From NCBI RefSeq assembly GCF_014191305.1, contig NZ_JACHWJ010000002.1:124001-188000 (forward strand): 64,000 nt of DNA, in the 5' to 3' direction. The position numbers were made by a program, and so were the translations under genes. The stretch's first letter is position 1, and each line of letters begins with the position of its first letter. This document shows, piece after piece, positions 1-64,000 of the stretch. The notes beneath the pieces were generated by a model. The model was not told the DNA's origin. It saw only the letters and a program-made list of their open reading frames with translations, and did not search any database. The stretch is from Pseudoclavibacter helvolus. Its GTDB lineage: Bacteria > Actinomycetota > Actinomycetes > Actinomycetales > Microbacteriaceae.

Positions 1-291
1 GGTCCGGAACAGGCGGAACGTGGCAGCGAGTGCGTCGCCGAATGCCAGCGGACGCAGGGGGAAAAGGCCGGGTGGTGGAGCTGGCATCCACTGCCCACCA
101 GGCTGCTGTCCGTACCCCGGTTCTTGAGGCGGGCCGTACTGCCAGCCCGCGGAGCCGGGCGCGCCGTACTGCGGAGGCTGCTGGGCCGGCCACTGCGCTC
201 CCTGCGGGAACGCGCCGGGCGTCTGCGCTCCGGGGCTCGGCGGATACGCGTGGTTGGGCTCTGGTGCGTGCTCGTTTGGGCCATGCGTCAC
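1..291 (-). CDS. Pro/Gly/Gln-rich membrane protein, N-terminal part (glycerophosphodiester phosphodiesterase membrane-domain-like), partial
   Basis: The frame runs leftward from a GTG at 291 and is still open at the window edge, giving 97 residues. About 75 residues are rich in Pro, Gly, Gln and Tyr (repeated QQP, QYG and GYG), as in cytosolic tails of actinobacterial membrane proteins. It then enters the segment PLRPLAFGDALAATFRLFRT, which resembles the first helix of proteins annotated as glycerophosphoryl diester phosphodiesterase membrane domain. Such genes often lie divergent to mtrA in Microbacteriaceae (family knowledge). The start has only a weak GGACGG-like ribosome site. Function is unknown; the enzymatic name is inherited and should not be taken literally. 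Confidence 0.6.
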   Translation of the reverse strand, partial: MTHGPNEHAPEPNHAYPPSPGAQTPGAFPQGAQWPAQQPPQYGAPGSAGWQYGPPQEPGYGQQPGGQWMPAPPPGLFPLRPLAFGDALAATFRLFRT

Positions 292-340
292 CCGTCCATC
301 GTGGCATACTGCCCGCCGCGCACTCTGGGTTGAGCCTCTG

Positions 341-349
341 AGGAGGTGA
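341..349 (+). promoter_or_regulatory. Orphan perfect Shine-Dalgarno sequence upstream of mtrA
   Basis: AGGAGGTGA is a full 9-nt complement of the 16S rRNA 3' end, lying 60 nt before the mtrA start. It abuts an ATG at 349 that opens a 29-codon frame ending at 438 inside mtrA. The 2-nt spacing between AGGAGG and that ATG is too short for efficient initiation. It may be a standby site, a leader peptide, or lie upstream of transcription, since a -10-like TACGCT is at 357-362. Confidence 0.35.
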
Positions 350-409
350 TGCCCGCTACGCTGAGAGAACCGCCCGGTCTCGTGCGGGTTCTGGAACAGG
401 GAGGGTTCT

Positions 410-1099
410 GTGGGCGAACGCATCCTCGTAGTCGATGACGACCTCGCGCTCTCGGAGATGATCGGCATCGTGCTCAGGGCTGAGGGGTACGAACCCGAGT
501 TCTGCGGCGACGGCGCTGCGGCCCTCGGCGAGTTCCGCCGGGTCAAACCGGAGCTCGTGCTGCTCGACGTCATGCTGCCTGGACTGGACGGCATCCAGAT
601 CTGCCACCTGCTGCGTGCCGAGTCCGGTACGCCCATCATCATGCTCACCGCGAAGTCGGACACTACCGACGTTGTTCGCGGCCTGGAAGCGGGAGCCGAC
701 GACTACATCGTCAAGCCCTTCAACCCGAAGGAGCTTGTCGCCCGCATCAAGACTCGTCTGCGCGCAAGCCAGCCCGAGGTGCAGAGCATCATCCGCGTCG
801 GCGACCTCACGTTGAACGTCAACGCACACGAGGTGCTGCGCGGCGAAGAGCAGATCAACCTCACGCCCCTCGAGTTCGACCTGCTCCTGACCCTGGCGGC
901 GAAGCCCCAGAAGGTGTTCACCCGCGAAGAGCTGCTCGAGCAGGTCTGGGGTTACCAGTACAAGGCTGATACGAGACTCGTGAACGTGCACGTGCAGCGC
1001 TTGCGCGCGAAGGTCGAGCACGATCCGGACCACCCGAAGATCGTGGCGACGGTTCGAGGCGTGGGCTACCGCGCTGGGAACACGACCGCGTTCTCCTGA
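410..1099 (+). CDS. mtrA: MtrA, OmpR/PhoB-family response regulator
   Basis: This is the DNA-binding regulator of the MtrAB system, which in actinobacteria controls cell-wall hydrolases, division and osmotic response. The receiver domain (residues 4-115) has the acidic pair D9-D10, the phospho-acceptor D53 in LVLLDVMLPG and the conserved Lys in DDYIVKPF. The winged-helix effector domain (about 130-225) ends with RGVGYRAG. The length of 229 aa is normal for MtrA. The GTG start has ACAGGGAGGG just upstream. mtrB starts one base after the stop, so the two are surely co-transcribed. Confidence 0.95.
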   Translation: MGERILVVDDDLALSEMIGIVLRAEGYEPEFCGDGAAALGEFRRVKPELVLLDVMLPGLDGIQICHLLRAESGTPIIMLTAKSDTTDVVRGLEAGADDYIVKPFNPKELVARIKTRLRASQPEVQSIIRVGDLTLNVNAHEVLRGEEQINLTPLEFDLLLTLAAKPQKVFTREELLEQVWGYQYKADTRLVNVHVQRLRAKVEHDPDHPKIVATVRGVGYRAGNTTAFS

Positions 1100-1100
1100 C

Positions 1101-3134
1101 GTGAGCGCACTGAGCCCGCGCGCGTCCACCTCTTCTTCTCGGCCCTCCGACGTCGATACCGATGGCATCCGCGTGCCGTACAGGTGGCGCTCCGCCCGCG
1201 GAGTCTGGCGCAACCTCGTGTTCCTGTGGCGCACGTCGCTGCCGTTCCGCACGATTGCACTCTCTGTCGCGCTGACGACCGCGACGGTTCTGTCCGTGGG
1301 GTTCGTGATGTCGAACTCGATCGCAAGCGACCTCTTCAACTCGAGGCTACGGCCGCTTGTTTCGGAGACCGAGCGCGCTGTGACCGCAGCGCAGACCGTA
1401 TTCGCCTCTGGCGAAGAGACCGACAGCGCCGCTCTCGAGACGCTGCAGACGCTCGCGGTGGATGCCGCGCAGGACTCGGCCGCCAACAGCTACGGCGTCA
1501 TCTTCATGCAGAGCGCGTCGGCGACGGGGGAGCAGTCGAACGAGCTGCGGGCTCTCGCGAAGGGTCCTGTTTCAGCAGACCTGGTCTCGCCGGAGCTGAA
1601 GGAAGCTGTGAGTGCCGGAGCCGACACCGCCGCAACCGGCACGACCTCGGCTTCCCCGCAGACGCACTACCAATCGATCGCGCTCGTTGACGAACTTGGC
1701 AACGAAGTGCCCGGAATCGTCATCGGCTCCACCGTGACCGTGCAGAGTCTCGGGCAGTACGAGATGTACTTCGTTTACTCGATGGAGGAGACGCAGCAGA
1801 CGCTCGACTTCGTCCAGCGAACCCTCGTCGTCGCCATGTTCGTGCTTGTTCTGCTGGTCGCCGTCATTACCGGCTTTGTCATGCGTGCCGTGATCCAGCC
1901 GATCCGCGAGGCAGCGAAGACCAGCAGGCGCCTCGCCGCCGGCCACCTCGAGCAGCGCGTCCCCGAATCAGGCGAAGACGACATCGCGACGCTCGCACGC
2001 TCCTTCAACGAGATGGCCGACAGCCTTCAGGACCAGATCGAGCGCCTCGCGAACCTGTCTCAGGTCCAGCAGCGCTTCGTCTCTGACGTCTCGCACGAAC
2101 TGCGCACGCCGCTCACGACCATCCGCCTCGCGGGCGGGATGCTCTTCGACCGCCGTGACGACTTCGATACAGTGACGGCTCGCTCCGTCGAGCTCCTGCA
2201 CGACCAGATCGAGCGCTTCGAGATCCTCCTCGCTGACCTCCTCGAGATCTCGCGCTACGACGCAGGAGCCGTGGAGATCCTGCGGGAATCCAATAGCCTC
2301 GCGACGGTGGCCGACGACGTCATCGGCGCCATGACGCCGGTGGCGCTCGACCACGGCACCAGGCTCGTGCTCAACGCGCCTGGCGGCTACGGGGAATCGG
2401 AGTTCGACGCACGACGAATCAATCGCGTCGTCAGGAACCTCCTCGGCAACGCCATCGAGCACGGCGAGGCGAAGCCGATCGTCGTGTCGGTCGACTCGAA
2501 CGAGTCGGCGGTCGCGCTGTCGGTGCGCGACTACGGCATCGGCATGACCGAGGCGGAGCGCACCAGGGTCTTCGACCGCTTCTGGCGCGCCGATCCCTCC
2601 CGCAAGCGCACGATGGGCGGGTCCGGCCTTGGCCTCGCGATCTCCCTCGAGGACGTTCGCCTGCACGAGGGGCGGTTGGAAGTGTGGTCGGAGCCTGGCA
2701 AGGGAACGAACTTCAGGCTCACGCTGCCGAGATTCGTGGGCGGCAAGATCATGGGTTCCCCGCTCCCGCTCGAGCCGGGGGACGCGGGCGCCGCGACCAT
2801 CACGATCGACCAGGAGGATGTCTCTTCTGAGGCGTTCACGGACGAGGACGTCGACACGCAGCCGATCGAGCTGCCTGACCTCGTCGGCATGCGCTCCTCG
2901 AACGCTGAGCCGCTGGTCTCCTCTGCCCCCACGAACTCCATGGACGTCATCGAGAACGTGGATTCGGAGGAGCCGGCTCAGGCCCCTGCGCCATGGGATG
3001 ACGCTGAGGCAGTCGTCGTGACGAGCTCGGCCCCCGAGCCCGTGCCGTCGCTTCCCAGCGGCGAACAGCACGATGAAGACGCCACAACGGACGCCAGCGA
3101 GAGCAACGAACCGAACCAGGAGGAAGCGAAGTGA
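1101..3134 (+). CDS. mtrB: MtrB, sensor histidine kinase
   Basis: Membrane sensor kinase that phosphorylates MtrA. Two transmembrane helices (about residues 50-72 and 240-265) bracket an extracytoplasmic sensor region. A HAMP domain follows, then HisKA with the phospho-accepting His332 in SDVSHELRTPLTT, and a HATPase domain with the N box (RNLLGNAIEHG) and G boxes (RDYGIGM, GGSGLGLAI). After about residue 550 comes a 125-residue acidic, Ser/Pro/Glu-rich tail without recognisable domain. It starts with GTG just after mtrA, and its stop overlaps the lpqB start by 4 bp, which suggests translational coupling. Confidence 0.95.
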   Translation: MSALSPRASTSSSRPSDVDTDGIRVPYRWRSARGVWRNLVFLWRTSLPFRTIALSVALTTATVLSVGFVMSNSIASDLFNSRLRPLVSETERAVTAAQTVFASGEETDSAALETLQTLAVDAAQDSAANSYGVIFMQSASATGEQSNELRALAKGPVSADLVSPELKEAVSAGADTAATGTTSASPQTHYQSIALVDELGNEVPGIVIGSTVTVQSLGQYEMYFVYSMEETQQTLDFVQRTLVVAMFVLVLLVAVITGFVMRAVIQPIREAAKTSRRLAAGHLEQRVPESGEDDIATLARSFNEMADSLQDQIERLANLSQVQQRFVSDVSHELRTPLTTIRLAGGMLFDRRDDFDTVTARSVELLHDQIERFEILLADLLEISRYDAGAVEILRESNSLATVADDVIGAMTPVALDHGTRLVLNAPGGYGESEFDARRINRVVRNLLGNAIEHGEAKPIVVSVDSNESAVALSVRDYGIGMTEAERTRVFDRFWRADPSRKRTMGGSGLGLAISLEDVRLHEGRLEVWSEPGKGTNFRLTLPRFVGGKIMGSPLPLEPGDAGAATITIDQEDVSSEAFTDEDVDTQPIELPDLVGMRSSNAEPLVSSAPTNSMDVIENVDSEEPAQAPAPWDDAEAVVVTSSAPEPVPSLPSGEQHDEDATTDASESNEPNQEEAK

Positions 3135-4849
3135 CACGAGCAGCCAACCCACGCCGCGCCTCACGGGCAATCGGCGCTGCGATCGTGGTCGTCGCCATGT
3201 TCGTGCTGGTCGGCTGCGCACGCATCCCCACGTCAGGGCAGGTCCTCGCAGGCGAGTCCGAACAGCAGGAAAGCGACCAGTCGTACAGCTTCTTCCCCGA
3301 CGCGCCGCGAGCTGGGATGAGCCGCGAGGAGATCGTCGAGGGCTTCCTCGACGCTGGAACAGGCACGCAAAACGACTACGAGGTCGCGCGGGAGTACCTG
3401 TCCGACTCGTTCAGACAGGAATGGGACCCGAACGCGCGCATCGTCATCACCGCTTCTGTCCCTGACGTCGCGGACGCGGGACCTGACCGCATCGAGGCCA
3501 GCTACAAGTCGTCAGCGACGGTCGACGCCGACGGGCTCTACAGTGAGCTCGGGGGCGGCGCGACGGAGCGCCTTGAGTTCTCCCTCGCCCAGGATGCTGA
3601 GGGTGAGTGGAGGATCACGGAGGCCCCTCCCGGCATCGTGCTGCTCGGCCAGAATTTCCGAAGCCTGTTCAAGAGCTACACCCTCTACTTCTACAACGAC
3701 ACGCTCTCGCGGCTCGTGCCAGATGTTCGCTGGTTCGACGCACAGCAGACCGCGATGACGCGAATCGCCCGCGCGCTTGTCAACGGACCAGCTCCGTGGC
3801 TCGCCGAGGGCAAGGTTGTGAGCGCGATCCCCTCCGGTGTGTCGCTGCTCGGCGCGGTCACGGTCGAGGGTGACGTCGCCGATGTCGACTTCTCGTCGAG
3901 CCTCTCGTCCACCTCGCCAGACCAGTACTCCCGGATGCTCCTGCAGCTCACCGAGAGCTTCGCCGACTTCGAGTCGATCACGAGCGTCACGATGTCCATC
4001 ACCGGCGTTCCCATCGACCAGGAGCTTCCGCCGGACAACGACGTTGTCGTCAACCGCCAGGTGACGAGCACGCCGCTCGTCTACAAGGGCGGCGAGCTCG
4101 GTTTCCTCAGCGGCACCAACGTGACGGCGTCCGAAGAGACTGCTGCGCTGCAGGGAGCGATCGCCTCGCTCAGCCCGCAGAGGGGCGCCTACTCGGCCGA
4201 CGGCGACGTCGCGTCCTTCGTGACTCCGAACGGCGTCTTCACGACGCCCATCAACGAGCCGGCACCGTTGCTCGTCGATGCTCGGCCCGGTCCTCTGGCG
4301 ATGAGCCTCGACAGCTGGGGATACACCTGGACGGGAAGCACGGACGGTTCTGGGCTCCGCGCGACGGACGTCGAGGACCGCCAGCACAGCTGGCTCGAAC
4401 CCGACCAGCCCGTCGGCGCCACCGGCTACAGGGCGATCGCCGTCTCTCGTGACGGCGCGAGGCTCGCCGTCCTGGAGAACACGTCCGTCGGCGTCCGCAT
4501 CGCGGTCATGGCGATAGAACGCGAGGTGGGCACGAACCGTCCCATCGCGCTCGGCACCCCGCTCATCCTCGCTCCAGGGGGAGTCTCGCCCATCGATCTG
4601 GCATGGGTCGACGAGACCTCGCTCGCGGTGCTTGCCACGGGAAGCGAGGGGACAGCCGAGGTTCGCACGCAGACGGTCGGCGGCTCGGTCAGCGTCAACG
4701 GTGCCGTGAAGGATGGGCAGCAGATCACGGGCAGCAACACGCCAGCCGGGCTGAGGGTGCTCGACAAGGACCACCACATCTACGTGCCGAAGGGCAACAG
4801 GTGGCAGCAGTCAGACGCGATCGTCGACTTCATCCTGACCCAGGTGTGA
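3131..4849 (+). CDS. lpqB: LpqB, MtrAB-associated lipoprotein
   Basis: This is the lipoprotein partner of MtrB; in mycobacteria LpqB modulates MtrA phosphorylation at the cell surface. The N-terminus has basic residues, a hydrophobic stretch and a lipobox, FVLVGC, with the lipidated Cys at position 29. A GerMN-type domain lies around residues 180-310, and the C-terminal half has the spaced blocks of a beta-propeller (for example LAVLENTSVGVRIAVM). The length of 572 aa is typical. The GTG start overlaps the mtrB stop in GTGA. It completes the mtrA-mtrB-lpqB operon. Confidence 0.93.
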   Translation: MTRAANPRRASRAIGAAIVVVAMFVLVGCARIPTSGQVLAGESEQQESDQSYSFFPDAPRAGMSREEIVEGFLDAGTGTQNDYEVAREYLSDSFRQEWDPNARIVITASVPDVADAGPDRIEASYKSSATVDADGLYSELGGGATERLEFSLAQDAEGEWRITEAPPGIVLLGQNFRSLFKSYTLYFYNDTLSRLVPDVRWFDAQQTAMTRIARALVNGPAPWLAEGKVVSAIPSGVSLLGAVTVEGDVADVDFSSSLSSTSPDQYSRMLLQLTESFADFESITSVTMSITGVPIDQELPPDNDVVVNRQVTSTPLVYKGGELGFLSGTNVTASEETAALQGAIASLSPQRGAYSADGDVASFVTPNGVFTTPINEPAPLLVDARPGPLAMSLDSWGYTWTGSTDGSGLRATDVEDRQHSWLEPDQPVGATGYRAIAVSRDGARLAVLENTSVGVRIAVMAIEREVGTNRPIALGTPLILAPGGVSPIDLAWVDETSLAVLATGSEGTAEVRTQTVGGSVSVNGAVKDGQQITGSNTPAGLRVLDKDHHIYVPKGNRWQQSDAIVDFILTQV

Positions 4850-4925
4850 CGGGCCCGCTCGCGCCGTTCTCCACAGCCTGACCTGGATCGTGGCTCCCGC
4901 ACCCGGTGCGGGCCATTCTTGCTGG

Positions 4926-5681
4926 ATGCCGCTGCACTCGACTCCGCGCTCGAGCCTGGCCGCGTGCCTGCGTGAGCGAGCGCAGAAGCTGCGCGCGGCT
5001 GCGCTCGACGCGCTCGCGGTTGTGCTGCCGGTCACCTGCGCCTCGTGCGGTGACGTCGACCGCGCGCTGTGTCGGGCCTGCGCGGAGCGCCTCGCCCGCC
5101 TCACTCTGGTGCGAGAGTGCGGGCTGCGGATCAGCGCCGCCGATGGCAGCCGCATCCCGGTCTTCGCCGCCTCTGACTACGACGGTCCGACCAAGGCGCT
5201 CGTCGCCGCGCTCAAGGAACGGGGGCGAACGGATTCGGCCCGCCCGCTCGCCGTGCTCCTGCGCAAGGCGGTCGGTGCCCTGGCAGCATCGACCGCAGTC
5301 GGCGCATTCGAGGATGGGCAGGCTCGCCGTGCCTGGGTCGCGATCCTTGCCCCGTCCTCCGCGAAGTCGCTTCGTGCACGCGGCTACGCGCACCTCGCAC
5401 TGCTCTGGGGGCTCGCCGTGCCTGGCGTGCCGAGTGTGAGGGGGCTGAGGGTCGTCCGGCCGGTCGAGGACCAGGCAGGGCTCTCCGTGGCAGCGCGGGC
5501 AGAGAACCTCCGCCACGCCTACCGCGCGGAGCGAGGGCTCGCTGGGAGGCGGGTTGTCCTCGTCGATGACGTGGTCACGAGCGGCGCCACTCTCCGCGAG
5601 GCTGTCCGCGCTCTGGAAGCCGGTGGCGCGGTTGTCGTCGGGTGCGTGGTCATCGCCGAAGCCGTGCGCAGAAATCCGTAA
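4926..5681 (+). CDS. ComF-family phosphoribosyltransferase-like protein
   Basis: ComF-like proteins combine an N-terminal zinc ribbon with a type I phosphoribosyltransferase fold; in naturally competent bacteria they take part in DNA uptake, but their role in actinobacteria is unclear. Here CASCG and CRAC supply the four Zn ligands, and VVLVDDVVTSGATL is the PRPP-binding loop near the C-terminus. I place the start at ATG 4926 (251 aa); a GTG at 4890 in the same frame is also possible, and neither has a strong ribosome site. A comF gene between lpqB and hpf is the usual actinobacterial order. Confidence 0.85.
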   Translation: MPLHSTPRSSLAACLRERAQKLRAAALDALAVVLPVTCASCGDVDRALCRACAERLARLTLVRECGLRISAADGSRIPVFAASDYDGPTKALVAALKERGRTDSARPLAVLLRKAVGALAASTAVGAFEDGQARRAWVAILAPSSAKSLRARGYAHLALLWGLAVPGVPSVRGLRVVRPVEDQAGLSVAARAENLRHAYRAERGLAGRRVVLVDDVVTSGATLREAVRALEAGGAVVVGCVVIAEAVRRNP

Positions 5682-5827
5682 CTGGCGGGGTACAACTCGA
5701 CACGCGCGGAGGGTAGGGCATGCCTGCGAAATCGCAGACAACGCGGAGTGAATTGGGGTCTACGATTGCGGCACAGCATCACGAGGCAGTGACACTTCGG
5801 CCTCGTGCAGAACGACAGGAGAGTGAC

Positions 5828-6496
5828 ATGGAAATCACGATCACCGGTCGCAACACCGAGATCCCGGACCGCTTTCGCGAGTACGCCACAGAGAAGGCGC
5901 TCGCAAAGGTCTCGCTTCTCGATGGCAAGACGCAGGCGGCGGAAATCAAGCTGACCAAGCGCACGGACCGGGCGGGAAACCTGCTCGACAAGGGCAAAGT
6001 GGAGATCACGCTCTTCGGTCCAGGCCCGGTCATCCGCGCCGAGGCGGAGGCCGGTGACAAGTACGCAGCCTTCGATCTCGCCCTCGACAAGCTCGTCGAG
6101 CGTCTCCGTCGGAACAAGGACCGCAAGAAGATCCACCGCGGCCAGCACACGCCCCTGCGTCTCCAGGAGGCAGCTGCCGACAACTTCTCGCAGGTCGACG
6201 TCGTTCCCGCTGACACCGACACCATCAGGCTCGTCGAGAACGGCGGCACCGCTTCGGAGATCGCGGCAGAGGAGGAGACTCTCGAGGAGCTCTACTCGCC
6301 TGTCGTGATCCGCGAGAAGACGTTCGCTCCCAAGCGCCTCAGCAAGGACGAAGCGGTCGACCACATGGAGCTGCTCGGCCACGACTTCTTCCTCTTCATC
6401 GAGAGCGAGTCGCTCCGCCCGAGTGTTGTGTACCGACGCCGCGGCTGGGACTACGGAATCATCGCCCTGGACGAGAACGAGGTTCCCGTCTCCTGA
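5828..6496 (+). CDS. hpf: Long-form ribosome hibernation promoting factor
   Basis: This factor dimerises 70S ribosomes into inactive 100S particles in stationary phase. The N-terminal YfiA/RaiA domain (residues 1-105) begins MEITITGRN and has the basic RLRRNKDRKKIHRG patch. A linker leads to the C-terminal dimerisation domain (about 160-222; VVIREKTFAPKRLSKDEAV and WDYGIIAL). The 222-aa length marks the long form. The frame is open upstream, but ATG 5828 is preceded by ACAGGAGAGTG, a good ribosome site, and it matches the conserved N-terminus of the family. Confidence 0.93.
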   Translation: MEITITGRNTEIPDRFREYATEKALAKVSLLDGKTQAAEIKLTKRTDRAGNLLDKGKVEITLFGPGPVIRAEAEAGDKYAAFDLALDKLVERLRRNKDRKKIHRGQHTPLRLQEAAADNFSQVDVVPADTDTIRLVENGGTASEIAAEEETLEELYSPVVIREKTFAPKRLSKDEAVDHMELLGHDFFLFIESESLRPSVVYRRRGWDYGIIALDENEVPVS

Positions 6497-6510
6497 CCTC
6501 GAGTTCGTCC

Positions 6511-6553
6511 ACCTCGCCCCGGCCGATGCATCCAGCATCGGTCGGGGCGAGGT
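6511..6553 (+). terminator. Hairpin after hpf
   Basis: ACCTCGCCCCGGCCGATGC is followed after five bases by a complementary arm with a single G-T type mismatch. It is GC-rich and lacks a U run, as is usual for actinobacterial terminators. It separates hpf from secA. Confidence 0.7.
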
Positions 6554-6556
6554 GCG

Positions 6557-6562
6557 TAGAAT
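6557..6562 (+). promoter_or_regulatory. Probable -10 box of secA
   Basis: TAGAAT directly follows the hpf hairpin and lies about 75 nt before the secA start. It fits the actinobacterial TAnnnT -10 pattern; no clear -35 box is visible because that position falls in the hairpin. Confidence 0.4.
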
Positions 6563-6638
6563 CAACGGATGTGCACAGCATGGGCTGTGCTTCGCCGCGC
6601 GCTCTCGCGCCACTTGCGTCAACCAGTAGGAGCAGACC

Positions 6639-9590
<2,952 letters not shown>

Positions 9591-9634
9591 CCGCTGGCTG
9601 CGGCAAGCAGCCGCGTAAGCGCATGTCCCCATAG

Positions 9635-9675
9635 ACGCAGCGGGCGCACCACAACACGTGGTGCGCCCGCTGCGT
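9635..9675 (+). terminator. secA terminator hairpin
   Basis: Perfect 18-bp arms (ACGCAGCGGGCGCACCAC and its complement) separated by a 5-base loop, 45 bp after the secA stop. It could also serve the converging gene on the other strand. Confidence 0.85.
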
Positions 9676-9692
9676 TGTCCTGCTGGGTGGTG

Positions 9693-9728
<36 letters not shown>

Positions 9729-9733
9729 AGGGC

Positions 9734-10201
9734 TTAGAGGACGTGGATGGCGGAGGCTCGCCAGCGACGGTCAAGTCCCTCGAGGCGCACCGTGACGGCT
9801 CTGACCCGCGCGCCGAAGTCGAGGACAACAACGGCGTCGACGATGTTCTCGCTCGTGTCCTGGACGCGCAGGGTGAGTTCGACGAAGTTCGGGCGCCTCG
9901 TCGGCCGTCGGCGCGCTTGGCGGGCTCTGGCTGCGTGCTGGGTGCGGATGAGCAGATGCCTGAAAACGTCGTCGGTCACCCACCTCGAGAGCTGCTCGAT
10001 GTCGCGGACCCCGGCGATGACCTCAACGACGCTTCGTGCGAGGTTGGAGATGAGCGGCTTCGGGTCTGGCAGGTCCCTCGCGGCCGTTCGCTCGCGCACG
10101 AACAGCGGGTCTGCGTCGATGAGTTCGCCGGCCCGCGAAGGAGCCGATGACTGAGTTGCATCGACGGCGCGTAACGCCCCGATGCTGCGCGCTGGCAACA
10201 T
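9734..10201 (-). CDS. Rv3235-family protein
   Basis: Conserved actinobacterial protein of unknown function encoded next to secA, as Rv3235 is in Mycobacterium. The 155-residue product has a low-complexity N-terminus and a conserved C-terminal half: FRHLLIRTQHAARARQARR, then RVQDTSENIVDAVVVLDFG and the terminal RLEGLDRRWRASAIHVL, which resembles the SecA C-terminal-like or cystatin-like fold seen in this family. ATG 10201 has GGGGG seven bases upstream. The frame continues upstream without a stop, but that part is antisense to the next gene. The gene converges on secA. Confidence 0.75.
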   Translation of the reverse strand: MLPARSIGALRAVDATQSSAPSRAGELIDADPLFVRERTAARDLPDPKPLISNLARSVVEVIAGVRDIEQLSRWVTDDVFRHLLIRTQHAARARQARRRPTRRPNFVELTLRVQDTSENIVDAVVVLDFGARVRAVTVRLEGLDRRWRASAIHVL

Positions 10202-10249
10202 GCGGCCCCCGAATGATCTCAGGCGATTCCCCCCGAACCGCCTGGCGTC

Positions 10250-10936
10250 ATGAAACCACGCGACCGCCACAGCTCGCGAGGTTTGAACTCCCCTGTGGAT
10301 AACTCTGGCCCCTGCGAACTCGGAACATACGCTGGCGAGGTACGGTGGGACGACCTGTTTGACGACCTGGCGAGCGAGCTGCAGGGTGGGCTCGACGCCG
10401 AGGCGGGAAGGCGCGCCATCGAGGACGAGCGACTGCGCGTCGGGAGGCTGACCGTGCGCGAGCGACTCATCGCGCTCGCGGAGAGCGGGGAGCGTCCGGT
10501 GTCGCTGCAGATGTCTGACGGCTCCATCGTCGCGGTGCGGCCGAAGGCCTTTGGCAGCGACTGGCTCTCGGCCGAACTGCTCGCGGAGTCGGGTCGAGCC
10601 CGAGTCTGCATCGTTCCGACCGCTGGTATCGCCTCCCTCGTCCTTGACGCGGAGCAGCTCGTCGCAAGCCTCCGCGAGCCGCTGGGAAGCCGACCAGGTG
10701 ACCTCTCGGGGCGCCTCGGTCTGTCGTTCGCGCTTCGTGACCTCGGACGTCGCCGTCAGCAGTGCGAGTTCGTCGTCACCACCGGGACGATCGTCGGCAC
10801 GATCGACCGAGTTGCTCGCGACCACGTGGACGTGGCCGTTCACGAGCGCGGTGTGGCCAGGCGTGCGAGGGACGTCGTCGCCTACCGGATCATTCCGCTC
10901 TCGGACCTTCGCCTCGTGATTCTCGCAGGCGACTGA
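10250..10936 (+). CDS. Conserved hypothetical protein (actinobacterial, secA-linked)
   Basis: I recognise this only as a type of hypothetical protein found near secA in Microbacteriaceae. It is 228 aa, soluble and acidic. The conserved part begins near VRWDDLFDDLASELQ and includes a coiled-coil-like stretch (EAGRRAIEDERLRVGRLTVR), then beta-rich segments (RPVSLQMSDGSIVAV; GTIVGTIDRVARDHVDVAV) reminiscent of a small barrel. The start is uncertain: ATG 10250 lacks a ribosome site and GTG 10295 is also in frame. It diverges from the Rv3235-family gene with only 48 bp between starts. Confidence 0.65.
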   Translation: MKPRDRHSSRGLNSPVDNSGPCELGTYAGEVRWDDLFDDLASELQGGLDAEAGRRAIEDERLRVGRLTVRERLIALAESGERPVSLQMSDGSIVAVRPKAFGSDWLSAELLAESGRARVCIVPTAGIASLVLDAEQLVASLREPLGSRPGDLSGRLGLSFALRDLGRRRQQCEFVVTTGTIVGTIDRVARDHVDVAVHERGVARRARDVVAYRIIPLSDLRLVILAGD

Positions 10937-10973
10937 CCGGTCAGCGGCGCTTGTCGGCACAGACGTCGAGCAC

Positions 10974-11045
10974 GAGCGCCAACGAAACCATGAGCGCCCA
11001 CGAAACGATGAACGCGCACGAAACTATGAACGCGCAGGAAACGAC
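10974..11045. repeat. 18-bp imperfect tandem repeat, four units
   Basis: Four adjoining 18-bp units (first two GAGCGCCAACGAAACCAT and GAGCGCCCACGAAACGAT, then two diverged copies) fill the gap between a rightward and a leftward gene and touch the latter's stop codon. The unit is a multiple of three, so changes in copy number would keep any reading frame. Confidence 0.8.
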
Positions 11046-11356
11046 TAGAGCAGAGGGCGGAGCCGCGGGATCACGTCGTCCTGGCCTGCTTCCGAGGACA
11101 GGAAGCCGCCAGTGTCCGCGAACTCGCTCTGGCGGAGCGAGGCGACTCGGCGCTGGTACTCGTACTGGTCGTCGATGTACTGCTCGAGCATGGTTCGCTC
11201 GACTCGCCATTCGCCGACTCCACCGATGCGAATAGCCGGCAGCTCCCCGCTCTGTACGAGTCCCGTCGCGATATCCATCGTGACGTTGAGGATCTCGCAG
11301 ACCTCGGAGAGGGTCAGGAAACGGCCGATTGACTGGGGGTCAACGGATGCGTTCAT
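11045..11356 (-). CDS. Excisionase-type helix-turn-helix DNA-binding protein
   Basis: A 103-aa protein with a MerR/excisionase-like winged helix: FLTLSEVCEILNVTMDIATG (residues 13-32) is the HTH and LPAIRIGGVGEWRVERTML (39-57) the wing. An acidic C-terminal segment of about 45 residues follows. Such proteins are common single-copy regulators in actinobacteria (BldC-like superfamily) and need not be linked to phage. ATG 11356 is chosen because the family starts just before the HTH; the frame is open further upstream. It is divergent from the SAF-domain gene. Target unknown. Confidence 0.75.
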   Translation of the reverse strand: MNASVDPQSIGRFLTLSEVCEILNVTMDIATGLVQSGELPAIRIGGVGEWRVERTMLEQYIDDQYEYQRRVASLRQSEFADTGGFLSSEAGQDDVIPRLRPLL

Positions 11357-11483
11357 GCCGTCGATTATCGCGCGCAGATCACCGATCGGTACGTGTTGTG
11401 GATAACTTCTGCGCCTTCTCTCACGCTGCGCCACGATGGCGGGGTCGCCGTACCTCTGGCGACCGACGATGGGGGAATGGTGC

Positions 11484-12110
11484 ATGAGCGTGATCAAGGG
11501 GAGAAAGCCGAGACGCTGGGTGGACCCGAGGCTCTTCCTCGGGGCCGTCCTCGTGGTCGCGTCGGTGCTCGGCGTTGTCGCGGTTCTTGTCGCGGGCAAC
11601 CGCACGGAGCTGGCCTACGCGGCTTCTGCGACGATCGCCCCGGGCCAGCTGATCACCGTCGACGATCTCGTGGCGGTCGAGGTTGCCCTTGGGGCGAGCG
11701 CTGAGGCCTATTTGAGCGCCGAGACGGTCCCGAGCGACAGCTTCATCGTGACGCAGGCGGTGCAATCAGGGGAGCTCGTGCCGCGCTCTGCCATCGGAGA
11801 CGCCGATTCGAGCCGTTCCTCGGTGATCGTCGAGGTATCTGGTGGTCTGCCCACAGAGCTCGGGCCCGGCAGTGCAGTTGAGCTCTGGTCGAGCCAGGAG
11901 ACTTCGCCAGGAACCTACGGCGCCCCCGTCCTCACCTCTGCGAGCGCCGTCGTCGCGAAGATCCTGCCACGGGAGGGGACGCTGTCCTCGAGCCAAGCGG
12001 ATCGCGTGGAGTTGCTCCTGCCGAAGTCCGAGATACCGGCCCTGCTCGCAGTCATCAGCAACGATTCGCGCCTGGCGCTCATCCCGGTCTACCTCGAGAA
12101 GGGGCAATAG
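11484..12110 (+). CDS. SAF-domain protein (CpaB/RcpC-like)
   Basis: A 208-aa protein with one N-terminal transmembrane helix (residues 15-37, FLGAVLVVASVLGVVAVLVAG) and a SAF domain around 45-110 (ATIAPGQLITVDDLVAVEV; VTQAVQSGELVPRSAI). SAF domains occur in Flp-pilus assembly protein CpaB and in periplasmic chaperones. No other pilus gene is nearby apart from the CpaE-like gene one base downstream, so a pilus role is doubtful. ATG 11484 has GGGGGAA upstream; two earlier in-frame ATGs lack a ribosome site. Confidence 0.75.
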   Translation: MSVIKGRKPRRWVDPRLFLGAVLVVASVLGVVAVLVAGNRTELAYAASATIAPGQLITVDDLVAVEVALGASAEAYLSAETVPSDSFIVTQAVQSGELVPRSAIGDADSSRSSVIVEVSGGLPTELGPGSAVELWSSQETSPGTYGAPVLTSASAVVAKILPREGTLSSSQADRVELLLPKSEIPALLAVISNDSRLALIPVYLEKGQ

Positions 12111-12111
12111 C

Positions 12112-13614
12112 GTGTCGCGCATTCTGCTCGCCATCGATTTCGAGATCGAGGCCCGGCTGCTCGAGGGCATCATCGCGGCAGGGCACGACATCGTCGACAG
12201 AGTCTCAGGCAGCCTCGCGGCTGCGACGGCGCTCGAGCGCCTCCGGCCAGATATCGTTCTGCTGCAAGGGGCGCCGGAGACGCTCACCCCGCGCAGCGTC
12301 GCAGCCTGTTCACGATTCGGTGCGAGGGCGATCGTGGTCGTGGCAGGCGATCTGGAACGCCGAAACGCAGAGGCGCTGTCTGCGACGGAAGTGGTGGAGG
12401 CGGCTGCGAGCTGGAGCGAGATCGAGGTGCTGCTCGCGTCTGGGGCCGTCGACCCTTCGCGCGACGTGGCGACAGGGCCCATCCCGCAGCAGTCGCTGTC
12501 CTTCGCGAGGCCGCCAGCGGTGGCCGCCCCGCCTGCCGGTGAGCAGGTTTCCGAGCCGTCCGGGCCAGAACGGCAGGTGCCCGCTGCCCCCACTCGGGCC
12601 GCCCGCAGACGCGCTGACCGAGCGCGTGGACGTCCGGGCGCACGATCCGCGGTGCGTTCCCGCGGAGTGCCATCACCCCTGCGCCGGACTGATCCAGACG
12701 GGCGGGGGATGCTGTTGGCCGTCTGGGGGCCGCACGGTGCGCCGGGCGCATCCACCGTCGCCGCAGCGGTCGCGTCCAGCGCCGCCGAGGCCGGCCAGAG
12801 GGTGCTGCTCATCGATGCAGACAGCTTTGGGGGCTCTCTCGCGCCGATGCTCGGCATCACTGACGAGGCGCCTGGCTTCGCGGCCGCGTGCCGGCTGGCA
12901 GGCGCCGCGCGTCTCACACTGGATGAGCTCGAGCGCATCGCCGTGTCGCGATCTTTCGGGAGGGGCGATCTCCTCGTGCTCACGGGTATTGCAAACCCGG
13001 CGAGATGGCCGGAGCTCTCGCGGGACCGGGTGCTCACGGTGCTCGAGAAATGCCGCGAGGTCGCCGACTTCGTGGTCGTGGACGTGGGGTTCAGCCTCGA
13101 AAGCGATGACGAGATCGCGAGCGACGCGTTCTCTCCGCGCCGCTCGGCCGCGACGCTGACTGCCCTCACTGCGGCCGACAGGGTGCTCGCCGTGGCTGAT
13201 GGGCAGGCCGTCGGCCTCCAGCGTTTCCTGCGTGCACGCGCGAACCTGGTCGAGATCGTGGGGGACACCCCGACGGACGTGATCGTGAATCGGGTCCGGG
13301 CGGACGCGGTCGGTCTCGGCGCCGCTGGCCAGATCAAGCACGTGCTCTCACGATTCGCCGGCATCGAGGCGAGTGCGTTCATCCCACTCGACCAAACGGC
13401 CTGCGATCGAGCACTCCTCGCGGGAGAGCCCGTGACCTACGCGAGCCCGCGTTCGGTGTTCGCCCGCGCGATCGGCGCTTACGTGTCGGACATCCTGGTG
13501 GCCGCGACTGCAGGGGCCGGTGCGCGGGAAACGAAGCAAGCGGAGACGTCAGGAAGTACCGCATTTCGCCGATTCTGGCGCGGTCGTGGCGAACTGCAAG
13601 CTCAGAACTCCTAA
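12112..13614 (+). CDS. CpaE/TadZ-like MinD-family protein
   Basis: 500 aa. Residues 1-110 look like a degenerate receiver domain, followed by a basic Pro/Arg-rich linker (about 140-195) and a ParA/MinD-type domain (200-470). The P loop reads GPHGAPGASTVAA: the Walker A lysine of GKST is replaced by Ala, as in atypical TadZ proteins, so ATP hydrolysis may be weak or lost. RVLLIDADSFGG and FVVVDVGFSLESD are the other ATPase motifs. It follows the SAF gene directly (GTG start) and precedes pdtaS by 9 bp, forming a likely three-gene operon. Confidence 0.75.
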   Translation: MSRILLAIDFEIEARLLEGIIAAGHDIVDRVSGSLAAATALERLRPDIVLLQGAPETLTPRSVAACSRFGARAIVVVAGDLERRNAEALSATEVVEAAASWSEIEVLLASGAVDPSRDVATGPIPQQSLSFARPPAVAAPPAGEQVSEPSGPERQVPAAPTRAARRRADRARGRPGARSAVRSRGVPSPLRRTDPDGRGMLLAVWGPHGAPGASTVAAAVASSAAEAGQRVLLIDADSFGGSLAPMLGITDEAPGFAAACRLAGAARLTLDELERIAVSRSFGRGDLLVLTGIANPARWPELSRDRVLTVLEKCREVADFVVVDVGFSLESDDEIASDAFSPRRSAATLTALTAADRVLAVADGQAVGLQRFLRARANLVEIVGDTPTDVIVNRVRADAVGLGAAGQIKHVLSRFAGIEASAFIPLDQTACDRALLAGEPVTYASPRSVFARAIGAYVSDILVAATAGAGARETKQAETSGSTAFRRFWRGRGELQAQNS

Positions 13615-13623
13615 GCTGACCGA

Positions 13624-15126
13624 GTGTCGAGTCTCTCATCGCAACTCCAGCGCCGCGGAACCCTCAGTGAAGCTGAGCAGTCGTGGATACTGCAGCTGAG
13701 CGCCGACTGGCAGCTCCTGACCGACCTCTCGTGCGCCGACGTGGTGCTGTGGGTGCACACCAAGGACGATGACTTCGTCGCCGTCGCACAGGGCCGCCCG
13801 TCCAGCGCCCCGACGCTCTTCTACCGAGACCTCATCGGGCAATCCGTGCGGGAGCAGTGGGCCGCCTCTGTGCGCCGGGCCTACGAAGAGGGCATCACGG
13901 TTCGCTCGACTGAGCCTGACTGGTTCGACGAGATCCCGACCCAGCTCCTCGTGACGCCCGTCTTCTGCCGCCTTCCGGGCGAGGGCGTCAGCGAGCATCC
14001 GATCGCGGTCATCACGAGGCACACGAACCTCGGCAGCACCCGTTCCATCACGCGGCAGGAGGAGACCTTCCGCGACTGCGCGGACGAGATCTTCGCGATG
14101 ATCGAAGAGGGGGCGTTCCCTGACCCGGAGGCGCCGCAAATCTCCAGGCGAGGAGCGCCGCGTGCATCCGACGGCCTCATCAGGCTCGACAGGGACGGCG
14201 TCGTCACCTTCGCGAGCGCCAACGCACTGAGCGCCATGAACAAGCTCGGGTTCGGAGGCGAACTCGAGGGCGAGGTGCTCTCGGAAGTTGCCTCGGCGCT
14301 GGTCCACGACAAGAGCAGGGTGACGGTCGACGAGGCGCTGCCTCTCGTCGTCACGGGCCGGGCGCCCTGGATGACCGACGTCGAAGCTCGCGACATCACC
14401 GTGACGCTTCGAGCCCTGCCGCTCCGCGCACACGGAGAACGTACGGGAGCGATCGTGCTCTGCCGCGACACGACGGACGTCAGGCACCAGCAGCAAGAGC
14501 TCATCACCAAGGACGCCACGATCCGCGAGATCCACCACCGGGTGAAGAACAACTTGCAGACCGTCGCCGCGCTCCTTCGCATTCAGGCGCGACGCTCCCG
14601 CAGCGACGAGGCCAGGGAATCGCTGACCCAGGCCATGCGTCGTGTGTCCTCGATCGCCGTCGTCCACGACACGCTCTCAGGCGGGTTCTCGCAGACGGTC
14701 GACTTCGACGATGTCTTCCTCCGCGTGATGAAGCTCATCACCGAGGTCTCCTCGTCCTCCAACACGGTCGTCAGGCCGGTCGTCAGCGGTCGCTTCGGCA
14801 CGCTGCCAAGCGAGTACGCGACCCCGCTTGCGCTTGCGCTCACGGAGCTCGTCACGAACTCCGTGGAGCACGGCCTCGCCGGCCAGGAGGGTGAGGTGAC
14901 GGTCACCGCAGAACAGACTCCCGGCGGGCTCTCCGTCACAGTTGCCGACACGGGCTCAGGGTTCGTCGCGGGACGAATCGGCGCAGGTCTCGGCACGCAG
15001 ATCGTGCGCACGCTCGTGGAAGGTGAACTGGGCGGTTCGATCGAGTGGCACTCAGAACCTGGCGAGGGTACCCAGGTCAAGCTGCGCATCCCCAGCCGAT
15101 GGAAACGCGAAACGGGCGGCGCCTAA
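13624..15126 (+). CDS. pdtaS: PdtaS-type sensor histidine kinase
   Basis: Soluble kinase that, in Mycobacterium, phosphorylates the RNA-binding antiterminator PdtaR in response to small ligands and redox cues. It has an N-terminal GAF-like domain (about 20-150), a PAS-like domain (170-290), a HisKA_2 domain with the phospho-accepting His in IREIHHRVKNNLQTVAALL (about 300-320), and a HATPase domain ending GGSIEWHSEPGEGTQVKLRIP. The 500-aa length is normal. The partner pdtaR is not in this window, which is the usual unlinked arrangement. Confidence 0.9.
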   Translation: MSSLSSQLQRRGTLSEAEQSWILQLSADWQLLTDLSCADVVLWVHTKDDDFVAVAQGRPSSAPTLFYRDLIGQSVREQWAASVRRAYEEGITVRSTEPDWFDEIPTQLLVTPVFCRLPGEGVSEHPIAVITRHTNLGSTRSITRQEETFRDCADEIFAMIEEGAFPDPEAPQISRRGAPRASDGLIRLDRDGVVTFASANALSAMNKLGFGGELEGEVLSEVASALVHDKSRVTVDEALPLVVTGRAPWMTDVEARDITVTLRALPLRAHGERTGAIVLCRDTTDVRHQQQELITKDATIREIHHRVKNNLQTVAALLRIQARRSRSDEARESLTQAMRRVSSIAVVHDTLSGGFSQTVDFDDVFLRVMKLITEVSSSSNTVVRPVVSGRFGTLPSEYATPLALALTELVTNSVEHGLAGQEGEVTVTAEQTPGGLSVTVADTGSGFVAGRIGAGLGTQIVRTLVEGELGGSIEWHSEPGEGTQVKLRIPSRWKRETGGA

Positions 15127-15138
15127 ACGCCGCCCGTT
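15111..15138. terminator. Terminator overlapping the pdtaS stop
   Basis: Arms AACGGGCGGCG and CGCCGCCCGTT enclose CCTAAA, whose TAA is the pdtaS stop codon. It lies between the converging pdtaS and whiB1 and can act in both directions. Confidence 0.8.
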
Positions 15139-15174
15139 GGGCGATCCGCGGTCAGGCCGCGGAAGTGGTCTTGC

Positions 15175-15423
15175 TCAGGATGCGCGTCGTGCGCGTGCCG
15201 CACGTCGCTTGAGTGCACGGCGCTCGTCTTCCGAGAGGCCGCCCCAGACACCGGAGTCCTGTCCGGTGTCGAGTGCGTACTGGAGGCATACCTCCGTCAC
15301 CTTGCAGGAAGCGCAGACGGCCTTCGCTGCGTCGATCTGGTCGACAGCTGGGCCGGTGTTTCCGACCGGGAAGAAGAGCTCGGGGTCTGCGTCCAAGCAG
15401 GCGGCAGTATCGCGCCAATCCAT
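15175..15423 (-). CDS. whiB1: WhiB1-type iron-sulfur transcription factor
   Basis: WhiB proteins bind a 4Fe-4S cluster that senses NO or O2 and associates with the primary sigma factor. The 82-aa product has the four cluster cysteines C9, C37, C40 and C46, the G(V/I)WGG turn (GVWGGLSEDERRALKRR) and a basic DNA-binding tail. The opening MDWRDTAACLDADPELFFPV matches the WhiB1 subclass, essential in Mycobacterium. AAGGAG lies just before ATG 15423. It converges on pdtaS and diverges from a small membrane protein. Confidence 0.92.
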   Translation of the reverse strand: MDWRDTAACLDADPELFFPVGNTGPAVDQIDAAKAVCASCKVTEVCLQYALDTGQDSGVWGGLSEDERRALKRRAARARRAS

Positions 15424-15602
15424 CAGTGGTGCTCCTTATCGAGTGCGCCTCGCGCACAAAAACGCTCCGCTGGGAGCGAAGTTCGTGAACCCGGGATGCG
15501 GTGACTGGCCTATAGACTTGGCCTCGATTTTGCATACCTCCGGGTATCTCTACCTAGAGAAAGATTTTGCCACAGCGTGATTTTCCAGGCAAGGGGTAAT
15601 TC

Positions 15603-16019
15603 GTGAGCTTAGGCACGGCCAAGCGTCCGGTCACCGTCAATGTGCTTGCTGCGGTGCTCAGTTTCGAGGCCGCCATCCTCGCAGCTGTGACGGTGTTCCT
15701 CGTCGCCGAGACCGCGGCGCAAGAGGCCGAGTTCCTGGCCTCTTCCCTTGCGCTTGCTGGCCTCGCCCTGCTTGGAGCCGTGTTGCTCGCGCTCGTTGCT
15801 GTATCCACGCTTCGTCTGCGTTCTTGGGTGCGCGGCGCCACGATCACGTGGCAGATCATGCAACTGGCAGTCGCCTGGGTGTTCCTTCAGGGCGATATTG
15901 CGGTCTGGGCCGGCTGGGCGCTTGTCGCCGTCAGCCTCATCGGTCTCGTCGCCGCGGTGCATCCCGCGACTGGCCGCGCACTGCACCGCGACGACGATGA
16001 GGTCGAAGCGGGGCGCTAA
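15603..16019 (+). CDS. Small four-helix membrane protein, unknown
   Basis: 138 aa starting at GTG 15603. Four hydrophobic segments are visible (about 12-35, 45-68, 78-98, 102-120), ending in an acidic tail RDDDEVEAGR. I do not recognise a family beyond actinobacterial integral membrane proteins. It diverges from whiB1 across 179 bp, and its stop overlaps the stop of the convergent bcp gene by two bases. Confidence 0.7.
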   Translation: MSLGTAKRPVTVNVLAAVLSFEAAILAAVTVFLVAETAAQEAEFLASSLALAGLALLGAVLLALVAVSTLRLRSWVRGATITWQIMQLAVAWVFLQGDIAVWAGWALVAVSLIGLVAAVHPATGRALHRDDDEVEAGR

Positions 16020-16495
16020 ACCTCGAGCAGCTTCAGGATGCGGGCCACATGGCCGGCTGCCCTGACGTTGTACATGGCGTGCTCGATGTTGCCCGTCTCG
16101 TCGATGATGAAGGTCGAGCGGATGGGGCCGACGGCGATGCGGCCGTACTTGTTCCGCTCCCCGTACGCGCCATACGCCGTCTGGACCGCGTGGTCGGCGT
16201 CGCTCAGAAGTGTGAAGTCGAGGTGCTCGGCCTCGCGGAACTCGGCCAGCTTCTCCGGCTCGTCAGACGAGATGCCGAGGATCGTGTACCCGGCCGCTCG
16301 AAGAGGTGCGTCGCTCTCGCGGAAGTCGCAGGCCTCGGCCGTGCACCCTGGCGTGAAGGCCTCTGGGTACGTGTAGAGGATGACCCTCTTGCCTCTGTAT
16401 TCGGCGAGCGAGACGGAGTTGCCGTCCTGGTCGGTGAGGGTGAAGTCGGGGGCGCTTGCACCTGGCTCGAGGCGAGTCGGAGTTGATGTCGTCAT
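16016..16495 (-). CDS. bcp: Bcp, thioredoxin-dependent thiol peroxidase
   Basis: Peroxiredoxin of the BCP/PrxQ class that reduces H2O2 and organic peroxides using thioredoxin. The 159-aa product has the peroxidatic Cys51 in PEAFTPGCTAEACDFRE and the resolving Cys56 five residues on, the 2-Cys PrxQ arrangement. The downstream FTLLSDADHAV and VGPIRSTFIID blocks are standard. ATG 16495 gives the family N-terminus; the longer open frame runs into the tRNA region and is not credible. Confidence 0.92.
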   Translation of the reverse strand: MTTSTPTRLEPGASAPDFTLTDQDGNSVSLAEYRGKRVILYTYPEAFTPGCTAEACDFRESDAPLRAAGYTILGISSDEPEKLAEFREAEHLDFTLLSDADHAVQTAYGAYGERNKYGRIAVGPIRSTFIIDETGNIEHAMYNVRAAGHVARILKLLEV

Positions 16496-16584
16496 GCCCT
16501 CAATCGTGGCATGTTGTGGCCGATTGGACTTCGAGTTCAAAACAGTGCTATGCTCTCTCGGTCGCCACGGAAACGTAACGACAT

Positions 16585-16657
16585 GCACCTCTAGCTCAAT
16601 TGGCAGAGCAATTGACTCTTAATCAATGGGTTCTCGGTTCAAGTCCGAGGGGGTGTA
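16585..16657 (+). tRNA. tRNA-Lys(CTT)
   Basis: Cloverleaf of 73 nt: acceptor arm GCACCTC pairs with GGGGTGT (two wobble pairs), D arm around AGCTCAATTGGCAGAGC, anticodon loop CTCTTAA giving anticodon CTT, and T arm CTCGGTTCAAGTCCGAG. The discriminator is A. CCA is not encoded; CGA follows, so CCA is added by nucleotidyltransferase. Confidence 0.95.
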
Positions 16658-16663
16658 CGAGAT

Positions 16664-16695
16664 AGGCCCGGTAGCTCTCGCCAGCTACCGGGCCT
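16664..16695 (+). terminator. tRNA-Lys terminator
   Basis: Arms AGGCCCGGTAGCT and AGCTACCGGGCCT around a CTCGCC loop, followed by TCTTG, six bases after the tRNA. Confidence 0.85.
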
Positions 16696-16803
16696 TCTTG
16701 CATCTAGCGGACGCGGATCTGCCGTTCTCGGAGGCGCGGTGCTGGCAGAATGGGCATGCACTGGCTTGGCGCGGATCGCGCCGACGACGAGGAGGCAGAT
16801 TCC

Positions 16804-18111
16804 GTGACGAATGCACCCGGTGAACTTTGGGCGAACTGGCCGCGAACCGCACGCGCGACCCCCTCGAGCGTCGTTGCCCCGAGGACTCCGGTCGAGGTGC
16901 AACAGATCGTCGCGGAGGCGTACGTCAGTGGCAGGCACGTCAGGCCCGTCGGTGCTGGCCACACCTCGAACGCGCTCGCTGTCGCGCCGGACATCCTGCT
17001 CGACACGCGCGGCCTCCGTGGCCTGAACTGGATCGACCTCGACAGCCACGAGGCATCGTTCGGTGCTGGTACGACGATCGCCGAGGCTGGGGCCCTGCTC
17101 GAGAGCTACGGCTGGCAGCTCGAGAACTTCCCGAACAATCCTGCCGTGACGCTCGGTGGCGCCGTCGCAACGGGCAGCCACGGCACCGGGGCGCGCTTCG
17201 CGAGTCTCTCGTCCCAGCTCGTTTCCGCGACGCTCGTGTCGGGCACCGGTGAGCTCGTGACGGTCAGCGCGCACCAGGACCTCGAACTGTGGCCATCGGT
17301 CAGGCTCAGCCTCGGTGCCCTCGGAATCTTCACGGAACTCGTGTTCCGCATCGTTCCCGGCTACCGCATTCGAACCTCGGAGGAGGAGATGCGCATGAGC
17401 GGACTCCTCGACGAGTTCGCGGTGCTCGCCTCTGGTGCCGACCACTTCTCGGCGAGCTGGCGGCCACACACCGACGAGGTGTTCGTGACGCAGGGATTCC
17501 GTGAGTCCGGCGAGATCGCTGACGAGCCGACGCCCTCGCGCCGCTCGGCGTCGTTCGGCGCGCTTGGCGAGATGCTGGCGATCGGCCTGTCGAAGTCGCT
17601 GCCGCTGCTCACCCCTGCAGTGAACAAGCTTGCGAACCGTGTGCATCCGGTCGGCGAGTCCACCCTCGGGCCTATGCGCGCCCTCGCCGAGCCTGCCCCG
17701 GTGCGCTTCGCGTCGCTCGAGTACGCGTTCCCGATCGGGGAGACGCCCGAGGTGCTGCGGGCCCTCGATGAGACTCTCGAGCGGGCTCGCCTGCACCTCC
17801 CGTACGCCGTGCGCATCTCGACGACGGCAGCCGACGATGCCTTCCTCTCCAACGCCTACCGAAGGACCGTCGGCAACATCACGGTGCGCGTTCCATCGAC
17901 GCTCGACGCGCGACCGATCTTCACCGCAGCGGAAGACCTCTTCCTGAGCCTCGGGGGTTTGCCGCACTGGGGGAGCTTCCACACGGTGCGAGCTGAGGAG
18001 TTCAAGCACGTCATCACGCGCTTCGGTGACTTCCACACGGCACGTGAACGCCTGGACCCGGAGGGCGTGTTCGACAATGCCCACCTCAAGCGGGTCCTCG
18101 GAGCGCACTGA
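16804..18111 (+). CDS. FAD-binding D-arabinono-1,4-lactone oxidase-family protein
   Basis: Flavin oxidase of the VAO / sugar-1,4-lactone oxidase family (related to gulonolactone and alditol oxidases). The FAD-binding PCMH domain spans about 20-185, with VRPVGAGHTSN near the flavin site and the GGAVATGSHGTG loop that is typical of these enzymes. The C-terminal domain ends GGLPHWGSFHTV and FDNAHLKRVLG, the normal terminus. GTG 16804 is chosen because GAGGAGG lies nine bases upstream; ATG 16750 extends the frame without support. The product is 435 aa. The natural substrate cannot be read from the sequence. Confidence 0.85.
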   Translation: MTNAPGELWANWPRTARATPSSVVAPRTPVEVQQIVAEAYVSGRHVRPVGAGHTSNALAVAPDILLDTRGLRGLNWIDLDSHEASFGAGTTIAEAGALLESYGWQLENFPNNPAVTLGGAVATGSHGTGARFASLSSQLVSATLVSGTGELVTVSAHQDLELWPSVRLSLGALGIFTELVFRIVPGYRIRTSEEEMRMSGLLDEFAVLASGADHFSASWRPHTDEVFVTQGFRESGEIADEPTPSRRSASFGALGEMLAIGLSKSLPLLTPAVNKLANRVHPVGESTLGPMRALAEPAPVRFASLEYAFPIGETPEVLRALDETLERARLHLPYAVRISTTAADDAFLSNAYRRTVGNITVRVPSTLDARPIFTAAEDLFLSLGGLPHWGSFHTVRAEEFKHVITRFGDFHTARERLDPEGVFDNAHLKRVLGAH

Positions 18112-18143
18112 GCTGACTGCGCGCACGGCCGCGCGCCCTGAGT

Positions 18144-18209
18144 CTCGGGATGGGTTCCACGCTTCGAGATGGGTTGCATCCCATCCGCAAGCGTGGAACC
18201 CATCCCGAG
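18144..18209. repeat. Nested palindromic repeat, copy 1
   Basis: Perfect 21-bp arms beginning CTCGGGATGGGTT (18144-18164, 18189-18209) enclose a second inverted pair, GATGGG and CCCATC. It sits between converging genes and could terminate transcription in both directions. A related copy is at 30046-30115. Confidence 0.85.
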
Positions 18210-18238
18210 GCTGTTGACCGCGGGCGAAGCGCAGTGCG

Positions 18239-19501
18239 CTAGAGCGGTTCGTCTGTGCGCGGGTCGTCCGAGTTCCGCCAGGGACGGTCGCGCCACCTGA
18301 ACGCACCCGCCCTGTGCAGGATCCAGGCAGCGAGCAGCGCTCCGATGGCTCCGGATGCGCCACCGACGAGCAGGGCGGCTCGCGGCCCGAACAGCTCGAC
18401 GATCCAGCCCATGACCGGGGCGCCGATGGGCGTGCCCCCGAGGAAGATCGCCATGTAGAGCGAGAGGACCCGCCCTCGCATGGACGGCTCGACGCTTCCC
18501 TGGACAAGCGCGTTCGCCGTGGTGATCGCGCTGAGGGAGGTGAAGCCGATCGGGATGAGGGCCACCGCGAAGATCCAGAACGTGGGCGCAAGCGCGGCCG
18601 CCAGGCAGCTGAGCGCGAAGAAGGCGCTCGAAGTCAGGAGCACACGGAACCTCGCCCGCTCACGTTTGGCTGCAAGCAGCGCACCCCCGAGGGAGCCGAT
18701 CGCGAGGATGGACGACAGCAGCCCAAAGCTGTCAGCGCCGCCCTGGAACTCCATGGTCGTCATGGTCGCGGTGTAGATGGGGAAGTTCAGGCCGAAGGTG
18801 CCGAGGAGGAACACGAGCACGAGGACCGCGACGATGTCAGGCCGCTTCGCGACGTAGCGGATGCCCTCGCGGATCTGCCCGCGGCCTCGCTTCGACGGGG
18901 GAGAGGGCAGCAGCTCAGAAGAGCGCATCGCCAGGAGCGCCGCGATCGTCGCGAGGTAGGTGAGCGCGTTGACGAGGATCACGGGCCCCGCGCCGATCAG
19001 GACCGTGAGGACACCCGCGACGGCTGGGCCGAGCATCCTGGCCCCGTTGAATGATGCGGAGTTGAGCGCTACGGCGTTCGAGAGCAGTTTGAGGCCCACG
19101 ACCTCGGAGACGAAGGCCTGGCGCGCCGGAGCGTCGAGGGAGGCGGCGCAGCCGAGGAGCAGCGCGAAGACGTAGACGTGCCAGAGCTCCGCGATGCCCG
19201 CCGTCACGATCGCGCCGAGCGCGAGGGCAAGCACGGCCATGACTGCCTGCGTCCAGATGAGCACCTTGCGTTTCGAGAGCCGGTCGGCGATCACCCCGGC
19301 GTAGGGGGCGAGCAGGAGTTGCGGGCCGAACTGGAGGGCCATGACGACGCCGAGAGCGGTTGCGTCGTTGTCCGTGAGCTCGGTGAGCACGATCCAGGCC
19401 TGCGCGGTGCGCTGCATCCACGTGCCCACATTGGAGGTCAGCGACCCCGCGAACCAGATGCGGTAGTTCCGTTCACCGAGCGAGCGGAACATCGAACTCA
19501 C
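18239..19501 (-). CDS. MFS exporter (EntS / MFS_3 type)
   Basis: Major facilitator of the transmembrane-secretion-effector group that includes the enterobactin exporter EntS. Twelve hydrophobic segments span 420 aa. The N-terminus FRSLGERNYRIWFAGSLTSN and the loop motif GVIADRLSKRKVLIWTQ are characteristic of the group. GTG 19501 is preferred because AGGGAG lies eight bases upstream; ATG 19492 is the alternative. It diverges from the dsbA-like gene across a palindrome-containing gap. The cargo is unknown. Confidence 0.85.
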   Translation of the reverse strand: MSSMFRSLGERNYRIWFAGSLTSNVGTWMQRTAQAWIVLTELTDNDATALGVVMALQFGPQLLLAPYAGVIADRLSKRKVLIWTQAVMAVLALALGAIVTAGIAELWHVYVFALLLGCAASLDAPARQAFVSEVVGLKLLSNAVALNSASFNGARMLGPAVAGVLTVLIGAGPVILVNALTYLATIAALLAMRSSELLPSPPSKRGRGQIREGIRYVAKRPDIVAVLVLVFLLGTFGLNFPIYTATMTTMEFQGGADSFGLLSSILAIGSLGGALLAAKRERARFRVLLTSSAFFALSCLAAALAPTFWIFAVALIPIGFTSLSAITTANALVQGSVEPSMRGRVLSLYMAIFLGGTPIGAPVMGWIVELFGPRAALLVGGASGAIGALLAAWILHRAGAFRWRDRPWRNSDDPRTDEPL

Positions 19502-19540
19502 GGCATCTGCTCCCTGGGGGTCGTGGGGTTCTCGGGGGTG

Positions 19541-19589
19541 CACAATGTAATAGTTGTGGCCACAAGTATTTATGTGAAGGTCACAAAAT
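19541..19589. promoter_or_regulatory. Palindromic operator candidate between the MFS gene and dsbA
   Basis: TTGTGGCCACAA (19554-19565) is a perfect 12-bp palindrome. CACAA occurs at three places in 49 bp (19541, 19561, 19582). The stretch is AT-rich relative to its surroundings and lies between divergent genes. It suits a MarR- or ArsR-size dimer, but no such regulator is adjacent. Confidence 0.4.
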
Positions 19590-19635
19590 GATCTCACGTA
19601 CAATGACGCCGGTCGTCGAACCCGAGGAGAGCCGC

Positions 19636-20427
19636 ATGGCAGACAAGAACCGCGAACACATTCAGAAGCTTCGCGAGGAGGCCAACGCCATCCGCAAGCA
19701 GGAAGAAGCGCGCGCCAAGCGTGGGCGTGTACTGACACAGGTCGGCATCATCGTCGGCGCCGTCGTCGTGCTCGGCGCGATCGTGCTGCTCGCGGTGTTC
19801 GGTTCGACCTGGTTCGGCAAGAAGATCGAGATCACGGCAGACGGCACGGTCGCGGTCGGCCGGCTCGACGGCTCCACGGTCGAACAGCCCATCGAGGTCG
19901 TCGACAACTCCGCGATCGTCGTCGGGGCAGCGGATGCCCCGGTCAAGATCGACTACTACTTCGACTACTCGTGCCCCCACTGCGTGGACTACCACGAGCA
20001 GACCGGGGCCGTCTACAACGACCTCGTGGCATCCGGTGGCGCGCAGGTGACCTACCACGCCATCAACATCGTCGCGCCCTACGGCGCTGAGGCCGCCGCG
20101 GCTATCGCCGCCACGGTCGCCAACGAGCCCGGCGCGTTCTTCGAGGTGCACGACGGCCTCTTCGGCATCCCCGCCGAGACGCAGACCGGCTGGGGTCCAG
20201 CAGACTACGCCTCCGCGCTCGGTCAGCTCGGCGTCACCAACCAGCAGGCGCTCGCGGACACCACCAACGGCGAGTTCTCGAGCTGGGCAGCCTCGAACAC
20301 CACGGCTGCGCGCGCCGCCGGTGTGAACGGAACGCCCACGATCTTCATCGATGGCGAGATCCAGCAGACGCCGCCGGACGCCGCGACGCTCATGGGGCTC
20401 GTCGGCACCGCCAACACCGGCGAGTAG
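19636..20427 (+). CDS. DsbA-like membrane-anchored thiol-disulfide oxidoreductase
   Basis: Extracytoplasmic protein that introduces disulfides into secreted proteins. The order is a charged N-terminus, one transmembrane anchor (residues 33-57), then a thioredoxin fold of the DsbA_4/DSBA type with the active site C113-P-H-C116 in YFDYSCPHCVDYH, and the cis-Pro loop GVNGTPTIFIDG. GAGGAG precedes ATG 19636, which overrides the earlier in-frame ATG at 19588. A VKOR gene follows after 12 bp and would reoxidise it. Confidence 0.9.
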   Translation: MADKNREHIQKLREEANAIRKQEEARAKRGRVLTQVGIIVGAVVVLGAIVLLAVFGSTWFGKKIEITADGTVAVGRLDGSTVEQPIEVVDNSAIVVGAADAPVKIDYYFDYSCPHCVDYHEQTGAVYNDLVASGGAQVTYHAINIVAPYGAEAAAAIAATVANEPGAFFEVHDGLFGIPAETQTGWGPADYASALGQLGVTNQQALADTTNGEFSSWAASNTTAARAAGVNGTPTIFIDGEIQQTPPDAATLMGLVGTANTGE

Positions 20428-20439
20428 CGGAGTCGAGTC

Positions 20440-21087
20440 GTGACGAGCTCCCCAGAACTGGCTGAGCCTCTCGAGGACGAGCGGGGCGGCGCATCCAAGC
20501 TGCCCTGGCTCGTCCGCACGCCCAAGAACGTGGCGTGGGCGCTTGTCGTCTTCGGCGGTGTCGGGCTGCTCGCGAGCTTCTTCCTGACGGTCGAGTACAT
20601 CCACAAGCTGCAGGCGCCAACCGAGGCCCTCGTCTGCGACCTGAGCCTGTTCGTGACCTGCGGGCCAGCCATGCAGTCGTCAGCCGGTGCGATCCTCGGG
20701 TTCCCGAACATCATCATCGGGCTCGTGGCGTTCGCGGTGACGGTTGCCATCGGCGCGGGCATCTTCGCCGGCGCGAGCTACCGTCGCTGGTTCTGGGTGG
20801 CGTTCCAGGTCGGCCTCGTCGGTGCCGCGGCACTCGTCAGCTACCTGCAGTGGTACAGCGCCTTCGAGCTGGCCCGTCTCTGCCTCTGGTGCATGATCAT
20901 CTGGGCTGCGACGATTCCGCTTGTCTCGACAGGAACGATCTTCAACATGGTTCACGGGCACCTCGGTGCCGGCGCGAGGCGCGTGGGGGAGAAGCTTGCC
21001 CCGTTCCTCGTGACGATCATCATCGTCTGGTACCTGGCTGTCATCGCCGTGGTCTTCGCGGGTCTCCTGCCGTACTTCGCGGTGTAG
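20440..21087 (+). CDS. VKOR-family oxidoreductase (DsbB-equivalent)
   Basis: Bacterial vitamin K epoxide reductase homologue that passes electrons from DsbA-like proteins to menaquinone. The 215-aa protein has five to six transmembrane segments, the loop cysteines C66 and C74 (CDLSLFVTC) and the quinone-side C148-L-W-C151 motif. In actinobacteria VKOR replaces DsbB. GTG 20440 is the start, and it is co-transcribed with the DsbA-like gene. Confidence 0.92.
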   Translation: MTSSPELAEPLEDERGGASKLPWLVRTPKNVAWALVVFGGVGLLASFFLTVEYIHKLQAPTEALVCDLSLFVTCGPAMQSSAGAILGFPNIIIGLVAFAVTVAIGAGIFAGASYRRWFWVAFQVGLVGAAALVSYLQWYSAFELARLCLWCMIIWAATIPLVSTGTIFNMVHGHLGAGARRVGEKLAPFLVTIIIVWYLAVIAVVFAGLLPYFAV

Positions 21088-21127
21088 CCACCTGCTGCGT
21101 CCAAGCGCAGCGCACAGAGTGCACGCA

Positions 21128-21160
21128 AGAACCCCGGTCCGAAACTCGGACCGGGGTTCT
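21128..21160 (+). terminator. Terminator of the dsbA-VKOR operon
   Basis: Perfect 15-bp arms (AGAACCCCGGTCCGA) with a 3-base loop, 40 bp past the VKOR stop. Confidence 0.85.
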
Positions 21161-21213
21161 CTGCTGTGCGGCTCAAGAGCGCCTGAGGCTCAGGAGCGCG
21201 CGAGGCGGACGGC

Positions 21214-21840
21214 TCAGGCGATCTTTCGCTCGTCGGCGACGGAGGCACGTGCGGCGATGTCTGCCGGGCGCGGGGTCACTGTCTCGACGATGTCTTCGAG
21301 CGACTCCTCTGGCTTGAGAAACGTCTCGATTGCCTTCTGTCGTTCCTCCTCGCTGACGGGAGCGAGGCGTGCGGGGGCTTCCTGGCCCGATTCCAGGGCT
21401 GCGACGGTTCCGAGCGTGTTCTGGATGCGGCGGACGAGGTCGGCGACCATGATCTCCGAGAACATGGCGTCGTCGCCAGGCTCGCGATCGGGGCGCCATT
21501 CAAGGCGGTAGCGGCCCTCTGCCCCGAACATGTCGTCCAGGAGGAGCGTGAGTTCTTCGCGCGCCTCGTCGCTCATGATGGCGCTCGGCTCGAGGAGGCG
21601 TGGTGGTTCCAGCTCGCTGCCCGGGCGTTCAAGGCCGGAGAAGTTGGGGTGGCCACCTAGCGGCATCGCCGGGCGTGCTGACGGTGCTGAGGCGGCGGGG
21701 ATCGGCGCCGGGATGGCGCCCATATGCTGCTGCGAGGGTGCAGGAAGCGTAGCCGCTCCGTGCGGGGCGGGCTGTGTCGACTCTGTCGTCGACGTGACTT
21801 CACCCTCGGGGTGTCGCCGCTTGCGGAACCAACCGAACAC
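21214..21840 (-). CDS. Hypothetical protein, Pro/Ala-rich with acidic C-terminal domain
   Basis: 208 aa, not recognised. It starts VFGWFRKRRHPEGE, followed by about 70 residues rich in Pro, Ala and Ser. A conserved-looking C-terminal half comes next (REELTLLLDDMFGAEGRYRL; EIMVADLVRRIQNTLGTVAAL), with predicted helices and no membrane segment. GTG 21840 has AAAGGGG upstream and is preferred over ATG 21858. Co-directional with the small membrane protein behind it. Confidence 0.6.
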   Translation of the reverse strand: MFGWFRKRRHPEGEVTSTTESTQPAPHGAATLPAPSQQHMGAIPAPIPAASAPSARPAMPLGGHPNFSGLERPGSELEPPRLLEPSAIMSDEAREELTLLLDDMFGAEGRYRLEWRPDREPGDDAMFSEIMVADLVRRIQNTLGTVAALESGQEAPARLAPVSEEERQKAIETFLKPEESLEDIVETVTPRPADIAARASVADERKIA

Positions 21841-21970
21841 GGAGTCCCCTTTCTGCACAGGATTTGAGGCTCTTGTACCGGGATAGGTCTTCTGGCCCGG
21901 AATGAGACAGCACTAGTCTCACGGCGTTCGTGCGGCGCGTCGCTAGACACGCCGCACGGCGCGCGGATTG

Positions 21971-22162
21971 TTAGTCGAGCTCTAGCTTCTTCTGGTTCGC
22001 GTCGTCCATGACTGCACTGATGGCCAGCGCCGTCGAGATGCCCCAGGCGAGCCAGACGAGCACGGCCCGCCAGCGCTTCGTTTCCATCGACGTCTGCCGG
22101 ACGACGCCGACGATGCCGAAGACCGAGGACAGGATCGCGCCGTTGGTGAGGAATTTGCGCAT
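21971..22162 (-). CDS. Small membrane protein, unknown
   Basis: 63 aa with two hydrophobic segments (GAILSSVFGIVGVV, residues 8-21; RAVLVWLAWGISTALAISAVM, 32-52) and a charged tail. ATG 22162 has GGGAG nine bases upstream. Short proteins of this kind occur in Microbacteriaceae, but no function is known to me. Confidence 0.6.
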   Translation of the reverse strand: MRKFLTNGAILSSVFGIVGVVRQTSMETKRWRAVLVWLAWGISTALAISAVMDDANQKKLELD

Positions 22163-22484
22163 GGCTTCCGCTCCCTGCTTGTGTCGGGCCGCGTCGTTGT
22201 GATGGCGCCGACGTGTTGATTGACCCCGTCAGGTTAGCGGTGTCGTCTGGCTGAATCGTGAAGTGCGGTGTGAATCGCACGACGATGACGCGGGGGCATG
22301 CCCGGAGATGGCCCGGTACGATTCGCCATGTTTAAGTCAATATGACGCGTTCTTTATGTCCGGAACTAGTCAGATTGGTGCGGGCCAAGTTATCTTCAGA
22401 TCATCATTCCGCACCCCCAGTGCGGGCGATCCTCTGTGTCCGGGCACCCCAGTGCGGACACTTCCCCTCACTGAAGGCTCTTTG
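22163..22484. other. Gene-free stretch with promoter-like and repeated sequences
   Basis: 322 bp between a leftward small membrane protein and a rightward surface-protein gene, with no credible gene. It contains a local AT-rich patch (22322-22350). CCCCAGTGCGG occurs at 22415 and 22447, 32 bp apart, and a third related copy at 22498 lies just inside the coding region; the later two continue GACACTTC. The first copy also forms a short hairpin with CCGCAC. These could be regulator sites for the surface protein. Confidence 0.45.
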
Positions 22485-24004
22485 ATGAATGCTCACTCCC
22501 CAGTGGGACACTTCTCTGTCTCAATCCCCGACCGTCCGGTCGGCTTCACACGCAGGCGCATGCTTGCAGGCGCGGCCTGGGCTACGCCCGTGATCCTGAC
22601 TGCGACGGCGGCCCCACTTGCTGCCGCATCCACCTGCCAGTCGGCCTCAGGCCTGTACAACACGCGCGCCGGTGCACGTCTTCTGCACGGCTCTCTCGCG
22701 GGCATTTCGCTCAACGCCGTGACCGGACTCGCGGGCGCACCGGCGAACAACGCAGCCGGGTCTCCGCCCTTGGTCACGATGGCCGGGCCCGCCACGCTCG
22801 CACCACTTGCCGGGCCTGCCGCGGTGCTCAGCGGTGTGCTCACATTGGCGGACACCGCTTCTGGTGTTGCGAACCAGTACGCGGAGGCCAACCAGAACGG
22901 TGCATCCTTGGTGCCGTCGGCGCGGTCTCCGACGACGGCAGCATCACGCTGGACCCGAACCCCTACGAGTCGCCGGACCTCGCGCGCATCGAGCTCAAGG
23001 GAATCCTCGAGAACCTCGCAGGTTCGCCCGTCGCCGACCTTGTCAGCTCGGTGTCTGGCGCCGCGCTTGTTGTCGGCGCCGTCGGGGCGCTGAGCGAGAT
23101 CCAGGACCCCTGCTCGGAACCCGCGGCAACGCGGGTGTCGATGCTGAGCCACCTCGGGCTCGAGCTCACGAGCCCCGCGGCCGGCGCGCTCATCACTGCC
23201 CTGACAAACGCCCTGCCAACCCTCACGGTCGACACCTCGAGCATCCTCGGACCGCTCACGTCGATTCCGCTGCTCGGCAGTGTCATCAACGCGGCCAACA
23301 TCAACGTCGCCGCCTCCGTAGCTGCGGCTGACCTGCTGCAGCCCATCCCCGGTGACGGCTCGTCCACGCTCACCTTGGATGCCGCGGGCGGCGTCGCCTA
23401 CATCGACCTCGCGACACTCTTCGCCGGGCCGTACCCGGCAGGCACCCCGGGGTGGCTCAATAACCTTCCGCCGAACACCTCCCTGTTCGCCTCGGCCTTC
23501 CCGGCGACGACAGTGACCATCATCCTTGACCAGTGGGTTACAGCGTTGCTCGCTCGACTCGGGTCGATCGCAACCATCACGGTCACAACGGGCTCGCTGA
23601 CGCTGACCGGCACGCTGGCGCAGTTCGCGAACGGCACTGCGACGTTCACGACCGGAAGTGTCCTCACCAATGCGCTGCTCGGTGGCCTCATGAGCGGTGT
23701 CATGTCGGCGGTTGCGGCGAGCGTCGAGGCCGCGCTGCACGCGCTCCTCGACCCGGCGGGCCCCCTGTCTGCGGAGCTCACTGCCATCACGAACCTCCTG
23801 GCGGCGACGCTGCCGCTGTTGAGCGATGTCCTCGCGCTCACGGTCAACGCGCAGAAGCACCTCCCGGGCGCGCTGCCTTCGGCGTCGACCGTGGCAGGGC
23901 AATTCGAAGTGACGGCGCTGCACGTCGGCGTGATCGGTGCTGCCTCGGTGCTCGACCTGTCCGTTGGCCACGCCATCGCCGGGCCGAACACTCCTGGCGT
24001 CTAG
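22485..24004 (+). pseudogene. Choice-of-anchor G family surface protein, frameshifted
   Basis: The N-terminal half starts at ATG 22485 with a twin-arginine signal peptide (RRRMLAG, then a hydrophobic stretch ending APLAAAS). It continues through GSLAGISLNAV and NQYAEANQNGASL, then loses the frame at 22908-22911. Adding one G to TTGGTGCC restores GAVGAVSDDGSITL and the remaining domain to 24004, about 506 aa in all. The family is exported and often wall- or glyco-anchored; here no LPXTG or C-terminal helix follows the final GPNTPGV. Codon use looks normal on both sides, so this may be a recent mutation or a sequencing error. Confidence 0.75.
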
Positions 24005-24021
24005 CTCTCCGGGTCACCAGG

Positions 24022-24058
24022 TCGGTCAGGATGCGCGAATCGCGCGCATCCTGACCGA
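24022..24058 (+). terminator. Hairpin after the surface-protein gene
   Basis: Perfect 16-bp arms (TCGGTCAGGATGCGCG) with a 5-base loop, 18 bp past the stop. Its right arm runs into the first TetR operator. Confidence 0.75.
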
Positions 24059-24084
24059 TCGGTTGAAGTCTGACCGTTCGGTCA
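24052..24084 (+). promoter_or_regulatory. Tandem TetR operators
   Basis: TGACCGATCGGTTG (24052-24065) and TGACCGTTCGGTCA (24071-24084) share the half-site TGACCG, centres 19 bp apart, and lie 13 bp before the TetR start. This is the classical autoregulatory position. The shared spacing suggests two dimers on one DNA face, repressing the tetR-mmpL-yhgE transcript. Confidence 0.65.
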
Positions 24085-24097
24085 ATAGACTCTCCGG

Positions 24098-24712
24098 GTG
24101 AGCGAGCAGCAACCCCAGCCAGATGATCCCAGGGGCGAATCCCAGCAGGCCGAGCGGACCCGATCGGCGCACCGCCAACACCCGACCGATCTCCTGAAGC
24201 AGGCGGCGCTCGTCGAGTTCGCTGCGCACGGCTACGAGGGGGCCTCCCTGCAGGAGATCGCGAGCAAGGCTGGCTACACGAAAGCCAACCTGCTCTACCA
24301 CTTCGGCTCGAAGCAGGGCCTTTTCGAACAGGCCGTGCTCGAGGCCCTCGGCGCGTTCGAGGAGCTCGTCGACTCGCTGCAGCACCTGGACATCGGCGCC
24401 GAGGACAAACGACTCGTCGGCCCGTTCGTCGACTTCCTCCTCCAGCACCGCCTCGCCGTGCACATGTTCGTGAACCACCGCAGCACCGGAGCTGGCGAGT
24501 TCATCGCGACAAGGGTCGACCCCATCATCGAGCGGCTCGTTGCGGCGCTGTCCGACGACGACCCCGACCGTGCGCTTCGCATCGCCATCGGGCTTGCTGG
24601 TGTCACGTACTGCCTCGCCAACGAGAACATCCCTGGCGAAGCCCGCACGCAGGAGCCGACACGCGAGGAGCTCGTCGCCGCGCTCACCTTCATCTCGGCC
24701 ACGCGCCGGTAG
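24098..24712 (+). CDS. TetR-family transcriptional regulator
   Basis: 204-aa repressor with an N-terminal HTH at about 33-78 (LLKQAALVEFAAHGYEGASLQEIASKAGYTKANLLYHFGSK) and a variable helical ligand domain. It starts with GTG, and the first 30 residues are a Gln/Pro/Arg-rich extension. It lies 22 bp before the MMPL exporter gene on the same strand, so it most likely controls that gene and itself in response to an exported compound. Confidence 0.92.
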   Translation: MSEQQPQPDDPRGESQQAERTRSAHRQHPTDLLKQAALVEFAAHGYEGASLQEIASKAGYTKANLLYHFGSKQGLFEQAVLEALGAFEELVDSLQHLDIGAEDKRLVGPFVDFLLQHRLAVHMFVNHRSTGAGEFIATRVDPIIERLVAALSDDDPDRALRIAIGLAGVTYCLANENIPGEARTQEPTREELVAALTFISATRR

Positions 24713-24734
24713 CCGACAGGCAGGCAACAGACTC

Positions 24735-27695
24735 ATGGCCCTTCTTCTCTTCCGAATCGCTCGTGGCTCGTACCGTCACCCGTGGCGTGTGCTCTCCGCT
24801 TGGATCCTCCTGCTCGCCGTGGCGCTCGGCGTCGGCGTGGCCGCAGGCGGTGCGCTCAAGGAGTCGTTCGCGATCCCAGGCACTCAGTCGCAGGCGGCGC
24901 TCGACCGCCTCGGCGAGGTGTTCCCCGAGGCTGCAGGTGCAAGCGCCAGCATCGTCGTCGTGACCCCGGCGGGCGACTCCGTCGAGGCCGAGCCGTACCG
25001 GGGGGCGATCGAGGAGGCCGCCGATCAGCTCGGCGAGCTCGACGGCGTCAGCCAAGCGCTCTCGCCCTTCTCGGAGTACGCAACCGACGCGGTCTCCGAC
25101 GACGCCCAGGCAGGCATCATCCGCGTGCAGTTCGACGGCACGAGCGAGGACATCGGCGAGGAGCTCATCGCCGAGGTGACCGAGATCGGCACGTCGCTCG
25201 AGGGCTCTGGCCTGCAGGTCGGCTTCGACGGGCAGATCTTCCAGGACCTCGAGTACGGGCTCACGCCGACCGAGATCGTCGGCGTCGTCTTCGCCGCCAT
25301 CGTGCTGCTCGTGGCCTTCGGATCTGTGCTCGCCGCCGGGCTCCCTCTCGCCTCCGCCATTGTCGGGGTCGGGGTGACGATGGGCGGCATCCTCTTCGCC
25401 GCGAAGTTCGTGGTCGTCTCGAGCGCGACTCCGCTGCTCGCGGTCATGATCGGCCTCGCCGTCGGCATCGACTACGCGCTCTTCGTCGTGTCGCGCCACC
25501 GCACGCAGCTTGCAAACGGGATGGACCCGGAGGAGTCGACCGCGACCGCCGTCGGCACGGCGGGCAACGCTGTCGTCTTCGCCGGCGTGACCGTCATGAT
25601 CGCCCTGCTGGGCCTCATGATCGTCGGCATCCCGTTCCTCAACGTCATGGGCGTGGCCGCAGCCGGCGCGGTGTTCGCGGCCATGGCCGCCGTGATCACG
25701 CTTGTGCCAGCGCTGCTGGGCTTCACGGGTGAGCGGATGCGCCCCAAGGCCGGGTCTCGTGCGTTCCGTCGCGAGACGGGTGCCAATGCGAAACCAACGA
25801 TGGGCAGGCGCTGGGTGCGGCTTGTCATGAAGGCGCCGCTGGCCTTCGCGCTCGCCGTCGTGGCCATCCTCGGCACGCTTGCGATCCCCGCCCTCGACCT
25901 CAAGCTCGCCCTGCCTTCCGGTGCCTCCGAGCCGGAGGACAGCGTGGCGCACGTCGGCTACGACCTCGTCTCGGAGCACTTCGGGCCAGGCGCCAACGGG
26001 CCGCTCATCGTGATGGTCGACATCACGCAGGGAGACAACGAGACCCTGCTCGACGACCTGCAGCTCATCGCCGACCGCGTCGCAGAGGTCGACGGCGTCG
26101 AGACCGTCGGCGACCCGCTGCCGAACCTGACCGTCGACTCCGCGATCCTCCAGGTGGTGCCGTCGACCGGACCCGACGACGACGAGACGCTTCGGGTTGT
26201 CGGCGAGATCCGCGACCTCGGCGACGACCTCGAGGCCGAGACCGGCATGACAACTTCGGTGACGGGTGCGACGGCCATCGCCCTCGACATCTCCGACCGG
26301 CTCAACCAGGCGCTCCTGCCATTCGCCGCGGTCGTCGTCGGGCTCAGCTTCTTCCTGCTCATGATGGTCTTCCGGTCGATCCTCGTTCCGCTCAAGGCGG
26401 CGCTGAGCTTCCTGCTGAGCGTGTTCGCGGCCTTCGGCGTTGTCGTCGCGATCTTCCAGTGGGGGTGGTTCGCCGACGCCTTGCACGTCGTGCCCGGCCC
26501 CATCATCAGCTTTATGCCCATCCTGCTCATGGCCATCATCTTCGGCTTGGCAATGGACTACGAGGTCTTCCTCGTCTCCGGCATGCGCGAGGCCTACGTG
26601 CGCAGCGGGAACGCCAAGGAGGCCGTCGAGACGGGCTTCGCGAACGGCGCGCGGGTTGTCACCGCGGCCGCGCTCATCATGTTCTTCGTCTTCGCCGCGT
26701 TTGTGCCGGAGGGCGCTGGCGTCATCAAGGCGATCGCGCTCGGGCTCGCCGCCGGCATCTTCTTCGACGCGTTCCTCGTGCGCATGACGCTGGTGCCCGC
26801 CGTCATGGCGATGCTCGGGAATCGCGCCTGGGCGCTGCCTGCCTGGCTCGAGCGCATCCTCCCCGACCTCGATGTCGAGGGGGAGCACCTCCGCCACTAC
26901 CGCCAGAACGCCGAGTGGATGCGCGACCAGCCCAACGGCATCGCCATAGACGGCCTCGTCGCGGGTGCCGAATCGACGACAACGCGACCGGTTACCGGCG
27001 GAATCGAACGCGGCGGGGTGCTGCTCGTCGAAGGGCAGCTCGCCGAGCGTCGGCTGCTCGCGGCGACCCTCGCCGGCCGCATCGCCCCCGTGAGCGGGCA
27101 CGCCCACGCGCACGGGCACCTCACGCCCGGCGACGAGAGCGCGCTTATGCGTCGCGTCGCCGTCGTGGACGCCTCGACCCTCGACTCCAGGTCTGCGGAG
27201 CTCACGGTGGGGGCGCTCCTCGAGGAGCGCCTGCGGCTCGGCCGCGGTGCCGCGGGCGGATCGGTGCCGCCTGCGCTCATCGAGCAGGGGATCGCCGAGA
27301 TCTCGGCCGCCGCTGCCCGGCTGCGCGACGGCTCGCCGCGCGTGCAGGCAGACACGAGCCTCGGCGAGCTCCGGCCCGCCTCCCGTGGCGTCGCGCTGGC
27401 ACGCATCGCACTCGCGGAGGGGCCAGAAGTTCTGATCCTCGACCTCGGCCCCGGAGCCGAACCAGAAGTGACGACCCGCCTCGCCGCGTCCCTCCTCAGG
27501 GAGGCGAGCGCGCTCGCCGCGCCTGAGACGACCATCGTCCTCGGGCTTCCAAGCGGGCTCGACCCCGCCGCCATCGTGGGCGAGGTGCGCCGGCCCGCAG
27601 GCCGCATCCGCCTCGATGCCCCACCCGCTGCGTCCGCAGGCGCACCGCAACCCACGCACGAAGCAACCAGCGCGCACAAGGGAGCACTCGCATGA
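24735..27695 (+). CDS. MMPL/RND exporter with C-terminal ABC-ATPase-like extension
   Basis: RND-superfamily exporter. Residues 1-720 hold two repeats of one helix, a large extracytoplasmic loop and five helices. The helix motifs GIDYALFVVSRHR and AMDYEVFLVSGMREAY carry the Asp-Tyr pairs of MmpL proton relays. After about 740 comes a cytoplasmic segment resembling a decayed ABC ATPase: GGVLLVEGQLAERRLLAATLAG stands where a Walker A would be but lacks GxxGxGK, SRGVALARIALAEGPEVLILDLG recalls the signature and Walker B, and ETTIVLGLPSG recalls the H loop. ATG 24735 is chosen; its stop overlaps the YhgE start by 4 bp. Confidence 0.85.
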   Translation: MALLLFRIARGSYRHPWRVLSAWILLLAVALGVGVAAGGALKESFAIPGTQSQAALDRLGEVFPEAAGASASIVVVTPAGDSVEAEPYRGAIEEAADQLGELDGVSQALSPFSEYATDAVSDDAQAGIIRVQFDGTSEDIGEELIAEVTEIGTSLEGSGLQVGFDGQIFQDLEYGLTPTEIVGVVFAAIVLLVAFGSVLAAGLPLASAIVGVGVTMGGILFAAKFVVVSSATPLLAVMIGLAVGIDYALFVVSRHRTQLANGMDPEESTATAVGTAGNAVVFAGVTVMIALLGLMIVGIPFLNVMGVAAAGAVFAAMAAVITLVPALLGFTGERMRPKAGSRAFRRETGANAKPTMGRRWVRLVMKAPLAFALAVVAILGTLAIPALDLKLALPSGASEPEDSVAHVGYDLVSEHFGPGANGPLIVMVDITQGDNETLLDDLQLIADRVAEVDGVETVGDPLPNLTVDSAILQVVPSTGPDDDETLRVVGEIRDLGDDLEAETGMTTSVTGATAIALDISDRLNQALLPFAAVVVGLSFFLLMMVFRSILVPLKAALSFLLSVFAAFGVVVAIFQWGWFADALHVVPGPIISFMPILLMAIIFGLAMDYEVFLVSGMREAYVRSGNAKEAVETGFANGARVVTAAALIMFFVFAAFVPEGAGVIKAIALGLAAGIFFDAFLVRMTLVPAVMAMLGNRAWALPAWLERILPDLDVEGEHLRHYRQNAEWMRDQPNGIAIDGLVAGAESTTTRPVTGGIERGGVLLVEGQLAERRLLAATLAGRIAPVSGHAHAHGHLTPGDESALMRRVAVVDASTLDSRSAELTVGALLEERLRLGRGAAGGSVPPALIEQGIAEISAAAARLRDGSPRVQADTSLGELRPASRGVALARIALAEGPEVLILDLGPGAEPEVTTRLAASLLREASALAAPETTIVLGLPSGLDPAAIVGEVRRPAGRIRLDAPPAASAGAPQPTHEATSAHKGALA

Positions 27696-30208
27696 GCGCC
27701 GCCGTCCTCCACGCCGTCACGGCCGACCGCGGGGCGCTGCGCCGCCGGCGCCTACGCAACCTGCTCGTCGCGATCCTCGTGCCGCTCATCGTCGCCGGCG
27801 CCTACTTCGCCGGCCTCGCCGGCGCGGAGGCCCGCACCTCGGCGATCCCGGCCATGATCGTGAACAACGACGAGATGCAGACCCAGACCGCGCCAGACGG
27901 CAACGAGACGACCGTCATCGCGGGCAGACTCGTCGTCAGCGCGCTCACCGACCCAGACACCGCGACGGGCTTCGACTGGCAGCTCGCCAACGCGGAAACC
28001 GCCAAGGCCGCGCTGGAAGACGGCTCCGCGTACGTCGTCGTCACCATCCCGGAGGACTTCTCCGCACGCATCACCGGCATCGCCGACGAGGGAGCGACAC
28101 CGGCCACGATCGACGTGACCACCGACCAGTCCCACGACTACCTCTCGCCCGCCATCGCCAACGGGCTCTCGGATGCGCTCACCGCCCAGTTCGGCACGCA
28201 GGTCACCGAGATGGTCGCCGTCCAGCTCTTCGACGGCATCGGGCAGACCGCGACCTCCCTGCGCGACGCAGCAGACGGGGCATCCCAGCTCGCCGACGGC
28301 GGCACGCAGCTCGGCTCCGGCCTCGCGCAGTTCGCCGACGGCCAGAGCGAGCTCTCGGCGGGACTCGTGCAGAGCGCGGACGGCGCCAGCGAGCTCTCGA
28401 CCGGCGTGACGACCTACGTCTCCGGCGTTGGACAGCTCTCGAGCGGCATCACCCAGTACACGGGAGGCGTCGGTCAGCTCTCGGCTGGCATCACGCAGTA
28501 CACAAGCGGTGCCGACCAGCTTGCAGCCGGCGTCGGTCAGCTGGCCCAGCAGACGCCTGGTCTCCGAACCGGCGGCCAGGAACTCGCTGACGCGGGCACC
28601 CAGCTCGAGGGATACTCGACCGCCGTCACGCAGGGCACCGCGACCTACCAAGAGCAGATCAGGCCCGCGCTTGTCGCGCTCAACAACTCCACCGATGGTC
28701 TTGTCGCCTGGTGCGCGGCGCTCGCCGACCCGACCCTCAAGACCGAGTGCGAGACGCAGCTCGAGGGCATCGCCGGCACGACAGGTGGCGTCGACGGCCT
28801 CGTCGCGACCCTCGACGGCGCGACGGGTGAGCTCACCGCTGTCACCGACGGGGCAACCGACTTGAAGGCGATCGGCGCAGGCCTCGTCACGCTCGCCGAT
28901 GGCATCGACCAGCTCAACACCGGCGCCACGCAGCTCTCGGCGGGTTCGAGCAGCCTCACGACGGGTGCCTCCGACCTCGCGACGGCGGGGGACGAGCTCG
29001 AAAGCGGCGCATCCCAGCTCGTCACGGGAGGCACCCAACTCGAGACGGGAGCAGGCGCGCTCGCCACGGGCCTCGGGCAGCTCCGCGACGGGCAGCAGCT
29101 CCTCGTCGACGGCGTCGCCCCGATTCAAGAGGGCGTTGGCGAGCTGACCTCAGGCGCGAGCCAGCTCTCGACCGGGCTCAGCGACGGGGCGGCGCAGGCC
29201 GAGAACGCCGTCGGCGACCCCGACGCGCTCGCCGAGGTCGTCGCGAATCCCGTCCAGGCGAACCAGGCCATGCAGCACGAGGTGAGCTTCGGCGAGATCC
29301 TCACCGCGCTCATCCTGCCGCTCGCGCTCTGGCTCGCGGCACTCGCGACGACGCTCATGCGCCGCCTCGTGCCAACCGAGGCGTACGCCTCGATGGCCTC
29401 GAACGTGCGCATCCTGCTCGACGCCACGAGGCGGATGCTCCTGCCGCTCGCCGTCGTACTCTTCGCCGTCATGGTCATCGCCCACGGCTTCGTGGGCGTG
29501 CCCGTCACCGCGGCCTTCGCGACGCTCGGCCTCGGCGCCCTCTGCGCGATCGCCCTCATCGGCGTGCACCTGCTGTTCACGACGCTCTGGGGAAGGCGCG
29601 CCGCGGCCGTCGCCTCCGTCGGCCTCCTCAGCATCCAGGTGCTGGCCATGCGCGGACTCATTCCGCTGGAGCTGAAGTCTCCGTTCGTCGAGACGATCTC
29701 GGGACTGCTCCCTGGGACGCACCTCGCCGCGGGGCTGCAACTCGCCTACTCCGGTGGCAGTGCATCCGGGGTCGTCCTGGCGGCCGTCGGCATGCTGGTT
29801 ATCGCAGCGCTCGCGTTCGGAGCCGCGAGCATCGTCATCGGCCGCAGGCGCCGCTCGAGGCCTCGCTTGTCGCCGGCCTCGCGGCTGGCCGCCGCGAGCT
29901 CGTCGCCGCGTAGGCGCTCGGCGGCCGGCTGGCCACTCGTCTCGGGGGTGGCCACGCGTCTCGGTGCGGTCGCACCTCTCGGCGCAGCGCATGTCGCGGT
30001 GTGGTCGCACCTCTTGGCGCAGCGCTGTCGCATCCGACAGCCAGAGTCTCGGGATGGGTTGCGCGCTTCGGGATGGGTTGCAACCCATCCCGAGATGAGA
30101 AACCCATCCCGAGACGAGAGTGGGAGACGAGAGCGGGCAGTGGACGCTAGACGGCGTCGGGGACTGCGCGGTCCCGAGACGAGAGTGGTCGTCGAGAACG
30201 GTCGCTAG
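27692..30208 (+). CDS. YhgE/Pip-family membrane protein (ABC-2 type)
   Basis: YhgE/Pip proteins have one N-terminal helix, a long extracellular region and a C-terminal membrane domain of about five helices, and often accompany MmpL or ABC exporters. Here the helix is at about 22-42. Residues 190-500 hold repeated QLSxG/ADGxxxLSxG units in coiled-coil style (QLADGGTQLGSGLAQFADGQ), and the membrane domain spans about 530-725. The last 110 residues are basic low-complexity sequence that reads through the palindromic repeat at 30046-30115 and a partial duplication, so the original stop may have been lost. Confidence 0.88.
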   Translation: MSAAVLHAVTADRGALRRRRLRNLLVAILVPLIVAGAYFAGLAGAEARTSAIPAMIVNNDEMQTQTAPDGNETTVIAGRLVVSALTDPDTATGFDWQLANAETAKAALEDGSAYVVVTIPEDFSARITGIADEGATPATIDVTTDQSHDYLSPAIANGLSDALTAQFGTQVTEMVAVQLFDGIGQTATSLRDAADGASQLADGGTQLGSGLAQFADGQSELSAGLVQSADGASELSTGVTTYVSGVGQLSSGITQYTGGVGQLSAGITQYTSGADQLAAGVGQLAQQTPGLRTGGQELADAGTQLEGYSTAVTQGTATYQEQIRPALVALNNSTDGLVAWCAALADPTLKTECETQLEGIAGTTGGVDGLVATLDGATGELTAVTDGATDLKAIGAGLVTLADGIDQLNTGATQLSAGSSSLTTGASDLATAGDELESGASQLVTGGTQLETGAGALATGLGQLRDGQQLLVDGVAPIQEGVGELTSGASQLSTGLSDGAAQAENAVGDPDALAEVVANPVQANQAMQHEVSFGEILTALILPLALWLAALATTLMRRLVPTEAYASMASNVRILLDATRRMLLPLAVVLFAVMVIAHGFVGVPVTAAFATLGLGALCAIALIGVHLLFTTLWGRRAAAVASVGLLSIQVLAMRGLIPLELKSPFVETISGLLPGTHLAAGLQLAYSGGSASGVVLAAVGMLVIAALAFGAASIVIGRRRRSRPRLSPASRLAAASSSPRRRSAAGWPLVSGVATRLGAVAPLGAAHVAVWSHLLAQRCRIRQPESRDGLRASGWVATHPEMRNPSRDESGRRERAVDARRRRGLRGPETRVVVENGR
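30046..30115. repeat. Nested palindromic repeat, copy 2
   Basis: Outer 15-bp arms GTCTCGGGATGGGTT and complement (30046-30060, 30101-30115) enclose a perfect 26-bp palindrome (30068-30093) of TCGGGATGGGTTG and its reverse. The half-site and the CGCTTCG spacer match copy 1 at 18144-18209. Here it lies inside the 3' end of the YhgE reading frame, just before a convergent gene. Confidence 0.85.
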
Positions 30209-30222
30209 ACGGCGTCGGGGAC
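30111..30222. repeat. Imperfect tandem duplication at the end of the isomerase gene
   Basis: Both copies begin GAGACGAGAGTGG (30111 and 30176) and end with CTAGACGGCGTCGGGGAC (30147-30164 and 30205-30222). The second copy carries the stop codon and last codons of the leftward isomerase gene, so the first is a displaced duplicate of that gene end. Confidence 0.75.
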
Positions 30223-31020
30223 CGAGCGGCCGAGCTGCAGGTGATCATGAGCGAACGCGACCGTCTCGCGCAGCATGCGCAGGCGGTCAGGCTCGTTCTT
30301 GGCCTTGCGCGTGTTCACCTCGGCGACGACGTGCCCGGACCACCCGATGGATGCGAGGTACTGCAGCGTCTCGGCCACGGGCTGGCCGCCCTCGCCAGGC
30401 GCGAGGTGCTCGTCGAAGAGCTTGTCGTTCGCCTCGGGTGCCTGGCCGTCGCAGAGGTGGATGTGCCGCAGGCGGTCACCCGCGGCCTTCACCATCTGCA
30501 GGGAGTCGCGGCCCGAGAGCGCTGCGTGCGAGAAGTCGAGGGTGACGGCGTCGCAGTCCATCTCGACGGGGTCGATGCCAGGCTTGTAGGCCTGCAACGC
30601 ACGTCCTGACACCTTCCACGGGAACATGTTCTCGACGGCGATCTCGGTGCCGGTGTCCGCGTTGATCTCGCGGACGATGTCGAGGAAGTTCTCCGCGTAT
30701 CCCGATTGCCACCGGAACGGCGGGTGGACAACAACGGTGGAGGCGCCGATATCGCGCGCCAGCTCGGCGGAACGCTGCAGCTTCGTTCGCTGGTCGCGGC
30801 CCCACACGAACTGCGTGAACAGCAGAACGGGGGCGTGCACGGCGAGCACCGGCAGCTGGTACTTGTCGATGAGGCGCTTCAGCGCATCCACGCTTCTCGA
30901 CGTCTGATCGGTCGAGATCATGATCTCCATGCCGTCGAAGCCCGCATCGCGAGCTATCTGGAACGACGTCTCGACAGACTTCGGGAACGTGCAGGAAGTG
31001 CTCATGCCGACGGTGATCAT
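30205..31020 (-). CDS. Sugar phosphate isomerase/epimerase (TIM barrel)
   Basis: Xylose-isomerase-like TIM-barrel protein, 271 aa. Metal-site-type motifs are visible: GFDGMEIM, AVHAP, VVHPPFRWQSGY, EIAVENMFPWK (Glu ligand), LDFSHAAL and HIHLCDGQ. Family members isomerise or epimerise sugars, inosose or hydroxypyruvate, and substrate cannot be assigned here. ATG 31020 gives the family start MITVGMSTS; the upstream open frame is antisense to the regulator gene's end. It is co-directional with the two-component genes upstream. Confidence 0.85.
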   Translation of the reverse strand: MITVGMSTSCTFPKSVETSFQIARDAGFDGMEIMISTDQTSRSVDALKRLIDKYQLPVLAVHAPVLLFTQFVWGRDQRTKLQRSAELARDIGASTVVVHPPFRWQSGYAENFLDIVREINADTGTEIAVENMFPWKVSGRALQAYKPGIDPVEMDCDAVTLDFSHAALSGRDSLQMVKAAGDRLRHIHLCDGQAPEANDKLFDEHLAPGEGGQPVAETLQYLASIGWSGHVVAEVNTRKAKNEPDRLRMLRETVAFAHDHLQLGRSVPDAV

Positions 31021-31075
31021 TTTCCGGAGATTACTCCTCTCGGCTGTCCGAAAGGTGACGAACGCTCCAAGCGAA

Positions 31076-31801
31076 TCAGGCGAGACGGTATTCCAGCTCG
31101 GGGCGTCCGGGCGTGCCGTACCTCGGGGTGCGCTCCGCCGCTGACGTGTCGACGAGGTGCTCGAGATAGCGGCGGGCGGTGACACGAGAGAGTGCCAGCT
31201 GCTCCGAGAGCTCCTTCGCGGAGATGCCGTTTCCCTCCCCGAGCGACCGAAGCGCAGCGATGACGCTTGCGAGGGTCTCGCTCGTGAGGCCCTTGGGGAG
31301 GCTCGCCTGCGGAGTGGCCTGACGGAGCGAAGCGAGCGTCTGGTCGACCTCGTCCTGGCTCGACACGACGTGGTCGAAGAGGCCGGCCCGGTATTCGCGC
31401 AGCGCCTCCAGCTTCTCCGCGAAGGTCTGGAACGTGAACGGCTTGAGCAGGTAGTGGGCGATGCCGAGCGAAACCGCCTGCTTGACGGTTGCCGCCTCGC
31501 GCACGGCAGTCACGGCGATGATGTCGACGTCGTGCCCCTCAGCCCTGAGCCGCCTGGCGACGTCGATGCCCGTCGCGTCCGGCATGTTGATGTCGAGCAG
31601 GACCACGTCGATGCGCTCGGCGTCACCCGAGGCGGCCGCGCGGACGGCGAGGATCGCCGCGGACGCGGTGCCCGCGACACCGACGCCACGGAACCCTGGC
31701 AGTCGGTCGACGTACGAGGCGTGAGCCTGCGCCGTGAGCGCCTCGTCGTCCACAACGAGTACGTGCAGGGATGCTGGATGCGCTGCCCGGTCACCGGTCA
31801 T
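31076..31801 (-). CDS. Response regulator of the CitB/DcuR type
   Basis: 241-aa regulator. The receiver domain (residues 12-130) has the acidic pocket in VLVVDDEALT, the phospho-acceptor in VVLLDINMPD and the conserved Lys in YLLKPFTFQTF. The C-terminal HTH (about 180-230; GISAKELSEQLALSRVTARRYLEHL) is the type found in CitB, DcuR and DctR. ATG 31801 overlaps the kinase gene end by 11 bp, so the two are coupled. The adjacent divergent symporter gene is its most likely target. Confidence 0.9.
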   Translation of the reverse strand: MTGDRAAHPASLHVLVVDDEALTAQAHASYVDRLPGFRGVGVAGTASAAILAVRAAASGDAERIDVVLLDINMPDATGIDVARRLRAEGHDVDIIAVTAVREAATVKQAVSLGIAHYLLKPFTFQTFAEKLEALREYRAGLFDHVVSSQDEVDQTLASLRQATPQASLPKGLTSETLASVIAALRSLGEGNGISAKELSEQLALSRVTARRYLEHLVDTSAAERTPRYGTPGRPELEYRLA

Positions 31802-33422
31802 CTGCCGTCTTCTCCACTTCTGAGACCCCGCTCGGGGTGAGCTCCGAATCGCGCACCGGCAGGCAGACGGTGAACGCTGACCCGTCGACGTCGATGCTTC
31901 CGCCCGACCTGCGCACGGCCTGCCGGACGAGCGCCAGCCCGACGCCGCGGCCCTTGCCCGGCTTCCCAGAGACGCCGAAGTCGAAGATCCTCCCGAGGAA
32001 CTCCGGGTCCGGCCCAGCTCCGCTGTCACTCACCTCGATGAGCACCTCCCCGTCGAGTTCCTCGACGAGCACCCGCACCGCCGGGGCTGGCGTCGCGCGG
32101 GCGGCCTCGAGGGCATTGTCGATGAGGTTGCCGACGATCGTGATGAGGTCCCGCGCCGAGGCGCTCGCGGGAACCCGGGCAGGCAGGTGCAGGTCGAAGC
32201 GCACATCCATCTCGTCGGCCTGCGACGACTTGCCGAGGAGCAGTGCGACGAGCACCGGGTCCTCGATGGCGCGCACGAGGCGGTCAGCAAGCTCCTGGCT
32301 GACATCGAGCGTGGAGCTCGCGAGCCGCATCGCCTCGTCTGGCTGCCCGAGCTCGATGAGCGCGATGATCGTGTGGAGGCGGTTCGCGAACTCGTGAGCC
32401 TGCGAGCGGAGTGCCGCCGCGAGGGTCTGCGAGGTCTCGAGCTCGCCGCTCAGCTCCTCGATGCGGGAGTGGTCGCGGAGCGTGACGACCGTGCCCGCGA
32501 AGCGCGGCGCATCCTGACCGGGCCCACGGGTCACGACGGCCTCGCAGTTCACGACAAGCACGTGGCGTTCGGTCACGACGATCTCGTCGACGACGGCGTC
32601 TCCCCGCAGCATGACGTCGCTCAGGACCTCCGGAACGTTGAGGTCGCGCACCGGCTGCGGGGTGGCCTGCGGGTCGAAAGGCGCCAGGCCGAGGTACTCG
32701 GCGGCGACCACGTTGGTGAGCGCGAGCCTGCCCTTCGTGTCGATGAGCACAAGCCCCTCGTCGATCGAACGAAGCACACCCTCGTAGTAGGCGAACATGC
32801 GGGACAGGTCCTCCGGGCCGCGGTTATCGGTCACCCGCCGCAGGTATCGGCTCAGCGCCCAGGCGCCCGCGCCGCCGATGAGCAGGGCGCCAAGCGCGGA
32901 CCACAGGATCAGCGTGATGCGCGAACCGGTCGCGACGTGCGCGTTCGACACGGTGACGCCGGCCGAGACGAGAGCCACGACCTCGCCGTCGTCCCAGATG
33001 GGGGCGACGGCGCGCACAGAAGGGCCGAGTGTTCCCGTGTAGGTCTCGGTGAAGGTCGAGCCCCTGAGGGCCGAGTCGATATTGCCCTGGAACAGCCCGC
33101 CGATCTCCTCCGGGTTGCGGTGCGTGATGCGCACCCCGCTCGTGTCCATGATCGTGATGAAGTCGATCCCCGTGGAGTCGGAGATGGTGATCGCGTACGG
33201 CTGGAGGGTGCTTGTGGGGTCCGCCACCTGCAGCTGCTCGACGACAAACGGATCGTGGGCGATCGTCTCGGCGACGGCCAGGCTGCGCAGCGCGGCGTCG
33301 TCCTCCGCCTCTCGGCGTGCGTCCGCCCACACGACGGCCACCCCAATGCCGGTGAGCGCGAGGATGGCGACGAACTGCAGCACGAAGAGTCGAGTCGCGA
33401 CGCTCCAGCTTGCGAATCGCAC
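31791..33422 (-). CDS. CitA/DcuS-type sensor histidine kinase
   Basis: 543-aa membrane kinase that senses C4-dicarboxylates or citrate in its relatives. One helix (12-32), an extracytoplasmic sCACHE domain (about 35-170, with RITHRNPEEIGG that resembles the ligand pocket region of DcuS/CitA), a second helix (175-195), a PAS domain (220-330), the SpoOB-like dimerisation helix with the His in LRSQAHEFANRLHTI, and a HATPase domain (GRGVGLALVRQAVRRSGG). GTG start preceded by GAGGAGG. It diverges from the dicarboxylate symporter. Confidence 0.9.
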   Translation of the reverse strand: MRFASWSVATRLFVLQFVAILALTGIGVAVVWADARREAEDDAALRSLAVAETIAHDPFVVEQLQVADPTSTLQPYAITISDSTGIDFITIMDTSGVRITHRNPEEIGGLFQGNIDSALRGSTFTETYTGTLGPSVRAVAPIWDDGEVVALVSAGVTVSNAHVATGSRITLILWSALGALLIGGAGAWALSRYLRRVTDNRGPEDLSRMFAYYEGVLRSIDEGLVLIDTKGRLALTNVVAAEYLGLAPFDPQATPQPVRDLNVPEVLSDVMLRGDAVVDEIVVTERHVLVVNCEAVVTRGPGQDAPRFAGTVVTLRDHSRIEELSGELETSQTLAAALRSQAHEFANRLHTIIALIELGQPDEAMRLASSTLDVSQELADRLVRAIEDPVLVALLLGKSSQADEMDVRFDLHLPARVPASASARDLITIVGNLIDNALEAARATPAPAVRVLVEELDGEVLIEVSDSGAGPDPEFLGRIFDFGVSGKPGKGRGVGLALVRQAVRRSGGSIDVDGSAFTVCLPVRDSELTPSGVSEVEKTADDR

Positions 33423-33466
33423 AGCGCCTCCTCTGCGTCGATGGGGGACCGCGGCAGACCTCGGTG

Positions 33467-33494
33467 TTGAGGTGCACGGTGAAAACAGTATGAA
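33467..33494 (+). promoter_or_regulatory. Candidate dctA promoter
   Basis: TTGAGG (-35) and TATGAA (-10) separated by 16 bp, about 90 nt before the symporter start, in the gap divergent from the kinase gene. Confidence 0.4.
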
Positions 33495-33585
33495 CGCAAG
33501 TCGCGATGGTCACAGCGGTGAGCGGATGCTCAATCCATCGTTCCCGACGCAGCTCGCGTCGGATCTCAAGGGAGAGAAGACAGCA

Positions 33586-34965
33586 ATGGCGCTCACATCT
33601 CAGGACACCAAGGCCCCACGCAAGCGTGGCATCGACAAGACCCACTGGCTCTACATCGCCGTCATCATCGCCGTGCTCGCCGGCATCACCGTTGGCCTCG
33701 TCCTCCCGGAGTTCGGGAAGGCCCTCAAGCCCGTCGGCGAGGCGTTCGTGGCGCTCATCAAGATGATGATCGCCCCCATCATCTTCTGCACGATCGTGCT
33801 CGGCGTCGGCTCCATCGCGAAGGCCGCGACGGTCGGCAAGGTCGGCGGGCTCGCGCTCCTCTACTTCATCACGATGTCCACGTTCGCCCTCGGCATCGGC
33901 ATGGTCGTCGGCAACTTCATCCACCCGGGTGAGGGCCTCAATATCGCGAGCGCCACGTACGAGGCGGATGCGTCGAAGAGCGAGGGCACGGCCGACTTCC
34001 TGCTCGGCATCATCCCGACCTCGCTGTTCTCGTCACTCACTGACGGCAGCATCCTCCAGGTGCTGTTCGTGGCCCTGCTCCTGGGCTTCGGTTTGCAGAA
34101 GATGGGCACGAAGGCCGCGCCCATCATCGACGCGATCGCTCAGATCCAGGCGCTCGTCTTCCGCGTGCTCGGCATGATCATGTGGGTCGCTCCGGTCGGT
34201 GCCTTCGGAGCTATCGCCGCGGTTGTGGGAGCTACGGGCATCGACGCGGTCATCGCGCTCGGCACGCTCATGGTCGCCTTCTACATCACCTGCGCCCTCT
34301 TCATCGTGGTGGTGCTCGGCTCGCTGCTCTGGCTCGTCGCCCGCGTCAACATCTTCAAGCTCATGAAGTTCCTCGGCCGCGAGTACCTGCTCATCGTCTC
34401 GACGTCGTCGAGCGAGGTCGCGCTGCCTCGCCTCATCGCGAAGATGGAACACGTCGGCGTATCCAAGTCCGTCGCCGGAATCACGATCCCCACCGGGTAC
34501 TCGTTCAACCTCGACGGCACGGCCATCTACCTGACGATGGCGTCGCTGTTCATCGCCAGCGCCATGGGCACGCCGCTCTCCATCGGCGAGCAGGTGTCGC
34601 TGCTGGTGTTCATGATGATCGCGTCGAAGGGCGCAGCCGGTGTCACCGGCGCCGGACTCGCGACGCTCGCCGGCGGGCTGCAGGCCCACCGCCCCGACCT
34701 CGTCGACGGCGTCGGCGTGATCGTCGGCATCGACCGCTTCATGTCTGAGGCTCGTGCGCTCACGAACTTCACCGGCAACGCAGTCGCGACGGTGCTCGTC
34801 GGAACGTGGACCAAGGAGATCGACAAGCAGCGCGTCGACCTCGTCCTCAGCGGAGGGGCCCCGTTCGACGAGGCCACCATGAACGAAGACGTGCACGGCG
34901 CAACCGACCACTCGCGCGACGCCAAGAGCCAGCAGGTCATCGACCAGGAGCGCGTCACGGCGTAG
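33586..34965 (+). CDS. dctA: Dicarboxylate/amino acid:cation symporter, DctA-like
   Basis: DAACS-family symporter that takes up C4-dicarboxylates (or glutamate/aspartate) with Na+ or H+. Eight transmembrane segments and two re-entrant loops are recognisable. STSSSEVALPRLI is the HP1 serine-rich loop, GYSFNLDGTAIYLT the unwound TM7 NMDGT-type motif and GIDRFMSEARALTNFTGNAVAT the TM8 substrate site with Asp and Arg. Length is 459 aa with a charged tail. AAGGGAGAG lies before ATG 33586. Divergent position to a CitA/DcuS-type system favours a dicarboxylate substrate. Confidence 0.88.
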   Translation: MALTSQDTKAPRKRGIDKTHWLYIAVIIAVLAGITVGLVLPEFGKALKPVGEAFVALIKMMIAPIIFCTIVLGVGSIAKAATVGKVGGLALLYFITMSTFALGIGMVVGNFIHPGEGLNIASATYEADASKSEGTADFLLGIIPTSLFSSLTDGSILQVLFVALLLGFGLQKMGTKAAPIIDAIAQIQALVFRVLGMIMWVAPVGAFGAIAAVVGATGIDAVIALGTLMVAFYITCALFIVVVLGSLLWLVARVNIFKLMKFLGREYLLIVSTSSSEVALPRLIAKMEHVGVSKSVAGITIPTGYSFNLDGTAIYLTMASLFIASAMGTPLSIGEQVSLLVFMMIASKGAAGVTGAGLATLAGGLQAHRPDLVDGVGVIVGIDRFMSEARALTNFTGNAVATVLVGTWTKEIDKQRVDLVLSGGAPFDEATMNEDVHGATDHSRDAKSQQVIDQERVTA

Positions 34966-35000
34966 CTAGCTGGCCGGCTCGCTGGTTAGACCGCAAGACA

Positions 35001-35060
35001 ACAGACCTGTGGAGTGCGCATCCGTTTCGAGAGATTCGGATGCGCACCCCACAGGTCTGT
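35001..35060 (+). terminator. Terminator after dctA
   Basis: 24-bp arms with one mismatch, starting ACAGACCTGTGG, around a 12-base loop; 35 bp after the dctA stop. It is the first part of a 367-bp gene-free stretch (34966-35332). Confidence 0.8.
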
Positions 35061-35141
35061 GCCTCGCCGTGCCCCGATGCTCGCCGATCACTGGGGTGCA
35101 GAGAGATCGGAATGAGCGGGGTCGGGTGTCGCCCGCTCTGT

Positions 35142-35243
35142 CAATTTAAGGGCGAGTTGGCTCTCGGACGTGCAACGCCAGTGACGGCACCGCGAGATTC
35201 CGGGCCTCTGCGCGTGGCCGATTTCCACTTCGCCCTTAAATTG
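35142..35243. repeat. 102-bp element bounded by AT-rich 14-bp inverted repeats
   Basis: CAATTTAAGGGCGA (35142-35155) is repeated in inverted form at 35230-35243, enclosing 74 bp of ordinary GC-rich sequence. It lies between the dctA terminator and the 3' end of corA; no gene is seen here. It could be a small non-autonomous mobile element or a structured RNA; no clear target-site duplication was found. Confidence 0.6.
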
Positions 35244-35332
35244 GCTGGGGCCGGGCGGGAGTTGGGGGCGGGGTCGGGCGGGAGGCCGGGCGAGGGTGGC
35301 GCGGGAGGCCGGGTGCGAGCGCACTCGGGTGG

Positions 35333-36307
35333 CTACAACCAGTCCCTTTTCTTGAAGACGATGTAGAGCACCACGGACGCGCCGATGACGAGGGAGACGG
35401 ACGCGATGAGCCCCTCGACCTCGTTGTGGCCGGGGAAGTCGACGTTCATGCCGAAGAATCCGGTGATGGCGGTCGGGACGGCGATGATCGCAGCCCACCC
35501 GGTGACCTTCTTCATGATCTCGTTCATCTTGTTGCCCTGCAGGGCGATGCTCGTCTCGATGGCCGTCGAGACGTGTTCCGCGAGCGTCTCGGACCAGTCG
35601 GCGGCGAGCGCGGCGTGGTCGCCGACGTCGGCAAAGTAGGGGTGCAACTCGGGTGCGACCTTCTCCTCGCCCTGGTGGATGAAGAGGGTGATGACCTCTC
35701 TGAGGGGGAGCGTCGCGTGACGCAGCTTCGAGACGCTCCGGCGCAGGGTGAATGCGCGCCGCTGCACCTCACTCGTGTCCGGCCGATCGCTGAACAGTCC
35801 GTCGCTGAGCGCCTCGATGACCTCGTCGAGCTGCTCGACGGAGTCGGTGTGGCTGTCGACGACAACGTCGAGGAGCCCCCAGACGAGCCACGGAACTCCG
35901 AACTCCGAGAGCTCCTCGTTCTCGTCGAGCCGTTTCGTGACGTCTTCGATGGGGAACGCGGGTTCGTGGACGGTCACGAGGATGCCGGGCAGGATGAACG
36001 CGGTCAGCCGAGAGATCGTGACGTCGCCGGTCTCACCGCACGCCGAACTCGACAGCGTCAGCAGCAGGTGCGAGTCGAAGCGTGCGAGGCGGGGACGCTC
36101 CAGCCGAGACCGCGCGTCCTCGACCGCAAGCGCGTGCAAATCGAGGAGGCGTGCGAGCTCATTGAGCGCGCCCTCCTCATCGAGTGTCAGGTCGACCCAG
36201 GCCGTGCAGCCCTCGGATGCGCGGTGCTCGGCGAGGCTCGACAGCGAGTGCTCGCCGCCAACTCGCTTGCCCTCGCGGTAGAGCCTCTTCGTCTGCATGC
36301 GGCTCAT
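35333..36307 (-). CDS. CorA-family magnesium/divalent cation transporter
   Basis: Pentameric Mg2+/Co2+ channel. The 324-aa protein has a large acidic cytoplasmic domain and a long stalk helix with two C-terminal transmembrane helices (about 262-282 and 296-314). The signature GMN is present in AITGFFGMNVDFPG, and the C-terminus KKRDWL is the usual basic end. It starts with ATG and is convergent with dctA across a 367-bp gap. Confidence 0.92.
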   Translation of the reverse strand: MSRMQTKRLYREGKRVGGEHSLSSLAEHRASEGCTAWVDLTLDEEGALNELARLLDLHALAVEDARSRLERPRLARFDSHLLLTLSSSACGETGDVTISRLTAFILPGILVTVHEPAFPIEDVTKRLDENEELSEFGVPWLVWGLLDVVVDSHTDSVEQLDEVIEALSDGLFSDRPDTSEVQRRAFTLRRSVSKLRHATLPLREVITLFIHQGEEKVAPELHPYFADVGDHAALAADWSETLAEHVSTAIETSIALQGNKMNEIMKKVTGWAAIIAVPTAITGFFGMNVDFPGHNEVEGLIASVSLVIGASVVLYIVFKKRDWL

Positions 36308-36383
36308 CGTACGGTCGGGACCCGCCGCGCCACGCGATGCCAGTCACAGCTCGCTGGCCAGCCGCGCAACACCAGGGAGCGGT

Positions 36384-37598
36384 TCAGTGGTGAAGTGCAG
36401 TCGTCGCGCTCACGGTCGGGCGGCCGTACGCGAGGCGGCGGATCGCCCACTCCGCCGGTCCGGCTTTGCCTGCCCGCTCGAGGAGGACGGCACCGATCAC
36501 GGTCACCAGCCACGTGCTCGTGCCGACGAGAAGGGCACCGCCCGTGCCGAGCGTCCCGCCGAGACCCAGGGACCACGCCGGCATGATCAGTACGAACACC
36601 ACCGACTGGGCGAGATAGCCGGACATGGACCGCTTGCCGAGCGCGGTCAACGCGCCGATCGCTGGACCGGGCGCAACACCTGCCCACTGCCTTCGCGACA
36701 CGATGAGGGCGAACATGGCCGCGTATCCCGCGCCGCCGAGGAGCCCCGACGCGGTGTGGAGCATGCCGGCGCCCAGCCACTCCGGTCCTGGAGTGAACCC
36801 GAACGCCAATCCGAAGGCGAAGGGGAGCCCGCCGAGGACGGCGGAGAGCACACCGACGACAGCGATGATGAGAGCGGCCCGCCGGTGCTCCCAAGGCCGC
36901 TCGAGGAGCTGGGATCGGGCCATGAGGAGCCCAAGCATCATGGGAGCCATGAGCGAGATCGCCAGGACTGGCGAGAACAGGAGAGAACCGGAGAACTCGC
37001 CGAGGCGGTCGAGCTGTGCCTCGCCCAACGTCTCGGCCTGCGCGGACGGCATCATCGGGCCCATCCCGAAGTCGAACCCCGAGGCAAGGAACGCGTCGTT
37101 TGCGCCCAGGAAAATCATGAGGGGAGTGGTGACGCCGAACACCGTCCACAGCACCCAATTCGGTGCGCGTACAAGGAGGACCAGGAGGAACCCGGCGAGT
37201 GCGTACACGTGCATGATGTCGCCCATGAAGAGCAGGAATCCGTGCGCGATGCCAAAGACCAAGAGCCACAGGTTTCGGCGCAGGAGCAGGGATCGGGCCT
37301 GCGGCCACGGTGTTCCGCGCTGCTGCTCCCTGGACAGGAGCTGGTGCATCCCGTACGCAAAGAGGAGCGAGAAGAGCGGGTAGCTGCGGTTATCGATGAA
37401 GAGGGCTCCGACGACGTTCGCCACGCGATCGCCCGCGGATCCGTCGATCGGGCGGCCGAGGATTCCGGCCTCGTTCCCGTACAGATACACCGTGAGGTTC
37501 GCGATCGCGATGAACAACAGCGCGAACCCGCGAGCTGCATCTGGGGCAAGTGCCCTGGCGGTTCGGGCGGTCGGCTGCGGCTTCGGTGAAATCGTCAC
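36384..37598 (-). CDS. DUF418-domain membrane protein
   Basis: 404-aa polytopic protein with about ten hydrophobic segments. The opening DAARGFALLFIAIANL resembles the DUF418/YeiB family start, and the C-terminal DUF418 block is GKRSMSGYLAQSVVF with GPAEWAIRRLAYGRP at the end. Function is unknown; the family has been linked to acyltransferase-like or transport roles without proof. GTG 37598 is preferred, with CAGGAT upstream; an ATG at 37640 is in frame. Divergent from the mrp operon. Confidence 0.8.
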   Translation of the reverse strand: MTISPKPQPTARTARALAPDAARGFALLFIAIANLTVYLYGNEAGILGRPIDGSAGDRVANVVGALFIDNRSYPLFSLLFAYGMHQLLSREQQRGTPWPQARSLLLRRNLWLLVFGIAHGFLLFMGDIMHVYALAGFLLVLLVRAPNWVLWTVFGVTTPLMIFLGANDAFLASGFDFGMGPMMPSAQAETLGEAQLDRLGEFSGSLLFSPVLAISLMAPMMLGLLMARSQLLERPWEHRRAALIIAVVGVLSAVLGGLPFAFGLAFGFTPGPEWLGAGMLHTASGLLGGAGYAAMFALIVSRRQWAGVAPGPAIGALTALGKRSMSGYLAQSVVFVLIMPAWSLGLGGTLGTGGALLVGTSTWLVTVIGAVLLERAGKAGPAEWAIRRLAYGRPTVSATTALHH

Positions 37599-37667
37599 AA
37601 CACACCATCCTGGCTCGGTCCAGAGGTCGATCCGATGCATTCAGACTCTGCACGGCCAACTGCCAGG

Positions 37668-37673
37668 TAAAAT
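37668..37673 (+). promoter_or_regulatory. Probable -10 box of the mrp operon
   Basis: TAAAAT, 40 nt before mrpA, in the AT-richer gap with the divergent DUF418 gene. No convincing -35 box. Confidence 0.35.
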
Positions 37674-37712
37674 AAACACGTCCACACCGCTGCATGAGCT
37701 CCAGGAGGCCGA

Positions 37713-40700
37713 ATGATCGCGTTCCTGGCTATCTTCATCGGCACGAGCATCCTCATCCCGGTGCTCCACAGGTGGCTACGGAACGTGACGTTCCTCGCCG
37801 CCGCCGCCATCCCCGCCGCCGCCTTCGTCTGGACCGCGCTGCTCGGTCCCCGCCTTCTGAGCGGCGAAGTACTCACCGAGAGCGTGCCCTGGATTCCGCA
37901 GATCGACATCGCGATCGCCATGCGGATGGACGTGCTCGCCTGGATCATGACGCTCATCGTCACCGGCATCGGAGCGCTGGTCCTGCTCTACTGCGGACGC
38001 TACTTCAAGCCGGACGAGCCCGACCTCGGTCGCTTCGCCGCCGTGCTGCTCGCCTTCGCGGGTGTCATGTTCGGGCTGGTGCTCGCCGACGACATCTACC
38101 TCCTCTTCATCTTCTGGGAGGCGACGAGCGTGCTCTCGTTCCTCCTTATCGGCCACTACTCGTCGAAGCGCGCGAGCCGCGGTGCCGCCATGCAGGCCCT
38201 GCTCGTCACGACGCTCGGCGGCCTGGCCATGCTCGTCGGCCTCGTCATGCTGCACGCCTCGACCGGCACGTCGCTGCTGTCCGAGATTATCGCGAACCCG
38301 CCCGAGTTCGACGGCTTCACGATCACAGCGGTCATGCTCGTGCTCGCCGGGGCCGTCACCAAGTCGGCCCTCGCCCCGTTCCATTTCTGGCTTCCCGCCG
38401 CGATGGCCGCCCCGACCCCCGTCAGCGCGTACCTCCACGCCGCGGCGATGGTCAAGGCCGGCATCTACCTCATCGCCCGCCTCGCCCCCGGCTTCGCCGA
38501 GATGCCAGGCTGGCGCGAAGTGCTCATCACGATCGGCGTCGCGACGATGCTCATCGGCGGCTGGCGTTCGCTGCGCCAGCACGACCTCAAGCTGATCCTC
38601 GCCTACGGCACCGTCAGCCAGCTCGGCCTGCTCACGGTCGTCGTCGCGTTCGGCACGAGGGATGCGGCGCTCGCGGGCCTCGCAATGGTCATCGCGCACG
38701 CCTGCTTCAAGGCGGCCCTGTTCCTCATCGTCGGCATGATCGACCACCGCACGGTAACCCGCGACATCCGGAAGCTCTCCGGCCTCGCGAAGGCCGCCCC
38801 CGTCCTGTTCTGGATGACGGCGCTGGCCATCGCGGCTATGGCGGGCGTGCCGCCGATGTTCACCTTCGTCGCGAAGGAGGCCATCCTCACGGCGCTCCTG
38901 GACGCTGGCGAGGCTGGCAACGTGTGGGGCTGGATCGCGCTGGTCGGAGTTGTGCTCGGCACGGTCTTCACCGTCGCCTACTCGGCCCGCTTCCTCTGGG
39001 GCGCCTTCGCCTCGAAGCCGGACGTCGAGCGCGTGCGCTACGTGCCAGAGCACCTCGACTTCATGTTCTCCCCGCTTGTCCTGGTCATCGCCTCCCTCGG
39101 CCTCGGCTTCGCCTCCGGCCTCATCGACCCCGTGCTCGCGATGTACGCCGACACGCTGCCAGAGCTGGAAGGGGTTAAGCCGTACCACCTGGCGCTCTGG
39201 CACGGGTTCGAGCCTGCGCTGTTCATCACGATCGGCACCTTCATCCTCGGAGGACTGCTGTTCGTGTGGCGGGCCCCCGTCGCCCGGGCGCAGGCGAAGG
39301 TGCCACCGCTCATCGAGTCGTCGCGCGGCTACTGGACCACGATGCGCGTCGTCGACGTCATCGCGGCCCGCACCACGGCGACAACGCAACGTGGCTCGCT
39401 GCCCTTCTACCTCGCGTCGATCTTCATCATGTTCGTCGTGGCGTCCGTCTTCACGCTCGTCACTATGGATACGCCCGTCCCCGCGTTCGAGACCGAGATC
39501 CGCTGGCAGGAGATCGCGATCATCCTGATCATGATCCTCGCGGCGTTCTTCGTCACGAGCTCGGAGAAGCGCTTCCAGGGCGTCATCCTGGTCGGCGTCA
39601 CGGGCTACGGCATGGCCGGCCTCTTCGCCCTCTCAGGCGCCCCTGACCTCGCAATCACGCAGGCCCTCATCGAGACCATCACGCTTGTCGTGTTCGTGTT
39701 GGTGCTGCGCAGGCTCCCCGCCCGCCACGGCAAGGCACTCAAGAATCCGCCTTCGTGGCTTCGTTGGCTCATCGGCGGCAGCGTCGGGATTGTGCTCGCG
39801 GTCGTCGCGTGGATCTCGCTTGCGTCCCGCCAGGCCATCCCCGACTCGGTGTTCTTCCCCGAGTTCGCCTACAAGGGCGGCCACGGCTCGAACATCGTCA
39901 ACGTCACGCTCGTCGACATCCGCGGCTGGGACACGATGGGCGAGCTCTCCGTGCTCATCGCCGCCGCTACGGGCGTCGCGAGCCTCGTCTACCTCAACAA
40001 TCGAGGCCGGTCGCGCGTCGACGCGGCCCGCGGCCCTCGCTTCCTGCGTGCATCCCGCCCGGTCACCGAGCCCATCGACCTCGCCGCCGTCAGCGCGGCA
40101 GGGCAGAAGCTGGGCAAGGCGGACAAGCTGCAGGGGGAGCACCGCAAGGTCTGGCTCATCGCCGGGAAGTCGCTCGCGCCGAACAACCGCTCGATCATCC
40201 TCGAGGTCGTCGTGCGGCTCGTGTTCCACGCGCTGCTCATCGCCTCCCTCTTCCTCCTCTTCACGGGGCACAACACTCCGGGTGGCGGCTTCGCCGGAGG
40301 TGCCGTCGCGAGCCTCGCGCTCGCCGCGCGCTACCTGGCTGGCGGCCGTGCGGAGCTCGACGAGGCCGTGAAGGTAGATGCGGGTCGACTGCTCGGCATC
40401 GGGTTCCTGCTCGCGACCCTCACGGCGCTTGTGCCGATCTTCTTCGGCCAGGCACCGTTCACGTCCTCCTGGATCGACCAGGACATTCCAGGCATCGGCC
40501 AGTTCGTCTTCGTCACGTCGACCGTGTTCGACATCGGCGTCTACCTCATCGTCATCGCGCTGGTCATCGACATCCTGCGCTCGCTGGGTTCGGAGATCGA
40601 CCTGCAGATCGAACAGGACGCATCCCCTGACTCTGACACGTCAGCGGCAGAGCACGACGGCCTGCAGGGCGAGAACGCAGAGGGAGGCGAGACGGGCTTC

Positions 40701-40793
40701 AACACCGGCGCTCTCGCTCGTGTCAACGAAGAGGTCGAAACCGACCAGAACGACATCGAACCAGTCGAATCCGAGGAGGTGACCCGCTCATGA
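37713..40793 (+). CDS. mrpA: MrpA, Na+/H+ antiporter subunit A with fused MrpB domain
   Basis: Largest subunit of the Mrp complex, which exchanges Na+ (or other cations) for protons and is related to complex I NuoL. The 1026-aa protein has the proton-translocating NuoL-like core (about 100-400; VTKSALAPFHFWLPAAMAAPTPVSAYLHAAAMVKAG), a MrpA C-terminal part with a NuoJ-like segment (570-700), and an MrpB domain (about 820-960; LFTGHNTPGGGFAGGAVASLALAARYL). A 60-residue acidic tail ends the protein. ATG 37713 has CCAGGAGG upstream. No separate mrpB gene exists here. Confidence 0.93.
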   Translation: MIAFLAIFIGTSILIPVLHRWLRNVTFLAAAAIPAAAFVWTALLGPRLLSGEVLTESVPWIPQIDIAIAMRMDVLAWIMTLIVTGIGALVLLYCGRYFKPDEPDLGRFAAVLLAFAGVMFGLVLADDIYLLFIFWEATSVLSFLLIGHYSSKRASRGAAMQALLVTTLGGLAMLVGLVMLHASTGTSLLSEIIANPPEFDGFTITAVMLVLAGAVTKSALAPFHFWLPAAMAAPTPVSAYLHAAAMVKAGIYLIARLAPGFAEMPGWREVLITIGVATMLIGGWRSLRQHDLKLILAYGTVSQLGLLTVVVAFGTRDAALAGLAMVIAHACFKAALFLIVGMIDHRTVTRDIRKLSGLAKAAPVLFWMTALAIAAMAGVPPMFTFVAKEAILTALLDAGEAGNVWGWIALVGVVLGTVFTVAYSARFLWGAFASKPDVERVRYVPEHLDFMFSPLVLVIASLGLGFASGLIDPVLAMYADTLPELEGVKPYHLALWHGFEPALFITIGTFILGGLLFVWRAPVARAQAKVPPLIESSRGYWTTMRVVDVIAARTTATTQRGSLPFYLASIFIMFVVASVFTLVTMDTPVPAFETEIRWQEIAIILIMILAAFFVTSSEKRFQGVILVGVTGYGMAGLFALSGAPDLAITQALIETITLVVFVLVLRRLPARHGKALKNPPSWLRWLIGGSVGIVLAVVAWISLASRQAIPDSVFFPEFAYKGGHGSNIVNVTLVDIRGWDTMGELSVLIAAATGVASLVYLNNRGRSRVDAARGPRFLRASRPVTEPIDLAAVSAAGQKLGKADKLQGEHRKVWLIAGKSLAPNNRSIILEVVVRLVFHALLIASLFLLFTGHNTPGGGFAGGAVASLALAARYLAGGRAELDEAVKVDAGRLLGIGFLLATLTALVPIFFGQAPFTSSWIDQDIPGIGQFVFVTSTVFDIGVYLIVIALVIDILRSLGSEIDLQIEQDASPDSDTSAAEHDGLQGENAEGGETGFNTGALARVNEEVETDQNDIEPVESEEVTRS

Positions 40794-41458
40794 CCCTGTC
40801 CCTTGTGCTTCTCGTTGGCATGGCAGTGCTCTACGCCTGCGGCGTCTACCTGCTCCTCGAGCGCAGCCTGACGCGCATGCTCCTCGGGATCCTGCTCGTC
40901 GGCAACGCCACGAACATCCTCATCTTCTTCATGTCGGGCAGCTTCGGTCTCGCGCCCATCTACGACGCGGATGTGGCACCCGAGGACTACTCGGACCCGA
41001 TCCCGCAGGCCTTCATCCTCACCGCCATCGTCATCACCTTCGGCGTGACGGCGTTCATGCTCGCCCTCATCTACCGTTCGTGGCGCCTGGCGCAGGCCGA
41101 CACCGTGAGCGACGATGAAGAGGACATCGCGATGCGAACCGCCGACCTCTCGCAGGATGACGAGGAGTTCGACGAGGACGACTCGGGCGACACCGAGTTC
41201 GGGCAGTACGCGGAGGCGGCCGTCTCGACGGCGCGCATCGACATGGGGGAAGGGCCGGACTCGGGGTCTGGCAGGGACAGCTTCGCGGAAGCATCCCTCA
41301 AGGCCACCGAGCCGAGCAACCGCCACGAGGAGCTTGAAGAGTTCCGGGCGGGCGAGCAGGACGCCGAGGGCACCCAGCCCGAGGTCGGCCTCGATTCCGG
41401 CTCGGATGACGCCGCCAACCGCAGAGACGACAACGCAGGGGAGGGGGATCGATCATGA
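40790..41458 (+). CDS. mrpC: MrpC, antiporter subunit C (NuoK-like)
   Basis: Three-helix subunit homologous to NuoK, in residues 1-105 (GVYLLLERSLTRMLLGILLVGNATNILIF; DPIPQAFILTAIVITFGVTAFMLAL). It is extended to 222 aa by a strongly acidic, probably disordered tail that ordinary MrpC proteins of 110-150 aa lack. The 4-bp ATGA overlaps at both ends tie it to mrpA and mrpD. Confidence 0.93.
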   Translation: MTLSLVLLVGMAVLYACGVYLLLERSLTRMLLGILLVGNATNILIFFMSGSFGLAPIYDADVAPEDYSDPIPQAFILTAIVITFGVTAFMLALIYRSWRLAQADTVSDDEEDIAMRTADLSQDDEEFDEDDSGDTEFGQYAEAAVSTARIDMGEGPDSGSGRDSFAEASLKATEPSNRHEELEEFRAGEQDAEGTQPEVGLDSGSDDAANRRDDNAGEGDRS

Positions 41459-43020
41459 CCTGGCTTGTTCCCCTCATCGTGCTCGTGCCGCTCATCGGAG
41501 CGGCCCTCGCGCTGACCGCGGCCCGCGCGGCCCGTCTGCAGATCTTCATCGCGCAGGCGACGCTTGTCCTCGCGCTCGCCGTGAGCGTCGGCCTGCTGGT
41601 CGCCGTCACCACGTCTGGCGAGGCGCTTGTCGTGCAGGGCGGCGGCTGGCTCGCGCCGTTCGGCATCTCCCTCGTCGTCGACCAGCTGTCGGCGATGCTC
41701 GTCGTTGTCACCAGCATCGTGCTGCTCGCGGTCATGGCCTTCTCAATCGGCCAGGGCGCGGCGGACGGCGACGACGAGACCCCGGTCTCGATCTTCTACC
41801 CCACGTACCTCGTGCTGTCGGCGGGCGTCTACAACGCGTTCATCGCGGGCGACCTCTTCAACATGTACGTGGGCTTCGAGATCCTGCTCGTGTCGAGCTT
41901 CGTGCTCATCACGCTCGGGGGCACGACGGAGCGCATCAAGGCCGGCGTCACCTACATCGTCGTGAGCCTCGTCTCGTCGTTCATCTTCCTGGGTTCGATC
42001 GCGCTCATCTACGGCGCCGTCGGAACCGTGAACTTCGCCGAGATCGCCGTGCGCATGGCGGAGCTGCCGCAGGATGTGCAGCTCATGCTCCACATGCCGC
42101 TGCTCATCGCCTTCGCGATCAAGGCGGCGCTCTTCCCGCTGTCGTTCTGGCTGCCGGACTCGTACCCGTCGGCGCCAGCTCCGGTCACGGCCGTGTTCGC
42201 GGGCCTGCTGACGAAGGTCGGCGTGTACGCGATCCTGCGCACGGAGACGCTGCTGTTCTGGGACAACGACATCTCCGTGCTGCTCATGGTCATCGCGCTG
42301 CTGACGATGATCGTCGGCATCCTCGGTGCCGTCGCCCAGGCAGGCATCCGGCGAATGCTGTCGTTCACGCTCGTCAGCCACATTGGCTACATGATCTTCG
42401 GCGTCGCGCTCGGCACCGAGCTCGGCTACGCGGCGACGGTGTTCTACATCGTCCACCACATCATCGTGCAGACGGCGCTGTTCCTCGTGACGGGGCTCAT
42501 CGAGCGAATAGCCGGCTCGTCGTCCCTCACGCACCTCGGCGGGATGCTCAAGCGGGCCCCGTTCGTGGCCGTGCTGTTCTTCATCCCGATGCTCAACCTC
42601 GGCGGTATCCCGCCGTTCTCGGGCTTCATCGGCAAGGTCGGCCTCTTCACGGCGGGCGCGGCCCAGGGGAGCGTGCTCAGCTACGTGCTCATCGGCGCCG
42701 GTGCCGTGACGAGCCTCCTCACCCTGTACGCGCTCATCCGCGTCTGGAACCTCGGCTTCTGGCGCACGCAGGAGCAGGTCGTCGACTTCTCCTCGCCCAT
42801 GACGGAGCGCATCTCGGACACTCCAGAGTCGGCCGTCGTCACCGAGACGAAGTCATCGTCGCGGCTCATGACGATCGCGACCACCACGACGGTCGCCGTG
42901 AGCGTCGCCATCACGGTCTTCGCCGGCCCCATCTACGAGTGGTCCGAGACTGCCGCGTTCGACCTGTTCCCTGCTGAGTACATCAGCTCGGTCTCCAACG
43001 GGGAGGTGCTCAAGCCATGA
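41455..43020 (+). CDS. mrpD: MrpD, antiporter subunit D (NuoM/NuoN-like)
   Basis: 521-aa subunit with about 14 transmembrane helices, homologous to the antiporter-like subunits of complex I. Key blocks are FNMYVGFEILLVSSFVLI, with the conserved Glu, IAFAIKAALFPLSFWLPDSYPSAPAPVTAVFAGLLTKVGVYAI, with conserved Lys residues for proton transfer, and GGIPPFSGFIGKVGLF. It overlaps both neighbours by 4 bp. Confidence 0.94.
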   Translation: MTWLVPLIVLVPLIGAALALTAARAARLQIFIAQATLVLALAVSVGLLVAVTTSGEALVVQGGGWLAPFGISLVVDQLSAMLVVVTSIVLLAVMAFSIGQGAADGDDETPVSIFYPTYLVLSAGVYNAFIAGDLFNMYVGFEILLVSSFVLITLGGTTERIKAGVTYIVVSLVSSFIFLGSIALIYGAVGTVNFAEIAVRMAELPQDVQLMLHMPLLIAFAIKAALFPLSFWLPDSYPSAPAPVTAVFAGLLTKVGVYAILRTETLLFWDNDISVLLMVIALLTMIVGILGAVAQAGIRRMLSFTLVSHIGYMIFGVALGTELGYAATVFYIVHHIIVQTALFLVTGLIERIAGSSSLTHLGGMLKRAPFVAVLFFIPMLNLGGIPPFSGFIGKVGLFTAGAAQGSVLSYVLIGAGAVTSLLTLYALIRVWNLGFWRTQEQVVDFSSPMTERISDTPESAVVTETKSSSRLMTIATTTTVAVSVAITVFAGPIYEWSETAAFDLFPAEYISSVSNGEVLKP

Positions 43021-43727
43021 TGAAGGTCAAGGACACCAGCGCCCGCAAGCCGCGGCGCCACGCGATTCTCGTCCAGCTGCCGCTGCTGCTCGCGCTTGTC
43101 GCGTTCTGGCTCGTGCTGTGGGGGCACGTCGACGTCATCAGCGTTGTCACCGGCATCATTTTCTCGGTCATCATCGTCGAGGTCTTCTACCTGCCGGCGG
43201 TCGACCTCTCCGGACGCATCAACCTGTGGTGGACGCTCGTCTTCTTCGTGAAGTTCGTCTACCGCCTCGTGAGCGCGTCGCTCATCGTCGCGTGGCTCGC
43301 CTTCCGGCCGGCGAAGCCGCCGCTGGGCTCCGTCATCTCGGTGCAGCTGCGCACGCGCAGCGACTTCATCCTCACCCTCACGGCCGAGGTCAACATGCTC
43401 ATCCCCGGCTCGATGGTCGTCGAAGTCGACCGGATGCACTCGGTGCTGTACCTGCACGTGCTCGACGCGTCCACCGACGAATCCGTCGAGTCCGTCAAGG
43501 CACTCGCGCTCGATGTTGAGGAGGGCCTCGCGCTTGCCCTCGGCACCCGCGACGACCTGTGGCGCGTCAACCGCGACCGCGTGCGCCGCGGTCTCGGTCC
43601 CATCGGGCAGTCGCCAGCGCAGAAGAAGCACGAGGCGATCCGCGACAAGCAGTTCGCGCACGACATGCCCGTCATCGTCAAGGAGTCGGCCACCGGCCGA
43701 TCTGCAGCTCAGGAGGGGGACAAGTGA
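43017..43727 (+). CDS. mrpE: MrpE, antiporter subunit E
   Basis: 236-aa subunit specific to Mrp complexes. Two or three N-terminal helices (21-40, 44-64, 70-95) are followed by a cytoplasmic domain with the family block VISVQLRTRSDFILTLTAEVNMLIPGSMVVEVD and LYLHVLD. It ends with a charged tail of about 60 residues. ATG 43017 overlaps the mrpD stop. Confidence 0.92.
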   Translation: MMKVKDTSARKPRRHAILVQLPLLLALVAFWLVLWGHVDVISVVTGIIFSVIIVEVFYLPAVDLSGRINLWWTLVFFVKFVYRLVSASLIVAWLAFRPAKPPLGSVISVQLRTRSDFILTLTAEVNMLIPGSMVVEVDRMHSVLYLHVLDASTDESVESVKALALDVEEGLALALGTRDDLWRVNRDRVRRGLGPIGQSPAQKKHEAIRDKQFAHDMPVIVKESATGRSAAQEGDK

Positions 43728-44011
43728 TGGTCGTCGACGTGCTCGTCTGGATCTTCGGCACGATGTTCGCCGTCGCCGCGCTCCTCGCGGTGATCCGCAT
43801 CATCCGCGGCCCCTCCATCATCGACCGCATGGTCGCGTCCGACGCGCTCCTCACGATCCTCATCTGCGTGCTCGTCGCCGACATGATCATCCGCGGTCAC
43901 ACGGACACGCTCCCACTTGTGCTTGCACTCGCGATGACCGCATTCATCGCTTCGATCGCAGTGGCCAGGCACGTCACCAGGCAGGAGGCGAACGCAAGTG
44001 AACGCTTCTGA
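43727..44011 (+). CDS. mrpF: MrpF, antiporter subunit F
   Basis: 94-aa three-helix subunit. The family motif RIIRGPSIIDRMVASDALLTILIC carries the conserved Asp residues after the first helix. ATG 43727 shares its A with the mrpE stop (TGATG); a GTG one codon earlier is also possible. AGGAGGGGGA lies just upstream. It overlaps mrpG by 14 bp. Confidence 0.92.
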   Translation: MVVDVLVWIFGTMFAVAALLAVIRIIRGPSIIDRMVASDALLTILICVLVADMIIRGHTDTLPLVLALAMTAFIASIAVARHVTRQEANASERF

Positions 44012-44498
44012 CGCGCTTCTCGCATCCGGTGGGCTCCTTGTGGCCAACGGCCCTCTTGACGCCCTCGACATCATCTCTCTCGTCTGCCTCGGGCTCGGCG
44101 CGCTGCTCTCGCTCGCAGCCGGGGTTGGCCTCATGCGCTTCTCGGACGTGCTCATGCGGATGCACGCGCAGACCAAGCCGCAGATCGCCGGCCTTATGTT
44201 CCTGCTCATCGGCCTCGCCGTGCAGCAGACGCACCTGCCGACGATCCTCTTCCTCATCCCGATCATGTTCTTCCAGATGCTCACGACGCCGGCCGGCGCG
44301 ACGATGCTCGCGCGAGCCGGCTACCGCAGCAGGCAGTTCGACAATGCTCCGCTCTACGTCGACGAGCTGGCGGCAGCTGTCGAGAGCGCGCAGCGACGCA
44401 CCGACGACGAACTGACCCGAGCCCACGCGGTTCGGACCGGTCAGCCGGAACGCGAACCGGCACCGGAGCACGAGGGCCTCGGACACGGCGAGAAGTAG
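43998..44498 (+). CDS. mrpG: MrpG, antiporter subunit G
   Basis: 166-aa last subunit with three helices (about 20-45, 55-75, 80-98). It contains the typical [25 protein letters not shown] and the second half [25 protein letters not shown]. The C-terminal 55 residues are a charged extension. GTG start with GGCAGGAGGCG upstream. It closes a complete A(B)CDEFG set, so a working antiporter is expected. Confidence 0.92.
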
Positions 44499-44535
44499 CG
44501 CGTCGCCGCGGCGCGGGCCGAGGCTCGCCGCGGCG

Positions 44536-44541
44536 TAGAAT
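44536..44541 (+). promoter_or_regulatory. -10 box for a leaderless ilvD transcript
   Basis: TAGAAT ends 7 bases before ATG 44549, the distance expected between a -10 box and the +1 base. Transcription would then begin at or beside the start codon. Confidence 0.5.
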
Positions 44542-44548
44542 GGCGGGC

Positions 44549-46249
44549 ATGCCTGAGCCAGAAATCGACATCAAGCCACGCAGTCGGGTCGTCACCGACG
44601 GCATCGAAGCCACCACCTCGCGCGGCATGCTTCGCGCTGTCGGCATGGGTGACGACGACTGGGACAAGCCGCAGATCGGCATCGCGTCCTCGTGGAACGA
44701 GATCACCCCCTGCAACCTCTCCCTCAACCGCCTCGCGCAGGGTGCAAAAGAAGGCGTGCACTCCGGCGGCGGCTACCCGCTCCAGTTCGGTACGGTCTCC
44801 GTCTCCGACGGCATCTCCATGGGCCACGAAGGCATGCACTTCTCACTCGTCTCCCGTGAGGTCATCGCCGACTCCGTCGAGACGGTTGTCATGGCCGAGC
44901 GCCTCGACGGCACCGTGCTGCTCGCCGGCTGCGACAAGTCGATCCCCGGCATGCTCATGGCGTCCGCGCGACTCGACCTCTCGAGCGTCTTCCTCTACGC
45001 GGGCTCGATCGCTCCGGGCTGGGTGAAGCTCTCGGACGGCACCGAGAAGGACATCACGATCATCGACTCCTTCGAGGCCGTTGGCGCCACGAAGGCCGGC
45101 AAGATGTCCGAGTCCGACCTCAAGCGCATCGAGTGCGCGTTCGCCCCGGGCGAGGGTGCCTGCGGCGGCATGTACACGGCCAACACGATGGCCTCCGTCG
45201 CCGAGGCGCTCGGCCTCAGCCTGCCAGGCTCGGCCGCTCCCGCATCGGCCGACCGCCGCCGCGACATGTACGCCCACCGCTCGGGTGAGGCAGTGGTCAA
45301 CCTGCTCCGCCAGGGCATCACGACGGGCGACATCCTCACGAAGGAAGCCTTCGAGAACGCCATCGCGCTTGCCATGGCGCTCGGCGGATCGACCAACGTC
45401 GTGCTCCACCTCCTCGCGATCGCTCGCGAGGCGCAGGTCGATGTCACCCTGCACGACTTCAACCGCATCGGCGACAAGGTTCCCCACATCGCGGACATGA
45501 AGCCGTTCGGCAAGTACGTCATGAACGACGTCGACCGCCACGGCGGCATCCCCGTCGTCATGAAGGCGCTCCTCGACGAGGGCCTCATGCACGGCGACGC
45601 GCTCACCGTGACGGGCAAGACGCTCGCCGAGAACCTTCGCGACCTCAACCCGGACCCGGTCGACGGCGACGTCGTGCACACGGTCAACAACCCCATCCAC
45701 GCGACGGGCGGCATCACGGTGCTGCACGGCTCGCTCGCCCCAGAAGGCGCCGTCGTGAAGACGGCCGGCTTCGACGCCGACGTCTTCGAGGGCCCAGCCC
45801 GCGTGTTCGAGCGCGAGCGCGGCGCGATGGACGCCCTCACCAACGGCGAGATCGAAGCTGGCGACGTCCTCGTCATCCGCTACGAGGGCCCGAAGGGCGG
45901 ACCGGGCATGCGCGAGATGCTCGCCATCACGGCGGCCATCAAGGGCGCGGGGCTCGGCAAGGATGTACTACTCTTGACGGACGGACGATTCTCAGGCGGC
46001 ACAACCGGCCTGTGCATCGGCCACATTGCACCGGAAGCGGTCGACCAAGGTCCCATCGCTTTCGTCCGCAGTGGAGATCTGATTCGGGTCGACATCGCGG
46101 CTCGCTCGATCGACCTACTCGTCGACGAAGCTGAGCTCGCCTCCCGCCGAGAAGGCTGGGAACCACTCCCTCCGAAGTTCACGCGCGGCGTGCTTGCGAA
46201 ATACTCGAAGCTCGTCCGCAGCGCGTCCGAGGGTGCGACCACGGGCTAG
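44549..46249 (+). CDS. ilvD: IlvD, dihydroxy-acid dehydratase
   Basis: Fe-S dehydratase producing the 2-keto acid precursors of valine and isoleucine. Cluster cysteines are visible in [10 protein letters not shown] and [16 protein letters not shown], and the C-terminal active-site region in [21 protein letters not shown]. The product is 566 aa from ATG 44549. An ATG at 44540 overlaps the -10 box and is less likely. It heads the branched-chain amino acid block, 50 bp after mrpG. Confidence 0.96.
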
Positions 46250-46330
46250 CCCCCGGAGCCTCGGCTCTGACCTTGGGGCTCGGCCCCATCGACTGCGCTC
46301 GACTCATCGAGTACAAGAAGAACGGATCTC

Positions 46331-48133
46331 ATGACGCAGGAAACTGCCGCCCGCATTGCCGCGGCGTCACCCTCCTCCGGGCGCGAGCCCGAAATGCTGA
46401 CCGGAGCCCAGGCTGTTGTCCGCACCCTCGAGAACCTCGGGGTCACGGACGTCTTCGGGCTGCCAGGCGGCGCCATCATCGAGGTGTACGACCCACTCCT
46501 CGACAGCACCAAGCTCCGCCACATCCTGGTCCGCCACGAGCAGGGCGCCGGCCACGCCGCCGAGGGCTACGCCTCGGCGAGCGGCCGGACCGGCGTCTGC
46601 ATCGCGACGAGCGGCCCAGGCGCAACGAACCTCGTGACCGCGATCGCCGACGCCTACATGGACTCGGTGCCGCTGCTGGCCATCACCGGCCAGGTGTTCT
46701 CGCACCTCATGGGGACCGACGCGTTCCAGGAGGCCGACATCATCGGCATCACGATGCCCGTGACGAAGCACAGCATCCTCGTCCGAACGCCGGAGGAGAT
46801 TCCCGCGGCCATCGCGTCTGCGCACCACATCGCGTCGACCGGTCGCCCGGGGCCCGTCCTCGTCGACATCACCAAGGACGCACAGCAGAAGAAGGCGCCG
46901 TACATCTGGCCGGTCAAGCTCGACCTCCCCGGCTACCGCCCGGTGCTCAAGGCGCACGGCAAGCAGATCCTCGCGGCGGCTCAGCTCATCGCGCAGGCCA
47001 AGAAGCCCGTCTTCTACCTGGGCGGCGGCATCGTCCGCTCCGGCGCATCCACTGAAGTGCAGCGCCTCGTCGAGAAGACCGGGGCACCGGCCGTCACGAC
47101 GCTCATGGCCCGCGGCGCGTTCCCCGACTCGCACCCGCAGATGCTCGGCATGCCAGGCATGCACGGCACGGTGCCTGCGGTGCTCTCGCTGCAGGAAGCC
47201 GACCTGCTCATCACGATCGGCGCCCGCTTCGACGACCGAGTCACCGGCAAGTCGGCGCTCTTCGCGCCGAACGCGAAGGTCATCCACGTCGACATCGACC
47301 CAGCAGAGATCTCCAAGATCCGCACGGCCGACGTGCCGATCGTCGGCGACGCGCGCGAAGTCGCGATCGACCTCCTCGCCGCCGTCACCGACCATGCGCC
47401 CGCCGACACGGCCCGCCTCGCGGACTGGTGGACCTACCTCGACGGCCTGAAGGCCGAGTTCCCACTCGGGTTCACCGAACCGAGCGACGGGCTCCTCTCG
47501 CCGCAGCACATCATCCAGCGCATCAGTGAGCTCACGGGGCCGGAGGCCATCTACGCCGCGGGCGTCGGGCAGCACCAGATGTGGGCAGCCCAATTCGTCA
47601 AATACGAGCGGCCGAACGCCTGGCTCAACTCCGGTGGTGCAGGCACCATGGGCTACGCCATCCCGGCCGCCATGGGCGCCAAGGTCGCCGAGCCGCACCG
47701 CACGGTGTGGGCGATCGACGGCGACGGGTGCTTCCAGATGACCAATCAGGAGCTCGCGACCTGCGCGATCAACAACATCCCCATCAAGGTCGCCATCATC
47801 AACAACTCGTCGCTCGGCATGGTGCGACAGTGGCAGACGCTCTTCTACGACGGCCGCCACTCGAACACCGACTTGAACACGGGACACGAGACGGTTCGCA
47901 TCCCTGACTTCGTGAAGCTCGCCGACGCCTACGGCGCGCTCGGCATCCGCGTCACGAAGGAAGAGGAGATCGACGCCGCCATCAAGCTCGCCCTCGAGAC
48001 CAACGACCGCAGCGTCGTCATCGACTTCGTCGTGAGCGCAGACGCCATGGTGTGGCCGATGGTGCCGCAGGGTGTCTCGAACAGCTTCGTCCAGTACGCC
48101 AAGGAACACAGCCCGACCTTCGAGGGGGAGTAG
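46331..48133 (+). CDS. ilvB: IlvB, acetolactate synthase large subunit
   Basis: ThDP enzyme condensing pyruvate with pyruvate or 2-ketobutyrate, the first committed step to valine, leucine and isoleucine. It has the catalytic Glu in [14 protein letters not shown], the FAD domain [10 protein letters not shown] and the ThDP-Mg2+ motif [29 protein letters not shown]. Length 600 aa. The 81-bp gap after ilvD contains short GC hairpins (such as GGGGCTCGGCCCC) but no clear leader peptide. ilvN starts 3 bp after the stop. Confidence 0.96.
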
Positions 48134-48136
48134 AAC

Positions 48137-48643
48137 ATGTCGAAGCACGTACTTTCGCTCCTCGTCGAGGACAAGCCAGGTCTGCTGACACGCGTCGCCG
48201 GGCTCTTCGCCCGCCGAGGCTTCAACATCGACTCCCTCGCCGTCGGCGCGAGCGAGGTCGACGGGCTCTCCCGCATCACGGTCGTCGTGGACGTCGAGGA
48301 GTTCCCGCTCGAGCAGGTGACGAAGCAGCTCAACAAGCTCGTCAACGTCATCAAGATCGTCGAGCTCGAGTTCGACGCCTCCGTCCAGCGCGAACACCTG
48401 CTCGTGAAGGTCAAGGTCGACTCCGCGACTCGCTCGCAGGTCATCGAGGCTGTCAACCTCTTCCGCGCCCGCGTCGTCGACGTGGCCACGGACGCGCTTG
48501 TCATCGAAACCACAGGCGACACGGGCAAGGTGCAGGCGTTCCTGCGTGTCCTCGAGCCGTACGGCATCCGCGAGATCGTCCAGTCCGGCCTCGTCGCCGT
48601 CGGTCGCGGATCCAAGTCCATGACCGAGCGGGTCGCGCGCTGA
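48137..48643 (+). CDS. ilvN: IlvN, acetolactate synthase regulatory subunit
   Basis: Small subunit giving valine feedback inhibition. The N-terminal ACT domain (residues 1-75; VLSLLVEDKPGLLTRVAGLFARRGFNIDSLAVG) has the Gly and Asn of the valine pocket, and the C-terminal domain spans 85-165. Length 168 aa is normal. ATG 48137 is preceded by GAGGGGGAG at the ilvB end. Confidence 0.96.
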   Translation: MSKHVLSLLVEDKPGLLTRVAGLFARRGFNIDSLAVGASEVDGLSRITVVVDVEEFPLEQVTKQLNKLVNVIKIVELEFDASVQREHLLVKVKVDSATRSQVIEAVNLFRARVVDVATDALVIETTGDTGKVQAFLRVLEPYGIREIVQSGLVAVGRGSKSMTERVAR

Positions 48644-48698
48644 CCTCGCGTCGCGCACATCCACCCCGCTCAGGCTGACCAGCAGCTGCCTGTGCTGA

Positions 48699-49775
<1,077 letters not shown>

Positions 49776-49809
49776 GCGTCACCATCCTTCAGCAGTTCTG
49801 AACTGCGTT

Positions 49810-49843
49810 GGGCCGGCCTCGAGCATCAGCTCGGGGCCGGCCC
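49810..49843 (+). terminator. ilvC terminator
   Basis: 15-bp arms with one mismatch (GGGCCGGCCTCGAGC), loop ATCA, followed by TTCTT. Confidence 0.85.
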
Positions 49844-49958
49844 TTCTTCGTGCGCGTCGCTCGCTTGTTACGGCGACGTGGGGCGGATGCGCGTTCAGCG
49901 ATAAGATCGGTTCGGCCTGCGCCCGCAGACTCCCTGTCTCCACTGGAGGATTCTTCAC

Positions 49959-51551
49959 GTGTCAAAGCCCGTCGTTCTGCTTGCCGAGCAGCTTTCCCCC
50001 GCAACCGTGGATGCGCTCGGTCCCGACTTCGAAGTCCGCCAGGTCGACGGCACCGATCGTCCCGCGCTCCTCGAGGCGCTCGCCGAGGCCAACGCGATCC
50101 TCGTGCGCAGCGCGACCCAGGTCGACGCCGAGGCGATCGCCGCGGCCCCGAACCTGAAGATCATCGCCCGCGCCGGCGTCGGCCTCGACAACGTCGACAC
50201 GCCCGCCGCCACGAAGGCAGGCGTCATGGTCGTCAACGCGCCGACCTCGAACATCACCTCGGCGGCCGAACTCGCCGTCGGCCACATCATCTCGCTCGCC
50301 CGCCACATCCCGAACGCCAACGCGTCGATGAAGGCCGGCGACTGGAAGCGCTCGAAGTACACGGGCGTCGAGCTGTTCGAGAAGACCGTCGGCATCGTCG
50401 GCCTCGGCCGCATCGGAACGCTCGTCGTCGACCGCCTCAAGGGCTTCGGCGTGAACCTCGTCGCCTACGACCCCTACGTGACGCCCGCCCGCGCCTCGCA
50501 GCTGGGCGTGCAGCTCCTCAGCCTGGAAGAGCTGATGGCGCAGTCCGACTTCATCACCATCCACATCCCGCGCACGCCGGAGACCACCGGTCTCATCGGC
50601 GAAGCCGAGTTCGCGCTCGCCAGGCCCGAGCTTCGCATCGTGAACTGCTCGCGCGGCGGCATCATCGACGAGAACGCGCTCCGCGACGCCCTCGAGTCCG
50701 GCAAGATCGCCGGCGCGGCCCTCGACGTGTTCGTCACCGAGCCGCCATCGAATCGCGACCTCCTCGACCAGCCGAACCTGCAGCTCACGCCGCACCTCGG
50801 CGCGTCCACCGACGAGGCGCAGGAGAAGGCCGGCGTCTCGGTCGCCCGCTCCGTGCGCCTCGCGCTCGCCGGCGAGCTCGTGCCGGACGCGGTCAACGTT
50901 GCAGGCGGCATCATCGACGAGTACGTGCGCCCCGGCATCCCGCTCATGGAGAAGCTCGGCCAGTTCCTGCAGGGCCTCATCGGCGCCTCTCCCGTCGCCC
51001 TCGACATCGAGGTGCACGGCGAGCTCGCCCGCTACGAGGTGAAGGCGCTGCGTCTCGCCGCGCTCAAGGGCTTCTTCACGAACATCGTCACCGAGCAGGT
51101 CTCCTACGTGAACGCGCCGCTCCTCGCGGAGGAGCGCGGCCTCGACGTGCGCATGAACGTCGACGAGGACAGCGACGAGTACCGCAACGTGCTCACGCTG
51201 CGAGCGACGCTCAGTGACGGCAAGACGGTCTCCGTCTCCGGAACGCTCACGGGCGTGAAGCAGATCGAGAAGCTCGTCGGCATCAACGGCTACAGCATCG
51301 AGGTGCCGCTCGCCGCGCACCACCTCGTCATGGTCTACAGCGACCGCCCCGGTGTCGTCGCCCTCTACGGAGCCGCACTCGGCGAGGCAGGCGTCAACAT
51401 CGCCGGCATGCAGATCGCCCGCGACGAAGAGGGCGGCCAGGCCCTCTCCGTGCTCACGATCGACGAGCCAGCGAGCGACGAGCTGCTCGCGCGCCTCCGC
51501 GACGCGATCGGCGCCTCCGAGCTGCACGAGATCGACATCGTCGAGAGCTAG
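49959..51551 (+). CDS. serA: SerA, D-3-phosphoglycerate dehydrogenase
   Basis: First enzyme of serine synthesis, type I form of 530 aa. Substrate- and NAD-binding domains occupy 1-315 (VGLGRIGTLVVDRLKGFGV; catalytic Glu in PRTPETTG and His in LTPHLGAST). An intervening ASB domain (about 320-450) precedes the C-terminal ACT domain (MVYSDRPGVVALYGAALGEAGVNIAGMQ), the serine sensor. GTG 49959 has GGAGGATT upstream. A -10-like TAAGAT at 49902 suggests its own promoter. Confidence 0.95.
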   Translation: MSKPVVLLAEQLSPATVDALGPDFEVRQVDGTDRPALLEALAEANAILVRSATQVDAEAIAAAPNLKIIARAGVGLDNVDTPAATKAGVMVVNAPTSNITSAAELAVGHIISLARHIPNANASMKAGDWKRSKYTGVELFEKTVGIVGLGRIGTLVVDRLKGFGVNLVAYDPYVTPARASQLGVQLLSLEELMAQSDFITIHIPRTPETTGLIGEAEFALARPELRIVNCSRGGIIDENALRDALESGKIAGAALDVFVTEPPSNRDLLDQPNLQLTPHLGASTDEAQEKAGVSVARSVRLALAGELVPDAVNVAGGIIDEYVRPGIPLMEKLGQFLQGLIGASPVALDIEVHGELARYEVKALRLAALKGFFTNIVTEQVSYVNAPLLAEERGLDVRMNVDEDSDEYRNVLTLRATLSDGKTVSVSGTLTGVKQIEKLVGINGYSIEVPLAAHHLVMVYSDRPGVVALYGAALGEAGVNIAGMQIARDEEGGQALSVLTIDEPASDELLARLRDAIGASELHEIDIVES

Positions 51552-51572
51552 ACGCCCAGCGTCACCCACACG

Positions 51573-51632
51573 AACGCTGCCTGCGTTCCCAACCGCGCGA
51601 GAGATCGCCGCGGTTGGAACGCAGGCAGCGTT
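51573..51632 (+). terminator. serA terminator
   Basis: Long hairpin: AACGCTGCCTGCGTTC and AACCGCG form the left side, pairing with 51609-51632 except for one bulged C, then TTGTTCTTT. It closes the ilv-serA block before the lasso-peptide cluster. Confidence 0.85.
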
Positions 51633-52035
51633 GTTCTTTGGGCGCAGGGTGTGGGTGATCGGGTGTGTGCGGCTTCGGGGTGGGGAGCACCGTCGGCGCT
51701 GAGTTGGGATGGAACACGCATTGTCGCGTGGGATCAGGCTGAGCGTCCAAGGCTCGACCTTTCGAATGATGTTCCGTGAACCGCGATCGTGCAACGCTAC
51801 CCACATGCACAGAACAGTCTGGCAGGAGAACAGGGGCGGTGAACTTCCCTAACCCCATTCTCGTTCCTTTCAAAACATGTGCAAAAGCGGTCCGAGAATG
51901 CTCACGCCACGGCGCAATACTGGAATTTGGAGACTTGTATGACGCATCATGGTAAAAGCTTGACGTAAAGTGCCTCCTTTTCCGGTTTAGAACGGCGGCC
52001 AATGAAGGCCGTGACTCACTATCAAGGGGGAAAAG
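51633..52035 (+). promoter_or_regulatory. Upstream region of the lasso-peptide cluster
   Basis: 403 bp with no convincing gene and lower GC than its surroundings, especially 51840-51990. TTGACG at 51960 and TTTAGA at 51986 are the best promoter-like pair, but the 20-bp spacer is long. AAGGGGG, eight bases before the precursor ATG, is its ribosome site. A 47-codon frame at 51709-51852 lacks a ribosome site and lasso features. Confidence 0.4.
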
Positions 52036-52164
52036 ATGTCCAATTACATTGCGCCGAAAATCGAGCAGGTCGGATCGTACCGGAAGCTCACGAACGGGGT
52101 CTGGTTCGGTCGCTGGCGCGACATCTTCGGCGGGCGCGCTTTCATCAAGGTGACGGTCGGCTGA
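52036..52164 (+). CDS. Lasso peptide precursor (A), propeptin-like
   Basis: 42-residue precursor, a RiPP. Leader residues 1-20 show the exact actinobacterial pattern YxxPxIxxxGxxxxxT: Tyr4, Pro7, Ile9, Gly13 and Thr19, the Thr being penultimate before cleavage. The core starts at Gly21 and reads GVWFGRWRD in its first nine residues; Asp29 (core position 9) would close a 9-residue macrolactam with Gly1. The tail after Asp has IFGG, then RAF, and ends KVTVG. Propeptin, a known Gly1-Asp9 lasso peptide from Microbispora, shares RD, FGG and FI at the same places. AAGGGGG precedes the ATG. The product and activity are inference. Confidence 0.88.
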   Translation: MSNYIAPKIEQVGSYRKLTNGVWFGRWRDIFGGRAFIKVTVG

Positions 52165-52173
52165 GTCTCGACG

Positions 52174-52227
52174 TTCGAGCGAGGGGGCGGTGCGCTCATC
52201 GCGTGCATCGCTCCCTCGTGCCTCGAA
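52174..52227 (+). promoter_or_regulatory. Intercistronic hairpin between precursor and cyclase genes
   Basis: TTCGAG and CGAGGG (52174-52185) pair with CCCTCG (52213-52218) and CTCGAA (52222-52227), leaving a TGC bulge. It begins 9 bases after the precursor stop and its right arm touches the cyclase ribosome site. Such hairpins commonly raise precursor over enzyme expression in RiPP operons, by partial termination or by stabilising the short mRNA. Confidence 0.5.
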
Positions 52228-52238
52228 GGGGAAAGGGG

Positions 52239-53741
52239 GTGAGGGGCATCTCAACGCTCAGTGCAGTCCGGTCGGCATTCTCGACGTCCACGCTCTGCTA
52301 TTGGACGATGGAAGACGGGGTCGTTCGCACCAGTGCATCCCAGCTCGACCTGCGTGGCTCCGCTCCACTCGACCCCGATCGACTGTCGCTGGAGACCTGC
52401 CCCAACCTGCCGAGCGTCTTCCGCCTCCGCCCGTTCTGGGCGAACGTCCGGGTGGTCGCGCCAGGTCACGACCTGGTTGAGGCTGAGGGATGCGTGGGCG
52501 ATCGACGCTGGTGGCAGGCGGGCGAGCACCAAGATGCGACCTTCGAGGAGGCGGCGGGCCGATTGCGGCACGCGCTCCGCACCGCGGTCGAGCGGCGCCT
52601 CGGCCCAGGCGGGCTCCTTGGGGCAGATCTCTCAGGGGGGATGGACTCCACGTCGCTCGCCTACCTGGCTGAGGCGGTCGGGGGCCAGGTTGCTCACTTC
52701 CACGCAGGCACTGCGGATGCACAGAACCAGGACTCGCACTTCGCGCGGCGGGCCGCGGCGGAGCTGCGCGGCGAGTTCATGGAGCTGCCGTCCTTCACAT
52801 CGACGCTCGACGCGTTCGCCACGACAACGCGCAACGGGGAACGCTCCGGGCGCAGCGTCTCCGGGCCGCCGGCCTGGCGAGCCAATATGCCGCATCTGCA
52901 GATGCTGTTCGAGCAGGAGCGTGCACGAGATATTCGCACGCACATCAATGGGCTGGGCGGTGACGAGCTGTTCGCCCTGCAGCCGGCGGTCATGTCGTCG
53001 TTGGTGCAGTCCGGCGCCGTTGCTGTGGGGCTGCGATCCGCCGCTCGTCTGGCACGTGCGCAGCGGTGGCCGGTGCTGCGGACTCTTGCGGCTGTCTGCT
53101 CCACGCGCACCCTCGGGGCCGAATTGGTGGCGCGTGTCCATGCAGACGCGGGTCCGCACGCTGACGCGTTCGGTTGGGCCCCAGGGTTCGGGGTCTCGCG
53201 TTTCGCCTCTGCGCAGACACGGGCGAGGGTCGAGGCGCAGATCCGCGGTCAGGCAAGTGTCGGGATCGAGCCGCACTTCCCCGACAAGGCCCGGCACCAG
53301 ATGGCCGAGTCGGTCATGTTCCAGGGCGAAGTCGTGCGCCAGGTCAACGAGGCGTTCGCAGACGAGGGGGTCCGCTGGGAAGCGCCCTTTCTGGATGACG
53401 AGATCCTGCGCCTCATGTTCGGTCTCTCCTCGTCGATATCAGTGGGTCAGCGGCATTCGAAGCCCCTGCTGGCGGCGAGCATGAAGGGGCTCGCGCCGGA
53501 CTGGATATTCAGTCGTGAAGACAAGGGTGAGTACAGTGCGGATCTCTTCACTGCCTTCGCTTCCAGAATCGATGGCTTGAAATCGATGTTCCGCGAGAGT
53601 TTCCTTATCGATCTGGATGTCCTGAATCCGGACGCGATTCTCAATGCATTGGAGATGCCCATGTTGAAGACGCAAGACCTCTTCGAAATCGAGCAGCTCG
53701 CGACCCTTGAGCTCTGGGTGCGGGAGGTGGAAGGCGCATGA
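52239..53741 (+). CDS. Lasso peptide macrolactam synthetase (C), asparagine synthetase-like
   Basis: ATP-dependent enzyme that adenylates the ring Asp side chain and forms the isopeptide bond with Gly1. It resembles asparagine synthetase B. The N-terminal glutaminase-like part is short (about 1-105) and lacks a catalytic Cys2. The synthetase domain has the PP loop SGGMDSTSLAYLA (132-144) and INGLGGDELFAL. GTG 52239, preceded by AAGGGG at 7-base spacing, gives 500 aa; the frame is open back to 52002, but that part overlaps the precursor gene. It overlaps B1 by 4 bp. Confidence 0.88.
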   Translation: MRGISTLSAVRSAFSTSTLCYWTMEDGVVRTSASQLDLRGSAPLDPDRLSLETCPNLPSVFRLRPFWANVRVVAPGHDLVEAEGCVGDRRWWQAGEHQDATFEEAAGRLRHALRTAVERRLGPGGLLGADLSGGMDSTSLAYLAEAVGGQVAHFHAGTADAQNQDSHFARRAAAELRGEFMELPSFTSTLDAFATTTRNGERSGRSVSGPPAWRANMPHLQMLFEQERARDIRTHINGLGGDELFALQPAVMSSLVQSGAVAVGLRSAARLARAQRWPVLRTLAAVCSTRTLGAELVARVHADAGPHADAFGWAPGFGVSRFASAQTRARVEAQIRGQASVGIEPHFPDKARHQMAESVMFQGEVVRQVNEAFADEGVRWEAPFLDDEILRLMFGLSSSISVGQRHSKPLLAASMKGLAPDWIFSREDKGEYSADLFTAFASRIDGLKSMFRESFLIDLDVLNPDAILNALEMPMLKTQDLFEIEQLATLELWVREVEGA

Positions 53742-54023
53742 GCGGCCGAATGAGCGACGCCGATATCTATACCTTGTCGCCGACCTGCTCGTTTGAGCAG
53801 GAGGGGGAAGGGGTTGTGCTCTTCGATGCCGGTGGCGGAACGTACTGGCGCGGCAACGCGACCGCCCGGCGGGTGCTCGAGCTCACCGTCCACGGATGCA
53901 CGCGGGGGGGAAGCGGTCGAACGGCTGGAGCGCGAATACGGCCACTCGCCAGGAATGCGAGACGACGTGCGAGACCTCCTGGCCGTCCTGGTCAGAGCGC
54001 GCATCGCGAAGCGCAACGCATGA
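53738..54023 (+). CDS. Lasso peptide RRE protein (B1, PqqD-like), frameshifted at a G7 run
   Basis: Leader-recognition element that binds the precursor and presents it to B2. From ATG 53738 the sequence reads a PqqD-like winged fold: DIYTLSPTCSFEQEGEGVVLFDAGGGTYWRGNATA, then VLELTVHG. At 53904-53910 seven G's break the frame. With six G's it continues RGEAVERLEREYG and DVRDLLAVLVRARIAKRNA to TGA 54021, a normal 94-aa B1 whose stop overlaps B2. As given, the first frame instead reads through low-complexity sequence and enters B2 in frame. A sequencing error, slippage or real mutation are all possible. Confidence 0.7.
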
Positions 54024-54439
54024 GCCTTCCGCTGAGCGCCCAGCCTTCCATCACGACGAGAGGCCGTCGCGCCCTGACCGTGCGCTGCACGGTCTCGGTC
54101 GCGTTCCTGATCACCTACGCCAGGCCGCGGCGGATCAGGCGTCTGCTCGTCGAGCTGAGCCGGGGAGCCCGCCCGTCGACGCGTGAGCAGGCTGAAGCGG
54201 TGCGCGCGGAGGTGTGCGGCGTGAGTGAGCGCTGCGCTGGAGAGGGCTGTCTGCAGCGCTCCATCGCGACGGTCCTCCTCTGCCGCCTCGACGGCCACGC
54301 GCCGAATTGGTGCTCGGGCTACCGGACAGGTCCGTTCGTCGCGCATGCCTGGGTGGAGGCGGATGGCATGCCCGTGTCGGAACCCCCTGAGGTAGCCAGC
54401 TACAAGAGAGTCCTCACGACCGAACAGGGCCGGCCGTGA
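54020..54439 (+). CDS. Lasso peptide leader peptidase (B2, transglutaminase-like)
   Basis: Cysteine protease of the McjB/B2 type that removes the leader after Thr-Xaa. The 139-aa product has a basic helical N-terminus and the catalytic core: Cys77 in GEGCLQRSIATVLLCRL, His109 in FVAHAWVEADG and a nearby acidic residue, probably Asp115. ATG 54020 is shared with the restored B1 stop (ATGA). In the given sequence the same frame is also open from 53738, which would make a B1-B2 fusion with a nonsense linker. Confidence 0.85.
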   Translation: MSLPLSAQPSITTRGRRALTVRCTVSVAFLITYARPRRIRRLLVELSRGARPSTREQAEAVRAEVCGVSERCAGEGCLQRSIATVLLCRLDGHAPNWCSGYRTGPFVAHAWVEADGMPVSEPPEVASYKRVLTTEQGRP

Positions 54440-55230
54440 CCGCGTTCCTCCGATCGCTCCGAGCGGAAGCGATCAAGTTCACCTCACTGCGTTCGTCGCG
54501 GATCGCGATCCTCGCAACCGTCGCGGTCGTGACCAGTGCCGCGTACGGCGTCACCGCGCTGACGCACCAGGCGATGATCTCCGGGGATGTCAGCGCTGCT
54601 GGCGGGCTCGAGCCTGAGTCGGCCTTCCTGATGGTGGTGCACTACGGACAGATCGGGGCGATCTTCCTGGGCGCGAGCGTCTTCGCGCAGGAGCGCGACA
54701 ACGGTGCCGTGGCCTCCTCGCTGCTCGCCGTCCCCGACCGGCGCACCTTCTTCTTCGCGAAGGCGCTCTCCGCGCTCGCGTTCGGCTTCGCGGCCGCCAT
54801 TCCCGCCGTTCTCGGGAGCTACGCAGCCCGCTGCGCTGTCCTCGACTGTCGCGCGGTCGGCAGCCTGACGAGCCTTCCCGGTGGAGACCTCCGCCTGCTC
54901 GCGGGGTACATCGTCTACTGGTCGCTCATCAGCCTGCTCTCGTTCCTGATCTCGTCGGCGTTCCGCAGCGGCATCGTCGGGCTCTGCGCCATGCTGGCGC
55001 TCACGCTCGCCATCTCGCCGTACCTGCTCGAGTTCACTTCGGCCGCCAGGTTCCTGCCCGACCAGGCTGGCGCTCAACTGCTGCTCCAGGACGCTCCGCT
55101 TACTGGGGACCTGGGGCCGATGCTCGGGCTGCTCGTGCTGCTGAGCTGGATCGGCGTCTTCGCCGTCGCTGGATTTCTCTCGGTCCGCTCCTGGGCCGTC
55201 AACCACGCAGAAAAGGGGGTGGGTTCATGA
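54436..55230 (+). CDS. ABC-2 type permease, LanE/G-like (lasso cluster)
   Basis: 264 aa with six hydrophobic segments. The block YGQIGAIFLGASVFAQERDNGAVASSLLAVPDR, with the conserved E-G pair, is the coupling region of ABC-2 permeases and is also seen in the second permease two genes on, so the two are paralogues. GTG 54436 overlaps the B2 stop by 4 bp and the end overlaps the ATPase start. The two permeases and the ATPase likely form a self-protection or export complex; this role is inferred from LanFEG systems. Confidence 0.82.
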   Translation: MTAFLRSLRAEAIKFTSLRSSRIAILATVAVVTSAAYGVTALTHQAMISGDVSAAGGLEPESAFLMVVHYGQIGAIFLGASVFAQERDNGAVASSLLAVPDRRTFFFAKALSALAFGFAAAIPAVLGSYAARCAVLDCRAVGSLTSLPGGDLRLLAGYIVYWSLISLLSFLISSAFRSGIVGLCAMLALTLAISPYLLEFTSAARFLPDQAGAQLLLQDAPLTGDLGPMLGLLVLLSWIGVFAVAGFLSVRSWAVNHAEKGVGS

Positions 55231-55952
55231 TCGAAGTCGAGAACCTGACGAAGATCTACGGGAAGCGGACCGCGATAGAGTCCGTGACCTTCGAAGCCAG
55301 AGCAGGCAGGGTGACGGGACTGCTCGGTCCGAACGGGGCGGGGAAATCGACGACGATGCGCATCCTGCTCGGCCTCGACCGAGCGACGTCCGGGCGCGCC
55401 TCGGTGCTCGGCTCCGAGTACCGGACCCTGCGGCGTCCCCTGACCCGCGTCGGCGCGCAGTTCGACGGGTCGGGCGCCCATCGCGGACGCACGGCGAGAG
55501 CGCACCTCCGCTGGATGGCGGCGAGCAACGGGATCTCGCCCACGCGCATCCCGGAAACGCTGCAGCTCGTCGGGCTGTCGGACGTCGCTGACCGCCGCGT
55601 CGGGACCTTCTCTCTCGGCATGGGGCAGCGTCTGGGCATCGCGGCCGCGCTCCTCGGCGACCCGGAGGTCGTGATCCTGGACGAGCCGATGAACGGGCTC
55701 GACCCGGAGGGCATTCGCTGGATTCGGGATCTTGCGCGCTCGCTGGCGGGTTCCGGACGCACGGTGCTCATCTCGTCGCACCTCATGGGGGAGATGCAGT
55801 CCATGGCTGATGACCTCGTCGTGATGGCGCGCGGAACGGTCATCAGGGCAGGGGCAGCGACGAGCCTGGTCTCGGGGTACGACAGCCTCGAGCACGCGTA
55901 CTTCGCCTGGACGCGGGGCCGCGCCGATCATGTTGCGGGTGATGCCGCGTGA
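55227..55952 (+). CDS. ABC transporter ATPase, LanF-like (lasso cluster)
   Basis: 241-aa nucleotide-binding protein of the drug/bacteriocin export type. Walker A GPNGAGKSTT (about 34-43), signature FSLGMGQRLGIAAALLG with Gln-Arg, Walker B VVILDEPMNGLDPEG and the H loop in ISSHLMGEM. The signature FSLGMGQ differs from the standard LSGGQ, as in bacitracin/lantibiotic immunity ATPases. Overlaps both permease genes by 4 bp. Confidence 0.9.
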   Translation: MIEVENLTKIYGKRTAIESVTFEARAGRVTGLLGPNGAGKSTTMRILLGLDRATSGRASVLGSEYRTLRRPLTRVGAQFDGSGAHRGRTARAHLRWMAASNGISPTRIPETLQLVGLSDVADRRVGTFSLGMGQRLGIAAALLGDPEVVILDEPMNGLDPEGIRWIRDLARSLAGSGRTVLISSHLMGEMQSMADDLVVMARGTVIRAGAATSLVSGYDSLEHAYFAWTRGRADHVAGDAA

Positions 55953-56719
55953 AGATGGCGCTGGCGTCGGAGTCCTGGAAGCTCTTCACCCTCAGAGCGG
56001 TCCTCATCACGCTGGCCGTGAGCCTCGTCGTGCCGGTCCTGATGGCCGCCGTCACCGCCCCCTCTGTCGGCGAGGGACTGCGCGTCGACGACCCGATGCT
56101 CGCAGCGGGGACGACCCCTGAGGTCGTAGGCCTCGAATGGATCGCGCTCGGCCAGATCGGCGTCATCATCGTGGGGGTGCTCGCGGGAAGCGGTGAGTTC
56201 TCCGGCGGCCAGATCCAGACCTCGCTCGTCGCCGTGCCGAATCGGCTCAGGTTCGTCCTCGCGAAGATCTCGGTCCTCACCGTCACCGTGACGTTGCTCG
56301 GAGCGGTGACGATCCCGCTGCTCAGCATCTGCAGCCAGCTCGGTCTCGGATCGCTCAGCGTGCTCAGCGACGGCGTACCCGCCTCCCTCCTGGTGCGCTG
56401 GCTGGGCGGAGTCGTCTACTGGACGGGAATCGCGTTGATCGGGTTCAGCTTCGCTGTCCTGGTCCGTCAGGCCCTGGTGCCGTTGCTCGTGCTCATCGCG
56501 GTCTCGCAGATCTCGCTTGTCCTGGTCTTCCTGACGCCGTGGGCGAAGTTCCTGCCCACGATCGCCGGCGCGCAGCTGTTCGATGCGGCTGCCGTGACCG
56601 CGGCGAACCCGGCGGCATCGCTCGACCCCGGGAGCGCGTACGCGGTGTTCCTCCTCACGGTCGTGGCGCTGGTCTGCTCCGCAGCCGTCGCGTTCTGTCG
56701 ACGGGATGTGCGCGCATGA
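55949..56719 (+). CDS. Second ABC-2 type permease, LanG/E-like (lasso cluster)
   Basis: 256 aa with six hydrophobic segments. LGQIGVIIVGVLAGSGEFSGGQIQTSLVAVPNRLRFVLAK aligns with the same block of the first permease (GQIG, E, SL-AVP-R, AK), so the transporter is probably a heterodimer. GTG 55949 overlaps the ATPase stop and its own stop overlaps the exporter start in ATGA. Confidence 0.82.
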   Translation: MKMALASESWKLFTLRAVLITLAVSLVVPVLMAAVTAPSVGEGLRVDDPMLAAGTTPEVVGLEWIALGQIGVIIVGVLAGSGEFSGGQIQTSLVAVPNRLRFVLAKISVLTVTVTLLGAVTIPLLSICSQLGLGSLSVLSDGVPASLLVRWLGGVVYWTGIALIGFSFAVLVRQALVPLLVLIAVSQISLVLVFLTPWAKFLPTIAGAQLFDAAAVTAANPAASLDPGSAYAVFLLTVVALVCSAAVAFCRRDVRA

Positions 56720-58482
56720 GTCTCACGCGGGAGAAGCGGTCGGCGGCACTCGCCGGCTTGTTCCGCCACGTCTTCGTGCAGAAGTCGACGCTCGTCGTCA
56801 TCGTGGTCCTCAGCATCTGCGGCTCGGGGGCGGCGCTCGCGCAACCGTGGCTCGTGGGCCAGATCATCGACCGTGTCGGCGCGAGGGAGTCGCTCGGGAT
56901 GCTTCCGTGGCTGATCGTCGCCCTCCTCATCGTGGGCGGGCTGATCTCGGGCTTCCTGCAGTACCTCATCCAGAGGACGGCCGAGGTCGCCATCCGATCA
57001 GCTCGGGAGGGCCTCGTCGACCACATCCTGCGTCTTCCCATCGCGACCCTCGATCGTCACCGTGTCGGTGATCTGGTCTCCCGCGTGAACGCAGACACCT
57101 CGGTCATCCGCAGCATGCTTACGCAGGGGTTCGTGGAGTCGATCGCCGGCGTCGTGACCTTGATCGGCGCGCTCGCGGCGATGTGGCTGATAGACCCGCT
57201 GCTGCTCGTGGTCTCACTCGGCGTCGCACTCGTCGCCGTCTTCCTCGTCGTGATGATGACGTCGCGGATCGAGGAGGCCAGCTTGGGAGTGCAGCAGGCG
57301 GTCGGTCGCCTGTCCTCCTCGCTGGATCGGGCCATCCGTGCCGTGCGGACCGTGCGGGCGGCGAACATGACGGGCTCGGAGTCGCAGCGCGTGAAGGAGG
57401 ACGTGGAAGCCAGCTGGGCCGCCGGCCTTCGGGTCGCACGGATCACCGCGACGCTCGCGCCAGTCTCGTCCGCCGCCATGCAGGCCACGTTCCTGGTGGT
57501 CCTCGGACTCGGCGGCTACCAGGTCGCGGCGGGTGCGCTGACCGTGTCCGACCTGGTCTCCTTCATCTTGTTCCTGTTCCTGATGATCATGCCGCTCGGG
57601 CAGATCTTCGGAACGATCAGCGCTGTCGGTGAGGCCGTGGGCGGGATGGTGCGCATCAGCGAGGTCATGGAGCTGCCGTTGGAGGCGGATGCCGGAGTTG
57701 CCACCGTTACCGCTCCTGCGACCGGTGGGAGCAATGTCCTGGAGTTCGAGGACGTCGCCTTCTCCTATCACGACGCTCCCGAGCGGGAATCCGAGGACCC
57801 CGCGACGCTCGCGGCGGTCAGCTTTGAGGTGCCGCGAGGTGAGCGCGTCGCCCTCGTCGGGCCGTCGGGGGCAGGGAAGAGCACGCTCCTGCAGCTCATC
57901 GCTCGCTTCTACGATGTGGACGGCGGGACGATCCGCTTCAACGGAGTCGATACCGCGGGCATCTCCCGGGAGGCCGTGCGGTCGCGGATCGCCTATGTCG
58001 AGCAGGAGGCGCCCGTTCCCGCGGGGACCCTGAGGGACGCGGTGACACTTGGCTCGGAGGCGCACACCGACACCGATATCCGCGAGCTGCTGGGCGAGCT
58101 GGACCTCGTGGGAGTGCTCGAGCGCTCTCCGCTCGGTCTCGACGCCGATCTGGGGGAAGGCGGCGTGCTGCTCTCAGGCGGTGAGCGTCAGCGCCTGGCG
58201 ATCGCACGCGCGCTGCTCCTGAAGCCCGACCTGCTGCTGCTCGACGAGTCGACATCGCACCTCGACGGGGTGAACGAAGAGCGCGTGCAGGCGGCGATCG
58301 CTCGCAGGGCGGGACGGTACGCGATGCTGGTTGTGGCCCATCGGCTCGCCACGGTGCGATCTGCGGATCGGATCCTCGTGCTGGACGCGGGACGAATCGT
58401 CGATTCGGGACGCCACGACGAGCTCATGCAGACGTCGGAGCTCTACCGGGACCTGGCGCGCAACCAGCTTCTCCCGCTCTGA
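56716..58482 (+). CDS. ABC exporter (D) of the lasso cluster
   Basis: 588-aa half-transporter with permease and ATPase fused, the usual lasso peptide exporter. Six helices occupy about 25-310. The ATPase part has Walker A GPSGAGKSTLLQ, signature LSGGERQRLAIARALL and Walker B LLLLDESTSHLD. There is no N-terminal C39 peptidase domain, as expected since B2 removes the leader. ATG 56716 is chosen by the 4-bp overlap; the frame is open earlier. It is the last gene of the operon and converges on the next gene with a 13-bp gap. Confidence 0.9.
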   Translation: MSLTREKRSAALAGLFRHVFVQKSTLVVIVVLSICGSGAALAQPWLVGQIIDRVGARESLGMLPWLIVALLIVGGLISGFLQYLIQRTAEVAIRSAREGLVDHILRLPIATLDRHRVGDLVSRVNADTSVIRSMLTQGFVESIAGVVTLIGALAAMWLIDPLLLVVSLGVALVAVFLVVMMTSRIEEASLGVQQAVGRLSSSLDRAIRAVRTVRAANMTGSESQRVKEDVEASWAAGLRVARITATLAPVSSAAMQATFLVVLGLGGYQVAAGALTVSDLVSFILFLFLMIMPLGQIFGTISAVGEAVGGMVRISEVMELPLEADAGVATVTAPATGGSNVLEFEDVAFSYHDAPERESEDPATLAAVSFEVPRGERVALVGPSGAGKSTLLQLIARFYDVDGGTIRFNGVDTAGISREAVRSRIAYVEQEAPVPAGTLRDAVTLGSEAHTDTDIRELLGELDLVGVLERSPLGLDADLGEGGVLLSGGERQRLAIARALLLKPDLLLLDESTSHLDGVNEERVQAAIARRAGRYAMLVVAHRLATVRSADRILVLDAGRIVDSGRHDELMQTSELYRDLARNQLLPL

Positions 58483-58495
58483 GCCGCTGGTGTCG

Positions 58496-59029
58496 TCAGT
58501 GCCCGAGGCTCGCCTTGAGCAGGGAGATGGCGACGCCGATGAGGGCGAGGCCGACGCCGGCGGCGAAGGTGCGGAACGAGGGCCGCTCGCCGCGGATGCG
58601 CTGCACCGTGAAGCCCATCGCAGCGAGTCGCACGATGATGACGATCTCCGCGACGAGCTGCGCCGTCTCGCCGTCGATGACGCCGAGTGCGGCCACTCCG
58701 AGGATCGCGGCCGGGATGGACGCAGCCGACGCGATCGGCACCGCATCCCGCAGCTCGTGCAGGAACTCGATGTGCGCCGTGCGCTCGCGGCGGTCACCGA
58801 CCTCGGCCCTCGTGGAGTGGCCGACCGCGTCGGCGATGAGGTGCGCGAGGAGCGTCGTGCCCCCGGTCGCGAGGACCACGATCGCACCTTCGCTGGGATT
58901 CTCGCCCGCGTGCACGAGCCCGAGGAGCGTCGCGAGGATGATGATGTTGCCGTACACGTAGGCCGTGAGGCGGCTGGCGGCGCGCGCACGCGGCAGATCG
59001 TCCTTGCGGCGCAGGATCGCGGTGGTCAT
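58496..59029 (-). CDS. Five-helix membrane protein, unknown
   Basis: 177 aa. Hydrophobic segments at about 22-40, 48-68, 98-116, 122-140 and 152-172; between the second and third is a charged loop with ADAVGHSTRAEVGDRRERTAH. It is of a type found widely in actinobacteria and annotated as hypothetical. ATG 59029. It is convergent with the lasso exporter and divergent from leuB by 73 bp, and so marks the right edge of the lasso cluster. Confidence 0.7.
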   Translation of the reverse strand: MTTAILRRKDDLPRARAASRLTAYVYGNIIILATLLGLVHAGENPSEGAIVVLATGGTTLLAHLIADAVGHSTRAEVGDRRERTAHIEFLHELRDAVPIASAASIPAAILGVAALGVIDGETAQLVAEIVIIVRLAAMGFTVQRIRGERPSFRTFAAGVGLALIGVAISLLKASLGH

Positions 59030-59102
59030 GACGACAGACGCTAGTCCGGCAGCGGCCTAAACTGGGGGAGCCGCGACCGCCGTCGGCAGGAAAGGACGCC
59101 TC

Positions 59103-60185
59103 GTGCCGGAACGTGCAGCGCCAGAGAAGCTCGACATCGCCGTCATCGCGGGCGACGGGATCGGCCCGGAGGTCACCGCGCAGGCACAGCGTGCGCTGCA
59201 AGCTGCGCTGCCAGAGGGCGTCGAGCTGACGCTCACCGAGTACCCGTTCGGCGCGGCCCGCTACCTGGAGACCGGCGAGATCATCTCGGATGCGGAGCTG
59301 CACGCGCTCGCGCAGCACGACGGCATCCTCCTCGGCGCCGTGGGTGGCGACCCGGCCGACGAGCGGCTGGCCGGGGGCATCATCGAGCGCGGCCTGCTGC
59401 TGAAGCTGCGCTTCGCGTTCGACCACTACATCAACCTGCGCCCTGGCGCGATCTCGCCCGGGGTGAAGACCCCGCTGAGCGACCCCGGCGAGGTCGACTT
59501 CGTCGTCGTGCGCGAGGGCACGGAGGGGCCGTACGTCGGCAACGGCGGCGTCGTCCGCGTCGGCACCCCGCAGGAGATCGCAACCGAGGTCTCCGTGAAC
59601 ACGGCCTACGGTGTCGAGCGCACCGTGCGCTACGCGTTCGAGAAGGCGAAGTCCCGCCCGCGCAAGCACCTCACGCTCGTGCACAAGAAGAACGTGCTCG
59701 TCAACGCGGGCGTGCTCTGGCAGCGCGTCGTCGACCGCGTCTCCGCCGACTACCCTGACGTCGCCGTCGAGTACCTGCACGTCGACGCTGCTACGATCTT
59801 CTTCGTCACGAACCCGTCGCGGTTCGACGTGATCGTCACCGATAACCTGTTCGGTGACATCGTGACCGACCTTGCCGCAGCCATCACCGGCGGCATCGGG
59901 CTGGCGGCCTCGGGCAATATCAATCCCGACGGCGAGTTTCCCAGCATGTTCGAGCCCGTCCACGGCTCGGCACCAGACATCGCGGGCCTCGGCAAAGCCG
60001 ACCCGACGGCGGCGATCCTCTCCGTCGTTCTGCTGCTCGAGCACTTCGGACTCATCGACGCAGCCGCAGCCCTCGAGGCAGCCTGCCGCGCCGACCTCGC
60101 CTCGCGAGGCGGGGCATCCAGGAGCACGTCCGAGATCGGCGACGCCATCATCTCCCGACTGACCGCGCAAGGAACCAACGCATGA
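59103..60185 (+). CDS. leuB: LeuB, 3-isopropylmalate dehydrogenase
   Basis: NAD-dependent oxidative decarboxylase of leucine synthesis. The substrate and metal motifs are visible: [31 protein letters not shown] with its Arg residues, [15 protein letters not shown], and [33 protein letters not shown]. The sequence [12 protein letters not shown] carries the catalytic Lys. 360 aa, GTG start with AGGAAAGGA upstream. Its stop overlaps the ilvE start by 4 bp. Confidence 0.95.
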
Positions 60186-61327
60186 GCGACACCAGCAGCA
60201 CCCACCCAGGCACGACGACCCAGCCCGAACGAACCGAGGGCGCGTCCCTCGAGTTCTCGATCGAGCGCAACCCGGCCCCCGCATCCGCCGAGGTGCGGGA
60301 TGCGGTGCTCGCTGACCCCGGGTTCGGCAAGCACTTCACCGACCACATGGTGATCATCGACTGGACCGTCGCCGACGGCTGGCACGACGCCCGCGTCGTG
60401 CCGTACGGGCCGCTGCAGGTCGACCCCTCCTCGGCGGTGTTCCACTACGGCCAGGAGATCTTCGAGGGCCTCAAGGCGTACCGCCACGGCGGGCGAGAGG
60501 TGTTCGGGTTCCGGCCAGAGCGCAACGCGCAGCGCCTGCAGAACTCGGCGAAGCGCCTCGCGTTGCCTGAGCTGCCCGAGGAGCTCTTCCTCGAGTCGGT
60601 GCGCCAGCTCGTGCAGATCGACGAGCAGTGGGTTCCGGCGGCGGGCGAGGGCAAGACCCTGTACCTGCGCCCGTTCATGATCGCGTTCGAGAACTTCCTC
60701 GGCGTGCGGGCGGCGCAGACGGTGCGCTACATGGTCATCGCCTGCCCTGCTGGCTCGTACTTCTCCGACCCGACGCGCCCCGTCGACATCTGGCTCTCGC
60801 AGGAGTACTCGCGCGCCGGCGCCGGTGGCACGGGTGCGGCGAAGTGCGGCGGCAACTACGCGTCGTCGCTGCTCCCGCAGGAGGAGGCGTACGCGAACGG
60901 CTGCGAGCAGGTGCTGTTCCTCGACTCCTCCGAGAACAGGTACCTCGAGGAGCTCGGGGGCATGAACATCGTGCTCATCAAGTCCGACGGCACGATCCTG
61001 ACCCCCCTGAGCGACTCCATCCTCCCCGGCATCACGCGCGACAGCGTGCTCGAGCTGTGCGAGCGGGCGGGTCGCAGGATCGAGCACCGGCGCATCACGA
61101 TCGACGAGTGGCGCGAGGGCGTCGCCGATGGGTCGATCGTCGAGGCGTTCGCGTGCGGCACCGCGGCAGTCATCTCGCCCATCGGCAAGGTCAAGTCGCC
61201 CGACTTCACGATCGAGAACCCGGCGGTCACGGCGGACTCGGTGAGCATGCGCATCCGTGCCGAGCTGACCGGCATCCAGAACGGCGAGCTGCCCGACCTC
61301 ATGGGCTGGACGCAGCGCCTGGCGTAG
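60182..61327 (+). CDS. ilvE: IlvE, branched-chain amino acid aminotransferase
   Basis: PLP class IV transaminase for the last step of leucine, isoleucine and valine synthesis. The Schiff-base Lys is in [16 protein letters not shown]. Other blocks are [39 protein letters not shown] and [15 protein letters not shown]. 381 aa, the usual length of the actinobacterial/eukaryotic-like subgroup II enzyme. Co-transcribed with leuB. Confidence 0.95.
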
Positions 61328-61391
61328 CTGCATCGTTCACATGGTCTACGGGTGGGCTGCCCGCAAGGGCGCCGAGTATCAGGAGCGGGCC

Positions 61392-61730
61392 ATGGCTGCG
61401 CCGTCGAGGCGCGGCTTCGTGCTCCTGGCGGTCCTCGAGGTCGTCCTGGCGACCGCGTTCGCGGTGTTCCTCGCGCTCGCCGAGTTCTGGCTGGGACCTG
61501 TGGTGCTCGTGGTCGCCGCCCTCGCCGGGTGGGCGACCACGAGGTACCTCGTGCGCGTCCCGGGATGGCTGCGGCGGACTGCTGTGATCTCGGCGGTGCT
61601 CGGGATGCTCGCGCTCGGCGTGTTCGCAAGCCCTGTCGCCGCGATGGGGCTGGTCGCGCTCTTCGCCTACGCCGGAGGCTGGTTCCTGACGTTCGCCGTT
61701 GTCCCGTCGCGCGCGGTCCGCTGGCGATAG
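61392..61730 (+). CDS. Small membrane protein, unknown
   Basis: 112 aa with four hydrophobic segments (about 8-28, 30-50, 58-78, 82-102) and Arg-rich turns. ATG 61392 has AGGAGCGGG seven bases upstream, clearly better than ATG 61341 in the same frame. It follows ilvE by 64 bp. No family recognised. Confidence 0.55.
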   Translation: MAAPSRRGFVLLAVLEVVLATAFAVFLALAEFWLGPVVLVVAALAGWATTRYLVRVPGWLRRTAVISAVLGMLALGVFASPVAAMGLVALFAYAGGWFLTFAVVPSRAVRWR

Positions 61731-61747
61731 GTGACGCAGCGCCGCCG

Positions 61748-62260
61748 CTAGCTCTTGTAGTGCAGCGCCATGTAGGAGCCGCGGAGCAGCTGCACCTCCA
61801 GCACCAGCTGGCGGAACGTCCACGCGCGGGGCGGACGGCACGTGATGAGCGACATGGGGCCGTCACGCAGGTCGAGCAGCTCGACGCCCTCGATCTTCAG
61901 CGCGGTCTCGGGGCGGGCACGGGCGAGCAGGGCTCGCACGCCGTCCTCGTCCATGCCGGGGTCTCGGGGCGCGTCGAATTCGAACGTGAGCTCGTGGATG
62001 TCGACGAACAGCGAGTCGGTGTCGTCGAGCTCGTCACGTCGGCCGTCCTCGCGCTGCTCCTCGCGGTACACGTAGCCGAGCACGTCGTCGCCGGCGGGCA
62101 TCGCCACGATGAGGCCAGCGGGTGGCTGCAGCTGCGGGCGCAGGGAGCGGCACACGTGCGCGAAGGCGAGGTCCTCCACGTCCAGGACGTCGACGGTGAC
62201 GTCGACGGCGTTGCCTCGTTCGATCTCGACGCCGTTCGGGAGGGTCACGGAGGTGCGCAT
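61748..62260 (-). CDS. Hypothetical acidic protein
   Basis: 170 aa, soluble and acidic, not recognised. Beta-rich segments alternate with acidic stretches (NAVDVTVDVLDVEDLAFAHVC; DELDDTDSLFVDIHELTFEFDA), and it ends RQLVLEVQLLRGSYMALHYKS. Start ATG 62260. It is read in the same direction as the PucR-type gene 48 bp upstream. Confidence 0.6.
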   Translation of the reverse strand: MRTSVTLPNGVEIERGNAVDVTVDVLDVEDLAFAHVCRSLRPQLQPPAGLIVAMPAGDDVLGYVYREEQREDGRRDELDDTDSLFVDIHELTFEFDAPRDPGMDEDGVRALLARARPETALKIEGVELLDLRDGPMSLITCRPPRAWTFRQLVLEVQLLRGSYMALHYKS

Positions 62261-62308
62261 GCGCCAAGTCTGGCAGAGCTGACGGCCCGCAGGGTCCGCT
62301 CGCGCAGC

Positions 62309-63763
62309 TCAGTTGCGCATCCCACCGCTCGGGCTGAGGCGCCTGGCCGCGCCCGCGAGCCACAGCTGCACGCCCTCGGCCATGACGCGGGGGTCGAGTC
62401 CGGTGATGCTCGCGATCTGGTCGAGCCGGTAGCGCACCGTGTTGCGGTGCGTGCCGAGCTCCTCCGCGACCTGCGCGATCTGGCCGGAGTGTGAGAAGTA
62501 CGCATCGAGGGTCGCGAGCAGCGTGGAGCCGTGCTCGGTGTCGTGCGTCTCGAGCGGACCGAGCACCTCCGCGGCCAGCTCGAGCACGGGCACGTCGCGG
62601 CTCGCGAGCAGCAGCGACGAGATGGAGAGGCGGGCCGAGGTGGCGACGTCGACGTCCTGCGGGGCGCCCTGCAGCGCATCCCGGGCCTCGAAGTAGCTCC
62701 AGCGCAGCGCGAGCGACGTCGGGTACAGGTCGCCGATGCCGACCCGGGCCGCGATGCCCGCCGACCGGGCCAGGCCGATGAGTGCCTCGGCCGCCGCGGG
62801 CATGCGGGTCCGCTCGGGCACGATCACCACGAGGCGGCCGTCGAACACCGCGGAGACCGACGACTGCAGCTCGGCGGGCAGGGGGAGCGCGGTGAGCTCC
62901 GCGGTGCGCCGCTCGTCGGTCTCGGCGACGAGGACGCGCGCGGCCTGCCCCGTCGCGACGCCGAGCGCGGTCAGTCGTCGCTCGGCGTCCTCGACCGAGA
63001 ACTTCCCCTGCACCAGGTCGTGCAGCACGAGACCAGATGCGTCGCGGGCCGCACGCACGCGGCGCGCGTCCTGCATGAGCTGCAGGCTCAGCAGGGAGCG
63101 CGCGTAGTTCACGAGCCCCTCGTTGATGCGCGGGCTCGTGATGTGGAGCGTCGCACCGGCAGACTGGCCAGTGGAGATGGGGAGCGCATCCCAGCCGCTC
63201 ACGGCCTCATCCTGCACGTCGAGGCTGCCAGCCAGGAGCTCACCGAGGCGCGTGACGGCGACGTGCGATCTCGTGAGCCTCCCGAGGCGCGCGGCGAGCC
63301 CGGTGACGCCGCCATCGGAGAGCAGCGCGGTGACGAGCTGCTGCTGCTGCCGATGCTCACCCTCGAGGCGCGAGTGCTGCGCGTCGGTGCTCGCCTGCGT
63401 GACGATCTTGGTGAGGGCTGCGAACGGCGTCTCGTAGGCCACCTCGAACAGGGGGAGGCCGGCCTGCTCGGCTGCGGCGACGAGGGCTTCCGGCACGCTC
63501 TCGTGCGTGAAGCCGGTGCCGACGCCGAGCGCCACGGTGTCGGCGGCGACGAGCGAGTCCACGAACGAGCGGTACGCGCGCGTGCCGCGCAGGCGCATCC
63601 CCGTCGTCAGCACCAGCTGGCCGCCCGTGAGGAAGGGCTGCGGGTTGAGCAGCTCGGTCGTCGCGACCCACTCGATGCCCGTCCGCCTTGTCGTGGGGGC
63701 TCCGGTGAGCAGGGTCAGGCCGAGGGAGCGGTCCGCGAGAAGCGTGTCGACGGTGGCAAGCAT
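62309..63763 (-). CDS. PucR-family transcriptional regulator
   Basis: 484-aa activator of the PucR class. The N-terminal PucR domain (about 5-115; TLLTGAPTTRRTGIEWVATTEL and GTGFTHESVPEALVAAAEQAGLPLFEV) is followed by a CdaR GGDEF-like domain (270-385). The C-terminal HTH_30 (about 420-470) reads IAQVAEELGTHRNTVRYRLDQIASITG. Divergent from a gabT-like gene. PucR proteins at this position regulate GABA use in Corynebacterium (GabR), which suggests the same role. Confidence 0.9.
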   Translation of the reverse strand: MLATVDTLLADRSLGLTLLTGAPTTRRTGIEWVATTELLNPQPFLTGGQLVLTTGMRLRGTRAYRSFVDSLVAADTVALGVGTGFTHESVPEALVAAAEQAGLPLFEVAYETPFAALTKIVTQASTDAQHSRLEGEHRQQQQLVTALLSDGGVTGLAARLGRLTRSHVAVTRLGELLAGSLDVQDEAVSGWDALPISTGQSAGATLHITSPRINEGLVNYARSLLSLQLMQDARRVRAARDASGLVLHDLVQGKFSVEDAERRLTALGVATGQAARVLVAETDERRTAELTALPLPAELQSSVSAVFDGRLVVIVPERTRMPAAAEALIGLARSAGIAARVGIGDLYPTSLALRWSYFEARDALQGAPQDVDVATSARLSISSLLLASRDVPVLELAAEVLGPLETHDTEHGSTLLATLDAYFSHSGQIAQVAEELGTHRNTVRYRLDQIASITGLDPRVMAEGVQLWLAGAARRLSPSGGMRN

Positions 63764-63901
63764 GCCCCGATTGTAGGCACGCCTAGACGGATGCACAGCC
63801 GCCGTAGGACAGGTCGTGCGCGTGCCCATTCGTCGCGCTGGGGAGAACCGCGTAGCCTTCAAGCCATACCAAGAGGTCGAACCCCGAGGAAGGGAAGCAT
63901 C

Positions 63902-64000
63902 GTGACGGAGTTCCGCATTGCCCAGGAGCGCAAGCTCGAAGGCGCCATTCCAGGCCCCAAGTCCCAGGCCCTGACGGCCCGTCGTGAGGCGAGCGTCTCC
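63902..64000 (+). CDS. gabT: GabT-like 4-aminobutyrate aminotransferase, 5' end
   Basis: Only 33 codons lie in the window, starting at GTG 63902 after GGAAGGGAAG. The segment QERKLEGAIPGPKSQALTAR matches the typical N-terminus of actinobacterial 4-aminobutyrate/5-aminovalerate aminotransferases, PLP enzymes that degrade GABA. Assignment rests on this short stretch and on the divergent PucR regulator. Confidence 0.65.
   Translation, partial: MTEFRIAQERKLEGAIPGPKSQALTARREASVS

What the first reader, a model, noticed from the sequence alone, without database searches (positions are those of the whole stretch)
52036..58482. Complete lasso-peptide cluster with a propeptin-like precursor
The 42-residue precursor has every expected leader residue (Tyr4, Pro7, Ile9, Gly13, Thr19) and a core with Gly1 and Asp9. 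Its core shares RD, FGG and FI positions with propeptin but differs in most ring residues (Trp, Phe, Gly, Arg, Trp in place of propeptin's Pro/Trp/Trp/Asp/Tyr) and ends in an extra KVTVG-type tail. The precursor is short enough to be missed by ORF callers. The predicted product, a Gly1-Asp9 ring with a 13-residue tail and Arg/Trp/Phe flanking the ring closure, is probably a new lasso peptide.
Basis: partly seen in the sequence, partly recalled or inferred. Interest (0 to 1): 0.85.

Follow-up and report, generated by a model that had tools for sequence, protein, structure and literature searches.

The report
Broken lasso-peptide cluster with kept transporter
A Pseudoclavibacter bacterium carries the genes for a new knotted (lasso) peptide, but one gene needed to make it is interrupted as sequenced, and two close relatives have only the transporter genes that may protect against it.

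Summary
The lasso precursor is real: 42 residues at 52036-52164, above the cut-off of NCBIfam's lasso leader model, followed by cyclase C, RRE protein B1, leader peptidase B2, a LanFEG-like ABC transporter (P1-N-P2) and exporter D. The cluster is not complete as sequenced: B1 changes frame at a G7 run (53904-53910), the only homopolymer of 7 or more in the window, and no second B1 was found. Pseudoclavibacter sp. AY1H1, with an identical 22-residue core, has an unbroken B1 but a split C, again at the only G7 run of its contig. At the same site two other species have only P1-N-P2 and a third none of the genes. Against AY1H1, maturation genes are less constrained than transport genes (dN/dS 0.22 versus 0.12, p = 0.0002); but among the window's and the two transporter-only genomes P1-N-P2 is itself less constrained than housekeeping genes. 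Best reading: a new class II-type lasso peptide whose production is decaying while a transporter is kept. Sequencing error at the G runs is the main rival. The ring resembles Streptococcus plasmid precursors at least as much as propeptin.

The parts
52036..52164 (+). precursor A (leader 1-20, core 21-42)
   Evidence: lasso_leader_L3 22.7 bits, cut-off 19; core identical in AY1H1
52239..53741 (+). cyclase C, 500 aa, GTG start inferred; short form that aligns from residue 118 of the 623-aa G026 cyclase; the S. salivarius one is annotated with 501 aa
   Evidence: PF00733 E 6e-25; best NCBIfam match macrolact_Ik_Al 143.8 bits, below its cut-off of 300
53738..54023 (+). RRE protein B1, interrupted: 5' piece and 3' piece lie in different frames
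   Evidence: two tblastn pieces with the AY1H1 B1; PqqD pieces; no other copy found in the genome
53904..53910 (+). G7 run where the B1 frame changes; the only homopolymer of 7 or more in the window
53738..54439 (+). open frame of 233 aa that results: B1 N-terminal part, out-of-frame stretch, then B2
54020..54439 (+). leader peptidase B2
   Evidence: NF033537 98.8 bits, cut-off 33; PF13471 E 1.9e-25
54436..55230 (+). ABC permease P1 (LanE/G-like by place and size)
   Evidence: matches P2 at 32% identity; no NCBIfam family; Pfam ABC2_membrane_3 9.6 bits only
55227..55952 (+). ABC ATPase N (LanF-like)
   Evidence: best NCBIfam match TIGR03740 galliderm_ABC 184.3 bits, below cut-off 309.75
55949..56719 (+). 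ABC permease P2 (LanE/G-like by place and size)
   Evidence: PF12730 24.9 bits, cut-off 27
56716..58482 (+). exporter D (permease-ATPase fusion)
   Evidence: PF00664 and PF00005
51713..51817 (+). upstream stretch found again shortly before P1-N-P2 in the transporter-only genome G006 (51713-51775 in G008)

Best explanation
This is a lasso-peptide cluster, order A-C-B1-B2-P1-N-P2-D, with overlapping start and stop codons from C on. In a working copy B1 would bind the leader, B2 cut between Asn20 and Gly21, and C join Gly1 to the Asp9 side chain, giving a ring of 9 and a 13-residue threaded tail (monoisotopic mass 2505.35 computed); D would export it and the LanFEG-like P1-N-P2 would expel it as immunity. 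In this strain the B1 frame is broken, so production is probably off, while D and P1-N-P2 have open frames. The cluster looks like one that is losing production and keeping transport: two species of the genus are in a transporter-only state at the same site. Shown: the gene content, the frame change in the assembly, the transporter-only and gene-free sites, the weaker constraint on maturation genes against AY1H1. Inferred: ring, mass, immunity role, loss of production, direction of change.
For: Family hits for A, C, B2, D. B1 in two frames and no second copy found. AY1H1 has C in two frames. Among 46 compared window ORFs of 120 aa or more covering 55 kb, three showed two frames against AY1H1: C, and two whose second frame is an N-terminal extension (codon-position check). 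G006 and G008 hold intact P1-N-P2 and no C, B2 or D at the site, and no precursor or C match in their genomes. In G006 the match begins about 33 bases before P1, within the end of B2, which points to deletion. G005 has none of the genes at the site. Pooled dN/dS window-AY1H1: C, B1 and B2 0.223; P1, N, P2 and D 0.120; serA, leuB and ilvE 0.101; maturation versus transport p = 0.0002, transport versus housekeeping p = 0.78. P1 relatives above 90% identity were found in 4 of 398 family genomes, all of this genus.
Against: Both genomes are drafts and both breaks lie in G runs, where sequencing can err; no reads were available. Constraint on P1-N-P2 is not uniformly high: dN/dS against housekeeping genes is 0.251 versus 0.058 for G006-G008 (p = 0.00015), 0.171 versus 0.036 for window-G008 (p = 0.00025) and 0.164 versus 0.064 for window-G006 (p = 0.004), and equal only in the three comparisons with AY1H1; so the transporter may be relaxing too, or the divergence may be recent. 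Maturation dN/dS of 0.22 is still purifying, and maturation proteins may simply evolve faster. The core is unchanged in two species, as expected if the product still matters. G026 goes the other way: its C, B1 and B2 frames are open and exporter D is the broken gene. The LanF-like hit is below its curated cut-off. B2 and D were not searched genome-wide in G006 and G008 (one search failed). Nothing was measured.
Confidence: 0.5

Rival explanations
1. The cluster is complete and working; the B1 break (and the C break in AY1H1) is an assembly or sequencing error in a G run.
For: Both breaks lie in G runs; core 22 of 22 identical and all compared genes have dN/dS below 1.
Against: In about 55 kb of compared genes no other within-gene frame break was established (one N-terminal case in AY1H1 stays undecided), yet both breaks hit maturation genes within the same 2.4 kb; sister species with the transporter alone show that the production genes are absent elsewhere at this site.
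Confidence: 0.27
2. Reversible switching: slippage at the G run turns production on and off (contingency locus), or polymerase or ribosome slippage makes enough full B1.
For: The window and the 86-kb AY1H1 contig each have exactly one homopolymer of 7 or more, and it sits at the break (a second-order Markov model of the window gives 3.95 on average).
Against: The G run is not at the same place or in the same gene in the two species, and neither has a run at the other's site; a gained G in a shorter run would itself create the only G7.
Confidence: 0.08
3. The 233-aa open frame acts as a fused B1-B2 protein, as in proteobacterial McjB (recalled).
For: No stop occurs between the B1 start and the B2 end.
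Against: The second half of the RRE, which matches PqqD 34-66, is replaced by an out-of-frame stretch.
Confidence: 0.04
4. P1-N-P2 is not immunity to this peptide but a general transporter that shares the operon (can hold together with the readings above).
For: Below the curated LanF cut-off; closest solved sequences are ABCA-type ATPases; weaker constraint than housekeeping genes in three of six species pairs (my odds were raised from 0.15 for this).
Against: LanF-like ATPases with two permeases lie in the same cluster region as RD-FGG lasso precursors in G026, G717 and two Streptococcus plasmids too; in G268 the ATPase was found but no permease.
Confidence: 0.2

Closest known systems
Propeptin (GYPWWDYRDLFGGHTFISP) and actinokineosin (GYPFWDNRDIFGGYTFIG), class II lasso peptides; sequences from the table in PMC12427821 (passages)
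   Same: Gly1, Arg8, Asp9, Phe11, Gly12, Gly13, Phe16, Ile17 (with actinokineosin also Phe4 and Ile10)
   Different: Ring positions 2-7 all differ from propeptin; longer KVTVG tail; 8 of 19 and 10 of 18 positions identical
Precursors on Streptococcus salivarius YU10 plasmid pSsal-YU10 (two) and S. equinus FDAARGOS_251 plasmid (one); annotated as putative RiPP precursor or not annotated; I found no paper on them
   Same: G1, G5, aromatic 7, R8-D9, F11, GGRA, extended basic and hydrophobic tail; 501-aa cyclase and LanFEG-like triplet in S. salivarius
   Different: Different phylum; B2 and D joined in one 740-aa gene product; two-component system present; 11 of 21, 11 of 22 and 10 of 21 core positions identical; S. 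salivarius proteins 22-48% identical
LanFEG lantibiotic immunity transporters
   Same: ATPase plus two permeases of about 260 aa; best NCBIfam match is the lantibiotic protection ATPase
   Different: Below the family cut-off; beside a lasso, not a lantibiotic, cluster
Microcin J25 cluster (McjD as exporter and immunity; PMC13352647, passages)
   Same: precursor, peptidase, cyclase, ABC exporter
   Different: Separate B1 and B2, and a second transporter

Membership tests
lasso peptide biosynthetic cluster | precursor with lasso leader and Gly1 plus Asp/Glu at 7-9 | tested here: met
lasso peptide biosynthetic cluster | Asn-synthase-like cyclase C and transglutaminase-like B2 | tested here: met
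lasso peptide biosynthetic cluster | unbroken RRE protein B1 | tested here: not met
   two frames; no second copy found; unbroken in AY1H1. So: a lasso cluster by descent, not shown to be a working one
lasso peptide biosynthetic cluster | dehydrated threaded product | not testable with these tools
   needs mass spectrometry and NMR
propeptin subfamily | core close to GYPxWDxRDxFGG (pattern set by me from the sequences) | tested here: not met
   ring positions 2-7 all differ from propeptin; 3 of 9 ring positions identical
LanFEG immunity transporter | ATPase above TIGR03740 cut-off | tested here: not met
   184.3 bits, cut-off 309.75
LanFEG immunity transporter | ATPase with two short permeases beside a bacteriocin-type cluster | tested here: met
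LanFEG immunity transporter | protects against the cognate peptide | not testable with these tools
   needs a killing assay
phase-variable locus | long repeat tract at a conserved place | tested here: not met
   G7 only, and not shared between the two species

The most novel reading that the evidence does not exclude
One chromosomal site in Pseudoclavibacter carries exchangeable alleles - full lasso cluster, full cluster with production switched off at a G run, transporter only, none - so that producer, immune non-producer and sensitive types coexist and swap by recombination: a lasso-peptide version of the producer, resistant and sensitive game, caught at several steps. My one search for lasso peptides with cheaters, orphan immunity or phase variation (12 of 55 listed) showed no such report.
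Probability: 0.15. Interest if true: 0.7.

Novelty: new member of a known kind. Interest (0 to 1): 0.45.

Why it matters
If right, the locus gives a ready series for testing how antibiotic producers turn into non-producers that keep a small transporter, and it points to a lasso core type (G-x3-G-x-aromatic-RD-[IV]FGGRA plus basic tail) shared by actinobacteria and streptococcal plasmids. For genome mining it is a warning: a cluster that looks complete may be unable to make its product.

Tried and rejected
Precursor searches outside the genus gave many chance matches inside long open frames: 3 of 7 family matches and 9 of 14 order matches; the phylum draw gave only the window's own genome, 1 of 396. 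G598 encodes another lasso type (GVWFG start without RD-FGG); G745, a similar match, was read only on the wrong strand, and G452 was seen only as a translation; none of the three was followed. Rfam: no match at gathering score in 51400-59200. B2 has no solved relative by sequence at E 0.1. A truncated C was considered, since it aligns from residue 118 of the G026 cyclase; kept as a short form because AY1H1 starts at the same place and S. salivarius is annotated with 501 aa. The Q-loop of the ATPase was left open because the alignment is ambiguous there. Orf177 beside the site groups the species differently from both its neighbours and the transporter (9 of 9 informative sites), so the recombination picture is a mosaic. 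The site was looked at only in the 5 of 10 genus genomes that have orf177. Two-frame flags other than C: the two extensions at window 18242-19738 and AY1H1 23782-26643 meet at the same junction, and the long one has changes mostly at first positions, so it is not coding there; the extension of window 33049-34962 lies within the opposite gene 31794-33422; the N-terminus of AY1H1 16889-17665 has too few changes to tell. Literature: 8 of 10 paper searches used. For 'Pseudoclavibacter' with lasso, 10 of 101 papers were listed and only PMC8170138 among them holds the genus name; in the passages I saw it is a 16S identification only, and the other 91 were not seen.
Full report
Observation. NCBIfam lasso_leader_L3 matches residues 4-23 with 22.7 bits against a cut-off of 19. 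The two precursors differ by one leader residue; all 22 core residues are identical although four synonymous changes have accumulated. So the precursor is real and selected.

Cluster. Downstream lie C (52239-53741), B1, B2 (54020-54439), two ABC-2-type permeases (P1, P2) around an ATPase (N), and exporter D (56716-58482). Domain evidence is; from C to D neighbouring genes overlap by start and stop codons. The cluster sits between serA and a small gene (orf177) next to leuB and ilvE (gene names of the neighbours recalled from their sequences).

B1 is broken as sequenced. The AY1H1 B1 is one 94-aa frame, matching TfuB1, PDB 6jx3, at E 4.6e-5, and a lasso PqqD model at 44 bits, below its cut-off of 70. 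Against the window it aligns in two pieces in different frames, residues 1-56 and 58-94, and the change of frame lies at a G7 run, 53904-53910. No other B1 was found: both matches in G000 are the two pieces. The open frame instead runs from the B1 start into B2.

AY1H1 is broken elsewhere. Its C aligns in two frames, residues 1-87 and 87-499, again at a G-rich stretch with a G7 run. In the 64-kb window and in the 86-kb AY1H1 contig this is in each case the only homopolymer of 7 or more of any base; a second-order Markov simulation of the window gave a mean of 3.95 G or C runs of that length (range 0-9 in 20 runs). A gained G in a shorter run would by itself produce that uniqueness, so it is not independent evidence for a switch. 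Neither species has the run at the other's site.

Is it error? Comparing the window with the AY1H1 contig, 46 window ORFs (120 aa or more, dN/dS under 0.4, identity above 60%, overlaps removed) covering 55 kb were kept; three showed two frames, one of them C. In the reverse direction 46 ORFs were kept, two flagged multi-frame and four only partly covered, one of these C. The other flags concern N-terminal extensions; a codon-position check and overlap with opposite genes explain all but one, the N-terminus of AY1H1 16889-17665, which stays undecided. B1 itself is below the length cut. So the two established breaks fall in the same 2.4 kb of precursor and maturation genes. This speaks against random error but does not exclude it, because no reads were at hand.

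Constraint. Pooled window-AY1H1 dN/dS is 0.223 for C, B1 and B2 (pieces compared apart), 0.120 for P1, N, P2 and D, 0.101 for serA, leuB and ilvE. Fisher tests on change counts: maturation versus transport p = 0.0002, maturation versus housekeeping p = 0.00006, transport versus housekeeping p = 0.78. Single genes vary: B1 3' piece 0.54, C 5' piece 0.41, B2 0.31, P1 0.22, B1 5' piece 0.20, C 3' piece 0.15, N 0.12, D 0.12, P2 0.05. Most of C is thus close to normal. A result against my reading: among window, G006 and G008, P1-N-P2 has a higher dN/dS than serA, leuB and ilvE (0.164 versus 0.064, 0.171 versus 0.036, 0.251 versus 0.058; p = 0.004, 0.00025, 0.00015), while in the three pairs with AY1H1 it does not (p 0.74-0.91). 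The frames are open, but strong selection to keep the transporter in the transporter-only species is not shown.

Same site in relatives. Orf177 was found in 5 of 10 genus genomes. G006 and G008 carry intact P1, N and P2 (264, 241, 256 aa) between serA and orf177 and no C, B2 or D there; neither has a precursor or C match elsewhere. B2 and D were not searched through their genomes; the B1 search gave only a weak match in G006 (E 0.08) and none in G008. In G006 the match starts about 33 bases before P1, in the end of B2, and a stretch from upstream of A lies shortly before it, which suggests deletion from a full cluster. G005 has none of the genes at the site. Four-species informative sites over P1, N and P2 group G006 with G008 (28 sites; 7 and 3 for the alternatives), while leuB and ilvE group the window with G008 (23; 3 and 2), serA weakly so (10; 6 and 1), and orf177 groups the window with G006 (9; 0 and 0). 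The site is a recombination mosaic. P1 at above 90% identity was found in 4 of 398 family genomes, all of this genus; the listed others are at 37% or less.

Wider relatives. Of 398 family genomes 7 match the precursor at E 0.01 or better; 4 are lasso precursors and 3 lie inside long open frames. G026 has GYPWWDHRDVFGGRTFIAPW with open C, B1 and B2 but D spread over several frames, which is the opposite of my pattern; G268 has a stop codon inside a propeptin-like core, and only residues 14-72 of the G026 cyclase are matched there. G717, of the same order, has GYPWWDHRDLFGGRTFIG with open C, B2 and D, a LanF-like ATPase and permeases. Two Streptococcus plasmids hold related cores: S. salivarius YU10 with two precursors, C, B1, a B2-D fusion, ATPase and permeases; S. 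equinus FDAARGOS_251 with precursor, ATPase, permeases and a two-component system but no C match on that plasmid (its chromosome was not searched). Of 7 RD-FGG loci looked at (window, AY1H1, G026, G268, G717, S. salivarius, S. equinus), 5 have a broken gene or lack maturation genes and 2 look unbroken. This is a small and uneven sample.

Core. Ungapped identity to the window core: S. salivarius 11 of 21 and 11 of 22, S. equinus 10 of 21, actinokineosin 10 of 18, G268 10 of 20, G717 9 of 18, G026 9 of 20, propeptin 8 of 19; in ring positions 1-9 the streptococcal ones share 5, 5 and 4, actinokineosin 4, propeptin and the other three 3 each. As a fraction, actinokineosin is the highest overall. 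The proteins, by contrast, are closer to the actinobacterial clusters (N 56-58% versus 47-48%). The searched sub-strings of the core are not in the held papers. Propeptin and actinokineosin sequences were read from a table in PMC12427821 (passages). A predicted propeptin-type lasso cluster is reported in Bifidobacterium bifidum (PMC13368793, passages).

Verdict. A genuine new lasso precursor in a cluster that, as sequenced, cannot make its full RRE protein, while export and transporter genes are open. The immunity role and the loss of production are inferences to be tested at the bench.

Noticed in passing
window 51573-51632: A 28-nt inverted repeat (82% complementary, 4-nt loop) follows serA; a stretch like it also follows serA in G006, G008 and G005. 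Probably a terminator or short mobile repeat.
   Followed up: partly
L003:7702-8040; L039:11178-11240; L040:10894-10956: A short repeat (GGGATGGATGC ... CACGCAAG...GG) lies upstream of the cluster in AY1H1 (two copies) and after P2, where D would be, in G006 and G008 (one each); none in the window.
   Followed up: partly
L013:8998-13490: S. equinus plasmid has a lasso precursor with transporter and two-component genes but no cyclase match on that plasmid; might be a sensing or immunity remnant.
   Followed up: partly
L004:1489-1614: G268 precursor has an in-frame TGA within an otherwise propeptin-like core.
   Followed up: no
L016: Genome G598 encodes a lasso-type precursor whose core begins GVWFG, like the window's, but lacks RD-FGG.
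   Followed up: no
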